The notes under the pieces are model-generated. The model saw only the letters and a program-made list of their open reading frames with translations. It was not told the DNA's origin and did not search any database. A stretch of 64,000 nucleotides of DNA, taken from the NCBI RefSeq assembly GCF_014805685.1, contig NC_060901.1, positions 22,690,405 to 22,754,404 of the forward strand, read 5' to 3'. Both the position numbers and the translations under genes were made by a program. The DNA comes from Silurus meridionalis (Eukaryota > Chordata > Actinopteri > Siluriformes > Siluridae). Each line of letters begins with the position of its first letter. The first letter of the stretch is position 1. Positions 1-64,000 of the stretch are shown in pieces.

Positions 1-603
1 AAACCAGAATAAAGAAGTGACATACTAGTTACAGGAAAATAACTTTTCTACTAGACATTACATGAGTTATTAAATTAAATTAGATTAAATAGAACAGAGA
101 TTATGAAAGATATCATTCATTAAATGTGTAAAAACATATACTGTAATTATTATTGGGATTAAAAAAATTAGCACTGTAAAATCCTCCTTATTTATTATCC
201 CACCTCTCTTCATCAGTACATTTTACACTGAAGTTAATCAGGAAGTAAAAATCCACATGATCAAAGTTGAACAGGTCTCAAAAAGGACTTTATAACACAA
301 GGCATGATGAGTAGATTTACATTGTGTATTAAAATAACTGTTGTTCTTTGGAAAATTTGACTGTAAGTGCACAGCTATTAATATTATAACACTGTAGTAA
401 TTAAAGTTGTTGTTAATGAAACTCTAAATGAGAAACATTTGACAGTGTTTGGGTGGTTGTTCAGGAACAGGGCTGAACTACGGCCTACTGTAAACCCAAT
501 CTGTACAGAAAGTACATTAAATAAACACAAAGCAGCTGAACTAAGAACTGTATAATATTCTCTCTCATTTCTGTAATAGAAAATAGAAAATATCTTCACT
601 CAC

Positions 604-652
604 CTGCAGCCATGTGAAACACAACAGACAAAAGATACAAGCACTTCATCAT
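604..652 (-). CDS. Gene A, signal-peptide exon (rest of gene left of window)
   Basis: First coding exon of an Ig-superfamily receptor unit. It starts with two adjacent ATG codons and encodes MMKCLYLLSVVFHMAAG, a short hydrophobic signal peptide, then ends in a consensus GTGAGT donor after one base of the next codon (phase 1). It is nearly identical to the first exons at 17611-17659, 36900-36948, 48938-48986 and 57938-57986, which are followed by Ig exons on the same strand. The sequence at 1-603 is intron 1 and matches intron 1 of the other units. The Ig exons of this copy must lie beyond the left edge, so its integrity cannot be judged. Confidence 0.8.
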
Positions 653-836
653 TACTGCTTCTTCTGCACACACACACTTACACACACACACACACACACA
701 CACTCACACACCAGTCTCTCACAATGAAACTGTTCCTCTAAATGAGTTTCTCTCTTATACTGTTTGGTTTTCAGGAAACCTGAACAACCACTACATCGTT
801 TCTCACTTCTGAAAATATCTTGCATCACTAATTCCA
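653..836 (-). promoter_or_regulatory. Proximal promoter and 5' UTR of gene A
   Basis: On the minus strand this block reads through a conserved stretch (GTGAGAAACGATGTAGTGG, then GGTTTCCTGAAAACC, then CAGTATAAGAGAG). The same order is found upstream of B, P1 and P2. The TATA-like TATAAG lies about 100 bp upstream of the start codon in this copy, and the GGAA core in AGGAAACC could bind ETS factors such as PU.1. A (CA)n tract of about 45 bp sits between the TATA-like box and the ATG. Conservation across four units supports a promoter; the factor assignments are inference. Confidence 0.5.
664..709. repeat. (CA)n microsatellite in 5' UTR of gene A
   Basis: Slightly interrupted CA dinucleotide repeat just upstream of the signal exon. 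The same position holds about 20 bp of CA in B, a few GT units in P1 and P2, and more than 230 bp of GT in P3. Confidence 0.9.
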
Positions 837-2107
837 TTACTCAGTTTACATTTTATATAGAGTTTATATTTATTTATCTGTTTTTCTTTTCTATGTAATA
901 ATTGAACATAGATCAGATGACAAACTTGAGTGGTGAGTATGATTGATCATAAAATAATAATAATAATAATAAAAAGTTGAACTGCATTTAATGTCTTCAG
1001 TTAGTAGAGTTTAAAGAACTTAAATTGTAAAACTGTAAAAGAAACAAACAAAAAAGTCCTTAATCAGACTTATTTTATATTGAGTGACCAAATTGTGCAA
1101 AAAGCGACATCTAGTGAAATAAATCTGCTACTACACCTGGCCTACAGATGCTCATTTGTAAGAGGTTTTTGTGGCTTTTGGCAGACACCCTCATCCCAAG
1201 CGCCTTACAGTAATTTTTTTTATAACAGCTGAGCAGTTGTTGGTTACTCAGGAGCCATGTTCAAGGGCCCAGGATTAGTAGCTTAGTGGTGTTGGGATAC
1301 TAAGATACCACTTCTATATATGTGTCTGGATTTCAGCACAATGAAGAAAAATACATTTAATGCTTCATTAACAGGTACAGGAGAGTAAAATATTTTTCTT
1401 GGTAGGAAATAGGGCTAGATCTATCCCACTAGTCATTCGTCAATGTGTTGCAATGTTCCCAGTTGACCACTAGGTGCAAAAACACTTCAGTGCGAAGTGT
1501 GTAGATTCAACACATTTTAAAATATGTGTGTTGTGAATAAGGACATTTAGAATATTAACATTTGTTAATATATATCACGTGGTTCTGCCTCACTTGCTCA
1601 TGTGGATTAACCTAAATTGTTCCCTGTAGAAATGAACCTAACATTCAAGTAGCTTTGTAAGAAGATACTCTCCCACTGACCTGTTTATTTACAACATAGT
1701 GCTGAACCTGACATTATACAGTACACACTGACATTATGACTGGAACAGGTACATTATACAGTGATGCATTTGTTGATTCACACTATATAAACAGATGCAA
1801 GTAAAATGACATACAGTTGAACACTTTGTGACTTTATTAAATGGTCTCAGCATTAACATGCACAGGAGGTATCTGGGTAATTTTAACACCTCTAGACAAT
1901 ATTCTCATGGTATTTTAAAGACATTGTGAAACACTTATGAGTAACTGCATGACTGTGGCCAGGGCAGAATGTGTTTGTGGCCAAACACACTGTCATACAC
2001 CACTTACAGTTTCTTTTATTTAAAGTTGGTTATATATGTTTCTCAACAATGAGTTAACATTTTCAAATCTTTTCTCTTTATGAACATGTAGCTCAGTACA
2101 GCAGATA
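837..2107. other. Upstream spacer of gene A
   Basis: No gene is visible. This is the spacer repeated upstream of each unit: parts recur at 18240-19250 and, on the opposite strand, at 35820-36420 and 47580-48480. Near 1178-1214 it holds a short motif (GGCAGACACCCTCATCCCAAGC) of the type found in many fish SINE-like repeats. Matches to the other copies break off at the transposon that starts at 2108. Confidence 0.6.
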
Positions 2108-2414
2108 CAGTGTAAAAAAATCCAACTTTCGAAAAGTTTGAATAACTTATATCTATTAGTTAACTGGACAATACAACTCAAAAAAGTTGACTTAATAAGT
2201 GGAAATAAGTTGTTCAAAAATTGTCTGGCCAACTTAATTTGAAATGTTGACTGGATATGCACATATAAGTTTACAAGCACACAAGTTGGCTTGGTGGTTG
2301 GAGCATGCGCGCTATAACGTGCAGACGTTGGAGTGAACATGGAATGATAGCGCCATTTTGATCATCAGTCAAGCTTCAGGACAGCTTCATCAACCCTTGA
2401 AACGTCAGTGTTTA

Positions 2415-2580
2415 AAGTAAGCATCTTTATTCATTTTATTATATTTTTTATAATGTTGTAATGTTTGTAATGTTTGTGAAACATCAGTGTGAGCATTAAA
2501 CATTGTTTGCAACATGCAAATGTATCTAATGTTAGTTAGAGTTTTTAATGCCAGTAAAATGTACAATTGTTTTTGACCTG
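2415..2580 (+). repeat. Internal repeat, copy 1 (copy 2 at 3432-3565)
   Basis: The segment with CTTTATTCATTTTATTA, ATGTTTGTAA, CAACATGCAAAT and GTTAGAGTTTTTAATGCCAG recurs about 1 kb downstream at 3432-3565 in the same orientation, with small indels. This is an internal duplication of the host transposon. The block between the copies holds the short open frame at 2740-2955. Confidence 0.7.
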
Positions 2581-2739
2581 GTTTTGAAAGTCATAACCAA
2601 GAAATGTAGTGTCACTGGTCAAGCTCATTATTTTAAAGAAAGTTTGCATGAACGCAGTGCCGGCGTTAAGGGGGCAAACCCAAAGAGGTTGTTGTGCTCG
2701 TTACAGTTTTTATTCATTTAATATATTAGATATTAGAAA

Positions 2740-2955
2740 ATGGCTCGTCGGTTCTACTTCTGCAAGACCTTCCTCAGATTTAGAATGTACTCCTATCACT
2801 CAGCCTCTCAGCCAGCACCACCTATTCCATCTGACATCACGGAAACACCTATTAGCACTAACTTGGAAACTGGGGAAAATGGAGCCAAAGCAGAATTTTC
2901 AAATCTACAGGTCGTGGATGATCTCGGGCTCGATCAACCTAATCAAGAAAATTAA
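2740..2955 (+). CDS. Short hypothetical open frame inside the 5-kb transposon
   Basis: A 71-codon frame from MARRFYFCKTFLR to DLGLDQPNQEN. It begins with a basic, aromatic stretch and continues as a Ser/Pro-rich then acidic segment. I recognise no domain. It could be a remnant exon of the element's own protein or chance. There is no support beyond its length and position between the two copies of the internal repeat. Confidence 0.15.
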   Translation: MARRFYFCKTFLRFRMYSYHSASQPAPPIPSDITETPISTNLETGENGAKAEFSNLQVVDDLGLDQPNQEN

Positions 2956-3882
2956 AACAGTACCCTGCACGCATGTTCGGTGGCAAAAAAAAAACGTGCT
3001 TTTTTTTTTTGTCTAGTTGGTACATTAATCGAGACAGGCTTGAGTAAGCGTAAAAGCTGATTCTGTGGGGGGGGTTTTGCTGTCGTAAATGTAGGAATCG
3101 TTTGTGAACGCTGGATACCGTAATTATTTTGTGATTTTCTTTACAGTAAATGAGCTGACAGTGTGTACTAGTTGTATGTGTGTGCCCTTGCACTGTATTG
3201 GTTTTTTTATGCCTCGTTTTTGCAAGTTATTGTTGCTGATTAGTTAGTTATGGTCTGGCGCCGACTCGACATGAACGTTCTTATAAAGGTGAAAATATGT
3301 CGCAATCCCAGTTTTATATCTTGCAAATCTAACTTCATGGTTTGCAAAGGCTTTATTTACAACAGTACCGGAAAAAAATTTGGGAGCAGGAGATCATGAC
3401 GAACTAATCAACCCAAACTTCATTGTTTATTAAAGTAATTGTCTTTATTCATTTTATTACATTTTATTATATTGTTGAAATGTTTGTAAAAACATCGCGA
3501 CATGCAAATATATACTCTTGTTAGAGTTTTTAATGCCAGTATAAAACACAATTGTGTGTTTTAAAATCAATGGATCCCTACAAATGTCTTGTATTTAATG
3601 TGTTTATTGTCTTTTGTCGTAACGCTGTCGTGTTAGGCATAGATAATCGTATAAGACTCGGTGTAATGCGCTGAAAACTCTTCTTTTACAATGGGCATGA
3701 TACAAATTGCAATCAATTTTTGCCCATCGCCCATGATGCAACAACAGGCCATCCAGTTAGATATTTAACATTTTAGATTACTGTCAAGAGCTGCTGCTGT
3801 TACACAGAAAGGCCTGATCGTGGTGACGAAGCGCAGAAAACATTAAACACAAGTCTTAAGTCGTAAGCAGCACTAAGGAATA

Positions 3883-4096
3883 GGTCAAAATGCAATACTG
3901 GTCTAGGCCTTTTGGTAACATGAGCAAAAAATCTTTAGCACAAGAACACCAGTATTTTTTATGCAAGTTAAACTTTTATTATTTTTTAAGAATTTACATG
4001 ATGGATTATAAAAAAGAAAAAAAAATACTGGTGTTTGTGATGCTGATTCATTTTCCATGTTACCAACAGACCTAGACCAGTGTAGTGTTTTGACCC
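3883..4096. repeat. Long imperfect hairpin (foldback element)
   Basis: The left arm (GGTCAAAATGCAATACTGG, then TCTAGGCC, GGTAACATG, ACACCAGTATTTTTT) is the reverse complement of the right arm, with mismatches. The loop is about 40-60 bp of AT-rich sequence around 3965-4020. Total length is about 210 bp. It resembles a foldback MITE or a hairpin-forming transcript. No protein is expected, although an open frame crosses it. Confidence 0.65.
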
Positions 4097-4198
4097 ATAT
4101 ACTGGTAATATTTTATAGATATTTCTCTATAGATATTTTTTGTAGATATTTGTTTTGTTGTTGTACATGATATTTGCCTGTACACCATAGCATAACAT

Positions 4199-5786
4199 AC
4201 ACTGGCAATCAAAATTAGAGAACAATTTATAAACAATTGAACAATTCTGAAATAATGTCATCTTCACTGCTCAACAGTTGAAGGAGTTTTTGTCCTGTCT
4301 ATACCATGCTACCAGAACACCTTTTCCACAAAATAACTAAGGCATTTAAAAAAAACACATTATTTTGCAGAAAACACACTGATCAAAATTAGAGAACAAC
4401 AATGACTGTAGCATGGAAAACGATTACAACAACATTTTCCAAAGGTTACAACAGTCAGCAATTAGTAGGAAGAGTACAGGCCTCTGCTCTGAATGACTTC
4501 AGCACATCTGCAGCCACAGGACAGCACTAGTCTCTCACACTGCTCTGGTGTGATTTTGGTCTACTCTTCTTCCAGTCTCCTCCACAGTTCGGTGACTGTA
4601 GTGGGTTTCTTGGCCATAACTTTGTCACCAAGGATTTTCCAGAGGTTCTCTATTGGGTTAAGATCAGGACTCTGGGCAGGCCATGTCATTATTTCAATGT
4701 TTTCAGTTTCAAGGAACTGCTTTACCCGTTTTGCTGTGTGACATGGAGCGTTGTCCTGCATGAACACTGTGGGCTGATTGGGTGATGAACGCAGGGAAGG
4801 AACCATATGTTGTTGAAGAAGGTTCTGATAAACATTTGCATTCACTCTGCCATGTAGCTGTATAAGAGGCCCAACTCCTGCTGCAGAAAACATGCCCCAA
4901 ACCATGACACGTCCTCCTCCACTTTTCACTGACTTCTTTACACACTTTGGGTTCAGTCTTTCTCCAGTTTGTCGCCAAACATAATGTTTCCCATTGGACC
5001 CAAATAAATTAAACTTGCTTTTATCACTGAAATGAACTTTGGACCAGTTCTCCTCTGTCCACACAACATGCTTAGTCTAGCCTTTTGATTCTTTCTGCTA
5101 ATGAGAGGTTTGGTCACTGCAGAGTGGGCTTTCAGTCCAAATGCTCTTAAACGTCAAGACACTGTATGACCAGACAGATCCTTACCCTGTTCAGCGCTGA
5201 ACTGGTGAGCAATTCCAGCTGCAGTGTGGAAACGATTGCCCATTGAGATCCTCCCCAGTATCCTGTCCTCTCTTGTATTTGTCTTCCGTGGACGACCAGC
5301 CTTCTTGGCGGACTTGAATGAGTTTGTGATGTTGTAAAGATTCAATATTCTTGAAATCACAGATTTGGAACAACCAACTTGTCTTGCTATGGCTGATAGG
5401 CTCATCCCTTTGGCCTTCATCTGGACAACCTGCTGCCGGAGGCTTTCAGTCACTTTAGAACGACCCATCATCTTGCAGAGTCAGTGAAACTGGAAGTTAG
5501 GCTGCCAGTTAAATAGGGGTTGACAGATAATCAAGGAAATTAGCACCAGTTGCCAGATTAACACCAATAACTGGGGGGTATCTGAAAGTGTTCTCTAATT
5601 TTGATCAGTGTGTTTTCTGCAAAATAATGTTTTTTGGAAATGCCTTAGTTATTTTGTGGAAAAGGTGTTCTGGTAGCATGGTATAGACAGGAGAAAAACT
5701 CCTTCAACTGTTGAGCAGTGAAGATGACATTATTTCAGAATTGTTCAATTGTTTATAAATTGTTCTCTAATTTTGATCGCCAGTGT
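4199..5786 (-). mobile_element. Tc1-type transposon with IR/DR ends
   Basis: Terminal inverted repeats of about 200 bp start with ACACTGGCAATCAAAATTAG and end with its complement next to TA. Each inverted repeat has an outer and an inner copy of the core CAAAATTAGAGAACA (near 4206 and 4384 on the left, mirrored at 5594 and 5764 on the right). This double-site layout is the IR/DR arrangement known from Sleeping Beauty-like fish elements. The transposase on the minus strand is broken. The element is nested inside the 5-kb transposon. Confidence 0.9.
4561..5471 (-). pseudogene. Tc1 transposase, broken
   Basis: Reading from 5471 on the minus strand, MMGRSKVTESLRQQVV begins a paired-like DNA-binding domain with helix-turn-helix residues (GMSLSAIARQVGCSKSVISRI) and a GRPRK AT-hook-like motif. 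A TGA at about 5152 interrupts the frame after SGHTVS. A short deletion near 5065-5070 then shifts the frame into VWTEENWSKVHFSDKSKF. The downstream part has the catalytic-domain landmarks VMVWGMFSAAG, MQDNAPCHTA and [15 protein letters not shown], so the DDE triad region is still recognisable. One stop and one frameshift make it inactive. Confidence 0.9.
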
Positions 5787-7126
5787 ACATTGGTCAGCAA
5801 TAGGCACAAACACATATACAGCTTATTTACTGGAGTTTCTGGTTTCAGAGCTCAGCATGCAATGTAAAATTTGCCCACTCTTCTCAAGAACAACTTCTAA
5901 AACACACAAGACTGCGACATGGAGGACGAGTAAATTGGAATTGTTTTTATGACAACTGTATTTGCATCTCTAAAACCCGAAGTGCACTCAAATCACATCT
6001 TACAAGAATACCCAAAAGAACTCAAATATACTTTTGAGGTAATTGAGAAGGTGTTTATGGAAATGGGCACTCGATGTTCTGCAAGGGTACAGTCTTTGAA
6101 AATTAAGCTCTTCCTGTGAACGTTGTTGAACTGTGAATTGTTGAACTATGTTTAAAAATGTTTTAAAAATGTTAGTTTTTTTGGTGTTATGAAGATAGGG
6201 CTTACTGCTCTGCAAAGGTACAGTCCGTGAAAAGTAAACTCTTACTGGGAATGTTGACATTTTGGTGTGAGCATCTTTTGATTTCAACAAATATTAGCAT
6301 CTTAATGTTAAAATGTTAATTAATAAAATAAATTGTTAAACTGAGTTGTTGAAATGTTAATATAATGTCTTACAATGTCATTTTTATTTAATTTGTTTTG
6401 TTGTTGATTGTGCGTTTATTTTTCATCTTTTCAGATTCTTAATTGTGCCATTTCATTTTATATTTTATTTAAATTTAATTTATATTTGTACTAATTTATT
6501 TTATTGTTTAAAGATTTTCATTGATACAGTGTATTTTGTAAGGTACATGTTGACATTGTTGACAGTCTTACAGTGTTGAACTTCTATGTTTTAATATGTT
6601 TTATTTTACATGTTTATTAGTGTTTTAATGTTTTAAGCATCTAAGGAATAAAGTCAAAGCCTTTACACGTTAAAAGGTTAAAAGTGAATCTTCAATTATC
6701 TTCAGATTGTTTTTTTATTGATTGACATTTTTCCAGGATTTTTATTTTGACTTTCTTTTTTTTCTGTTAGGAAGTATGGCTATTGTTTGACCTTGTTTGT
6801 ATTTGGGATAATAAACAAACAAAACTTAAAGTCTGCAGTTATAGTTTTATTTTATAATTTTGTGTAAATGCTAACAAAACATCTTTGTCCAGAAAACTCA
6901 TAGAAAAATGTTCACATAACATAATTTATTGGGACACATTGGAAAATAATTACAAGTAATTTTAACTAGAAAAACTGTGTTAGCTGAACAAAAAAGAGAT
7001 ATGTGACTTTACTCAGTGATTTGAGTTGAATGAACAACTTGGTCCAAAGTTGAGTAAACTCAAAATAGCTGTGCAGCAAGTTGCCTTGAAATTTGAAGTT
7101 AAGTCAACTTTTCATTTTTTACAGTG

Positions 7127-7163
7127 TAACATCACATACAATTTAATTACAGGAAATCACTTT

Positions 7164-7204
<41 letters not shown>

Positions 7205-7914
7205 AAGAAGCTTCTACAGTATATATTTTATAACAGAAATCAGCCAGAAACTCCAATACATCAGAAATACACACATTTATTTGGAAATATTCAATATTAT
7301 ATCATAAAACGATGGAAATTGTAAGAATGTGACAAAAAGAATATATATTTACTACACATACTGCACATATACACACATGTCCATGTACCATATCAATCAC
7401 ATTGAAAAAAAAAAGCTGCAAAAGTTTACCATTAACATTTATATTTCAGGCTTTTGGCAGATTCTCTTATCCAGAGTGTTTTACAGAAGTGCTGTGAAGT
7501 CTCTCAAAAACACATCCTCATGCTAGTTTACTAGAACAGGGACGAAAGGTACCATCAGTCTAAACACCGAAAATCACAAACAAGAACATGTATAACAGTC
7601 TTCTTACACAAAACACCATGATGCTTCTGGAATAATAATTTCTTACCCTGATATTAGATCATTACAAATAAGATATAAAATAAGACTAATATAATATATA
7701 AGATATAAAAAAAGAAACTGTACATCAGCAAGTTATTAATGATGAACAGAGAAAGTGAATGCAGAAAAATACACTTAGCTAATATAAGTAACAGTAACAC
7801 AATGATCTGGAAACTCTGTCTCTTAAACCCAATCAAATCGCATCCAGGTATGTGTGTTAATGTGATTTTTAACAGCAATATAAAAAAAATCAATATAGTA
7901 AATCCTGTACTTGG
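7127..7914. other. 3' flank of gene B
   Basis: No gene is visible. It contains a (TC)n tract at 7169-7201 and the SINE-like motif GGCAGATTCTCTTATCC near 7456-7472. The segment is repeated downstream of C (22350-22900), before DIRS copy 3 (27200-27612) and, on the other strand, after P2 (53340-53990). Open frames found here in two copies are explained by this duplication and lack coding features. Confidence 0.6.
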
Positions 7915-7941
7915 TCATGGTGTGTATTCAATACAGAAAGT
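7915..7941 (-). CDS. Gene B, last coding exon
   Basis: After the acceptor TTTTTCCACAG this exon reads TFCIEYTP and stop, in phase 0 with the preceding tail exon. The equivalent exons of P1 and P2 carry an extra TVSDLN at their start and stop after FCIE. The exon is tiny and was placed by similarity and splice signals only. Confidence 0.5.
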   Translation of the reverse strand, partial: TFCIEYTP

Positions 7942-8207
7942 CTGTGGAAAAACAGAAAAAAATGATGATTAATATAACACACAATCAGTGACTGTGACTG
8001 TTAGTGTTGATGACAGAAATCTCTAAATTTGAATAATTTCTTTACACCATGTGTTTTCCGATAGAAGCTGCAGAAGATAATTTCCTATAAATCAGTGTTC
8101 AAAAGCATGTGTGGTTCATGTGTGTTACCTGCAGTGTATCACAAACACAACAGAAGATCTAAAAATAGAAACAAATCTGTTAGAACTGTTATTGTACATG
8201 TGCTAAC

Positions 8208-8275
8208 CTGATCCTCCTGCTTTCCCTCACAGTCCTGATGTCCTCCAGCAACCACGTTCTCTCCACATCTTCCTC
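8208..8275 (-). CDS. Gene B, 68-nt tail exon
   Basis: Bounded by CTCTTTAG and a GTTAGC donor. In phase 1 it reads RGRCGENVVAGGHQDCEGKQEDQ, which is hydrophilic with two cysteines and no tyrosine-based signalling motif. The same exon is present in C, P1 and P2, and a diverged version is in P3. In B it follows the stalk directly because no TM exon is found between 8276 and 8425. The encoded tail would therefore be the C terminus of a soluble protein. Confidence 0.6.
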
Positions 8276-8440
8276 CTAAAGAGAAAAGAGCTCAGAAATC
8301 ACACCTCTAGTGGTTTGTAAGTGGTTTCTTCAGTCAGATGTGGAGGCCTGCAGTGCTGTTTAAACTCACATACAATAACAGAGTGAAACAATACAAAACT
8401 AATATCAATGTTTAAAGATTCTTACTGGTTGTTGTTTTAC

Positions 8441-8506
8441 TCTGAGGCTGGTCTGATGTACGTGTTGTGTCTGTTGTCCTCGATGTGTTTGAAGTTTTTT
8501 GTCTTT
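8441..8506 (-). CDS. Gene B, stalk exon 2
   Basis: After CTGTAG it reads ERQKTSNTSRTTDTTRTSDQPQS when joined to the G left by the Ig exon, a Thr/Ser-rich hinge of 22 codons as in P2. Two donors are possible, CAGA|GTAAAA (end 8441) and ACCA|GTAAGA (end 8426), both phase 1. Joining it directly after stalk exon 1 would create TAA, so the two stalk exons may be alternatives. Confidence 0.55.
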
Positions 8507-8591
8507 CTACAGAAAAGAATTATTATTATTTGACTCATGTCTCATTATGTCCATGAAATTGGCTTGAGAAACCTTTGAAACATTATGCTTG

Positions 8592-8596
<5 letters not shown>

Positions 8597-8640
<44 letters not shown>
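8597..8640. repeat. (GT)n microsatellite in an intron of gene B
   Basis: Pure GT dinucleotide tract of about 44 bp lying between the two stalk exons of gene B. Confidence 0.95.
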
Positions 8641-8819
8641 GTGCTTCTGCTCCCCAAAATAAATGCCCCTACACAGAAAAAAATACACAGCAGAATCAAA
8701 ACCATATGCACAAAAATGTATATAATGTAAATCTAATAATAGAGATTAGTTTTTCATTTTTGATTAAACATTTAAATTATGTCAGAGGGAGACTGATTGT
8801 TCTTTTTCTGTATTTTTAC

Positions 8820-8933
8820 ATTGTGTTGGTGTTGAGGATGATGCAGATGGAGAGGTTGCTGTTTTACTTTTAGGCTGTAGTGATGTACGTGTTGTGTCTG
8901 GTTTTATAGATTGTGTTGAAGTTTCTCTTCTTC
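8820..8933 (-). CDS. Gene B, stalk exon 1
   Basis: After TCAGTAG it reads GRRETSTQSIKPDTTRTS and then a segment rich in Thr, Ser and Pro. A GTAAAA donor at 8818-8819 ends the 114-nt exon in phase 1. It is the counterpart of the relic stalk exons at 19473-19571, 35317-35424 and 47220-47326. The many Thr/Ser residues suggest an O-glycosylated stalk between D2 and the membrane. Confidence 0.6.
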
Positions 8934-9668
8934 CTACTGACCAGAATCACAAAACTTATTAAAACTAATAATTCTTTCTGTCACTGTTAGTAACAGAGTT
9001 GGGCAGTAACGCGTTACTGTTCCCCTTCAGGAACTCGAGCTGCGTCCAAACGCTATGGGAACGCCCCTGCGTGACCACGCTCTGAACCACGTGTGTAATC
9101 TGACCAATAGGCGTTTGAAACGTGACGTCATCAGCGGGCGACGTCGGGTAAACAGGAAGCTACAAATGGCTGCGAGATGGACCAGACGCTAGCTTCTGCT
9201 CGTTCAGGTAAGCGCTGTTTCGCTGTGTTTTTCTGATCGAGTGATGGCTGGCAGACAGAATTACAGTAATTGTGTTCATCCATGTCCGCGTTTCATTACC
9301 GGTAAGGATTCGCATGATCGTGTGTTGTTTGCCTGGGAGTGGAGCATGCAAAATCGGCTCTCAAGGTAGTTGACTGCTCGCATTGTTTCCGCATGGCTAT
9401 GCGCACGCTTCGCTCCCGAAGAGCACTTTTTGAGAAGAGCTCGCTCCCTCGCGGCTCCGGTCTCGCTCTCACTAAGGCAAAGCGGCGCCGGCGCTAGTGG
9501 GGTTTGCAGGCCGATTTTTCGGTGGGGTTGGAGTCGGATGAGTCCGCTTCAGCTTCGTCTGCTGAATCGAGCTTCTGCTCTCTCGGAAAAGCAGGCCCGA
9601 TGACTGCTTCTTCTCCTGGTGCAAGCAGCGCGGCATTACATGCCTCTCCTTCCGAGGAAGGTTAGCTG

Positions 9669-10635
9669 ATGGATCTTAGCGAGCCTGTGGATTCCTCACA
9701 GCCTGTGCTGTTTGAGGAACTCCTCGAGGTCGTGACGCGAGCCGTTGCTAAGCTGGATCTAGCTTGGCCGGTGGACCAGCAGAAGCATCGTGCACCCAGT
9801 AAGCTGGATGAGCGTTTTCTCCGTCCTGTGTCACTTCCTCGGCGCCGGGGCCTGCCGTTTTTTCCCCGTACTCAGCACGTACTTCTTCTTGCCACACCTC
9901 GTTCTACGCGAACGTGGTTGGGGCTAAGGCGTGCGGCTACGGGGCGATGTCGCGTGTTGAAGAGACGCTGGCCAGCTATCTCTCTTCTAGCATGGCATCG
10001 TCACTGAAGGTTTCCTACTAAGCCGCTACGTGCTACATTGGCTTTAGTAAGGAAGGCTTACGTGATAGCAGGTCAGGCTGCAGGTTATCTCCACACCATA
10101 GGTGTGTTACAGGCATACCAGGCTGACCTGCTACGTGAGTTGGATGAGGGACTTAGCTCCGGGGCCACTGATATTAAAGAGTTGCGTCACGCTGCCGACT
10201 TAACCCTTCGGGCCACGAAACACGGCGCGGGCCGTTGGTCGGTCCATGGCGGCCCTGGTGGCCACAAAGAGGCATCTGTGGCTCACCTTGTCTGACCTCC
10301 CAGACAAGGATCGAGCTGTGCTCTTGAATGCACCGATGGCTCCTCCTGGCCTGTTTGGTGACGCTGTCACGGCGGTCGTGAACAGGTTTCAGGAGTCTAA
10401 AAAGCAGTCGGCTGCGTTTCAGCAGTACCTCCATCACCGATCTCGTGGGGCTGGTCGGCGGCAGCCCCAGCCTGGTCCATCCGGGCACCGCGAAGCCCAG
10501 AAACAGAGCGTCACCACCCGATCTCCGCGGGCGGGGCCTAAGAGTCCGAGGCGTCACTCTAGGCCCAAAAAGGAGCAGGATGACCTGAGGGTCACCCTCG
10601 CCTCCAGTAAACGGGCTGTGGTGCAGAGATCATGA
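9669..10635 (+). pseudogene. DIRS copy 1, gag-like region
   Basis: Three overlapping fragments in different frames cover this region: LFEELLEVVTRAVAKLDLAWPV, then GYLHTIGVLQAYQADLLRELDEG, then KRHLWLTLSDLPDKDRAVLLN with a basic C-terminal stretch. The same fragments occur on the minus strand in DIRS copy 3 (30381-31706). This matches the DIRS ORF1 position upstream of RT. Frameshifts show decay. Confidence 0.65.
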
Positions 10636-10656
10636 CGATCTGCGGTCGAGGGGGCG

Positions 10657-11880
10657 GTGTACACCTCACGCTACGGTGCCCATCCCTCCCCTGCACCACC
10701 AGGAGGCTGGGCCATTGGCTCTGCCACAGGATGTGCTTCAAAGCACGACCTCCCTCCAGCGGGCGTCTACCTCCACTTCAGAAGTCTCCCGGTGGGTCCT
10801 GCGGACTATAGAGGGCGGTTACGTGATTCAGTTTGCGTCCTCTCCTCCCTGTTTCAACGGGATGTGTCCCACCCTGGTGGGACCCGAGCAGGCTCTGGTC
10901 CTGGAACAAAAAGTGCGCACACTCCTGGGGAAAGGGGCCATCGAGGTGGTTCCCCAATCGGTTTAAGAGTCAGGATTCTACAGCCCGTACTTCGTCATTC
11001 CGAAGAATGATGGTGGGTTGCGTCCCATTTTATATCTTCGTTTCTTGAACCGCTCTCTCAGGAGGCTCAGGATCAGGATGCTCACCCTCAACGGGGTCGT
11101 GACCCAGATCAGGTCCGCTGACTGGTTCTTCACTATATATATCTGAAGGACGCGTACTTTCACATCTCCATCCTTCCTGCACACAGGAGGTTCCTGAGGT
11201 TTGCTTTCATGGGCGTAGCATACCTATATCAGGTCCTCCCTTTCGGACTGGCACTCTCACCCTGCACCTTCACAAAATGCGTCGATGCGGCACTGGCCCC
11301 ACTGTGGCTCCAGGGCATCCGCATTTTTAATTACATCAACGATTGGTTGATCCTGGTTTATTCAGAGCACAAGGCGATTCGGCATCAAGATGTCGTCCTC
11401 GCCTGCATGAAGGTGCTTGGGTTTCGGCAAAACGGCAGCAAAAGCATGCTTTCTCCAGCACAGAGAACCACCTTTTTGTGCGTAGTGTGGGACGCGGCCA
11501 GGATGCAGGCATGGTGGTCACCTGCTCGGGTCGAGGTCATACTTACTGCCGTCGGGAGAGTGCGGGAAGGCCAGCCACTCACTGTGAGGCAGTTCCAGAG
11601 GCTGCTGGGTCTCATGGCAGCAGCGTCCAGCATAGTTCCGCTAGGGCTCCTGCACATTAAGCCCCTCCAGTGGTGGCTCCGGGGCAGGGGGTTCTCCTTC
11701 AGGTTAAACCGCATCGTACTAACAAGGTCTCGCGGCATGCCCTTAAAGCTTTGGATGTCTGGAAAGACCGGACATTTCTGTCCAGTGGCCCAGTGTTGGG
11801 GACTCCGTGTCATCGCATGACGCTAATGACGGACGCTTTCCTCACGTGGTGTGGAGCAGTCATGAGTGACCACTCCGCCC
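10657..11880 (+). pseudogene. DIRS copy 1, reverse transcriptase and RNase H
   Basis: RT landmarks are YQVLPFGLALSPCTFTKCVDAAL (the region before the active site) and the active-site box YINDWLIL, where DIRS elements normally have YLDDWL. The first catalytic aspartate is therefore replaced by Asn. Downstream, RQFQRLLGLMAAASS is a conserved thumb or connection motif, and LMTDAFLTW near 11820 marks the start of RNase H. Several frame changes between 10657 and 11209 and the changed active site make it non-functional. Confidence 0.8.
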
Positions 11881-11887
11881 AGGGTCT

Positions 11888-12240
11888 TTGGAGCGGCCCA
11901 CGTCTCTTGTGTCTCACGTCTCACGTCTGGAGTTTGCCCCTGGCATGGCCAGAGGGTTTCTCTATCCGAAACCTGGGTACGTACCTAAGGTGCCTTCGGC
12001 TCCCTCACGTCCTGTCGTGTTGCAGGCATTCTGCCCTCCTCCGTTTACAGCCCCCGATCAGGAGCGACAGCACCGACTGACGAGTCCATGGAGGAAGTCG
12101 GAGCAGCTGCTTGTCTGCTATGGCCCTAACAGGAAAGGTTTCCCGGCCAATAAGCAGACTTTGAGCAGATGCCACTCCAGGACATCTGTGATGCTGCGGG
12201 TTTGTCCACCCCGCTGACCTTTGTCAAGTTTTATGACCTT
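11888..12240 (+). pseudogene. DIRS copy 1, tyrosine recombinase remnant
   Basis: The frame has LEFAPGMARGF, VVLQAFCPPPF and SEQLLVCYGPNRKGFPANKQTLSR, which are DIRS recombinase segments. It is then cut short by a deletion so that the HSTRS box is missing, and the last part (ending FMTL) is out of frame. The copy-3 fragment at 27976-28240 retains the region with HSTRS and RFYDLDL. Confidence 0.6.
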
Positions 12241-12859
12241 GACCTCAGAGCCACCCTGGGCTCCTCTGTCCTACGTGCTGGTGCCGAGGCCCTCACTCTG
12301 TAGGCAGGGTCTGGTTAGTGTGGCGTGATTGGACACTCGTTCCCATAGCGTTTCGACCATCTCAAGTTTCTGAAGGGGAACGTCTCTAGGTTATGACCGT
12401 AACCCTAGTTCCCAGAGGGAACGAGACGCTGCTTCTCCATGCCACACTCCGTGCATCCCTGCAGCGCTTACCTTCTCTCACAGGAGCTAGCGTCTTGTCC
12501 AACTCGCAGCCATTTGTAGCTTCCTGTTTATGCCACGTCGCCCGCTGATGACATCACGTTCCAAACGCCTATTGGTCAGATTACACACGTGGTTCAGAGC
12601 GCGGTCACGCAGGGGCGTTCCCATAGCGTTTCGATGCAGCGTCTCGTTCCCTCGGGGAACTAGGGTTACGGTCCTACCCTAGAGAAATTATGCAGTTACT
12701 TTTGACAGTAACTAATAATGTAACGCGTTACTTTTTAAATAAAGTAACTCCGTTACCGTTACCGTATGGTGTGTTACCCGTTACTTTTTTAAATGAATTA
12801 ATTTTGGCTGAAGTGTAGTCTACAGTCTAACCTGTTTACAGCAGCGACGCATTGTAGGA

Positions 12860-13153
12860 TTGGAGGATGAACCAATGTATACACGAAGAAGACGCACTGT
12901 GGGCGTGTCTCCGTTTATTCAGGTCTGTGCGGCAGTAATGGTGAGTCAAGGCGAGAGCAAGACGAGTTTCTCAAAGTGGAAATATGCTCATTATTTCACT
13001 TTAGTTGAGTATAAAGACAAACACTTTTTAGTGAAATGTAAGCTGTGTCTTTCTGGTTCGAAGGTCGTGTCTACTGCGATAAACAGCAACTCCAATCTGT
13101 CGAAGCTCCTCCAGAAACTCCATGCCTCGACGAAGCTAGAAGCTAGAAGCTAG
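12860..13153 (+). pseudogene. hAT transposase fragment with BED zinc finger
   Basis: The frame contains SKWKYAHYFTLVEYKDKHFLVKCKLC, followed by SNSNLSKLLQKLHAS. This is the BED-finger layout (aromatic residues, CxxC, then HxxxxH), with the first His replaced by Leu. The frame stops after a short tandem repeat of AGAAGCT. Only the N-terminal DNA-binding part remains; the DDE and dimerisation regions of hAT transposases are absent. Confidence 0.7.
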
Positions 13154-13660
13154 AAGCTACAAGCTAACCCTGTGTTATGTTGTACATTGTTGGTAGTTTT
13201 CATACTTAAGCTGTAAAAGAAACATTTTTAAGAGCTCAACAGAACAGCGTTTATGATGCAGAAGCCACTTTAGGTTTTGATTCTAAATATATTATTTAGC
13301 TTGTTTTGTTATTTATTTCAGAAATCCTTGTGATATATTCAGTTTGTGCTGGTCTGAAGTAAATAAAATTTAAAATGTTTTTAAAAATTACTTTGTGTTT
13401 CAGTCAGTTTGGTGTTTGTATATACCATAACGCATAAAAGGGCATTAATGTGAGCATTAAAGAAGGTTCTTTAAAAAAAGTAACTAAAAAGTTACTTTTA
13501 ACTGTAACGCATTACTTCTTGGTGTAAGTAATCAACGAAGTAACTGAGTTACTTTTTGAACGGAGTAACGAGTAACTGTAACTAGCACAACACTGGTTAG
13601 TAATATGACCCATGACACTGAAGTAAAACATGCTCACAGTCATTAATGACAAAAATGTAC

Positions 13661-13972
13661 CTTTAACAGACAGTCTCAGATATCTGTAATCAGCCTGTGC
13701 AGTACATATGTAGGTTCCCTGGTCCTCTTCAGTCAGGTCTGATAGGAGTAGAGAGAGGTTTCCTGGAGGGTTTTTACTGACCAGTTTCACTCTGTTACTG
13801 TGATGTCCAGTCTGTTTTGGGTAAATTTCCTGAAAGTGATTGTTTTTATTAAACTCCCATGTTACCCTCTTCGGGTAGTTCTGTAGGTCAGTGCAGACGC
13901 AGGGCAGAACTACAGACTCTCCTGTGAACCCAGTCACCTTCTCTACCCCTGTCTTCTTCACCAGCTCACAGC
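13661..13972 (-). CDS. Gene B, second V-like Ig exon (D2)
   Basis: The 312-nt exon is bounded by TTTACAG and a GTACAT donor, phase 1 on both sides. It encodes one Ig V-like domain starting GCELVKKTGVEKVTGF. The first core cysteine is in LPCVCTDL, the core Trp in RVTWEFN, and the second core cysteine in EEDQGTYICTAQ. PPGNLSLLLSDL is the strand before it. An extra Cys two residues after the first is a family trait. The frame is open, with no stop or indel relative to P2. It would be the membrane-proximal ligand-binding domain. Confidence 0.85.
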
Positions 13973-14593
13973 CTGTAAACAGAACATTTACAGGTAATAA
14001 TAGAAATACTGCAATTATTAATATTTCCTGTTTGTAAATCACAACATTTTCTTCTGCAAACCAGAAAAGATTTTTAAATGATGTGACAATAAGCTGTTTA
14101 AATTCTGTACATGAATCCAATATCAGGACTCTGATGCCCAATCTTTAACACCAGTTTGTACATTTAGTAATAAAACTAATTCAACATTAGATGTACAGAC
14201 TGTTTTTCTCAGTGTGAATGTTAAGTTATAACACCTCGTCTAGTGACAGATTTCTGTGGACATTAAATGGTGTTATGACGTCGACTTTCTTTAGATCATT
14301 ATGTAAAGTGTGTTATGTAGATTTTTCTGACTATCAATTACATTGAGTTTGGGGTTTAATGTTTTGTCAAATTAACATGTAATCAATTAATGTATCAGAT
14401 GTTTATGTAAATATCTGTTATAATGAATGGATTATACAGGTGTCATGGAGCTCTATAAACACTACAGTGATACCAAAATAATTCATAGATTTGACTGAGA
14501 ATTCTCTCACATCCAATCTAATAGCGGTCCACAGTTTCATGTCAGAAACTCATGGGAGAGATTGCGGGATACGAGTGCAAGGACAGATTATTT

Positions 14594-15244
14594 TGTCAGA
14601 GTGTGCGGGTGAGTAGGTGAGGAAGAACCCAAATGCAGGATGTGGCAGGGTAATGAGAAAACAGGCTTTAATAAAAAGTAAGCAGAGCAATGGGGCAAAG
14701 ACAAAAACAAAGTCCAATAAACAGTCCAGGGTCAAAACACAGGCAAACAATCCAAAAACCAGCAAACAGAACTACCGGTAATCGTCGACTTAAGACCTAT
14801 GCAACTTACGACCATTCGACTTTACGACCCCGATCGCGTACAACAGTGCGTACCAGCTTCTGGCAACATTTCACAGTACTGTACATATAGCCTACCCTAC
14901 TTACGACCAAATCGTGTTACGAGCGGTCTGTCAGAACCAATCTTGGTCGTAAGTCGAGGACTACCTGTAAGAAGGGCAGAGCAGAAACAAAAACCAAGAA
15001 CAAAACACAGTCCAAAGTTCAAAACCAAAGCAGAGCAGAACAGAACAGGGGTCAGGAGCAGGAGTAGGAGAAGAACCCAGAGCAGGCAGGGTGGCAGGAA
15101 TAATGTCAAGAGCAAAAAAGCCGATAAAATTATCTGGGCCCGAGTTAAAATTTTGTGTTTCCATAAATACCGGGAGGCGTGGGAAAAAAAGCAAGATGGC
15201 CGCCAACCCGGAAGTGTGCGCTGAGTGCTTGGAAGATCCTGACA
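14594..15244 (-). mobile_element. Solo LTR in the D1-D2 intron of gene B
   Basis: On the minus strand it begins TGTCAGGATCTTCC and ends CTCTGACA, with short inverted ends TGTCAG/CTGACA and ATTT on both flanks. Inside are a GC-rich promoter-like part (GGCGGCCATCTTG type), a TATTTA box and TTTTTATTAAAGCCTG as polyadenylation region. Versions occupy the same intron in C, P1 and P2. In B it is interrupted by a 193-bp MITE. Confidence 0.75.
14775..14967. mobile_element. 193-bp MITE with pogo/Tigger-like ends
   Basis: The left end reads CGGTAATCGTCGACTTAAG and the right end, complemented, reads CAGGTAGTCCTCGACTTACG. They form inverted repeats flanked by TA on both sides. The LTR copies in C and P1 lack it, which gives the empty site. 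No coding capacity. The assignment to pogo-like elements rests on the end sequence and TA duplication only. Confidence 0.7.
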
Positions 15245-15455
15245 ATTTCAGTCTGATTTTCATAATCAGTATTTATTGTCATTTATAACTTGATATTGAT
15301 GTGTCACAATATGACTCCTAAATTTAAACCCCCTCTTTAGTTATAATAAATTAAGTAAACATTTCATTACATTTGTAACTATAATTAACTTGAAGGATCA
15401 TCAAGTCTGCTTTATCAATAAATATAAACTTTTATTGTGTCTTAAAATGTTTTAC

Positions 15456-15761
15456 CTTTAACATAAAGACTGATGTATCTGTATTCCTGTAGTTCAGTGC
15501 TGCACCTGTAGTTTAAATGATCTTCTTCTCTCAGGTCAGATATGAGTAGTGACAGATTAGCAGGAAAAATGTTATTAAACAGCTGATATCTGCCAAGGTA
15601 GTGTTCATCATTTAAAACTTCAGCCCACTGTCCTGTTCTGAAGGTCTCCCAGGTGAATTTCTGAGGTTTGGAGAGCAGGTCAGAGCAGGAGCAGGGTAAC
15701 AGCACTGAACCACCTTTGTGTTGTGTGATTTCTATGTCATTTTTACCAGTAAGAGCACAGC
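15456..15761 (-). CDS. Gene B, first V-like Ig exon (D1)
   Basis: The 306-nt exon lies between TTTCTGTAG and a GTAAAA donor, phase 1 on both sides. It encodes GCALTGKNDIEITQHKGG, then LPCSCSDLLSKPQKFTW (first core Cys and core Trp), RYQLFNN, ANLSLLISDL and YRCSTE (second core Cys). The frame is open. It is the membrane-distal domain, homologous to D1 of C, P1, P2 and P3. Confidence 0.87.
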
Positions 15762-15999
15762 CTACAGAAACAAACACACAACACATCACAATCTACTGAA
15801 TACAATATTATAAAATGTTTTTAAAGAGAACATACAAGAGAATTGGAAGAAGAAAGAAAACAATTTCTGCACATTTAAATATCAGGTTTCGTTTCTCAGT
15901 CCAGTTTCTACAGTAACTACTGTGTGTGTTACACTTTCCTGTGCTCATGTGTGTATTTTTCTTTTAAATGCCAGAGTGAAATGTACACATAGGCAGCTC

Positions 16000-17610
16000 T
16001 GGTTAGACACCATGTTACAACTCCATGTGAAAATAAAGAGCACTTGGAGAAAGTAAAACTACACAATGTGCAGATTTCTTTTACCTGTTTTCAGTTAGTT
16101 TTCTACAGTTACTTAAACACATTTCTCAACACTATGATCACTTTTTCAAAACTCTTCACAGTTTTCTTTCCCAGTGTGCAGCTCAGTACAGCAGTTAATC
16201 TCACATCCATAATGTACTATAACTATCAACCCTTCACCTCCAGCCCAACTCATTCTGTCTCTAGTCCTCACTTACACATTTTTCTTTGCTAGTGCCCCCT
16301 ACTGTTAGATCGTTAGAACAACATGAATTCTTGAGCATTATTATTATTATTTATTATTATTATGGATTCGCACCAACATCGCTTTAAATCAGGTTTTATA
16401 CATTAAACCCATCATGAATTTAGAACAAATAACTATCAAAATAATCTAAAAAAAATTAAAATATAAACATCTGAGGGGGATGTATTTTTTTCAACTATAT
16501 ATTAGAAACATTACATGAACTGTTATTATAAGAACCATAAATAGGTGGAACACACATACACACAATAATTAATGATTGTGGTCAGTGACATTATAAAAAA
16601 ACATAATTAACAGTCGTGGCAGCAGGAGGGCATTTTTTTTGAGTAAGTACTATAACGAATGAAATACTTCATACCTGCCATAAAACCTACTCATTTCACC
16701 AGAACAAAACAGTAAAGGTAAGATCATGTCTTACTTTACAACATATACCTTAAATACACCAGAAATACACCATGAATTGGTTAATTCCAGGAACAACACA
16801 TACACACAATTTATCTAAGCCAGTCCACTAACTGTTTGCTCAATTGAATGTAAGTTTGGTTAAAAATTCGCTTTTAAACTAAAAATTTCCTTTAAAATTT
16901 AGAATAAAAAATACTCTATAAATTAAAACATGCAAGACACCTGTGGTAATAAACTGTAACTACTGCATGAGATAGGAAGTGAAGATGGTGGTCAGTGACT
17001 GAAATTCACACTCATCTATTTCCAGCTAAGACCAGAAAAAAGAAGTGATGCACTAGTTACAGGAAAATTACTTTTCTATTAGACTTTGAGAATTATTAAA
17101 GATAAAGTCAATAAGACAGAAATTGTGAAACATATAATTCAGTAAATGTGTAAAAATATACACTGTAAATAATCTCACTGCAGAATCCTCCTTATGTATT
17201 ATCCCACCTCTCTTCATCAGTACATTTTACACTGAAGTTAATCAGGAAGAAAAAATCCACATGATCAAAACTGAACAGGTCTCAAAAAGGACTTTATAAC
17301 AAGGCATGATGAGTAGATTTACCTTGTATATAAAAATAACTGCTGTCTTTGGACAATTTAACTGTAAGTACACTGCTATTAATATTATAACACTATTAAT
17401 ATTGTAACTAAACTTCTTGTTAATAAAAACTCGAAATGAGAAACATTTGACAGTGTTTGGTGGTTGTTCAGGAACAGGGCTAAACTACGGCCTACTGTAA
17501 ACTCAATCTGGACAGAAAGTACATTAAATAAACACAGAGCAGCTGAACTAAGAACTGTATAATATTCTCTCTCCTTTCTGTAATAGAAAATAGAAAATAT
17601 CTTCACTCAC
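16000..17610. other. Intron 1 of gene B
   Basis: No exon is recognised between the signal exon and D1. The sequence is colinear with intron 1 of P2 (48990-50630, opposite strand), and parts recur in C, P1 and between P2 and P3 (55868-56000). Open frames here (for example 16044-16292 and 17385-17606) are repeated in other copies only because the intron is duplicated. Confidence 0.7.
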
Positions 17611-17659
17611 CTGCAGTTATGTGAAACACAAAAGACAAAAGATACAAGCACTTCATCAT
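17611..17659 (-). CDS. Gene B, signal-peptide exon
   Basis: Encodes MMKCLYLLSFVFHITAG, with double ATG and a GTGAGT donor in phase 1. The predicted protein joins this exon to D1 (15456-15761), D2 (13661-13972), a stalk exon, the tail exon (8208-8275) and the last exon (7915-7941). All are open, so B is a candidate functional gene, but it lacks a TM exon and would be secreted. Confidence 0.82.
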
Positions 17660-17820
17660 TACTGCTTCTTCTGCACACACACACACACACACACCAGTCT
17701 CTTACAGTGAAACATCACACTGAGTTTCTCTCTTATATTGTTTGGTTTTTAGGAAACCTCAAGAACCACTACATCGTTTCTCACTTCTGAAAATGTCTTG
17801 CATCACTAATTACATGACTC
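17660..17820 (-). promoter_or_regulatory. Proximal promoter of gene B
   Basis: Contains the block shared with A, P1 and P2: AAACGATGTAGTGGTT, GGTTTCCTAAAAACC and CAATATAAGAGAG, then a short (CA)n tract (17674-17693) before the start codon. The TATA-like motif is about 75 bp upstream of the ATG. Confidence 0.5.
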
Positions 17821-18147
17821 AGTTTACAATCTATATAAAATTTATATTTATTTATGTCTGTTTTTATTACCTGTTATTTGTTTTAATATCTTTTACATTT
17901 TATTATCTCAATGTAATAATTGATCATAGATCATGTGACTAACTTAAGATAAATATTCCATTTGTGAGCTGAAGTGAATTAAGAGACAAGAACTAAGTGG
18001 TGAGTATGATTCATTATAAAATGGAGAAGAATTAAATTAAACCTCATTTAATGTATTCAGTTAGTAGTAAGCACTTAAATAGTAACAATCAAAAAACAAA
18101 CAAACACAAAAAATAAAATAAAAAATATTTTTAAATAAATATATACA

Positions 18148-18216
18148 TCTGCCAAATCAAACGTGCGGAGGATCCGCTGTGGCGACCCCTAACGGGAGAA
18201 ACCGAAAGAAAGTTTA
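18148..18216 (+). mobile_element. RTE-derived 3' fragment (SINE-like)
   Basis: TGCCAAATCAAACGTGCGG and GATCCGCTGTGGCGACCCC followed by AACGGGAGAAACCGAAAGAAAG is a common 3' end of fish RTE LINEs and their SINEs. Only this end is present. A longer related copy is at 35525-35660. Confidence 0.6.
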
Positions 18217-19472
18217 TATTTATTTAGACATATTTTATATTGAGTGACCAAATAGTGACATCTGGTGCAACAACCCTGCTACTACATCTGACCTACAGCT
18301 GCTCATATGTGAGAGCTTTATTTTTTATAGCTTTCGGCAAACACTCTCATCCCAAGCGCCTTACAGTTATCTAATTTATAATATTTGAGTTGATGAATGT
18401 ACAAGTGCCATGTTTAAGGGCCAAGGTTCAGTGACTTGGTGGTGTTGAGATATTAAATGGTGGTCATTTGTTAATGAGTGTTGCAATGTTCCCAGTTGAC
18501 CACTAGGTGCAAAAATAACTTCAGAGAGCTAAATGGGAGGCTGCAAAACCTAAAAAGGGACCACATCTGCTAAATAAAAAGAGTGAAAATCATAATTACT
18601 CACACTAGTAGATTCAACACATTTTAAAATGTGCATTAAAAAGAGGACATTGAGAATATTAACATTTGTTGAAATATGGATGTATATTGAGTGGTTCTGG
18701 CTCACCTGCCACTGTAGATGACTCTACACTGCCCCCCTGTGGAAGTAAACCTAACATCTCCCACTAACCTACAGAACAGTGCTTGAACTGAATGTATTAC
18801 TTTAATCAGTAATGCATCTGTTTATTCGCTCTTTAAAAACAGATGTGTCATGTTTCATTTATGTATTTGATTATATATTTAATAATTCTATTGCAGTTCC
18901 TGAAATGCATATAATATGAGAGGCCATGTGGCGTTAATTTTATGATATCAATAAGATCAAAACTTCAAAAATAATATTTCATTTGCTATCTCCTAAATAC
19001 ACCCAGCAAAGAGCAGACCATTTTTGGACATATCCATCTTTCTCACACATCTATATTCCTTACACATATTATTATTTCAAATACTGAAATACAGTTCATC
19101 CCTTTGTGACTTTGTTGAATGTTCTCAGCAAACACATGCACAGAAATGTGTCTGGGTAATTTTAACACCTCTAAACAAAATTCTCATTGTACTTTAAAGA
19201 CATTGTGAAACACCTAAGAGTAACCGCATGACTGTGGCCAGGGCAGAATGGGAACTTTCTCTTTATATAGTATATAACAGAAATCAACCTGTACTGCTTA
19301 TAAGTGAAAGGAAACATTTACTAGTTTGTTTACTAAAACAACTGTGCAATTAAACACATGTTTAATGTGATCAAATCTTGTAATAGATATGTAATTTTTT
19401 TTTGTTTTTTGTTTTTTTACTTGTGATTAAAAATAAAATCCAAAATGTTTTTTTTTAGGTTTTTTTTTTTAC
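18217..19472. other. Spacer upstream of gene B
   Basis: No gene seen. Colinear with the spacer upstream of A (1080-1960) and, inverted, with 35820-36420 and 47580-48480. It includes the motif CACTCTCATCCCAAGCGCC near 18343-18361. Confidence 0.6.
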
Positions 19473-19571
19473 CGTGTGTTGTTGAGGATGATGCAGGTGG
19501 GAAGTTGTTGATTTACACTCAGGCTGTTCTGATGGAGGTGTTGTGTCTGGTTTTCTCGATTTCTCTTCTTC
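19473..19571 (-). pseudogene. Relic stalk exon between B and C
   Basis: After TTAGTAG it starts GRRE as in functional stalk exons. A roughly 10-base deletion then shifts the frame and gives TGA after about 17 codons. Donor and acceptor are still visible. No Ig exon lies next to it, so it is what remains of an older receptor unit. Confidence 0.65.
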
Positions 19572-20106
19572 CTACTAATAAGAATGACTAAACTTGTTTA
19601 ATCAAATGACTCTTTTCATCACTGTTAGTAATATGACACATATACCTAATATACTTAACAACCAGAATATATTCTTTACAAATAAAACACATTAATGAAT
19701 AAACACAAACCCTTTATGACAAGTGACATGAACCTACAAAATATATTTATAAAGATTGTGTCCAAACTGTCACTGCCTGAGTGTCTCTCATCTACATACT
19801 TTGGTTTTTCAGAAAACTTCAACCACTATCTATTTTCTTACATAGATCAGACCAAACAAATTTGTCATGTCTTATCTGAAGAGCATGTAGAAGCTGGTCA
19901 CGAGTGATGAGCATGGCTCATTTTAAAATTTGAAAATAAATGTAAAAGTATAATTGCAATTAATAATGACTTATTAGAGTTTAAAGAGCTACTAAATATA
20001 GTTTAAATAAAGGTATTTATATAATTTATAATTCTTTGATAATAAAGAAAGTGGTGCCATCTTGTTTCATAAAGCTGCTACTACAGCTGTTCTTCAGATA
20101 ATAGTA

Positions 20107-22170
20107 GTTCCCCTTCAGGAACTCGAGCTGCGTCGAAACGGTATGGGAACGCCCCTGCGTGACCACGCTCTGAACCACGTGTGAAATCTAGCCAATAGGC
20201 AAGCCGTGACGTCATAGACAGGCGACGTCACGTAAACCAGGAAGCTACAAGATGGCTGTGCGGTGGTAGCGACATTAGCTTCTGCTTGTTCAGGTAAGCG
20301 CTTTGAGTGTGTTATCTGTGCAGTCATGAGCTTATATGCAGGCAAAATTCTGTCTGCTGTGTTGTTTGCTTAGCTTAGGAGCGAGGGTATCGGTTGTTAG
20401 CATTTTAGCCGAGCGGTTCTTCTCCCGGTGCGTGTGACGTGGTGCTCCGTATTCTTCCTCCGAGGTGGGAGAATTTCAGAGAGCGCTCTCCGAGGTGAGC
20501 GCTCTCCCTCGAGGCTTTGGCTCTCGATGGTATCAGCTGTTAGCATTTAGCCGTGTGGCTATGCGCTCCCGGTGCGGGTGGCGCAGCATTACATGTCTCT
20601 CTCTCCGAGGAGGATGAGCTGGTGGATGCTAGCGAGCCTGCGGAATCCTCACAGCCTGGGCTGTATATGGAGCTTCTTGAGGTCGTGGCACGGGCTGGGT
20701 CCGAGCTGGATTAGCTTGGCCGGTCGTGTGGCAGAAGCAGCGTGCACCAGTGAGCTGGTTGTGCGTTTCCTGCACTGTGTCACAGCCTCAGCGCTTCCCT
20801 TGATCTGCCCACCGAGGTGTCTGGGTCCTGGGAGGCCCATTGGTGCGCGTGCTTTTCCGATGTTCTTTCGCTGTGCGCGAATGTTATTGGAGCTGCGTGG
20901 CGCGGCTACGGGACATTCCCCCGATTGCGCTGCCCGGGAGTTCTGGAATAGGTTCGCCGGTAAGGAGCCTGTCTCCTGCGGGTAGCACCTTGTTGGCGGG
21001 CGGAACCCTGGTTCACCCCCGCCCGGTGTTGTGGAGTCTGTGGCCCCTGAAGGGGCGCGGTTTGTAGCGGCTGTTCTCTCTACCAAGGTAGTAGAGGCCC
21101 TTCTCCACTCCAGAGCTCCCTCCACGAGGAGGTCGTATGCCGCACGATGGCGACTGTTCGCGTCACGGTGTGAGCACCGTGTCTTGGACCCAGTTAATTG
21201 CCCGGTCGGTTCAGTTCTGGTGTTTTTGCAGGTACAGTTTGCCGCAGGGTTAACCCCTTCGACCCTGAGGGTTTCTGTGTTTGCTGGGTAGGTCCCATTG
21301 GTGACACGTTTCCTCCGCGGCGCCCGGAGGCTGTGGCCCGGGACGCGACTCGGAGTGCCTGTCTGGGACTTGGCAGTTGCCTCGTCCCACCTGGAGTTGC
21401 CCCCTGGCATGGCCAGAGTGTTTCCTTACACGAGGCTGAGTGCTCCCACACGATGTGTCGTGTTACAGGCATTCTGCCCTCCTCTGTTTATAGCCCCCGA
21501 CCAGGGGTTACGAGACCCGGCTGTGTCCAGTGCAAGCACTGGGTGCTTATCTCCACAGGACGAGTCCTTGGAGGTGGTCGGTGCAGTTGTTCGGCTGCGA
21601 GTCCTGGTCCCCGCTCCGATCGCGGTCAGGGCTCGCCCCGCCGGAGTGTGGCGGCCTCTGCGGCTGGGTCCACATGAGTGTCACTCCGGGACGTCTGTGA
21701 AGCTGCGGATTGGTCCACCCCACTGACCTTTGTCAGGTTCTATGGCCTCGACCTCAGAGCCACCCTGGGCTCCTCTGTCCTGTGTGCTGGTGCCGAGGCC
21801 CTCACTCTTTCTGGTCAGTGTGGCGTGATTGGACACTCGTTCCCATAGCGTTTCGACGCAGCTCAAGTTCCTAAAGGAGAACGTCTCTAGGTTACGAACG
21901 TAACCCTAGTTCCCCGAAGGAACGAGGACGCTGCGTCTCCGTGCTATACTCCCTCCCTCTTTGCAGAAGCTAATGTCGCTACCACCGCACAGCCATCTTG
22001 TAGCTTCCTGGTTTACGCGACGTCGCCTGTCTATGACGTCACGGCTTGCCTATTGGCTAGATTTCACACGTGGTTCAGAGCGTGGTCACGCAGGGGCGTT
22101 CCCATAGCGTTTCGACGCAGCGTCTCGTTCCTTCGGGGAACTAGGGTTACGTTCGTAACCTAGAGACGTT
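20107..22170 (+). mobile_element. DIRS-type retrotransposon, copy 2 (internally deleted)
   Basis: Starts GTTCCCCTTCAGGAACTCG and ends TAACCTAGAGACGTT. The first 170 bp recur inverted near 21960-22120, and the internal complementary block is near 21836-21945. Between them are gag-like remnants and recombinase pieces but no reverse transcriptase, so about half of the element is gone. Left and right flanks come from different parts of the receptor-unit spacer. Confidence 0.85.
21031..21291 (+). pseudogene. DIRS copy 2, tyrosine recombinase N-terminal fragment
   Basis: Reads TKVVEALLHSRAPSTRRSYAARW, then RLFASRCEH, VGSVLVFLQVQFAAGLTPSTL. This is the core-binding (SAM-like) part of tyrosine recombinases. 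The catalytic half follows in other frames (LELPPGMARVFPYTRL, VVLQAFCPPLF at 21380-21490) and is truncated. Confidence 0.7.
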
Positions 22171-22900
22171 GTTTGTAAGTGGTTCTCTATTAGGGTGTGG
22201 AGGCCTCACTCAGCAAACACAGTGTCATACACCACTTACAGTTTATTTTATTTACAATAGGTTATATACATTTCTCAACATCAAGTTCCAATTTTCAAAT
22301 CTTTTCTCTTTATGAACATGTATCTCAGTACAGCAGCTAACATCACACACAATTTAATTAGAAAATATATTTACTACACATACTGCACATGTCCATGTAA
22401 GATATCAGTCAATCACATAAAAAAACAGCTGCTAAAAGTATAAAATTAGCATTTATATTTCAGGCATTTGGCAGATTCTCTCATCAAGAGTGTTTTATAG
22501 AAGTGCTGTGAAGTCTCTCAAAAATACATTACCATGCTAGTTTACTAGAACAGGGACTAAAGGTATCATCAATCTAAACACTGAAGTCACAAAGAAGAAC
22601 ATGTATAACAGTCTTCTTACACAAAACACCATGATGCTTCTGGAATATTAATTTCTTACCCTGATATTAGATCATTACAAATAGGCTATAAAATGAGACT
22701 TATATAATATATAAGATATTAAAATGAAACTGTACATCAGCAAGTTATTAATGATGAACAGAGAAAATGAATGCAGAACAATACACTTAGCTAATATAAG
22801 TAACAGTAACACAATGATCTGGAAACTCTGTCTCTTAAACCCAATCAAATCACATCCATGCATGTGTGTTAATGTGATTTTAATAATAAAATAAAAATCA
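22171..22900. other. 3' flank of pseudogene C
   Basis: No gene. Same sequence as the 3' flank of B (7127-7914) but without the 5-kb transposon insertion. The first 35 bp derive from a different part of the unit (compare 23306-23350), which marks a rearrangement at the DIRS border. Confidence 0.6.
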
Positions 22901-23205
22901 ATATAGTAAATCCTGTACTTGGACATGGTGTGTATTTACTACAGAAAGTCTGTGGAAAAACGGAACAAAATGATTAATATAACACACAATCAGTGACGGC
23001 TGATTGATGACACAAATCTCTAAATCTGAATCATTTCTTTACACCATGTGTTTTTATGATAGAAGCAGAAGATAATTTCCTATAAATAACTGTTGAATAA
23101 AAGCATGTGTGCTTCATGTGTGTTACCTGCAGTGTATCACAAACACAACAGAAGCTCTAAAAATAGAAACAAATCAGTTAGAACTGTTATGTGACATGTG
23201 CTAAC

Positions 23206-23273
23206 CTGATCCTCCTGCTTTCCCTCACACTCCTGATGTCCTCCAGCAACCACGTTCTCTCCACATCTTCCTC
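23206..23273 (-). pseudogene. Pseudogene C, tail exon
   Basis: 68-nt exon between CTCTTTAG and GTTAGC, reading RGRCGENVVAGGHQ and onward in phase 1, nearly identical to that of B. The exon is intact although the gene is dead. Confidence 0.55.
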
Positions 23274-23603
23274 CTAAAGAGAAAAGATCTAAGGAATCAC
23301 ACCTCTAGTGGTTTGTAAGTGGTTTCTCCAGTAAGATGTGGAGGCCTGCAGTGCTGTTTAAACTCACATATAATAACAGAGTAAAACAATACAAAACTAA
23401 TATCCATGTTTAAAGATTTTTACTGGTTATAAGTGAATCTGAACCCAAAAGGAGAATTTCAACAAAATGATAAACAAAACATTTAGTTTTCTTTTAGGAT
23501 GAATTGACAAATGTGGTGAAGATCATGTAAACTCATGTACATGTTAATTCATCAGTTCATCTCCAAATCATTCATTCTGAATTGTGGTGGAATTTAGGTT
23601 TAC

Positions 23604-23669
23604 TCTGAGGATGTTCTGATGGAGGTGTTTTGTCTGGTTTTCTCAACTGTCTTGAAGTTTTTATTCTTC
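23604..23669 (-). pseudogene. Pseudogene C, stalk exon
   Basis: 66 nt after GGGTAG, reading GRIKTSRQLRKPDKTPPSE and ending CAGA|GTAAAC as in P2. Immediately after the donor the intron is truncated, so the TM exon that follows in P2 is missing. Confidence 0.6.
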
Positions 23670-23787
23670 CTACCCAACAGAATCACAAACCCTATTTAAA
23701 CTAATAATTGTTTTTTATCACTGTTAGTAATATGACACATGACACTGGAGTAAAACATGCTCACAGTCATTAATGACAAAAATGTAC

Positions 23788-24097
23788 CTTTAACAGACAG
23801 TCTCAGATCTCTGTGATCAGCCTGTACAGAACATGTGTAGGTTCCCTGGTCCTCTTCAGTCAGGTCTGATATGAGAAGAGAGGTTTCCTGGAGGGTTTTT
23901 ACTGACCAGTTTCACTATGTTACTGTGATGTCCAGTCTGTTTAGGGTAAATTTCCTGAAAGTGATTGTTTTTATTGAATGTCCATGTTACCCTCTTCGGG
24001 TCATCCTGTAGGTCACTGCAGACACAGGGCAGAACTACAGACTCTCCTATGAACCCAGTCACCTCCTCTACCACTGTCTTCTTCACCAGCTCACAGC
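23788..24097 (-). pseudogene. Pseudogene C, D2 Ig exon with 2-nt deletion
   Basis: Begins GCELVKKTVVEEVTGFIGE and LPCVCSDLQDDPKRVTW, as in B and P2. At NLS the sequence CTCTCTCTACTC is shortened to CTCTCTTCTC. This shifts the frame and stops it before the second core cysteine. Exon length is 310 rather than 312. Confidence 0.85.
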
Positions 24098-24345
24098 CTG
24101 TAAACAGAACATTTACAGGTAATAATAGAAATACTGCAATTATTAATATTCCCTGTTTGTAAATCACAACATTTTCTACTGCAAACCAGAAGAGATTTTT
24201 AAATGATGTGACAATCAGCTGTTTAAATTCTCTACATGAATCCAATATCAGGACTCTGATACCCAACACTGAACTTATACTGGGTTCTTTATATTCAAAT
24301 AACTGCTAAATCTACAATAATCTTTAACATCAGTTTGTACAGTTA

Positions 24346-24346
<1 letters not shown>

Positions 24347-24382
<36 letters not shown>
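24347..24382. repeat. (AAT)n microsatellite
   Basis: Trinucleotide repeat of about 12 units in the D1-D2 intron of C. The same place has 2-4 units in other copies. Confidence 0.9.
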
Positions 24383-24384
<2 letters not shown>

Positions 24385-24784
24385 CCATATAAGATGTACA
24401 GACTGTGTTTCTCAGTGTGAATGTTAAGTTATAACACCTTGTCTAGTGACAGATTTCTGTAGACATTAAATGGTGTTATGACGTTTTCCAGGTCGACTTT
24501 CTTTAGATCATTATGTAAAGTGTGTTATGTAGATTTTCTCTGACTGTAAATTACAGTGAGTTTGGGATTTAATGTTTTGTCACATTAACATATAATTATG
24601 ATGTATCAGATGTTTATGTAAATATCTGTTATAATGAAGGGATTATACAGGGGTCATAGAGCTCTATAAACACTACAGTGTTACCAAAATAAACCAGTCA
24701 CATCCAATCTGATAGCAGTCCACAGTTTCAGGTCAGAAACTCATGGGAGAGATTGTGGGATACAAGTGCAAGGACAGATTATTC

Positions 24785-25209
24785 TGTCAGAGCGTGCGGG
24801 TGAGTAGGTGAGGAAGGACCCAAATGCAGGATGCGACAGGGTGATGAGAAAACAGGCTTTAATAAAAAGTAAGCAGAGAAATGGAGCAAAGACAAAAACA
24901 AAGTCTAATAAACAGTCCAGGGTCAAAACACAGGCAAACAATCCAAAAACCAGCAAACAGTAATATGAAGCAGGGGCGTAGATTATGCGGGGGACGCGGG
25001 GGACATGTCCCCCTCACTTTTTTAGTGGAGGAAAAAAAAACAGGAATTTCAATCTGCTTTAGCATAGCAGAATCTGTCCCCAAACTAAACTTTTGTGTGT
25101 CCTTAAATACCGGGCGGCGCGGGAAAAAAAAAAAGTCAGATGGCCGCCGACCTGGAAGTGCGCGCCGCGAAACCGGAAGTGCACGCTGTGTGCCCGGAAG
25201 ATTCTGACA
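24785..25209 (-). mobile_element. Solo LTR in the D1-D2 intron of C
   Basis: Same element and same intron position as 14594-15244, with TGTCAG/CTGACA ends. Around 24971-25065 it carries an insertion beginning CAGGGGCGTAGATTATG and containing GGGGGACATGTCCCCC, which looks like a fragment of a hAT-type element. Confidence 0.7.
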
Positions 25210-25419
25210 GTTTCAGTCTGATTTTCACAATCAGTATTTATTGTCATTTATAACTTAATATTTATGTGTCATAATATGACTCCTAAATTTAAATTCCACT
25301 TTAGTTATGATAAATGGAGTAAATATTGTATTACATTTGTAACTATAATTCATTTGAAGGATCATCAAGTCTGCTTTCACAATAAATATAAAATTTTATT
25401 CTCTATTTAAATGTTTTAC

Positions 25420-25710
25420 CCTCAACATAAATAATTATGTCTCTGTGTTCCTTCTCAGTGCTGCACCTGTAGAGTCCATGATCATCTTTTCTCAGGTCAG
25501 ATATGAGTAGTGACAGATTAGCAGGAGAAATGTTATTAAACAGCTGATATCTGCCACGGTAGTATTCATCAATTAACACTTCAGTCACTGTCCTGTTCTG
25601 AAGATCATCCAGGTGAGTTTCTGAGGTTTGGAGAGCAGGTCAGAGCAGGAGCAGGGTAACAGCACTGAACCACCTTTGTGTTGTGTGATATTTACCTGAT
25701 AGAGCACAGC
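25420..25710 (-). pseudogene. Pseudogene C, D1 Ig exon
   Basis: Starts GCALSGKY, then an 11-base deletion puts the LPCSCS region out of frame. A further 1-base loss near 25592 restores the original frame, giving TEVLIDEYYRGRYQLFNN and YRCSTEKEHRD. Exon length is 291 instead of 303. The core Trp region is out of frame. Confidence 0.8.
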
Positions 25711-26519
25711 CTACAGAAACAAACACACAAAACATCACAATCTACTGAATACAATATGCAGTAATGAAAAAAAATTTGGAAGAAGAAAGAAAACAATTTC
25801 TGCACATTTAAATCTCAGATCTCGTTTCTCAGCCCAGTTCCTACAGTAACTACTGTGTGTGTTACACTTTCCTGTGCTCATGTGTGTATTTTTCTTTTAA
25901 ATCCCAGAGTGAAATGTACACATAGGCAGCTCTGGTTAGACACCATGTTACAACTCCATGTGAAAATAAAGAGCACTTGGAGAAAGTAAAACTACACAAT
26001 GTGCAGATTTCTTTTACCTGTTTTCAGTTAGTTTTCTACAGTTACTTAAACACATTTCTCATCACTATGATCACTTTTTCAAAACTCTTCACAGTTTTCT
26101 TTCCCAGTGTGCAGCTCAGTACAGCAGTTAATCTCACATCCATAATGTACTATAACTACTAACCCTTTACCTCCAATCCAACTCATTCTGTCACTAGTCC
26201 TCGCTTCCACATTTTTCTTTGCTAGTGCCCCCTACTGTTAGATCGCTAGAACAACATGCCTTCTTGAGCATTAATAACAGCAGATAAGCCGGGGTTTTTT
26301 TTTAGTTTTATGAATTTGCACCAACATTGCTTTCAATCAGGATTTAAACATTAAACCCATCATGAATTTAGAACTAATAACTTTCATCATAATCTACAAA
26401 AAAATAAAATATAAACATCTGAGGGGGATGTATTTTTTTCCACTATACATTAGAAACATTACATGAACTGTTATTGTAAGACCCATAAATAGGGGACACA
26501 CATACATACACACAATAGT

Positions 26520-27218
26520 TAATAGTATATATCAAGTGGTTATATATCATAATAGTTATATATCAAGTGGTTCTGCCTCACCTGCCCCTGTGGATTAACC
26601 TACATGGTTCCCTGTAGTGAACCCAACATTCAAATAGCTTTGTAAGAAAGATACTCTCCCACTGACCTGTTTATTTACAACATAGTGCTGAACCTGACAT
26701 TATACAGTACACACTGACATTGTGACTGGAACAGGTACATTATACAGTGATGCATTTATTGATTCACACTATATAAACAGATGCAAGTAAAATGACATAC
26801 AGTTGAACACTTTGTGTTTTTTTTTAATGGTCTCAGCATTTACATGCACAGGAGGTATCTGGGTAATTTGAACACCTCTAGACAATATTCTCATGGTATT
26901 TTAAAGACATTGTGAAACACTTAAGAGTAACTGCATGACTGTGGCCAGGGCAGAATGGGGACTGATGGGAGACTGTTTACTTCTTCATTCTCACAGCATC
27001 AGTTAACCCACATTGTGGCATGTAGTGAGATCACTGTGTAATACTCTACACTCAGCAAACACACTGTCATACACCACTTACAGTTTCTTTTATTTATAGT
27101 TGGTTATATATTTTTCTAAACATAAAGTTACAATTTCCAAATATTTTCTCTTTATGAACATGTAGCTCAGTACAGCAGCTACCATCACATACAATTTAAT
27201 TACAGGAAATTACTTTGT

Positions 27219-27288
<70 letters not shown>

Positions 27289-27612
27289 CTTCCTTTTTTC
27301 TCACTGAAATCTACTCCAATACATCAGAAATACACACATTTATGAGGAAATATTTAATATGATATCATAAAACCATGGATATTCTACACATACTGCACAT
27401 ATACACACATGTCCATGTAACATATCAATCACATTGAAAAAAAAAACAGCTGCAAAAAGTTTAAAATTAACATTTATATTTCAGGCATTTGGCAGATTCT
27501 CTTATCCAGAGTGTTTTACAGAAGTGCTGTGATGTCTCTCAAAAACACATCTTTATGCTTGTTTACTAGAATAGTCAGTCTAAACACTGAAGTCACAAAC
27601 AAGAACATGTAT
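26520..27612. other. Rearranged spacer and 3' flank of a lost unit
   Basis: No gene. From 26520 it matches the spacer upstream of A (from about 1560), then the 3' flank of a unit (27040-27612, compare 7127-7620). A (TC)n tract lies at 27222-27284. The receptor exons that should follow at higher coordinates are absent and DIRS copy 3 begins instead. Confidence 0.6.
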
Positions 27613-27975
27613 AACGTCTCTAGTGTACGACCGTAACCCTAGTTACCCAGAGGGAACGAGACGCTGCGTCGAAACGCTATGGGAATGCCCTGCGTGACCG
27701 TGCTCTGAACCACGTGTGTAATCTGACCAATAGGCGTTTGGAACTCGTAAACAGGAAGCTACAAATGGCTGTGAGATGTCCGAGATGCTCGCTCCTGTGA
27801 AAGAAGGTAAGCGCCGCAGGGATGCAGGGAGTGTGGCACGGAGACGCAGCGTCTCGTTCCCTCGGGGAACTAGGGTTACGGTCGTAACCTAGAGACGTTC
27901 TCCTTCAGGAACTCGAGCTGTGTCGAAACGCTATGGGAACGAGTGTCCAATCACGCCACACTAACCAGGCCCTGC

Positions 27976-28240
27976 CTAGAGAGTGAGGGCCTCGGCACCA
28001 GCACATAGGACAGAGGAGCCCAGGGTGGCTCTGAGGTCAAGGTCATAGAACCTGACAAAGGTCAGCGGGGTGGACCAACCCCAGATGTCCTGGAGTGCCA
28101 GCGGACAAGGCCGTAGAGGCCGCCACACTCCGGGTAGAGTGAGCTCGAACCCCAAGCGGTGCGGAGAGGCCAGAGGACTCGTGAGTCCACTCACTCCCCA
28201 GGCTTCGGCCCCTGCCTCGACAGGGCATCTGCTCTGACAT
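27976..28240 (-). pseudogene. DIRS copy 3, tyrosine recombinase C-terminal part
   Basis: Two overlapping frames carry the landmarks HSTRSVAAST (the HxxR-type box) and GWSTPLTFVRFYDLDLRAT (the region with the nucleophilic Tyr). Because they are in different frames the catalytic domain is split by a frameshift. Confidence 0.65.
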
Positions 28241-28309
28241 TCAACTGAAACCCGGGATGTAAATGGCCCTCAAGGACAGGAGCTTGTCCCGAGACCACAA
28301 GAGGACTGC

Positions 28310-29234
28310 TCACGCTAGCTTGTACAAGGGGCGAGATCGGAGACCCCCCTGGTGGTTGATGTAAGAGACCACCGCCGTATTGTCCGTGCGAACCAACACA
28401 TGGCGATCTCTCAGGTCGGGGAGGAAGTGTTCCAACCCCAAAAACACTGCCATCATCTCCAGGCAATTCATGTGCCACGAGAGATGTGGGCCGCTCCACA
28501 GACCCTGGGCCGGGTGGCCACTCATGAGACCCCCCACCCCGTGAAGGAAGCGTCCGTCATTAGCGTCACGCGACGAGTCCCCAACACTGGGCCATGGGAC
28601 AGAAATGTTCCGTCTTTCAAGACATCCAAGGCTCGAAAAGCACGCCGCAAGACCTTGATAGTACGATGCGTGTTTCCCCTGATGGAGAACCCCCTGCCAT
28701 GGAGCCACCTCTGGAGGGGCCTCATGTGCAGGAGCCCGAGCGGAACTATGCTGGACGCCGCCACCATGAGACCCAGCAGCCTCTGGAACTGCCTCACAGT
28801 GAGCGGCTGGCCCTCCCGCACTCTCCCGACGGCAGTGAGGATGACCTCGACCCAAGGAGGTGACAACCGTGCCTACAACCTGGCCGCATCCCACACTTCG
28901 CCCAAAAAGGTGGTTCTCTGTGCTGGAGAAGGCACGCTTTTGCTGGCGTTTAGCCGAAACCCAAGCACCTTCATGCAGGCGAGGACGACATCTCAATGCC
29001 GAATCACCTGGTGCTCCGAATGAGCCAGGATCAACCAATTGTTGATGTAATTCAAAATGCGGATGCCCTGGAGCCGCAGCAGGGCCAGTGCCGCATCGAC
29101 GCATTTTGTGAAGGTGCGGGGGGAGAGTGCCAGGCCGAACGGGAGGACCCGATATTGGTATGCTACGCCCCCGAAAGCAAACCTCATGAACCTCCTGTGT
29201 GCAGGAGAAGGATGGAGATGTGAAAGTACGCGTC
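28310..29234 (-). pseudogene. DIRS copy 3, RT palm to RNase H
   Basis: RFAFGGVAYQYRVLPFGLALSP and the active-site box YINNWLILA sit at 28993-29187. Both catalytic aspartates of the usual YLDD are Asn here. Further on are RQFQRLLGLMVAASS, LMTDASFTGWG and, in another frame, MNCLEMMAVFLGLEHFLPDL and RTDNTAVVSYINHQGG, which are RNase H motifs. Stops and frame changes are frequent. Confidence 0.8.
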
Positions 29235-29851
29235 TATGCCGCCCTTAGTCACAATCCGAAGGCCGAGGTTCTTTTACTGATGTTTATTAAGCTTGACAGC
29301 AACACCGACATCAACACTGTAGAATTTACACCGTAGAATTTACAATGTAGAATTTACACCGTAGAACTGAATAAAAAGGATAAATATACAAAATACATTC
29401 AGTTACAAAGAAAAACATTAACTTTAGACAAAAAACAGAAAATAAACTTACATACCACTTTGCCTGCTTGTAGACTAAGTGGTAACTTCTTGCACAAACT
29501 TATTTTAATTAAACATATCTTCTTTACAATAAGCATAGCAGCTTTCAATGCTCATCGTGGCTTTTCACTCTTGCATGCGGTGAACAGGAAGTGACCTGTA
29601 CCACCAAGTATGATGGGATATGTATTAATATAACCCAAAACAAAAAAAATATCACATAAATCTTAAAAATCAAAAACTTTAGTCTACCAATCAAATATAC
29701 ATATTATAAAAAATGTTGAATTATAAAAATAAACAAGTTAAACAAACAAAAAAATAACAAAAATAAAATAACACTTAATTGTGAAAGTGCCACCTTGTGG
29801 ACATGTCATATTACAAAAGGAATGTTTCTGACTGCATATACAGCGTCCTTC
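29235..29851 (-). mobile_element. Probable solo LTR inserted in DIRS reverse transcriptase
   Basis: A 617-bp insert splits the RT between LKDA and YFHI. It is flanked by GACGC on both sides (minus-strand reading), a 5-bp target duplication. On the minus strand it starts TGTATATGCAG. Near its end it has CTTAATAAACATCAG, a polyadenylation-type signal, preceded by short repeats of GTAAATTCTAC. There is no coding capacity. The size, duplication and poly(A) signal fit an LTR, though the 3' end ATA is not the usual CA. Confidence 0.55.
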
Positions 29852-30280
29852 AGATCTATAGTGACGAACCAGTCCCCGGACCTGATCTGAGTCACGACCC
29901 CCTTGAGGGTGAGCATCCTGAACCTGAGTCTCCTTAGAGAGCGGTTTAAGGAGCGAAGATCTAGAATGGTACGCAAGCCTGACTCTTGAACCAAGTGGGG
30001 AACCACCTTGATGGCCCCCTTTCCCAGCAGTGTGCACACCTCTTGTTCCAGGATCAGAGCCTGCTTGGGTCCCACCAGGGTGGGACACATCCTGTTGAAA
30101 CGGGGAGGAGAGGACACAAACTGAATCGCGTAACCACCCTCTATCGTCCACGGGACCCACCGGGAGACCTCTGGCAGCCACTCCCAAGCCGCCAGAAACT
30201 TCCACAGGGGAACCAGCCCCTCGGTGCTGGCCTCTGATCCACTCAGAGCAGCTGGGGCGGGGCCATGCAGCTGATGACAC
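29852..30280 (-). pseudogene. DIRS copy 3, RT N-terminal part
   Basis: Reads FNRMCPTLVGPKQALILEQEV, LLGKGAIKVVP, LRTILDLRSLNRSLRRLRFRM and VTIDLKDA. These are the fingers region and the first catalytic Asp (in TIDLKDA) of DIRS RT. The frame is cut at the LTR-like insertion. Confidence 0.7.
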
Positions 30281-30380
30281 CTTGTGAGAGGCGGCGGGTC
30301 TTCCCCATCCGTACCGAGACTTTGATCGTCAGGATCTCCGCACCACAGCCCGTTTGCTGGAGGCGAGGATGACCCTCAGG

Positions 30381-31706
30381 TCATCTTGCTCCGTTTTTCT
30401 GGCCTTCGCGGTGCCCGGAAGGACCAGGCTGGGGCTGCCGCCGACCAGCCCCACAAGATCGGCGAGGGAGGTACTGCTGAAATGCAGCCGACTGCTTTTT
30501 AGACTCCTGAAACCTGTTCACAACCACCATCACAGCGTCACCAACCAGGCCAGAAGGAGCCATCGGTGCGTTCAAGAGCACAGCTCGATCCTTGTCTGGG
30601 AGGTCAGACAAGGTGAGCCACAGATGCCTCTCTGTGGCCACCAGGGCCGCCATGGACCGACCAACGGCCCGCCATGTGTTTCGTGGCCCGAATGGTTAAG
30701 ACGGCAGCGCGACGCAACTCCTTAACATCAGCGGCCCCGGAGCTAAGTCCCTCAATCCAACTCACGTAGCAGGTCAGCCTGGTATGCCTGTAACACACAC
30801 ATGGTGTGGAGACAACCCGCAGCCAGACCTGCTGCCGCGTAAGCCTTCCCTACTAAAGCCGATGTAGCACGTATCGGCTTAGTAGGGAACACCAGAGCCT
30901 TCAGTAACGATGCCACGCTAGGAGAGAGATAGCTGGCTAGCGTCTCTTCAACACACAGCATCGCCCCGTAGCCGCACACCTTAGCCCCAACCACGTTCGC
31001 GTAGAGCGAGGAGTGGCAAGAAAAAGTACGTGCTGAGTACGGGGTTTCCCAGGATCTGGACACCTCGGTGTGCAGATCGGAAAAAAAAGGGCAGGCCCCG
31101 GTGCCGAGGAAGCGACACAGGACGCAGAAAACGCTCATCCAGCTTACTGGGTGCGCGTTGCTTCTGGTGCTCCACTGGCCAAGCTAGATCTAGCTTAGCA
31201 ACGGCTCGCGTCACGACCTCGAGGAGTTCCTCAAACAGCACAGGCTGTGAGGAATCCATGGGCTTGCTAGCATCCATCAGCTCACCTTCCTCGGAAGGAG
31301 AGGCATGTAATGCCGTGCTGCTCGCACCGGGAGAAGAAGCAGCCATCGGGCCTGCTTCTCCGAGAGAGCAGAAGCTCGACTCAGCAGACGAAGCTGAAGC
31401 GGACTCATCCGACTCCAACCCCGCCGCTAAATCGGCCTGCGAGCCCCATGAGCGCCGGCGTCGCTTTGCCTCAGCAAAAGCGGGATCGGAGATGACATGG
31501 AGAGAGCTCTTCTCAAAGAGCGCTCTCCGGGAGCGAAGCGTGCGCATAGCCATGTGGCTACAATGCAAGCAATCAACCCCCTCGAGAGCCGATTGTGCAT
31601 GCTCCACTCCCAGGCAAACAACACACCGATCGTGTGAATCCTTACCGGTAATGAAACTCGGACATGGATGAACACACTTACGGTAATCCTGTCTGCCAGC
31701 CATCAC
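30381..31706 (-). pseudogene. DIRS copy 3, gag-like region
   Basis: Overlapping fragments: DESASASSAESSFCSLGEAGPM, LFEELLEVVTRAVAKLDLAWPVE, then LQAYQADLLRELD, then ERHLWLTLSDLPDKDRAVLLN. Near 31600-31700 a Cys/His cluster (CVVCLGVEHAQSALEGVDCLHC) is seen that is less clear in copy 1. Frames change at least three times. Confidence 0.65.
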
Positions 31707-33009
31707 TCGATCAGAAAAACACAGTGAAACAACGCTTACCTGAACAAGCAGAAGCTAGCGTCTGGTCCATCTCGCAGCCATATGTAGCTTCCTGTTTACG
31801 CGACGTCGCCCGCTGATGACATCATGTTCCAAATGCCTACTGGTCAGATTACACACTTGGTTCAGAGCGTGGTCACGCAGGGGCGTTCCCATAGCATTTC
31901 GACACAGCTCGAGTTCCTGATGGGGAACTTCAGAGAGTTAAATGGGAGGCTGCACAACCTAAAAAGGGACCACATCTGCTAAATAAAAAGAGTGAAAATC
32001 ATAATTACTCCACACTGGTAGATTCAACATATTTTAAAATGTGTTATATTTTAAAAAGAGGACATTGAGAATATTAACCCTCTGGAGTCTGAATTGCCGC
32101 CGGCGCCCAAACGTGCTTTTTTTTCAGATGCCAGCAAAAAGAGCTGAAACTGCTCGGTCATATTTGATTAAAAATGTCAAAGTAATACACCATTTAAATC
32201 TGTAAAGGGTCTACTTTCATTTGTGTATGCTCACTACATAAACAAAACGTTGTATTTTTTTTAAATGAATAAAATAGTCAGGGTGCGCCATCTGTCGCCT
32301 TTGTCTGCGTAAACTTTGTTTAGAAACGTGTCATCAAAAAGCGCTGAAACTCGGCCAATAGCTGACACACGGAAATAAAAAATATATCTTTAGACAGCTT
32401 AAAGTGTGTAGTTTTAGAATAAGTCGGTGAAATAAAAAAAACATATGTTTTCAATGAATGTAAATCATGTAAAACCAAGTAGAGGCACAGATTTTCCACT
32501 GCAGCTCATTATCTGATAATGAGCTGCGAGCGGACACGCCCCACCCCGCTATTCACAGGTAAAACAGTTCACACGTTGAGTCACACACACACACACGCCC
32601 CACGAACAGTGGCATAAAACAATGCCAGAGCATTTACCTTTTCATCTGAAGAAGATTGCGATTCCGATGAGGAGCGTTTGCATTTTGAAGAGCGAGGACT
32701 TTCCAGCAAGTTGCTACAATGAGTAAGTTATTTAGTCTTACATTCTGATCATATAAAACTCATATTTTTTGTAGACATCTCTGCCTCGCTTTTGTCAGCA
32801 TTGCCTTTTAATGTTACAACAAATATCCACCAATATCTGCTGATTTGTAACATTAACTGTTTGTGATTGTATGCCCTAAATATTGTTGACGTTATATAGT
32901 TATATTTTAGCCTCAGTTCAGTTTTGGTTGGTGTCACTGATCATCCTGAAAGGCTGTTATGTAGTGTTAGCTAGCAGAGATGTTCCCAAATGCTGAGGTG
33001 TAAATGCTA

Positions 33010-33630
33010 TCTGTACAATGCATGCTAACAAATATATATTGTTCAAGTGTATTCATCAAAAATACTAAAATATATATTGTTTGATTATTTTTAGGAATGT
33101 GGCTGCATCACCCCTGCCTTCACTGGAAACTCACACCAGGCCACGCAGGTGTCGCTCCATTTTAAGTTCGACCGAGAATCATCCTGAGTAAGTACATATT
33201 TTATATTTTCCTAAATTATATTTAGTTTGAATCATTATTGCTTTGTATGTCATATGCAAACAACTTTATCAATGACAATATTATTTGCTCAGCTGTAAAT
33301 GGTGATGGTGTAAATGTCTGAGATGCATTATGGTCTATGGCCCATCAACAAACATTTATCTGTCCTATTGCCCATCAACAAATAGGCCTGTAGGTTGTAC
33401 AATGCATGCTAACAAATATATATTGTTCAAGTTTATTCATCATCCTAAAATATATTGTTTGATTATTTTTAGGAGTGTGGCTGCATCACTCTTGCCTTCA
33501 CTGGAAACTCACACCAGGCCACGCAGGCGTCGCTCCATTTTGAGTTCGACCGAGAATCATCCTGAGTAAGTACATATTTTGTATTTTCTTAAATTATATT
33601 TAGTTTGAATCATTATTGCATTGTATGACA
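33010..33630 (+). repeat. Tandem duplication of a piggyBac exon
   Basis: A unit of about 380 bp is present twice. TTTTTAG, then an exon containing GTGGCTGCATCACCCCTGCC, GGCCACGCAGGTGTCGCTCC and GAGAATCATCCTGAGTAAGT, lies at about 33094-33187 and again at 33472-33567, each with its own acceptor and donor. The first copy reads VAASPLPSLETHTRPRRCR and the second VAASLLPSLETHTRPRRRR. Confidence 0.8.
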
Positions 33631-33668
33631 TGCAAACAACTTAACCAATGACACAATTAGTGATGTTC

Positions 33669-33700
<32 letters not shown>

Positions 33701-33720
33701 GTGTGTGTGTGTGTGTTTCA

Positions 33721-34235
33721 TAAACAGATGTGATCAAGCACCTGCTCCAAAAAGGGCAAAGGCCAAGGGACGCAAATACAAATGGAGAGATGTAACCGTG
33801 AGTGAGATGTATCGCTACATTGGGCTCTTATTTTACATGGCAATGGTAAAGTTGCCCTCCATCATAGACTACTGGCGACAGAGCAGTATTTTTACAGTTC
33901 CCTTTCCAGCAACAATAATGTGAAGGGACAGATACAGGAACATTTCGTGGAATGTACACATGAGTCACCCAGATGCAGACAAAGAAAATGACAGAAAGAG
34001 GGGCACATCTGAACATGACCGTCTGTTCAGAGTAAAACCGCTTATGGACACAATCCGTAAGACATGCAAAGCAATTTATCATCCTAGAAGACATTTAGCC
34101 GTGGATGAGAGGATGGTAGCATGCATAGCTAACACTTGGAGGACACAGTACATGAAAGCTAAGCCAACTAAGTGGGCGTTCAAGTTGTTTGTTTTTGCCG
34201 ATTCCTCAAATGGATACACTATTATTATTATTTAA
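33721..34235 (+). pseudogene. piggyBac transposase remnant
   Basis: Reads KYKWRDVTVSEMYRYIGLLFYM, IIDYWRQ, then after a stop in another frame HDRLFRVKPLMDTIRKTCKAIY, LAVDERMVA, QYMKAKPTKWAFKLFV, ADSSNGYT. DERM holds the first Asp of the piggyBac triad. Sequence after NGYT is missing, so the other catalytic Asp residues are gone. An acidic N-terminal segment (SSEEDCDSDEERLHFEE) is seen at 32644-32720. Confidence 0.85.
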
Positions 34236-35316
34236 TGCATAGTATGGTAGCCCTACAGGCTAGGATTTGCAGAACCCTACTGTAGTGTATTGTGTTAGTT
34301 TTTGTTGCACTCTTTATTTTTTATACATACTGTACTGTATTGTTTTATTGTTACACAATTCCCTTTTTAATGCTGTCCTTGCTAATGTGTATTTTAAATG
34401 CATTCCTTGTTGTAGTACTGTACTTCTCACTGTGATCCTAGCTCAGTGATCCACAGCTCATTATGTAATCGACAGCTCATTATGCGACCCATTGTCTACG
34501 AAGCTGTCAGTCACAGCATGTCGACGCCTCTTCGCATATGGACTTTCAAAGTAGAAAGTGTCTTTTAAATTTTAAATCAAAGTATTGTTTAATGTGAATG
34601 AGCAGGCAGGATGATTTTCACATGATTAAAAATAAAAAACCTACATTAAAAGCTCTGTTCTCAAAAAGTCTTGGGGAAACATGTTTACTATCGGTTTTGT
34701 GGCCTTATTTCAGTGAGTTTTTTTTTTTTTGCTTTTTCAAAAACCACGCATAAACCTTATTTTGTCAAAAATACAAACAAACACATATAAGTTGTTTACA
34801 TATTATGGTAGCCCAGTTTGTGCTGAATACATTGTAATTAGCCTTTTGTCAATAATATATTTTAAAAGCAACTAAAAAGAACCAAATGTAAGAGCATGTC
34901 AAAATCTCTCAAGGGGTCAAAAACACCCTCAGACTCCAGAGGGTTAACATTTGTTGAAAGATGGATGTATATTGATTGGTTATGGCTTACCTGCACTTGT
35001 AGATGACTCTACACTGCCCCTCTGTGGCTAACCTACAGAAAAGTTCTGGAACTGAATGTATTACAAGTACTTTAAACAGTAATGCATTTGTTGATTCACT
35101 CTTTTAAAACAAATGTGTCATGTTTCATTTATGTATTTGATTATATATTTTATAATTATATATTTTATAGTTCCTGAAATGCATATAAAATAAGAGGCCA
35201 TGTGGCATTAATTTTTTGTGATATCAATAAGATCAAAACTTCAAATAAAATAATATTTTATTTGCTGGCTCCTAAATACACAAGTTTAAGAGATGTTTAG
35301 TCATTCTTTTCAGTAG

Positions 35317-35424
35317 GAAGAAATGAAACCTCAACACAATTAAGAAAACCAGACACAACACCTCCATCAGAACAGCCTCAGAGTAAATCAACAACCTCAC
35401 CACCTTTATCCTCAACAACACAAG
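35317..35424 (+). pseudogene. Relic stalk exon at the inversion centre
   Basis: After TTTTCAGTAG it reads GRNETSTQLRKPDTTPPSEQ and continues open for 36 codons. The donor is changed from GGTAAA to GGTTAAA. No Ig exon precedes it, since spacer begins 40 bp upstream. It is homologous to stalk exon 1 of gene B. Confidence 0.6.
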
Positions 35425-35524
35425 GTTAAAAAAAACACTCTTTCTCCCTATAACTTACGTTAGATTTTATTTTTAATCACAAGTAAAAAAGCACATATCT
35501 ATCACAAGATTTACTCACATTAAG

Positions 35525-35660
35525 AATGGTCCCAAGACCGGATAAATGGGGAGGGTTGCATTAGGAAGGGCATCCAGCGTAAAAACATGTGCCGATTCAA
35601 ACATGTGGATGATCCGCTGTAATGACCCTTAACAGGCGAATACAAAAGAAAGAAAGAAAG
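35525..35660 (+). mobile_element. RTE-derived SINE fragment
   Basis: GGATAAATGGGGAGGGTTGC, then GGGCATCCAGCGTAAAAACATG, then GATCCGCTGTAATGACCC, with an AAAGAAAGAAAG tail. The 5' part matches the start of the RTE LINE at 42185-42260. The empty site (CACATTAAGCATGCG) is present at 47421-47435. Confidence 0.7.
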
Positions 35661-36769
35661 CATGCGTTTAATTATTCCGATTTGTTGAATTTTGGCCTTT
35701 GACTTATAATCAGTAAAGCAAAATAGGATTAATCATGGACTAGAGTAGATTTCAGTGTTTCTGGTTGATTCCTGTTATATATTATATACTGTAGATCCTT
35801 CATGTGAGAAATAGAGAAAGAAGCTGCCCTGGCCACAGTCATGCGGTTACTCTTATGTGTTTCACAATGTCTTTAAAGTAACATGAAAATATTGTCTAGA
35901 AGTGTTAAAATTACCGAGATACCTTATGTAATTAGGAGCCAAAAAATAAAATATTATTTTACTTGAAGTTTTGATCTTATTGATATCACAAATATTAATG
36001 CCACATGGCCTCTCATATTATATGCATTCCAGGAACTGAAATATAATTATAAAATACATAATTAAATACACAAATAAAACATGACACATCTGTTTTTAAA
36101 GAGTGAATCAACAAATGCATTACTGTTTAAAGTACTTGTAATACATTCAGTTCCAGCACTTTTCTGTAGGTTAGTGGGAGATGTTAGGTTTTTTTTCCAC
36201 AGGGGCAACACCACCAAGTCACTGATCCTTGGCCCTTAAACATGGCTCTTGAGCATTCATCAGCTGCTCAAATGTTATGAATAAGATAACTGTAAGGTGC
36301 TTGGGATGAGAGTGTCTGTCGAAAGCTATAAAAATAAAGCCCTCACATATAAGCAGCTGTAGGTCAGATGTAGTAGCAGCGTAGTCGAACCAGATGTCAC
36401 CATTTAGTCACTTAATATAAAACATGTCTAAAAAGATATATTTTTTTTAATTTATATTTTATTTTTTGTGTTTGTTTTGAATGTTACTATTTAAGTGCTT
36501 AAAACTCTACTAACTGAATACATTAAAAGCAGTTTAATTAAAAGTTAATTAAATTATTCTCCATTTTATAATGAATCATACTCACCACTTAGTTCTTTCT
36601 CTAAATGCACTTCAGCTCACAAATTGAATATTTATCTTACATTAGTCACATGATCTATGATCAATTATCACATTGAGAAAATAAAACAAATAACAGATAA
36701 TACAAACACGCATTAAAATATATAAACTCTATATAAATTGTAAACTGAGTCATGGAATTAGTGATGCAA

Positions 36770-36899
36770 GATATTTTCAGAAGTGAGAAATGATGTAGTG
36801 GTTCTTGAGGTTTCCTGAAAACCAAACAGTATAAGAGAGAAACTCAGTGTGACGGTTTCACTGTGAGAGACTGGTGTGTATGCAGAAGAAGCAGTAATA
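36770..36899 (+). promoter_or_regulatory. Proximal promoter of P1
   Basis: GTGAGAAATGATGTAGTGG, GAGGTTTCCTGAAAACC and CAGTATAAGAGAG in the same order and spacing as in A and B. The TATAAG at about 36830 is 70 bp upstream of the ATG. Only a few GT units remain in the 5' UTR. Confidence 0.5.
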
Positions 36900-36948
36900 A
36901 TGAAGTGCTTGTATCTTTTGTCTGTTGCGTTTCATGTTTCAGCTGCAG
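36900..36948 (+). pseudogene. P1 signal-peptide exon
   Basis: Encodes MKCLYLLSVAFHVSAAG. The first of the usual two ATG codons is ATA here, so only the second is left. Donor GTGAGT, phase 1. The exon is sound, but the gene downstream is broken. Confidence 0.75.
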
Positions 36949-37624
36949 GTGAGTGAAGTTATTTTCTATTTTCTATTACAGAAAGGAGAGATAATATTAT
37001 ACAGTTCTTACTTCAGCTGCTTTGTGTTTATTTAATGTACTTTCTGTCTAGATTGGGTTTACAGTAAGCCATAGTTCAGCCCTGTTCCTGAACAACCACC
37101 CAAACACTGTCAAATGTTTCTCATTTCGAGTTCTTATTAACAACTACTTTAGTTACCAGAGTGATATAATATTGAGAGCAGTTATTTTTTTAAGAACTGT
37201 TCAGCTCTGATCATGTGGATTTTTTCTTCCTGAGAAAAAAGTTTTGAAAAAGTGATCATAGTGATGAGAAATTAAGTAAATGTAGAAAACTAACTGGAAA
37301 CAGGTGAAAGAAATCTGCACATTGTGTAGTTTTACTTTCTCTAAGTGCTCTTTATTTTCACATGGAGTTGTAACATGGTGTCTAACCAGAGCTGCCTATG
37401 TGTACATTTCACTCTGGGATTTAAAAGAAAAATACACACATGAGCACAGGAAAGTGAAACACACACAGTAGTTACTGTAGGAACTGGACTGAGAAACGAG
37501 ATCTGAGATTTAAATGTACAGAAATTGTTTCGTTTTTCTTCCAATTTTTTGTATGTTGTCTTTAAAAAACATTTTATAATATTGTACTGCATATTGTATT
37601 CAGTAGATTGTGATGTTTTGTGTG

Positions 37625-40605
37625 CTCCACTGCTCTCTGTTTTACTGAAACTTGGCTCAGTCGCTCAATCCCGGACAGCGGATTACTTCTCTCGGGCTTC
37701 CACTTACACTGAGCGGATCACGTAACGGAGCTATCGGGCAAAACGAAAGGCGGCGGAATCTGCTTCTACATTAACGAACGTTGGTGTACAGATGTCACAG
37801 GGCTGGATAAATACTGCAGCCCAAACTTGGAATCACTGGTAATAAACTGTAAACCGTTTTACTCACCGCGGGAATTTTCCTCATTCATTCTTACCGGAGT
37901 TTACATCCCACCTCAGGCCAACGTGAGTGATGCACTGCAAAACCTGGCAAACCAAATATCCGGCTTGGAGCAAAAACATCCTGATTCTCTTTTTATTATC
38001 CTTGGAGACTTTAACAGAGCAAAACTAACACTAGAACTTCCAAAATATAGGCAACATATTAACTGTCCGACAAGAGGGAAAAACACACTGGATCATTGCT
38101 ACACCGTTCTTAAGGACTCGTATCGCTCTGTACCCCGGGCAGCTTTAGGGAACTCTGATCACTGCTTGGTTCATCTTATTCCAACATACAGGCAGAAACT
38201 AAAATCTGTTAAGCCTGTAGTCAAAACAGGGAAGAGATGGACCAGTGAGGCAAAGCAGGAACTACAAGACTGGTTTGACTGCACTGATTGGAGTGTCTTT
38301 GAGGCTGGAACTGACAGCCTGGATGAGCTGACTGACACTGTGACATCCTACATCAGTTCTTGTGAAGACATGTGTGTGCCAACCAAAACCTTCTGCAAGT
38401 TTAGTAACAACAAGCCATGGTTCACAGCCAAACTGAAAAAACTTCGACATGCCAAGGAAGATGCATACAGAGGGGAGGACAAAGCACTGTACAAGCAGGC
38501 CAGGAACCAACTGACAAAGGAGATCAGAATAGCCAAAAGAAGCTACTCTAAAAAGCTGAAAAGCAGGTTTTCAGCTAACGACCCTGCATCAGTGTGGAAA
38601 GGCCTGCAAAATATCACAAACTACAGGAGACCACCCCTCCCCACTGAAGCAAACAAAGACCTGGCTGACGACCTCAACACCTTCTACTGAGAACAATATC
38701 TTCACACCTCTCATCCAACCCAGCCCAATGTCTGCCCCATCACACCTCTGGAATCCTCTCTTACAACTCCTTCCAGCACTCAAGTTGCGCTCACGATTTG
38801 TGAAAAGGATGTGTATCGGCTCTTTCAGAGACAGAAGACAAGGAAGGCTCCCGGCCCAGATGGTGTCTCCCCCTCCTGTCTCAAAGCATGTGCTGACCAA
38901 CTGGCTCCCATTTTCACCTCTATCTTCAACAGATCACTGGAGTTGTGTGAGGTCCCCTCCTGCTTTAAACTCTCCACAATCATCCCAGTCCCCAAGAAAC
39001 CCTCCATTACTGGACTGAATGACTACAGGCCTGTCGCTCTGACATCTGTCGTCATGAAGACCTTTGAAAAGCTGGTATTGGCCCATCTAAAGAAGGTGAC
39101 AGAACAGCTGCTGGATCCCCTACAGTTTGCATACCGAGCAAACAGATCGGTGGATGACACAGTCAACATGGGGCTAAACTACATTCTGCAACACCTTGAC
39201 TGCCCAGGAACATATGCCCGGATTATGTTTGTTGACTTTAGTTCGCTTTCAATACAATAATTCCGGGAATCCTCCACTCAAACTCCTAAACCTTACTATA
39301 CCCCTGCCATCTGTCAATGGATCACCAGCTTCCTGACAGGCAGGAAACAACAGGTGAGACTGGGAGGTGTTACCTCCGGTATTCGGACAGTCAGCACTGG
39401 TGCTCCTCAGGGGTGTGTCCTTTCCCCACTGCTATTCTCCCTTCAAACTAATGACTGCATATCAAGTGACCCAACTGTCAAACTCCTGAAATTTGCAGAT
39501 GACACCACGCTCATTGGACTCATCCAAGATGGTGACGAGTCTGCATATAAGCAGGAGGTGAAGTAGCTGGTGCTATGGTGCAGTCAGAACAACCTTGAGC
39601 TAAACACACTCAAAACTGTGGAGATGATAGTGGACTTTAGGAAACATCCCTCAACACTACTCCCCCTCACAATATCCAACATCCCTGTGTCACCTGTGGA
39701 GAACTTCAAGTTTCTGGGCACTACCATTTCCCAAGACCTGAAATGGGAATCAAACATAAACTCGATTCTGAAAAAGGCCCAGCAGAGGATGTACTTTCTA
39801 AGGCAATTAAGGAAGTACAGTCTGCCACAGGAGCTGTTGATACAGTTCTACACTGCAGTCATTGAATCTGTCCTGTGCTCATCAATCACCATCTGGTTTG
39901 GAGCAGCAACATAACAGGACAGAAACAGACTGCAGAAAACTGTTAAAACAGCAGAAAAAATCATTGGTGCCCCCCTGCCCACTCTCCAGGACATGTACCA
40001 TACAAGAACCAGAAACCGGGCAGGAAAAATCATTAATGACCCTTCACACCCTGGACACAACATCTTTCAGCTCCTCCCTTCTGGCAGGCGCTACAGAACT
40101 TTGCTCACTAAAACTGCCAGACACAGTAACAGTTTCTTTCCCCAAGCAATCACCCTCACTAACAACTGACCATAATTATATTCCCTGCTCACATCTATGA
40201 GTACTGCACAAAACTCCCACTCACCACATTATCTGTATATGTTGCACACACTATTGCTTCTATATACTATTGCTTCTATATACTGTACAAAGTTTTATAG
40301 TAAACTCTCTCATCATACCTGGCACACAATACTGTCATTTGCACTACCATGCACTCCCACACTTTATGTACATTACTGGTCTGTATCCCTATTTATTACC
40401 CACACTGTCTATACTGTCTCATATTGTCTGTATTGTCTGTATTGTCTTGTATAGTCTGTTTTTGTCTTGTCGTGTCTGTTTTGTCTTGTATAGGTTTTTA
40501 TTTATGTCTGTACTTTTGAGAGTAACAAACAGCTGGAACCAAATTCCTTGTGTGTGTCAACACACTTGGTCAATAAACCTGATTCTGATTCTGATTCTGA
40601 TTCGG
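37625..40605 (+). mobile_element. L2-like LINE, 5'-truncated
   Basis: Starts within the apurinic endonuclease domain ([30 protein letters not shown]), followed by RT. Ends with (GATTCT)n, a 3' tail known for fish L2 elements. It sits in intron 1 of P1, only about 13 bp upstream of the D1 exon, so it replaces most of the polypyrimidine and branch-point region. Confidence 0.85.
37827..39914 (+). pseudogene. L2 LINE ORF2 (endonuclease and RT), broken
   Basis: 37827-38690 holds the endonuclease C-terminal part and linker, then a TGA within LNTFY. From 38811 the RT reads RKAPGPDGVSPSCLKACADQL, LNDYRPVALTSVVMKTFEKL, QFAYRANRSVDDTV and VDFSS. A 1-base loss near 39250 shifts the frame. GAPQGCVLSPLLFSL and LLKFADDTTLIG (the catalytic FADD) follow, then a TAG at 39564, then CSQNNLELN. 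One frameshift and two stops make it dead. Confidence 0.85.
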
Positions 40606-40618
40606 ATTGTTTCTGTAG

Positions 40619-40921
40619 GTTGTGCTCTTTCTGGTGAATATAACACAGAAATCACACAACACAAAGGTGGTTCAGTGCTGTTACCCTGCTCCTGCTCTGA
40701 CCTGCTCTCCAAACCTCAGAAACTCACCTGAGAGACCTTCAGAACAGGACGTCCAACTGAAGTGTTAAACGATGAACACTACCGTGGCAGATATCAGCTG
40801 TTTAATAAAATTTCTCCTGCTAATCTGTCACTACTCATATCTGACCTGAGAGAAGAAGATCAGGGACTCTACAGGTGCAGTACTGAAAAGAAACACAGAG
40901 ACTTCAGTCTTTATGTTAAAG
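40619..40921 (+). pseudogene. P1 D1 Ig exon with nonsense mutation
   Basis: 303 nt from GTTGTGCTC to AAAG|GTAAAC, 101 codons as in P2. It reads GCALSGEYNTEITQHKGG, LPCSCSDLLSKPQKLT and then TGA (40729-40731) exactly at the invariant core Trp codon (TGG in P2 and B). The rest (GRYQLFNKISPANLSLLISDL, YRCSTEKKHRD) is intact in frame. Confidence 0.9.
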
Positions 40922-41133
40922 GTAAACCATTTAAATACACAATAAAAGTTGATATTTATTGTGAAAGCAGACTTGATGATCCTTCAAATGAATTATAGTT
41001 AAAAATGTAATAAAATATTTACTCCATTTATCATAACTAAAGGGGAATTTTAACTATAAGGAGTCATATTGTGACACATCAATATTAAGTTATAAATGGC
41101 AATAAATACTGATTATGAAAATCAGGCTGAAAC

Positions 41134-41529
41134 TGTCAGGATCTTCCGGGCACACAGCCCGCACTTCCGTTTTCGCGGCGCGCACTTCCGGGTCGGCGGC
41201 CATCTTGTTTTTTCCCCTGTTCCTCCCGGTATTTAAGGACACACAAAACTTTAGCTCAGGGCCAGATTCTGATCATGCTCCCTTTCCTGCTCTGAACTGT
41301 GTTTTTTTTTGTTGTTGTTGTTTGATTGTGTTTCTGCTCTGCCCTTCATATTTCTGTTTGCTGGATTTTGGATTGTTTGCCTGTGTTTTGACCCTGGACT
41401 GTTTATTGGACTTTGTTTTTGTTTTTCCCTAATTGCTCTGCTTACTTTTTATTAAAGCCTGTTTTCTTATTACACTGTCGCATCCTGCATTTCGGTCCTT
41501 TCTCACCTACTCACCCGCACGCTCTGACA
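41134..41529 (+). mobile_element. Solo LTR in the D1-D2 intron of P1
   Basis: TGTCAGGATCTTCCGGGC to CGCTCTGACA, 396 bp. It has GGCGGCCATCTTG, TATTTAAGG and TTTTTATTAAAGCC as promoter and polyadenylation features. It is the cleanest copy of the LTR shared by B, C and P2. No internal retroelement sequence is next to it. Confidence 0.78.
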
Positions 41530-42259
41530 GAATAATCTGTCCTTGCACTCATATCCTGCAATCTCTCCCATGAGTTTCTGACATGAAACTGTGGACTGCT
41601 ATCAGATTGGATGTGACAGATTTCTCAGTCTAATCTATGATTTATTCTGGCAACACTGTAGTGTTTATAGAGCTCCATGAAACCTGTATAATCCCTTCAT
41701 TACAACAGATATTTACATAAACATCTGTTACATCAGAATTATATGTTGATGTGACATAAAACATTAAACCCCAAACTCACTGTAATTTACAGTCAGAGAA
41801 AATCTACATAACACACTTTACATAATGATCTAAAGAAAGTCGACCTGGAAGTCATAACACCATTTAATGTCTACAGAAATCTGTCACTAGACGAGGTGTT
41901 ATAACTTAACATTCACACTGAGAAACACAGTCTGTACATCTTATATGGGATTATTATTATTATTACTAACTGTACAAACTGATGTTAAAGATTATTGTAG
42001 ATTTAGCAGTTATTTAAATATAAAGAACCCAGTATAAGTTCAGTGTTGGGTATCAGAGTCCTTATATTGGATTCATGTAGAGAATTTAAACAGCTGATTG
42101 TCACATCATTTAAAAATCTCTTCTGGTTTGCAGCAGAAAATAACCCAGCCATTAGGAAGGCACAAGTCAGTGCACTCTTAGTGCCGGTCCCAAGCCCGGA
42201 TAAATGGGGAGGGTTGCGTTAGGAGGGGCATCCAGCGTAAAACATGTGCCATATCGAAT

Positions 42260-43488
42260 ATGAGGGTCACGATTAAGAATTTCATACCGGATTGGTCGAG
42301 GCCCGGGTTAACAACGACCGAAACAGGTATTGTTAGCCAACAGGGTACCGGTGGAAATTGGGCTACTGTTGGCCGAAGGAGGAGAAGGAGAGGAGGAAGA
42401 CATCTACAGAGACGTCAGGGAAAGGAGAAGTGTAGGAGAGTAGAGGTTACGGTTGGTACTTTAAATGTTGGCACTATGACTGGTAAAGGGAGAGAGTTAG
42501 CTGATATGATAGAGAGGAGAAAGGTAGATATGTCGTGTGTTCAGGAGACCAAGTGGAAAGGGAGTAAGGCTAGAAACATTGGAGGTGGGTTTAAACTGTT
42601 CTATCATGGTGTGGGTGGAAAGAGAAATGGTGTAGGGGTAATTCTGAAGGAAGAGTACAGTAAGAGTGTAGTGAAGGTGAAGAGAGATGCTGATAGGGTG
42701 ATGATCGTGAAGCTGGAAGTTTAATTGATGATGATAAATGTCATCAGTGCCTATGCTCCACAAGTTGGCTGTGAGATGGAGGAGAAGGAAAGATTCTGGA
42801 GTAAATTAGATGAAGTGGTAGATGGTGTACCTAGGAATGACGATTGGTGATTGGTGCAGACTTTAATGGACATGTTGGTGAAGGGAACAGAGGTGATGAG
42901 GAGGTCATGGGTAGGTATGGCCTAAAGGAGAGGAATGTGGAAGGGCAGATGGTGGTAGATTTTGCTAAAAGGATGGAAATGGCAGTGGTGAATACGTATT
43001 TTAAAAAGAAGGAGGATCATAGGGTGACCTATAAGAGTAGAGGAAGGTGCACACAGGTGGATTATGTTCTATGTAGGAGATGCAACCTGAAGGAGATTTT
43101 AGACTGTAAGGTGTTGGCAGGGGACAGTGTAGCTAGACAGCTTGTGGTCTGTAGGATGGTTTCGGAGGCGAAGAGGAAGAGGAGGAGAGTAAGGACTGAA
43201 AGAAGAATAAGATGGTGGAACCTGAAGGAGGAAGACTATAGTGTGAGGTTTAGGGAAGAGGTCAGTCAGGGGCTCGGTGGAGGTGAAGAGGTGCTGGATG
43301 ATTGGGAAACTACTGCAGGAGTGATGAGGGAGGCAGTTAGAAAAGTACTTGGTGTGACATCTGGAAATAGAAAGGAAGACAAAGAGACATGGTGGTGGAA
43401 TGAGAAAGTGCAGGAGAGCATAAGGGGAAAGAGGTTAACAAAACAGAAGTGGGATCGTCAGGGTGATGAGAAAAGTAGGCAGGAGTAG
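42260..43488 (+). pseudogene. RTE endonuclease region, broken
   Basis: VGTLNVGTMTGKGRELADMIER, VQETKWKGSKARNI and FYHGVGGKRNGVGVILKEE are the start of an APE-type endonuclease. A TAA follows at 42722. After a frameshift near 42840, VIGADFNGHVGEGNRGDEEVMG and VVNTYFKKKEDHRVTYKS, RCTQVDYVLCRR complete it. A TAG at 43486 lies between endonuclease and RT. Confidence 0.85.
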
Positions 43489-43494
43489 AAGGAG

Positions 43495-44520
43495 ATGCAA
43501 CAGCAGGTGAAGAAGGATGTGGCGAAAGCCAAGGAAAGGGCATTCAAGGAGCTGTATGAGAGGTTGAACACTAAGGAAGGAGAAAAGGATTTGTACCGAT
43601 TGGCCAGGCAGAGAGACCGAGCTGGGAAGGATGTGTTGCTAGAAAGAGCAATAAAGGATGGAGATGGAAATGTGTTGCCTAGTGAGGAGAGTGTGTTGAG
43701 AAGATGGAGGAAGTATTTTGAGCAGCTGATGAACGAGGAAAATGAGAGAGAGAGAAGGTTGGATGATGTGGAGTTAGGGAAGCAGGAAGTGGACAGGATT
43801 AGTAAGGAGGAAGTGAGAGCAGCGATTAAGAGGATGAAAAGTGGAAAGTCGGTTGGACCAGATGACATACCGGTAGAAGCATGGAGATGTTTAGGAGAGA
43901 TGGTAGTGGAGTTTTTAACCAGATTGTATAACAAGATTCTGGAAGGTGAGAGGATGCCTGAGGAATGGAGAAGGAGTGTGCTGGTACCGATCTTTAAGCA
44001 TAAGGGAGATGTGCAGACCTGCAGTAACTACAGGGGAATTAAGTTGATCAGTCACACCATGAAGTTATGGGAACGAGTAGTGGAAGCCAGGCTGAGAGAA
44101 GAGGTGACCATCTGTGAGCAACAGCATGGTTTCATGCCGAGGAAGAGCACCACAGATGCCTTATTAGCTTTGAAAATGTTGATGGAGAAGTATAGAGAAG
44201 GACAGAAGGAATTGCATTGTGTATTAGTGGATTTTGAGAAAGCGTACTACAGGGTGCCAAGAGAGGAGTTGTGGTACTGTACGAGGAAGTCAGGTGTGTC
44301 AGAGAAGTATGTGAGGGTGGTGCAGGACATGTATGAGGACAGTGTGACAGCAGTGAAGTGTGCAGTAGGAACGACAGACTGGTTCAAGGTGAAGGTTGGA
44401 CTGCATCAAGGATTGGTTAATCGGACTGTGGTGAGACCTGCGATGTTGTATGGATTAGAGACAGTGGCGTTGAGTAAAAGGCAGGAGGCGGAGCTGGAGG
44501 TAGCAGAGCTGAAGATGTAA
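43495..44520 (+). pseudogene. RTE reverse transcriptase lacking its active site
   Basis: Open for 341 codons: KSVGPDDIPVEAWRCLGEMV, NYRGIKLISHTMKLWERVVEA, QQHGFMPRKSTTDALLALK, HCVLVDFEKAYYRVPREELW, VKVGLHQG. It then jumps directly to VNRTVVRPAMLYGLETVALSK, a C-terminal RTE segment. The stretch with the catalytic FADD box is deleted in frame. FEKAYYRV also lacks the Asp normally in AYDRV. Confidence 0.85.
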
Positions 44521-44580
44521 AGTTTTCGTTTGGAGTGATGAGGATGGACAAGATTAGAAATTAGTTTATAAGAGGGAAAG

Positions 44581-44721
44581 CACAGTAACAGAGTAAAACT
44601 GGTCATAAAAACCCTCCAGGAAACCTCTCTCTACTCATATCAGACCTGACTGAAGAGGACCAGGGACTCTACACATGTTCTGAACAGTATGATCACAGAG
44701 ATCTGAGACTGTCTGTTAAAG
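44581..44721 (+). pseudogene. P1 D2 Ig exon, 3' remnant
   Basis: Only the last 140 nt remain (GNLSLLISDLTEEDQGLYTCSEQ region) after the RTE insertion. A one-base loss in GGTCATAAAAACC against GGTCAGTAAAAACC in P2 adds a frameshift. The GTACAT donor is intact. Confidence 0.85.
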
Positions 44722-44829
44722 GTACATTTTTGTCATTAATGACTGTGAGCATGTTTTACTCCAGTGTCATGTGTCATATTACTAACAGTGATAGAAACAA
44801 TCATTAGTACGTTTTGTTCCTTTTAGTAG

Positions 44830-44895
44830 GAAAAAGAGAAACTTCAACACAATCGAGGAAAACAGACAAACCACCTCCATCAGTACAGCCTTAGA
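44830..44895 (+). pseudogene. P1 stalk exon
   Basis: Reads GKRETSTQSRKTDKPPPSVQP and then TAG where other copies have CAG. The downstream intron has lost the TM exon core: between CAGACTCCCACTATCTG and ACTCAGTGTAG there is only a short palindromic filler (GATATAACTGTTTAGTTATATC). Confidence 0.75.
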
Positions 44896-45360
44896 GTAAA
44901 ACAACAACACTCAGACTCCCACTATCTGATATAACTGTTTAGTTATATCAGATATTATTATATGATATAACTCAGTGTAGTTTTTATTTATTAGTTAAGA
45001 ACACATATTAAACCTTTTTTTTTAAATTAAACCTAAAATGTTGGCATCACAATTCAGAATGAAAGATTTGGAAATGAACTGATGAATTTACATGTACATG
45101 AGTTAACATGATCTTTACCACATCTGTCAATTCATGCTGAAAGAAAACTAAATGTTTTGTTTATCATTTTGTTGAAATTCTCCTTTCGGATACAGATTCA
45201 CTTATAACCAGTAAAAGGGTTTAAACATTGATAATAGTTTTGTATTGTTTTACTCTGTTATTGTATGTGAGTTTAAACAGCACTGCAGCCCTCCACATCT
45301 TACTGGAGAAACCACTTACAAACCACTAGAGGTGTGATTTCTGAGATCTTTTCTCTTTAG

Positions 45361-45428
45361 GAGGAAGATGTGGAGAGAACGTGGTTGCTGGAGGACATCA
45401 GGACTGTGAGGTAAAGCAGGAGGATCAG
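45361..45428 (+). pseudogene. P1 tail exon
   Basis: 68 nt, RGRCGENVVAGGHQDCEVKQEDQ, with the usual acceptor and GTTAGC donor. The last exon at 45699-45734 (after TTTTCCACAG) reads TVSDLNTFCIE and stop. Both are open but belong to a dead gene. Confidence 0.6.
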
Positions 45429-46445
45429 GTTAGCACACGAACAATAACAGTTCTAACAGATTTGTTTCTACCTTTAGAACTTCTGTTGTGTTTGTGATAC
45501 AGTGCAGGTAACACACATGAACCACACATGCTTTCATTAAACACTGATTTATAGGAAATGATCTTCTGCTGCTTCTATCAGAAAAACACATGGTGTAAAG
45601 AAATGATTCAGATTTAGAGATTTGTGTCATCAGCACTAACAGTCACAGTCACTGATTGTGTGTTATATCAATCATCATTTTGTTCTGTTTTTCCACAGAC
45701 TGTATCTGATCTTAACACTTTCTGTATTGAATAACACATTAACACATAGCGGAGCATCACGGGTCCAGATTAACACTGGAAAAAAAAATCTGAATATGGC
45801 ACCATTATAACAAACTAATCCACAGTAAACATAGATACGTTTTCACATATTATAGAATAATACTGAAAATATGTATTAAATACACACCATGACCAAGTAC
45901 AGGATATACTGTATTGATTTTTTGTGATTTTTTATATTGCTGTTAAAAATCACATTCACACACATGCATTGATTTTGTTTCTACAGAAAAGAATGACAAA
46001 ACTTGTTTAAGTTTCAGATTAGTTGACTCACTATAACTCATTATGTTTATGTTAAACCTTTGGTTCAAACAGGAATGATGCCACATGCCTGGATGATTTG
46101 GGGATAGATGGACCTATGCAAGTCGTACTAAGTACATTTCCAACATGCCTGTTTGGTACTAAAAAGAGGACATTTTTGCAGGTGTGGTTTCAGAAAAGAG
46201 ACTGGATTGAGTATTCAGTTAAAGCTTGTATATGTTCAAACTAATTAAAGACAAGGTGTTTAACCATACTGCGGTTTCCAACTCTTGGTTTATCCGTGAC
46301 AGATAAAAAAAAAATAAAAGCAACAAAAAAAATTTGCGGCACTTAAAAGTGAGCTGCATCTATGGTGAACTATTTTTAGAAAAGGACCCTGGGCACCATG
46401 TCGGTGAGTCCTGGACTATAGGAAGCCAGTAATATAATAGATCAT

Positions 46446-46803
46446 TTAGCCCTGAGCGAAACTCTTGGGTGTCCTTATATACTGGGAGACGTGGGAAAAA
46501 CGGCAAGATGGCCGCCGACCTGGACGTGCGCATCGCGTGCCCGGGAAGATCCAGACAGTAACAATAGAAATACTACAATTATTAATATTCCCTGTTCGTA
46601 AATCACAACATTTTCTGCTACAAACCAGAAGAGATTTTTAAATTATTTGACAATCAGCTGTTTAAATTCTCTACATGAATCCAATATCAGGACTCTGATA
46701 CCCAACACTGAACTTATACTGGGTTCTTTATATTTAAATAACTGCTAAATGTACAATAATCTTTAACATCAGTTTGTACAGTAATAATAATAATCCCATA
46801 TAA
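46446..46803 (-). repeat. Inverted fragment of the D1-D2 intron
   Basis: Within the plus-strand half, this stretch reads as the minus-strand intron of C (24115-24390 and 25080-25210): GGCCGCCGACCTGGA, then ATTAATATTCCCTGTTCG, then CAATATCAGGACTCTGATACCC. It joins an LTR part and a D2-proximal intron part that are about 0.9 kb apart in C, so it is both inverted and deleted. Confidence 0.7.
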
Positions 46804-46865
46804 GAAACATCACCTTACATAAAACAATATATTAGTTATTATGATAAGAGTTTGTTATTTACTTT

Positions 46866-46866
<1 letters not shown>

Positions 46867-46940
<74 letters not shown>
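46867..46940. repeat. (TA)n microsatellite
   Basis: About 70 bp of perfect TA repeat in the P1-P2 spacer. Confidence 0.95.
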
Positions 46941-46942
<2 letters not shown>

Positions 46943-47219
46943 ATATAAGGAACATATTCTTAAGGCTACATGACATCTACATAAACCCTTCATAACACTG
47001 ACAAATGCAGTCTTTATATTAGCTCACACATATTGAAATAAATCTTTATAAATATATATTTGTAGGTTCATGTCACTTGTCATGAAGGGTTTGTGTTTAT
47101 TCATTAATGTGTTTTTTTGTAAATAATATATTTTGGTTGTTAAAGGTATACATGTCATATTACTAACAGTGATGAAAACAATCATTTGATTAAACAAGTT
47201 TAGTCATTCTTATTAGTAG

Positions 47220-47326
47220 GAAGAAAAGAAACTTCAACACAATTAAGAAAACAGACACAATACCTCCATCAGAACAGCCTCAGAGTAAATCAACAACCTC
47301 ACCACCTTCATCGTCAACAACACAAG
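47220..47326 (+). pseudogene. Relic stalk exon between P1 and P2
   Basis: After TTAGTAG it reads GRKETSTQLRK and then loses one base (AAAACAGACAC for AAAACCAGACAC), which shifts the frame. The donor GGTAAA is intact. Upstream traces of a D2 splice donor show that a full unit once stood here. Confidence 0.65.
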
Positions 47327-48800
47327 GTAAAAAAAAACACTCTTTTTCCCTATAACCTATGTTAGATTTTATTTTTTATCACATGTGAAAAAGCACAAAT
47401 CTATTACAAGATTTACTCACATTAAGCATGCGTTTAATTACTCAGATTTGTTGTATTCTGAAACAAACTGGTAAATGTTTCCTTTCACTTATAAGCAGTA
47501 CAGCAAAATAGGTTTGAACATGGACTAGAGTAAATTTCAGTGTTTCTGGTTGATTCCTGTTATATACTATACAGTATACTGTAGTTCCTTCTTGTGAGAG
47601 ATAGAGAAAGATACTGCCCTGGCCACAGTTATGCGGTTACTCTTATGTGTTTCACAATGTCTCTAAAGTAACATAAAAAAATATTGTTTAGAAGTGTTAA
47701 AATGACTGAGATTCCTTATGTATTTAGGAGCCAGCAAATAAAATATTATTTTATTTGAAGTTTTGATCTTATTGATATCACAGAAAATTAACGGCACATG
47801 GCCTTTCATATTATATGCATTCCAGGAACTGAAATAGAATTATAAAATATATAATCAAATACATAAATGAAACATGTCACATCTGTTTTTAAAGAGTGAA
47901 TCAACAAATGCATTACTGTTTAAAGTACTTGTAATACATTCAGTTCCAGCACTGTTCTGTAGGTTAGCCACAGGGGGTCAGTGTAGAGTCATATACAGGC
48001 GCAGGTCAGCCAGAACCACTCATACATCCATCTTTCAACAAATGTTAATTTTCTCAATGTCCTCTTTTTAAAACACATTTTAAAATGTGCTGAATCTACT
48101 AGTGTGAAGTAATTTTGATTTTCACTCTTTTTATTTAGCAGACGTGGTCCCTTTTTAGGTTTTGCAGCCTCCCATTTAGCTCTCTGAAATTATTTTTGCA
48201 CCTAGTGATCAACTGGGAACATTGCAACACTCATTATCAAATGACCACCATTTAATATCCCAACACCACCAAGTCACTGATCCTTGGCACTTAAACATGA
48301 CTCTTGAGCATTCATCAACTCAAATGTTATGAATAAGATAACTGTAAGGCGCTTGGGATGAGAGTGTCTGCTGAAAACTATAAAAATAAAGCTCTCACAT
48401 ATGAGCAGCTGTAGGTCAGATGTAGTATCAGCGTAGTCGCACCAGATGTCACTATTTGGTCACTCAATATTGAATATGTCTAAATAAGTATTTTTTATTT
48501 ATAATTTATTTTTTGTGTTTGTTTTGAATGTTACTATTTAAGTGCTTAAAACTCTACTAATTGAATACATTAAATGCAGTTTAATTTAATTTTTCTCCAT
48601 TTGATAATGAATCATACTCACCACTTAGTTCTTGTCTCTAAATGCATTATAGCTCACAAATGGAATATTTATCTTAAGTTAGTCACATGATCTATGATCA
48701 GTTATTACATTGAGAAAATAAAACAAATAAAATATAATACAAACACACATGAATAAATATCAGCTCTATATAAAATGTAAACAGAGTCATGAAATTAGTG
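47327..48800. other. Spacer upstream of P2
   Basis: No gene. Inverted copy of the spacer upstream of B (18040-19300), including GGCGCTTGGGATGAGAGTG near 48349, the complement of the SINE-like motif. Confidence 0.6.
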
Positions 48801-48937
48801 ACGCAAGAGATTTTCAGAAGTGAGAAACGATGTAGTGGTTCTTGAGGTTTCCTCCAGCTATATTAAATAGTATAAGAAAGAAACTCAGTGTGATGTTTTC
48901 ACTGTGAGAGACTGGTGTGTGTGCAGAAGAAGCAGAA
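48801..48937 (+). promoter_or_regulatory. Proximal promoter of P2
   Basis: GTGAGAAACGATGTAGTGG and GAGGTTTCCTCC are followed by ATAGTATAAGAAAG. TATAAG at about 48871 is 66 bp upstream of the ATG. The 5' UTR ends GTGTGTGTGCAGAAGAAGC, so the GT run is very short here. Confidence 0.5.
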
Positions 48938-48986
48938 ATGATGAAGTGTTTGTATCTTTTGTCTGTTGCGTTTCATGTAGCTGCAG
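48938..48986 (+). CDS. P2 signal-peptide exon
   Basis: MMKCLYLLSVAFHVAAG, double ATG, GTGAGT donor, phase 1. First exon of the best-preserved unit of the short-stalk type. Joining 48938-48986, 50631-50933, 51977-52288, 52400-52465 and 52593-52651 gives an open frame of 262 codons plus stop. Confidence 0.85.
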
Positions 48987-50630
48987 GTGAGTGAAGTTAT
49001 TTTCTATTACAGAAAGGAAAGATAATATTATATAGTATAGTATAGAGAGAATATTATACAGTTCTTAGTTCAGCTGCTTTGTGTTCATTTAATGTATTTT
49101 CTGTCCAGATTGGGTTTACAGTAGGCCGTAGTTCAGCCCTGTTCCTGAACAACCACCCAAACACTGTCAAATGTTTCTCATTTAGAGTTTTTATTAACAA
49201 CAACTTTAATTACCACAGTGATATAATATTGACAGCTGTGTATGACTAATTAACTTTACCAAAGAAAAGCAGTTATTTATTTGAGACCTGTTCAGCTTTG
49301 ATCATGTGGATTTTTTCTTCCGGATTAACTTCAGTGTAAAATGTACTGATGAAGAGAGGTGGGATAATGAATAAGGAGGATTCTACAGTGAGATTATTTT
49401 ACAGTGTATGTTTTTACACATTTACTGAATTATATCTTTCACAATTTCTGTTTAAATGAATTTATCTTTAATCATTCACATAAAGTTTAATAGAAAAGTT
49501 GTTTTCCTGTAACTAATGCATCACTTCTTTTTTGTGGTCTACCTGGAAATAGATGCGTGTGAATTTCACACATCTTTCTGCTGCCTCTCAGTCACTGACC
49601 ACCATCTTCACTTCCTACGTCATGTATTAGTCACAGTTTATTACCACTGGCTTCTTGCATGTTTTAATACTCAATTTACATTTATAGATTATTTTTGTTT
49701 TTAAGTTTGAAAGGAAATGTTTAATTTAAAGCAAATTTATTAAAAACAAACCTACATTGAATTGAGAAAACAGGTAGTGGACTGGCTTAGATGAATTGTG
49801 TGTGTGTGTTTGTGTATGTGTTGTTACTGGAATTAACAAATTCATGGTGTATTTCTGGTGTAATTAAGGTATATGTTGTGAAGTGAGACGTGCCCTTACC
49901 ATTATTGTTTTGTTCTGGTGGAATAAGTTGGTTTTATGGCAGGTATGAAGTATTTTATTGGTTATAGTACTTACTGAAATAATGCCCTCCTGCTGCCACA
50001 AATGTTAATTATGTCACTGACTACAATCTTTAATTATTGTGTGTATGTGTGTGTTAAGAATTACATCCCCCTCAGATATTTATGTTTAATGAGATGTTAT
50101 TGTATAGTACTTTGTTTAGTATTCTAAATTCATGATTTAAAGCGATGTTGGTGCCAATCCAAAAAACCCAAAACATCTGCTTTTATCTGCTGTTATTAAT
50201 GCTCAAGAAGGCATGTTGTTCTACCGATCTAACAGTAGGGGGCGGTAGATGCAAAGAAAAAGTGATCATAGTATTGAGAAATGTGTTTAAGTAACTGTAG
50301 AAAACTAACTGGAACCAGGTGAAAGAAATCTGCACAATGTGTAGTTTTACTTTCTCCAAGTGCTCTTTATTTTCACATGGAGTTGTAACATGGTGTCTAA
50401 CCAGAGCTGCCTATGTGTACATTTCACTCTGGGATTTAAAAGAAAAATACACACATGAGCACAGGAAACTGTAACACACACAGTAGTTACTGTAGAAACT
50501 GGACTGAGAAACGAGATCTGAGATTTAAATGTACAGAAATTCATTTGTATGTTGACTTTAAAAACATTTTATAATATTGTACTGCATATTGTATTCAGTA
50601 GATTGTTATGTTGTGTGTTTGTTTCTGTAG

Positions 50631-50933
50631 GCTGTGCTCCTTTTGGTGAAAATAACACAGAAATCACACAACTCAAAGGTGGTTCAGTGCTGTTACCCTG
50701 CTCCTGCTCTGACCTGCTCTCCAAACCTCAGAAATTCACCTGGATGATCTTCAGAACAGGACGTCCGACTGAAATGTTAAATGATGAACACTACCGTGGC
50801 AGATATCAGCTGTTTAATAACATTTCTCCTGCTAATCTGTCACTACTCATATCTGACCTGAGAGAAGAAGATCAGGGAATCTACAGGTGCAGTACTGAGA
50901 AGGAACACAGAGACATATTTCTTTATGTTAAAG
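50631..50933 (+). CDS. P2 first V-like Ig exon (D1)
   Basis: 101 codons between TTTCTGTAG and GTAAAA. GCAPFGENNTEITQLKGG, then LPCSCSDLLSKPQKFTW with first core Cys and core Trp, GRYQLFNNISPANLSLLISDL and EEDQGIYRCSTE with the second core Cys. No stop or indel. The Cys-x-Cys after Leu-Pro is shared by D1 of all units. Probably the outer ligand-facing domain; ligand unknown. Confidence 0.88.
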
Positions 50934-51116
50934 GTAAAACATTTAAATACACTATAAAAGTTGATATTTATCGTGAAAGCAGACTTGATCCTTCAAATTA
51001 ATTATAGTTACAAGTGTAATAAAATATTTACTCCATTTATCATAACTAAAGGGAAATTTAGATTTATGTGTCATGTTGTGACATAAATATCAAGTTATAA
51101 ATAACTGATTATGATT

Positions 51117-51470
51117 ATTCCACTTACACTTCCGGTTTCACGGCGCGCACTTCCGGGTCGGCGGCCATCTTGGTCCCCCACCCCATCGCGCCTCCCGGTA
51201 TTTAAGGAAACTCAAAACTTTAGCTCCGGACCAGATTCTGATCCTGCTCCCTGTTCTGTTCTGGACTGTGTTTGTGTTTGTGTTTGTGTTTGTGTTTGTG
51301 TTTGTGTTTGTGTTTCTGCTCTGCCCTTCATAGTTCTGTTTGCTGGTTTTTGGATTTTTTGCCTGTGTTTTGACCCTGGACTGTTTATTAGACTTTGTTT
51401 TTGCCTTTTCCCCATTGATCTGCTTACTTTTTATTAAAGTCTGTTTTCTTATTACACTGTATCAGATTGG
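51117..51470 (+). mobile_element. Solo LTR remnant in the D1-D2 intron of P2
   Basis: Same LTR as in B, C and P1 (GGCGGCCATCTTGG, TATTTAAGG, TTTTTATTAAAGTC), but both ends are lost. The left end is cut at ATTATTCCACTTAC and the right at ACACTGTATCAG. A tandem (GTGTTT)n of about 8 units at 51266-51316 lies inside it. Confidence 0.7.
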
Positions 51471-51976
51471 ATGTGACAGATTTCTCACTCTAATCTATGA
51501 TTTATTTTGGTAACACTGTAGTATTTATAGAGCTCCATGACACCTGTATAATCCCTTCATTATAACAGATATTTACATAAACATCTGTTACATCAGAATT
51601 ATATGTTAATGTGACATGAAATGTCATAACACCATTTAATGTCTACAGAAATCTGTCACTAGACGAGGTATTATAACATTCACACTGAGAAACAGTCTGA
51701 ACATCTTATATGGGATTATTATTATTAATAACTGTACAAACTGATGTTAAAGATTATTGTACATTTAGCAGTTATTTAAATATAAAGAACCCAGTATAAG
51801 TTCAGTGTTGGGTATCAGAGTCCTGATATTGGATTCATGTAGAGAATTTAAACAGCTGATTGTCACATCATTTAAAACTCTCTTCTGGTTTGCAGCAGAA
51901 AATGTTGTGATTTACAAACAGGGAATATTAATAATTGGTGTATTTCTATTATTACCTGTAAATGTTCTGTGTACAG

Positions 51977-52288
51977 GCTGTGAGCTGGTGAAGAAGACAG
52001 GGGTAGAGAATGTGACTGGGTTCATAGGAGAGTCTGTAGTTCTGCCCTGCGTCTGCACTGACCTACAGAACGACCCGAAGAGAGTAACATGGGAGTTTAA
52101 TAAAAACAATCACTTTCAGGAAATTTACTCTAAACAGACTGAAAATCACAGTAACAGAGTGAAACTGGTCAGTAAAAACCCTCCAGGAAACCTCTCTCTA
52201 CTCATATCAAACCTGACTGAAGAGGACCAGGGAAACTACAGATGTTCTGCACAGGCTGATCTCAGAGATCTGAGTCTGTCTGTTAAAG
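51977..52288 (+). CDS. P2 second V-like Ig exon (D2)
   Basis: 104 codons from GCELVKKTGVENVTGFIGE, LPCVCTDLQNDPKRVTW, through KNPPGNLSLLISNL, to EEDQGNYRCSAQADLRDLSL. Core Cys, Trp and Cys are present. Acceptor GTACAG and donor GTACAT, phase 1. Fully open and nearly identical to D2 of B, from which it differs by scattered substitutions only. Confidence 0.88.
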
Positions 52289-52399
52289 GTACATTTTTGT
52301 CATTAATGACTATGAGCATGTTTTACTCCAGTGTCATGTGTCATATTACTAACAGTGATGGAAACAATTATTAGTAAGTTTTGTGGCTCTTTTCAGTAG

Positions 52400-52465
52400 G
52401 AAGAAGAGAAACCTCAACTACATCGAGGACAACAGACAAAACACCTCAATCAGAACATCCTCAGA
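52400..52465 (+). CDS. P2 stalk exon
   Basis: 22 codons after TTTTCAGTAG: GRRETSTTSRTTDKTPQSEH and on to CAGA|GTAAAA. Thr/Ser-rich hinge, phase 1 at both ends. If the donor is missed, the frame would run on to a TAA in the intron at about 52530. Confidence 0.65.
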
Positions 52466-52592
52466 GTAAAACAACAACACTCAGACTCCCACTATCTTAT
52501 ATTTTCATTCCATTATATTTTTAAGTAAAAAAACACAATATTACACACATTATTTTATGATTGACTCACATTCTGGATGTTTAAATACACAG

Positions 52593-52651
52593 TTTTCTTG
52601 CTTCCTGTGGTTTTGCTGTTGCTGACACTCAGTGTAGTTTTTATTTATTAG
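52593..52651 (+). CDS. P2 transmembrane exon ending in stop
   Basis: After AAATACACAG the phase-1 reading is IFLLPVVLLLLTLSVVFIY and TAG (52649-52651). This 19-residue hydrophobic helix matches in position and sequence the TM part of P3 (FLVLLLLIPGVVAFIWW). No charged residue lies in the helix. The protein would end right after the membrane with almost no cytoplasmic tail, so any signalling would need a partner. A GTTAAG donor at 52651 overlaps the stop, but using it also yields TAG with the next exon. Confidence 0.6.
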
Positions 52652-53051
52652 TTAAGGACAAAAATTAAACCCTTTATTTTATTAAACATAAAATGTTGGC
52701 ACCACAATTCAGAATGAAAGATTTGGAGATGAACTGATGAATTTACATGTACATGAGTTTACATGATCTTCACCACATCTGTCAATTCATGCTGAAAGAA
52801 AACTAAATGTTTTGTTTATTCATTAAGTCTGTCTTTCCCTCTGTTCTAAAGAATTCTGAGACAAATAAACAAATGTTTTCTTTTACTTATAACCAGTACT
52901 CCAAACATTTTTTAAACATTGATAATAGTTTTGTATTGTTTTACTTTGTTATTGTATGTGAGTTTAAACAGCACTGCAGGCCTCCACATCTTACTGGAGA
53001 AACCACTTACAAACCACTAGAGGTGTGATTTCTGAGATCTTTTCTCTTTAG

Positions 53052-53119
53052 GAGGAAGATGTGGAGAGAATGTGGTTGCTGGAGGACATCAGGACTGTGA
53101 GGGAAAGCAGGAGGATCAG
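53052..53119 (+). CDS. P2 tail exon (in frame only if the TM exon is skipped)
   Basis: 68 nt, RGRCGENVVAGGHQDCEGKQEDQ in phase 1, donor GTTAGC. The last exon 53203-53238 reads TVSDLNTFCIE and stop. Stalk exon to tail exon is phase-compatible, so skipping the TM exon gives a secreted form with this C terminus. Including the TM exon makes this part 3' UTR. Confidence 0.45.
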
Positions 53120-53238
53120 GTTAGCACACGTACAATAACAGTTCTGTTATAGTCATTGATTGTGTGTTATATTAATCATCATTTTGTTCTGGTTTTCCAC
53201 AGACTGTATCTGATCTTAACACTTTCTGTATTGAATAA

Positions 53239-53895
53239 CACATTAACACACAGCCGGAGCAGCACGGGTCCAGATTAACACTGGATATAAAGAACTGAAT
53301 ATGGCACCATTATAACAAACTAATCCACAGTAAATATAGACACGATTTCACATCTTATAGAATTTACTATATTGATTTGTGTAGTCATTTTTTTTATGTT
53401 GCTGTTAATCACATTAACACACATGCATGGATGTGATTTAATTGGGTTTAAGAGACAGAGTTTCCAGATCATTGTTACTGTTACTTATATTAGCTGAGTG
53501 TATTGTTCTGCATTCACTTTGTCTGTTCATCATTAATTTCTTGTTGATGTACAGTTTCATTTTTATATCTTATATATTATATTAGAATCATTTTATTCTA
53601 TATTCATCTTATTTGTAATGATCTAATATCAGGGTAAAAAATGTATATTCCAGAAGCATCATGGTGTTTTGTGTAAGAAGACTGTTATACATGTTCTTGT
53701 TTGTGACTTTCAGTGTTTAGACTGATGGTACCTTTAGTCCCTGTTCTAGTAAACTAACATGAGGATGTGTTTTTGACAGACTTCACAGCACTTCTGTAAA
53801 ACACTCTGGATAAGAGAATCTGCGAAATGCCTGAAATATAAATGTTAATGTTACAATTTTTGCAGCTTTTTTTCAATGTGATTGATATCTTACAT

Positions 53896-53926
<31 letters not shown>

Positions 53927-54185
53927 AAGTAATTTCCTGTAATTAAATTGCATGTGATGTTAGCTGCTGTACTGAGCTACATGTTCATAAAGAGAATAGA
54001 TTTGAAAATTGTAACTTGATGGTGAGAAACATATACTATAACCAACTGTAAATAAAAGAAACTGTAAGTGGTGTATGACAGTGTGTTTGCTAAGTGTCCT
54101 GTATTACACAGTGTTTCCACCGCATGGCACAATGTGAGTTGACTGATGCTGTGACATATAAGATGTGAACAGTCTCCCATTGTCG
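53239..54185. other. 3' flank of P2
   Basis: No gene. Inverted counterpart of the 3' flanks of B and C, with GGATAAGAGAATCTGCGAAATGCC near 53809 (complement of the SINE-like motif) and an (AG)n tract at 53896-53922. Homology stops at CAGTCTCCCAT near 54180. Confidence 0.6.
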
Positions 54186-55660
54186 AGAAAAATATTCGAA
54201 TCAACCTTATCTAGTTTGTGTTTTAATCAAACTAATATCCATCCAACAAATTGAACTAATAATTAATATAGAACCTATAAGATACAATAGAAGTAGCTTG
54301 ATTAAACCTATTTAGCTTATATGTTAAGTAAACTGATGTAATCTATTTACTCCAAGTATAATTAACATCATAATAATCAGATACTACTAAATGGAGTAGA
54401 GTAGGGTCTGACTGGTGGTATGAGTGTGTTGGAAAGACAGAAAAAAAACAACATACAAGGCATACTTATTGGGGAGATGCTTATTGGGGAGATGCTGTCA
54501 GTGGAGAATGCTCCTAAGAGATGTGCCAGGACGTGTGTGAGTTGGAGCTGAATAAAAGAAACAAACAGAGATCACAATGACTAAAAAACATTTAGTTTAA
54601 TTAATATGTGCATGCAACAACAAAAGTAACAAGCTTATAAATGCTATCTTTGTGAAGCTCAACACACTATGCAACAGTCAGTTCAGAAAGTACAAATGAA
54701 GTATGACCTAGGTACTAACATAACCAAGTAGAATAATGTATATACGAATAGACAATCTAAGTAAAATAATATAGCCTGACTATAGCCTGAATATAGCAGA
54801 ACACTTACACAGAGTGGTTGTAGGGAAGATAAAGCAGGCCACAAAATAGTTGTACACACATAAAAAACTGAGAGCAGGAGGAAGCGGTGCCTGGCTGTAC
54901 CAGAGGGAGTGAAGGTTGTATACACATTCTTTTCTTAAGTGAAATAGAGAAAATGATATGGAATCACAGGAAAGAGAATTTGCTAGGGTGAAGAAAAAAA
55001 TTAAATAAAGGTGTTATGTAACACAAGGGTAAAAGTATGAGTGTGTGCAAAGTGTGTGTGGGCTTGATCATTTTGATGTGATGAAGTGACCACCTTTAAT
55101 GGGCTCATCGGTTTTTGCTTTTTCTCATCCAAGACTGAATATTTTTCATTGGCTTTTGAGGTCTATTATTAGGTTAAAATAAACAAAGAGTGCTACATTG
55201 GGAATCAACTGAAACAAACAATCCACCCGTGATGTGTCTGCTCAGAGACGGGTTCTGAGTTCCGACACTGAGTTAAACCCAAACTCACTGTAATAGATTT
55301 TGAGAAGCCACCTAGTTCTGTACGTTTAGCCTCAGCAGGGAGCTCAGTGGCCGAGGTCACCAGGTTGACCTCAGGCTGAAGCTTGTTGAAGGGTGCAGTA
55401 GCAGAGTTCACCATGTAAGCTCTAATATCCTTTTTTTCCCCCTATTTACATGCGTTTTTCATTATTGTGTTCACATTTTAAAAACACAATTTGGATTAAA
55501 CTGTCTATCAACTATCATTGCTTTCACACTTCACATTGCTTTTTCAGTTCAAAGAGAACAACTGTGGATCATATTTTCAGTTTCCATGGTTCAGTTATGT
55601 TTTTGGCTTCTTATCTTTGTAGTGTTACAGGGTTTTTCCATGTGTGTTTTTTTTAGGTGT
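54186..55660. other. Unrecognised insertion between P2 and P3
   Basis: This stretch has no match to any other unit in the window and shows no recognisable domain. A 69-codon minus-strand frame at 55205-55414 (MVNSATAPFNKLQPEVNL) and the short duplication CTTATTGGGGAGATGCT near 54465-54495 are the only structure seen. It could be a decayed retroelement. Confidence 0.35.
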
Positions 55661-55700
55661 TACCTGGGTTTCTCCCACCTAATAGAAACATTTCAGTAGG

Positions 55701-55702
<2 letters not shown>

Positions 55703-55757
<55 letters not shown>
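55703..55757. repeat. (GT)n microsatellite
   Basis: GT dinucleotide repeat of about 55 bp between P2 and P3. Confidence 0.95.
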
Positions 55758-55864
55758 TTCATCTTCCAAGCTGAATTTCCTGTATTCTTTGGCTATATAT
55801 ATATGAGAAAGTTTTTGCTAGTGTTCTGGTAAAATGTGTTGGTTTTAAAGTGCAGTGATCTGAT

Positions 55865-56014
55865 ATACAGTAGTACATTGTAGATGTGAGGTTAACTGCT
55901 TTACTGAGCTGCACACTGGGAAAGAAAACTGTTTCGAAAACGTGATCCTAGCACTGAGAAATGCGTGGAAGTTTTGTGTGGAAATCTGCAGATTGGACAT
56001 TATTATTCTCTCAA

Positions 56015-56016
<2 letters not shown>
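55865..56016 (+). repeat. Fragment of receptor intron 1
   Basis: GAGCTGCACACTGGGAAAG, then AAAGTGATCATAGTG-like and GAAATCTGCA match, on the opposite strand, intron 1 of B (16050-16220). It is an orphan piece of another unit lying between P2 and P3. Confidence 0.6.

Positions 56017-56019
<3 letters not shown>

Positions 56020-56091
<72 letters not shown>
56020..56091. repeat. (TA)n microsatellite
   Basis: About 70 bp of TA repeat next to the end of the Tc1 fragment that starts at 56092. Tc1 elements target TA. Confidence 0.95.
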
Positions 56092-56093
<2 letters not shown>

Positions 56094-56650
56094 TGAGGAA
56101 AATAAGTATTTTAACACCTTGCTATTTTGCAAGTTCTCCCACTTAGAAATCATGGAGGGGTCTGAGAAAGTCAATGTTAATATTTGGTACAGTAGCCTTT
56201 GTTTGCAATTACAGAGGATTCCTGTAGTTTTTCACCAGGCTTGCACACACTGCAGGAGGGGTTTTGGCCCACTCCTCCACACAGATCTTCTCTAGATCAG
56301 TCAGGTTTCTGGCCTGTCGCTGAGAAACACGGAGTTTGAGCTCCCTCCAAAGATTCTCTATTGGGTTTAGGTCTGGAAACTGGCTAGGCTACGCCAGAAC
56401 CTTGATATGCTTCTTACAGAGCCACTCCTTGGTTATCCTAGCTGTGTGCTTCGGGTCATTGTCATGTTGGAAGACCCAGCCTCGACCCATCTTCAATGCT
56501 CTAACTGAGGAAGGAGGTTGTTCCCCAAAATCTGTAACACGTAGCCCGGTCATCCTCTCCTTAATACAGTGCAGTCGCCCTGTTCCATGTGCAGAAAAAC
56601 ACCCCCAAAGCATGATGCTACCACCCCCATGCTTCACAGTAGGGATAGTG
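56092..56650 (-). mobile_element. Tc1-type transposon fragment
   Basis: Begins CAGTGAGGAAAATAAGTATTT, the end of a common fish Tc1 family. On the minus strand 56637-56389 reads [39 protein letters not shown], the middle of the transposase catalytic domain with the second Asp (DNDPKHT). The N-terminal half and the other end are missing, replaced by a different element. Confidence 0.8.
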
Positions 56651-57480
56651 TCCTCTATGTCCCCACATCATCCTCCATTGCCTGGAGAAGTGGCATGCGG
56701 GCCAAGGGTTGGCGATCATACACTTTCCAGCGCCAGGCTGAGAAGAATTCCTCTATGGGATTTAGAAAAGGTGAATATGGGGGTAGGTACAAAACTACAA
56801 ATTGTGAATGGGTGGCAACCCAGTTTTGGACCAGAACAGCCCGGTGAAAACTAACATTGTCCCATATAACCACAAACCTAGCAGGCGCCTGATCTGGATC
56901 TGGACGCCACTGTAAATCGACTCAAGTTGGGCTGGACTCTCAGTCTAGCCTCTCTCACGGTCAGACCATGGTTGATTACATGATCAACAAGTGTTGCCCT
57001 AATCTCATCAGAGATGGCTCCCCTTCCTTCTCTTATCTGCCCTGGTCCTCTTCTTCCTCTTCCCCTTCCCCTTCCCCTTCCCCTTCCCCCTCCTCCTCCT
57101 CCTCCTCCTCTTGCTCTCTGTTCATTGTTAGCATCCATTGTTCAAAACAAGTAATCTGATCTTTGACCTATTTATAGGCCGATCTATACTACTGTAAAGT
57201 AAAGCAGTGATTGGTTAGTGATCAATTAAGCAATTAGTGTTCACTTCCTGATAGATCTTTGTGTTTTAGGTAGAGAATTGTGTGTAGTGTTTTGAAAAAG
57301 TGTTTTATGCAATTGAAAACTGAGACAAAGGCTGAGAAATATCTTATGGTTTTGAAGATTTGGCATGTAGTTTTGCACTTTGAGTGAGAGGTTTCAAAAA
57401 TCGTGTGACATGAAAAGATTTTGTGTGTAAGCAATTGGTAAAAACTGTAACACACACGTCTCACAAACGCTGCATCAACA
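56651..57480 (-). mobile_element. IS630/Tc1-superfamily element with Gly-Arg-rich transposase
   Basis: On the minus strand 57138-56878 starts MDANNEQRARGGGGG, with a long Arg-Gly repeat, then ISDEIRATLVDHVINHGLTVREA, VQPNLSRFTVAS (helix-turn-helix-like). After a break, 56873-56655 reads VIWDNVSFHRAVLVQNWV and YLPPYSPFLNPIEEFFSAWRWK, the second Asp and Glu region of a DDE domain. The middle of the protein is missing. The downstream AT-rich stretch to about 57480 probably belongs to it. Confidence 0.7.
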
Positions 57481-57653
57481 AATTGGTAAATGAACTGGTA
57501 GTACGCCTAATTACATGTCCCTTGAAATCTGTCGAATTCAGGTTTAAAAACCTAACAAAATGTTATTTTTGAACTAACAAATATTACAAATCATGTTAAT
57601 AAATGTAATTATAATTTAACATTTTAACATGAATGATGCTAAAACTGATGTCT

Positions 57654-57897
<244 letters not shown>

Positions 57898-57937
57898 CAG
57901 TCTGAGGAAGTTGTGTGTGTGCACAGGAGAAGCAGTA

Positions 57938-57986
57938 ATGATGAAGTGCTTGTATTTTTTGTCTGTTGTGTTTCATGTGGCTGCAG
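57938..57986 (+). CDS. P3 signal-peptide exon
   Basis: MMKCLYFLSVVFHVAAG, double ATG, GTGAGT donor in phase 1. Joined with the exons at 58548-58853, 59945-60241, 60358-60888, 61061-61128 and a short last exon, it gives about 430 codons without a stop. P3 is the only unit with a long stalk and a tail after the membrane. Confidence 0.85.
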
Positions 57987-58547
57987 GTGAGTGAAGATAT
58001 TTTCTATTTTAGCTTCTTTGTGTTCATTTAAAGTTTTCATTATAATTATATGATTTATTATATTATATTATTAATTATGTGTGTAAAGTTTCTATTACTA
58101 GTTACTAAAGTGCAGAATTTCAAGATCAGCATGTACATCTAATTACTGTTCAAAGACTTTTAATCATGCAGATTTTTTATTATTTTTATTATTAATAAAA
58201 TGTATCCATGTTTTATCATTTTGAGCTGCAAAAACTGAACAATGATCAGGTTAAAGAAATTTGCAGTTGTGTAGTGAAACAATCACCAAGTGCTCATTAT
58301 TTTCAAATGTAGTTGAACATGGTGTCTAAATACATCCCTCTAACTACAAGTGTCTCTCTGGTATTTAAGAAAAACACACACACATGGATCACATGATAAT
58401 ATGACACACACACTGTAGAGATCAGACATGAACAAGATTTTGGATTTGAAGGTACCAAACATCAATATTTTATTTTGCAAGCAGTTTGAAAGATTGTTCT
58501 TTATATTGTACTCAGTAGACTGTGAGATTATATGTTTGTTTCTGTAG

Positions 58548-58853
58548 GCTGTGAGCTCTCTAGTGATAATGATTGGTTAGATATAACAAGTTATAAAGGA
58601 CGTTCAGTGCTGTTACCCTGCTCCTGCTCTGACCTGCACTCCAAACCTCAGAAATTCACCTGGATGACCTTCAGAACAGGAAACTGGACTGAAGTGTTAA
58701 ATGATGAACAGTACAATGGCAGATATCAGCTGTTTAATAACACTTCTCCTGCTAATCTGTCACTACTCATATCTGACCTGAGAGAAGAAGATCAGGAAGT
58801 CTACAGGTGTAGCACTGAGAAGGAACACAGAGACATCACTCTTTATGTTAAAG
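58548..58853 (+). CDS. P3 first V-like Ig exon (D1)
   Basis: 102 codons: GCELSSDNDWLDITSYKGRS, LPCSCSDLHSKPQKFTW, NGRYQLFNNTSPANLSL, EEDQEVYRCSTEKEH. Core Cys, Trp and Cys are present. It is more diverged in its first 18 residues than D1 of the other units. Open, phase 1 at both ends. Confidence 0.88.
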
Positions 58854-59944
58854 GTAAAACATTTAAATACACAATAAAATTATATATTTATTGTGAAAGC
58901 AGACTTGATGACTCTTTATATGAATTATAGTTACAAATGTAATCAAATATTTTATTCCATTTACCATAACTAAAGGGGAATTTAATTTAGGAGTCATATT
59001 GTGACACAGGAATATCAAGTTATAAATGACAATAAATACTGATGATGAACATCAGACTGACCTGAAACTGTGGACTGCTATCAGATTGGATGTGACAGAT
59101 TTCTCAGTCTAATCTATGATTTATTTTGGTATCACTGTAGTGTTTATAGAGCTCCATGACACCTGTATAATCCCTTCATTATAACAGAGATAAACCTACA
59201 TAAACATTAATAAAGGCTTCACTTGATGTCACTGTCACATTGTTTTGTGAATTTGAATGTAAATCTATATAAGTTAAAGTTTATGTAAATATCTGATACA
59301 TCAGAATTATATTTTAATGTGGCATGAAACATTAAACCCCAAACTCACTGTAATTTACAGTCAGAGAAAATCTACATAACACACTTTACATAATGATCTA
59401 AAGAAAGTCGACCTGGAAAACGTCATAACACCATTTAATGTCTACAGAAATCTGTCACTAGACGAGGTGTTATAACTTAACATTCACACTGAGAAACACA
59501 GTCTGTACATCAGCTGACACCTTGGAAAGTCTTTTAAATACAGTACATGTTTTTATAAATGTTTATTTAGCTTCATGTCAGATGTTATGAATGGTTCGTG
59601 TGTCATGAAGCCCTAGGAGGATGATATTTTATTGTAATAATGTATTAATTAAGGTGAACTGTCCCATTTGGGAACATTATTTAATATAAATTATGATTGT
59701 AAATTAGCTAAACATGATTAATAAATCCCAAATCAAAGATTATTACAGATTTAGCAGTTAATATAAATACAAAATAAATCAGTATATTATCAGAGTGCAG
59801 ATTATTTATTCAAATAGAGATTTTTAACAGGTGATTTGAACATCCTTTAACATACTTTTTTGCAGCATAAAATGTTGTGATTTACAAGCAGGGAATATTA
59901 AAGTGATATTTATTCATTATTAATAGTAAACTGTCTGTTTACAG

Positions 59945-60241
59945 GCTGTGAGTTGGTGAACAAAAGAGAGTTTGTGAATGTGACTGGGTTCACAGGAGAG
60001 TCTGTAGTTCTGCCCTGCTTCTGCACTGACCTACAGGACGACCCAAAAACTATAAAATGGTTTAGTTATGGGGAAATTTACCCTGAACAGACTGGACACT
60101 ACAAAAACAGAGTCAAACTGGTCCGTAAAAACCCTCCAGGAAACCTCTCTCTACTCATATCAAACTTGACTGAAGAGGACCAGGGAACCTATTGGTGTAA
60201 TGTACAGAATGACTGGTCATGTGTCCGTCTATATGTTAAAG
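59945..60241 (+). CDS. P3 second V-like Ig exon (D2)
   Basis: 99 codons: GCELVNKREFVNVTGFTGE, LPCFCTDLQDDPKTIKW, GNLSLLISNL, EEDQGTYWCNVQNDWSCVRL. It is 5 residues shorter than D2 of P2 (loop FNKNNHFQE reduced to FSYGE) and has a further Cys in DWSCVRL. YWC in place of YRC gives it the look of CD300/pIgR-type V domains. Confidence 0.87.
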
Positions 60242-60357
60242 GTACATTTTTATATCAATGGCTATGAGAATGCTTTATTCAGATGTAATGTTCCATATTA
60301 CTAACAGAGATCAGTAAACAGTGAATCCTTTTAATACATTGTCATTATTTTCAGTAG

Positions 60358-60888
60358 GAAAAAGAGAAACTTCAATACCATCGAAAGAAAAAGACACAAC
60401 AACCCCTCTATCCGCTACATCCAAAACAACACAAGATGAAAATCTACAAGAAACAACCACAAACTCTCCAACTGCATCCTCCTCAACAACACAAGATGAA
60501 AATATACAAGAAACAACCACAAACTCTCCAACTGCATCCTCCTCAACTACACAAGGTAAAAATATACAAGAAACAACCACAAACTATAAGTTTGCCTCTT
60601 CCTTAACAACTCAAGTTCAGAATATAAAAGAAACAACCACAAACTCACCACTCGCACTGTCTTCAACAACACAAGATGAAAATCTACAAGAAACAACCAC
60701 AAACGAGCGTGTATCCTCCTCCAAAAAGCCCCCATCTAGCTGCAAAAACTTTATCAGCAATGATAAATACACATATTTGATTACATTTATTAACTTTACA
60801 ATGTTTTATTTCACAGTTTTAAGCTTTTTCCTGGTTTTACTGCTGCTCATACCTGGTGTAGTGGCATTTATTTGGTGGAACTGCAAAG
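60358..60888 (+). CDS. P3 mucin-like stalk and transmembrane exon
   Basis: The 531-nt exon runs from GKRETSIPSKEKDTTT to WWNCKG. Residues of the stalk form five tandem units of about 20 residues (consensus TTQDENxQETTTNSPTASSS), rich in Thr and Ser and likely O-glycosylated. Next come a juxtamembrane segment with one Cys (KKPPSSCKNF) and a hydrophobic stretch whose strongest part is SFFLVLLLLIPGVVAFIWW. GTACAC donor, phase 1. Other units split this region into separate short exons. Confidence 0.85.
60418..60718 (+). repeat. 60-bp coding tandem repeat in the P3 stalk
   Basis: Five units starting ACAACACAAGATGAAAATC or close variants. Units 1 and 2 are almost identical; units 3 to 5 have diverged. 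Each unit adds 20 residues without shifting the frame. Confidence 0.9.
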
Positions 60889-60903
60889 GTACACCAACCA
60901 AGT

Positions 60904-60905
<2 letters not shown>

Positions 60906-60972
<67 letters not shown>
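60906..60972. repeat. (CA)n microsatellite in a P3 intron
   Basis: CA repeat of about 65 bp starting some 20 bp after the donor of the stalk/TM exon. Confidence 0.95.
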
Positions 60973-60975
<3 letters not shown>

Positions 60976-61060
60976 CACACTGCTTACTGTATATGAGTTT
61001 AAAGGTAAAGATTTTTAATTATCACTAAAGGTTTCATTTCTGAGAACTTTTTTCCTTTAG

Positions 61061-61128
61061 GAAGAAGATCTGGAGAGTATGTGATGAATAAAGGAAATCT
61101 TGGATGTAAGGGAAAGCAGAAGGATCAG
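61061..61128 (+). CDS. P3 cytoplasmic tail exon
   Basis: 68 nt after TTCCTTTAG: GRRSGEYVMNKGNLGCKGKQKDQ, donor GTTAGT, ends in phase 0. It is the diverged homologue of the RGRCGENVV tail exon. GEYVMN has a Tyr but does not fit the ITIM pattern (no S/I/V/L two before and no L/I/V three after). Confidence 0.75.
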
Positions 61129-61335
61129 GTTAGTGCACATTTAAAAAGCTTCAAAAGTATTTCTTTTCAGCTAATATGTAGGTTACATAACCCTTTAAAT
61201 AAATGTATTGAAAGAAATTGTTCATTAGAGTTCTACAGTAGTCCTCTGTATGAGCTCCATTTAATTCTAATAGGTGTGAAATACAATATTACATGGTGTT
61301 ACAGTGACTTTAGTCTAATTCTAATATATTTTCAG

Positions 61336-61466
61336 ACCTTTCAGTCTCTATGCATTGTGTCTAATAGCTCAGCAGTTTAATATAGAAGTAGGAGAGTATG
61401 TACCATTCTCTCAACTCACAGGGTGTCCCCACAGAAGAAGCTTTTGAGTTCATTGATGTGAAGTAA
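61336..61466 (+). CDS. P3 last coding exon, two candidates
   Basis: Both candidates are phase 0. After ATATTTTCAG, 61336-61380 reads TFQSLCIVSNSSAV and stop, in the position of TFCIE in B. After TCAACTCACAG, 61422-61466 reads GVPTEEAFEFIDVK and stop, an acidic peptide that looks more like a real receptor C terminus. They may be alternative ends. Transcript data would decide. Confidence 0.4.
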
Positions 61467-63700
61467 AATTCCAGCAATGTATGTTTCAAATAGCTAATAG
61501 TTAACATGCATCAATTTAACATCACCTAATCATATTTATGAGGGATGATACCAGAAACCTTTAGCCTGAAAGTCACAAATAAAATAGCACTTTAGATTTT
61601 TCCCAGTGTGATTGAAAAAGAAGAGAATATCAAGAAGAGAAAGAAAAAAATTCTTGTAATGTGTAGTTTCTTTGGCACGTTTCCCAGAGTTTTTCCGTTT
61701 GACCGATACATTAACTTTTTTTATCCACATTTTTAAACGTCCATACTTTTCCAACACAGTGTAAATGCCCTTCTGGGTATTTACACTGTGATATACTTCC
61801 AAAAATTTGATCTTTGTTTAAAGTCCATCAGATATTGTATAATCCAGCATTCCCAAAGACAGTGCTATAATGTATATTTCTTGACTCAACATTTCTTACA
61901 CATCTGGAATATTAGCCGACATTTGCTGAACTTTGACAGGAGTTTTATACGTTCTCATTATACAGGTATATATTGAAGTGAGCTTTGTGTTTATAGTCTG
62001 TATTTGTGCTTTTAGTAAGAATCACTCCAAACTGTCTTGTCGCTGATCTATTTTGCAAGCATTCATTTGGTGTTGATTTAATAACACGGTTACCCATGCT
62101 GGAATATGCAGATATACAATACAATTATTTACAAATTTTAATAAGGTTACTTTATACATTTTCTGCTCATATTCACATGACGAGTAGCTTTTAACTGTAA
62201 AATTAAGATATAAAATGTTTTTTTGTGGAAAAGACAGTAATTTTTGTTAACGATATTTAGAAAGTGATTAAATTAGCTGTTTTCACTCACTTGTGAAATA
62301 ACGTGATGCGTGCAGTAATATTCAGCAGATCAGAAGCCAAAATCTATTGGATACTACACTATTTTTAAAGCAATATATTTAGAATGTACTGGACACTTTA
62401 AAGAAATAAACGTGAGATGATGGAAATGATTATTTTGCTGAGATTTTCCAGGCAATTAAATGGTTTCTTGGTGATTTTCATAATAGAAAATTGTGAGAAG
62501 TATACCATGCAATTGTAATTCTAACAAATTTCTACAATTAGAGCTTTTGTTGCGATTTTGATTCTGGTAACACACTTAACCGCACTTAATTACACTGAAC
62601 AGTGAGGTTTAGGAAAGTATCTTCTGCTGCTTCTATTATTTATATATAATAATATATTTATATGTGTGTGTGTGCGTGTGCGTGTGTGTGTATCTGTGTG
62701 TGTGTGTGTGTGTGTGCGTGTGTGCGTGTGTGTGTGTGTGTGTGTTTTGTGTCTTTTTCTTTTCGATTGTGTCTAATTCTGCTTTATATATCGCTCTAAC
62801 TGACACTGACCCAGCTAGAGAAGACTGGAAGTGAATATACCAGTATTCTAGAATACAAAATGAATGAAGTGTATATAGACACATTCTTGTATATAACAGT
62901 GATGCTGAGAACATATATTATAGCAAGCACAAGATTGTCAATATTCATTTGTTTTGTGAATTTGATACATTTTACATTTAAATGACAGATTCACGCATAT
63001 GCGTGAATTTTTTTTACTACTGAGGGTATTGCTCTTCATTCACTAACACTTTCATTATATGTTTGAGTGTTATTTTATATCTTATGAGTTATTATTCTTG
63101 TACCAGGGTAAGAAATTATTGGTAAGAAAACTGTTTCGTGTAAGAAGGCTTATATAGAAGATTTTGTTTTTGACATTTTTTTGTCAAAATAAAAAAGATG
63201 ATTGTGGAATCTGTCTCACCTAGATATTCATGAGGCCTTATTCCCAATGAACCCTGCTCTGATCCAGACTCTGAACCAAAGGCTGCATATACTCATCACC
63301 TGAAAAAGATTATCTGTCCTCTGCCGCCAATTTGCACCTAATTCACTTAATAAAGGCACATTTTTTTATGATGTGTGAATTTGTATCACTAGACATTCAG
63401 CTGGTTCTTTGACTATTTACTGAACATCTTCTATTCTAAATTATTTCTGGCCTCATTAATTGTTTTTGGTTTCTCTGGAAGTAATGTCATGTTATCTAAT
63501 GCATGAACACATTAAATATATCAGTTATAATTCAGCTTTGTTGAATTCTTTAATGCTTTGGGTCTGAAAGTGTGGGTTCTTTTCCTATAAGATTGACACT
63601 GATTTTGTTGCGAGGATTTTTCAACAGGCTTGTTTAATGTCATTGTTTTTTATATGGACAGAAGTCACACATGGTCATGTCTTCACTGCTTTAGGGTTTC
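61467..63700. other. 3' flank of P3
   Basis: No gene is visible. Parts such as CTTCTGCTGCTTCTAT near 62620 and the stretch near 63100-63160 match the 3' flanks of the other units, so this is P3 3' flank with strong divergence. (GT)n tracts lie at 62659-62744. 63180-63370 (CTTAATAAAGGCACATTTTTT) may be an unrelated short insertion. Confidence 0.5.
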
Positions 63701-63832
63701 TCTGTAACATTACAAGCTGTTTTTTTTGCTCTGTTTAGGCTTTATTTCAAGGAAAGACAAGAATAGAGGCTGGGGAGGAAATAATTATCGCAGAGCTAAA
63801 ATAAATGGAAATACAGGAACCGGTTTGCGGAT

Positions 63833-64000
63833 GAATATTATACAGTTCTTAGTTCAGCTACTTTGTGTTTCGTTAATGTATTTTCTGTACAGATTGGGTT
63901 TACAGTAGGCCATAGTTCAAACCTGTTCCTGAACAACCACCCAAACACTGTCAAATGTTTCTCATTTAGAGTTTCATTAACAACAACTTTACTTACTACA
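63833..64000 (+). other. Start of a further receptor unit (intron 1 fragment)
   Basis: From TATTATACAGTTCTTAG to the window end the sequence is colinear with intron 1 of P2 (49054-49210) and of A (420-560, other strand). The signal exon that should precede it is absent; a different sequence with a TTTAG acceptor-like site lies at 63738. The unit is 5'-truncated or rearranged and continues to the right. Confidence 0.65.

What the first reader, a model, noticed from the sequence alone, without database searches (positions are those of the whole stretch)
52400..53238. P2 can switch between membrane and secreted forms by skipping its TM exon
Stalk, TM and tail exons all begin in phase 1. The TM exon (52593-52651) ends in its own stop codon, so including it gives a receptor that ends at the membrane. 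Skipping it joins stalk to tail exon in frame and gives a soluble protein ending RGRCGENVV...FCIE. The tail exon is conserved in sequence and frame in B, C, P1 and P2, which would be odd if it were only 3' UTR.
Basis: partly seen in the sequence, partly recalled or inferred. Interest (0 to 1): 0.75.

Follow-up and report, generated by a model that had tools for sequence, protein, structure and literature searches.

The report
Catfish immune receptor gone soluble
This catfish gene keeps a leftover membrane-anchor exon with no usable exit splice site, and its last exon is the former signalling tail of a membrane receptor cut down to a short end, so it most likely makes a soluble immune protein rather than switching between two forms.

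Summary
The window is from Silurus meridionalis (southern catfish). The TM-skipped splice is open from leader to stop (277 aa); a public gene model (HF521_008118) matches it from V1 to the stop except for one extra Val (NAGNAG acceptor). A switch is not shown and is the less likely reading. The TM exon has no usable donor. None of 9 cluster genes with a P2-type tail has a spliceable TM exon by my rule (deleted in B, C and 821k, broken in P1, stop-ended or donor-less elsewhere); 10 of 11 genes with the other tail type do. P2's last exon is the ITIM-like cytoplasmic exon of membrane relatives (111 of 139 aligned bases) with the motif Tyr changed to Phe, Ser to Cys, and a stop three codons after that Cys; remains of the rest lie in the 3' flank. 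Of 12 catfish protein models (five genera) ending TFCxx, none has a predicted TM; of 46 Tyr-tailed models, 44 do. Best reading: an inhibitory-type membrane receptor became a dedicated soluble one, and the P2 TM exon is a relic or at most a minor alternative last exon. Closest known kind: carp SITR. No transcripts could be examined.

The parts
48938..48986 (+). P2 leader exon, MMKCLYLLSVAFHVAAG|, donor CAG|gtgagt
   Evidence: Found by ORF and donor scan, spliced frame open; same leader type in family proteins. The public model P0001 misses it and starts from an intronic ATG at 50455 instead.
50631..50933 (+). P2 V1 exon (Ig V-set), phase 1-1
   Evidence: Pfam V-set E 9.2e-12 for the ORF that holds it; splice sites and frame.
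51977..52288 (+). P2 V2 exon (Ig V-set), phase 1-1
   Evidence: Pfam V-set E 4.3e-12; 95.8-96.8% identical DNA to V2 of the TM- and Tyr-tail-bearing genes 654k, 836k and 663k.
52400..52465 (+). P2 stalk exon, phase 1-1, NAGNAG acceptor (52397 or 52400), weak donor AGA|gtaaaa
   Evidence: the same junction residues PQ|RG occur in models of Silurus 821k (P0002), Ictalurus (P0043) and Ameiurus (P0104) (P0104 tail).
52593..52651 (+). TM exon or TM-exon relic: IFLLPVVLLLLTLSVVFIY then TAG; no in-frame donor
   Evidence: Only nearby GT is TTA|gttaag, score -3.58.
53052..53119 (+). Tail1 exon RGRCGENVVAGGHQDCEGKQEDQ, phase 1-0; second cytoplasmic-type exon in membrane relatives
53203..53238 (+). Tail2 exon TVSDLNTFCIE stop: homologue of the ITIM-like exon TVPDVTYSTV... 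with Y to F, S to C and an early stop
   Evidence: DNA alignment 111 of 139 columns identical to gene 663k; tblastn of the Tyr tail hits it and the flank after it.
53235..53320 (+). Remains of the lost cytoplasmic tail (ITH*HTAGAARVQINTG ... TEYGTIITN), now 3' of the stop
   Evidence: tblastn E 4.1e-4 at C18:22743639-22743724; DNA alignment.

Best explanation
P2 is a gene for a secreted two-V-domain receptor of the catfish pIgR/CD300-like cluster. It descends from a membrane receptor with an ITIM-like tail. In its lineage the TM exon lost its splice donor, so the stalk splices past it to tail1 and tail2 (shown: open frame, sites, models; inferred: that the cell does this). The last exon, once carrying VTYSTV, became TFCxx-stop. 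The P2 TM exon is a relic that could at most act as a minor alternative last exon. Because its V2 is nearly identical to that of membrane receptors with Tyr tails in the same cluster, the soluble protein probably competes with them for ligand (inferred).
For: Open soluble frame of 277 aa. Public model P0001 is the same from CAPFGENN to the stop but for one Val. No spliceable TM in 0 of 9 P2-type genes, against 10 of 11 P3-type genes (769k has a stop). TM exon deleted in 3 of 9 (B, C, 821k) and lacking its 5' half in P1, while tail1 is indel-free in 9 of 9. 0 of 12 TFCxx-ended models have a TM segment, 44 of 46 Tyr-tailed ones do. Tail2 is the ITIM-like exon with the Tyr lost. Of the public models matched to P2-type genes, P0001 (P2), P0002 (821k), P0007 and P0031 (829k), P0019 (B) and P0018 (866k V2), none has a TM.
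Against: No transcript seen; the models are predictions and P0001 has a wrong start. The stalk donor is weak (score 1.60; 28.8% of GT sites in the window score as well). The TM exon keeps its acceptor and a hydrophobic frame in P2, 687k and 672k, more than a long-dead exon should. Tail1 shows no codon-level purifying signal (10 N, 2 S). V2 trees do not group TFC-tailed proteins (8 changes, shuffled mean 9.2, 133 of 500 shuffles as low). Models of B (P0019) and 866k (P0018) do not use the tail in this frame.
Confidence: 0.65

Rival explanations
1. One reading: TM is an alternative last exon of P2 (stop, then poly(A) in the following intron), giving a tail-less membrane or GPI-type form, while skipping gives the soluble form.
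For: Acceptor and hydrophobic frame kept in P2, with the stop right after the hydrophobic run. ATTAAA at 52664 and 52681 and AATAAA at 52864 follow it.
Against: 620 of 1000 400-nt windows nearby hold such a hexamer, so these say little. Acceptor context is pyrimidine-poor (8 of 17). The exon is deleted or broken in 4 of 9 relatives with the same tail; 866k has lost 9 bases in it and 829k has no stop. No listed model includes it.
Confidence: 0.22
2. P2 is a recent pseudogene or unexpressed copy, like P1, C and 672k; the open tail is inheritance only.
For: Sister copies P1, C and 672k have broken V exons yet tail1 is 65/67, 65/67 and 66/67 identical to P2. No codon-level purifying signal in tail1.
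Against: All P2 exons from leader to stop are open with splice sites, and 821k and 829k are intact as well.
Confidence: 0.08
3. P2 is mainly a tail-less or GPI-anchored surface protein that always uses the TM exon; tail1 and tail2 are dead sequence downstream.
For: A hydrophobic stretch ending at the very C-terminus resembles a GPI signal (recalled rule; no predictor run).
Against: Tail1 is indel-free in 9 of 9 genes and more conserved than introns, splice sites of the tail are kept, and TFCxx tails exist in five genera, always without TM.
Confidence: 0.05

Closest known systems
Carp soluble immune-type receptor (SITR), PMC3031540 (abstract, passages and one results section read)
   Same: Teleost multigene family of soluble receptors with two Ig domains, no TM and no ITIM/ITAM, next to related TM-bearing families; CD300/pIgR-like.
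   Different: SITR's second domain has a WCR motif and its C-terminus is a short basic stretch of 15 aa. P2's domains have KFTW and RVTW at that place, and its tail is an ex-ITIM exon with three Cys. Direct sequence comparison with SITR was not done.
Mammalian LILRA3 and LAIR2 (named in PMC3031540 as receptors without TM)
   Same: Dedicated soluble genes inside a cluster of membrane paired receptors, thought to act as competitors.
   Different: Unrelated cluster; conversion route and tail differ.
Membrane/secreted isoform switches such as IFNAR-2a versus IFNAR-2b/c (passage in PMC5536018) and IgM (recalled)
   Same: Alternative use of TM-coding exons yields soluble and membrane products.
   Different: There both forms are documented; in P2 the TM exon has no donor and no membrane form is documented.
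Catfish 'junctional adhesion molecule-like' / 'polymeric immunoglobulin receptor-like' / 'CMRF35-like' gene models (database names)
   Same: Same V1-V2-stalk-tail family; 12 models have the TFCxx end without TM.
   Different: Database names only; Foldseek gives JAML and pIgR ectodomains on top but with TM-scores of about 0.3, so this is Ig-fold likeness, not identity.

Membership tests
Membrane/secreted splice-switch gene | In-frame skipping joins stalk to tail | tested here: met
Membrane/secreted splice-switch gene | The TM exon can be included as a normal internal exon | tested here: not met
   No GT donor of score 2 or more in the TM exon frame.
Membrane/secreted splice-switch gene | The TM exon can serve as last exon with its own poly(A) site | tested here: inconclusive
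   Hexamers present but common (620 of 1000 windows).
Membrane/secreted splice-switch gene | Both isoforms exist in RNA | not testable with these tools
   No transcript collection is held.
Soluble immune-type receptor (SITR) kind | Two Ig domains, no TM in the main product, no ITIM/ITAM | tested here: met
   (for the TM-skipped product).
Soluble immune-type receptor (SITR) kind | CD300-like WCR motif in the C-proximal domain | tested here: not met
   Sequence read: RVTWEF; definition from passages of PMC3031540.
Soluble immune-type receptor (SITR) kind | Secretion shown with an antibody | not testable with these tools
   Done for carp SITR (abstract), not here.
ITIM-bearing inhibitory receptor | TM segment followed by a cytoplasmic [IVLS]xYxx[IVL] motif | tested here: not met
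   P2 has TFCIE where relatives have VTYSTV; motif definition recalled.

The most novel reading that the evidence does not exclude
Before the catfish genera Silurus, Ictalurus, Ameiurus, Neoarius and Tachysurus split, one inhibitory receptor lost its TM donor and turned its ITIM exon into a secreted tailpiece: the signalling Tyr became Phe, the next Ser became Cys, and a stop followed. This Cys tail, now outside the cell and with two more Cys in tail1, makes disulfide-linked multimers in the manner of antibody tailpieces, while V domains are kept similar to those of the membrane receptors within each species, so the soluble form stays a matching decoy.
Probability: 0.25. Interest if true: 0.65.

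Novelty: new variant of a known kind. Interest (0 to 1): 0.45.

Why it matters
Soluble receptors made by their own genes are known, but their origin is rarely visible. Here the steps can be read in DNA: membrane relatives with an intact TM exon and ITIM-like exon lie in the same cluster as genes whose TM exon is donor-less, stop-ended or deleted and whose ITIM-like exon has become a Cys-bearing end. If transcripts confirm it, catfish offer a natural series for how an inhibitory receptor becomes a soluble competitor. It also corrects the idea that the conserved tail proves a switch: the tail is conserved because it is the C-terminus of a soluble gene type.

Tried and rejected
Phase agreement as evidence for regulated skipping: rejected, because the leader-to-tail exons are of the usual phase-1 Ig kind. 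Tail conservation in C and P1 as proof of function: rejected, both have broken V exons. Codon-level selection test on tail1: no purifying signal. Poly(A) hexamers after the TM exon: as common elsewhere. A V2 tree to show one origin of TFC-tailed genes: did not cluster them (30 of 58 proteins, 11 of 12 TFC-tailed, had a V2 stretch my pattern could cut out). In one search the V1 donor was indexed one base off and its score is void; one search shows AAG|gtaaaa. In one search the search span reached into V2 and introns, so its P2-type rows are noise; one search repeats it between stalk and tail1. In one search the intervals of 769k and 778k had no stalk hit and were set by hand; the automatic rule passes 11 of 11 P3-type genes, of which 663k has its clean exon only and 769k passes only by other stretches (its proper exon has TAG), hence 10 of 11. 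In one search a strict filter dropped most matches, so several models were placed by reading. The TFC-tailed set was chosen by its TFCxx end, so sharing those letters is by choice; the absence of TM and the extra codon before the motif (12 of 12, tails printed) are not. One search listed 120 of 588 proteins. Structure model: mean pLDDT 69.2, tail disordered; Foldseek adds only Ig-fold likeness. Literature searches gave nothing used.

Full report
What was checked. The window lies at C18:22690405-22754404 of a 742.6-Mb assembly. A protein search names the species: the best hit to the TM-skipped P2 product is HF521_008118 of Silurus meridionalis, on a contig of the same length as C18 (28,049,309). 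From CAPFGENN to the stop it equals my splice except for one extra Val, which is what the upstream choice of the NAGNAG acceptor gives. Its first 26 residues come from an intronic ATG; a proper leader exon lies at 48938-48986. So the model is a prediction, not proof of splicing.

Anatomy of P2. Leader 48938-48986, V1 50631-50933, V2 51977-52288, stalk 52400-52465, TM 52593-52651, tail1 53052-53119, tail2 53203-53238. Skipping TM gives 277 aa (278 with the other acceptor); including TM gives 262 aa ending VVFIY. If the one GT near the TM end were used to reach tail1, the junction again makes TAG. Donor scores from a matrix that I recalled: leader 12.51, tail1 7.32, V2 5.31, stalk 1.60, TM end -3.58. 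If the stalk donor fails, the frame stops about 20 codons on, without TM, so every product without the TM exon is soluble.

Neighbours. A search of the assembly with 52400-53238 gave 54 matches, all on C18 between 22.65 and 22.92 Mb. I fetched 20 stretches and mapped exons. Nine genes have a tail1 at least 89% identical to that of P2 (672k, 687k, B 698k, C 713k, P1 735k, P2 742k, 821k, 829k, 866k); eleven have one at most 80% identical (P3-type). Between stalk and tail1 the rule 'AG acceptor, hydrophobic stretch, no stop, phase-1 GT donor of score 2 or more' finds nothing in 9 of 9 P2-type genes. P3-type genes have a clean TM exon ending W..[KR] G|gta in 10 of 11 (nine, 663k); 769k has TAG in it. 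In P2-type genes the exon is deleted in B, C and 821k, lacks its 5' half in P1, ends in TAG in 672k, 687k, P2 and 866k (866k also lacks 9 bases), and is open but donor-less in 829k. Further relics without a nearby tail1 (679k, 680k, 811k) show a lost acceptor, a one-base loss and an inner stop.

Is the tail under constraint? Tail1 is 95.9% identical over the nine genes; 0 of 245 overlapping noncoding windows reach that. It has no indel; 0 of 409 noncoding windows is indel-free (long deletions add to this). Against: 10 nonsynonymous and 2 synonymous changes on 55.3 and 13.7 sites, seven of the ten in 829k; the 36 bases before it are 94.0% identical; tail2 at 92.2% is equalled or beaten by 4 of 321 windows. 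P1, C and 672k have broken V exons and 687k a truncated V2; P2, B, 821k and 829k are open in V1 and V2; V1 of 866k was not fetched. So within this genome the tail argument is suggestive only.

Other catfish. Searches returned 134 proteins in all; one search listed 120 of 588. Twelve end TFCxx: Silurus (P0001, P0002), Ictalurus (P0005, P0016, P0043), Ameiurus (P0044, P0104), Neoarius (P0017) and Tachysurus (P0026, P0033, P0051, P0082). 0 of 12 have a hydrophobic 18-mer above 2.0 after residue 100; of 46 with Tyr-type ends 44 do, the exceptions being P0032 and P0103 (Fisher p 1e-10, but rows are relatives and gene models). All 12 also have one residue more before the motif than the Tyr tails (tails). 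Nine further models end GAKTFH-like and lack TM: a second kind of soluble end in this family.

Where the tail came from. The Tyr tail of membrane relatives (VPDVTYSTVSHVNTAGAARVQIIDGDETEYARIITN) is encoded at 654k, 663k, 769k, 786k and 836k, and the same probe also hits P2's tail2 end and the flank behind its stop. In a DNA alignment P2's tail2 and flank match the 663k exon in 111 of 139 columns. Codon by codon, Tyr (TAC) is Phe (TTC), Ser (TCT) is Cys (TGT), and two codons later comes TAA. 829k keeps the form TVPDLVTFCIE, closest to TEPDLVTFCTK of Ictalurus. So tail2 is a cut-down ITIM-like exon read in its old frame, and it can be reached only by passing over the TM exon.

Mechanism. Shown: structure, frames, sites, homology. 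Inferred: that the stalk splices to tail1 in cells, that the product is secreted, and that it competes with membrane relatives; P2's V2 is 95.8-96.8% identical in DNA to V2 of 654k, 836k and 663k, which carry TM and Tyr tails. A tree of V2 from 30 of 58 proteins does not group the TFC-tailed ones (8 changes, shuffled mean 9.2, 133 of 500 shuffles as low). Either V exons are exchanged or made alike within species, or the soluble tail arose more than once; the extra codon and the shared changes favour the first, but this is not settled.

Known kinds. Carp SITR (PMC3031540: abstract, passages, section on the gene family) is a family of soluble two-Ig receptors beside TM-bearing relatives; its authors also say that TM exons are hard to predict from genomic sequence alone. 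Structure model and Foldseek give the Ig fold with JAML and pIgR on top at low TM-score; the V1 sequence search in PDB puts pIgR first (E 3.9e-11). In the held library 'junctional adhesion molecule-like' with 'catfish' gave no paper and 'soluble immune-type receptor' gave only the carp paper; two searches listed no paper whose listing describes this tail. Subscription papers are not covered.

Verdict. The sequence facts are right in the main; the soluble product is likely; a switch is not shown and the TM exon is more likely a relic. The better finding is the ex-ITIM soluble tail shared by several catfish genera.

Noticed in passing
window 53235-53320: Decayed remains of an ITIM-like cytoplasmic tail (HTAGAARVQINTG, TEYGTIITN) lie just 3' of the P2 stop.
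   Followed up: yes
L017 (gene 663k) and proteins P0015, P0022, P0024, P0035, P0038, P0041, P0048, P0071, P0124: Nine TM-less catfish models end GAKTFH-like; in gene 663k the same GAKTFHQQ reading runs on into the TM exon, which hints at a real alternative-acceptor switch in membrane-type genes.
   Followed up: partly
window about 8200-8510 and 15442-15792 (gene B): The public model of B (P0019) reads the stalk and tail1 in another frame (EEDVERTWLLEDIRTVRESRRIRL), using a CCA|gtaaga donor created by the TM deletion.
   Followed up: partly
window 40600-45450 (P1): P1 has a stop in V1 and a truncated V2, with a retroelement-like ORF (reverse-transcriptase type, 42182-44520) between V1 and V2.
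   Followed up: partly
window 4561-5480, 9666-12217, 20551-21726, 27976-31754, 33645-34235, 37713-39914: Many long ORFs look like transposon or retroelement proteins (by eye; no family search run).
   Followed up: no
window 51271-51318: Tandem (GTGTTT)n run in the V1-V2 intron of P2.
   Followed up: no
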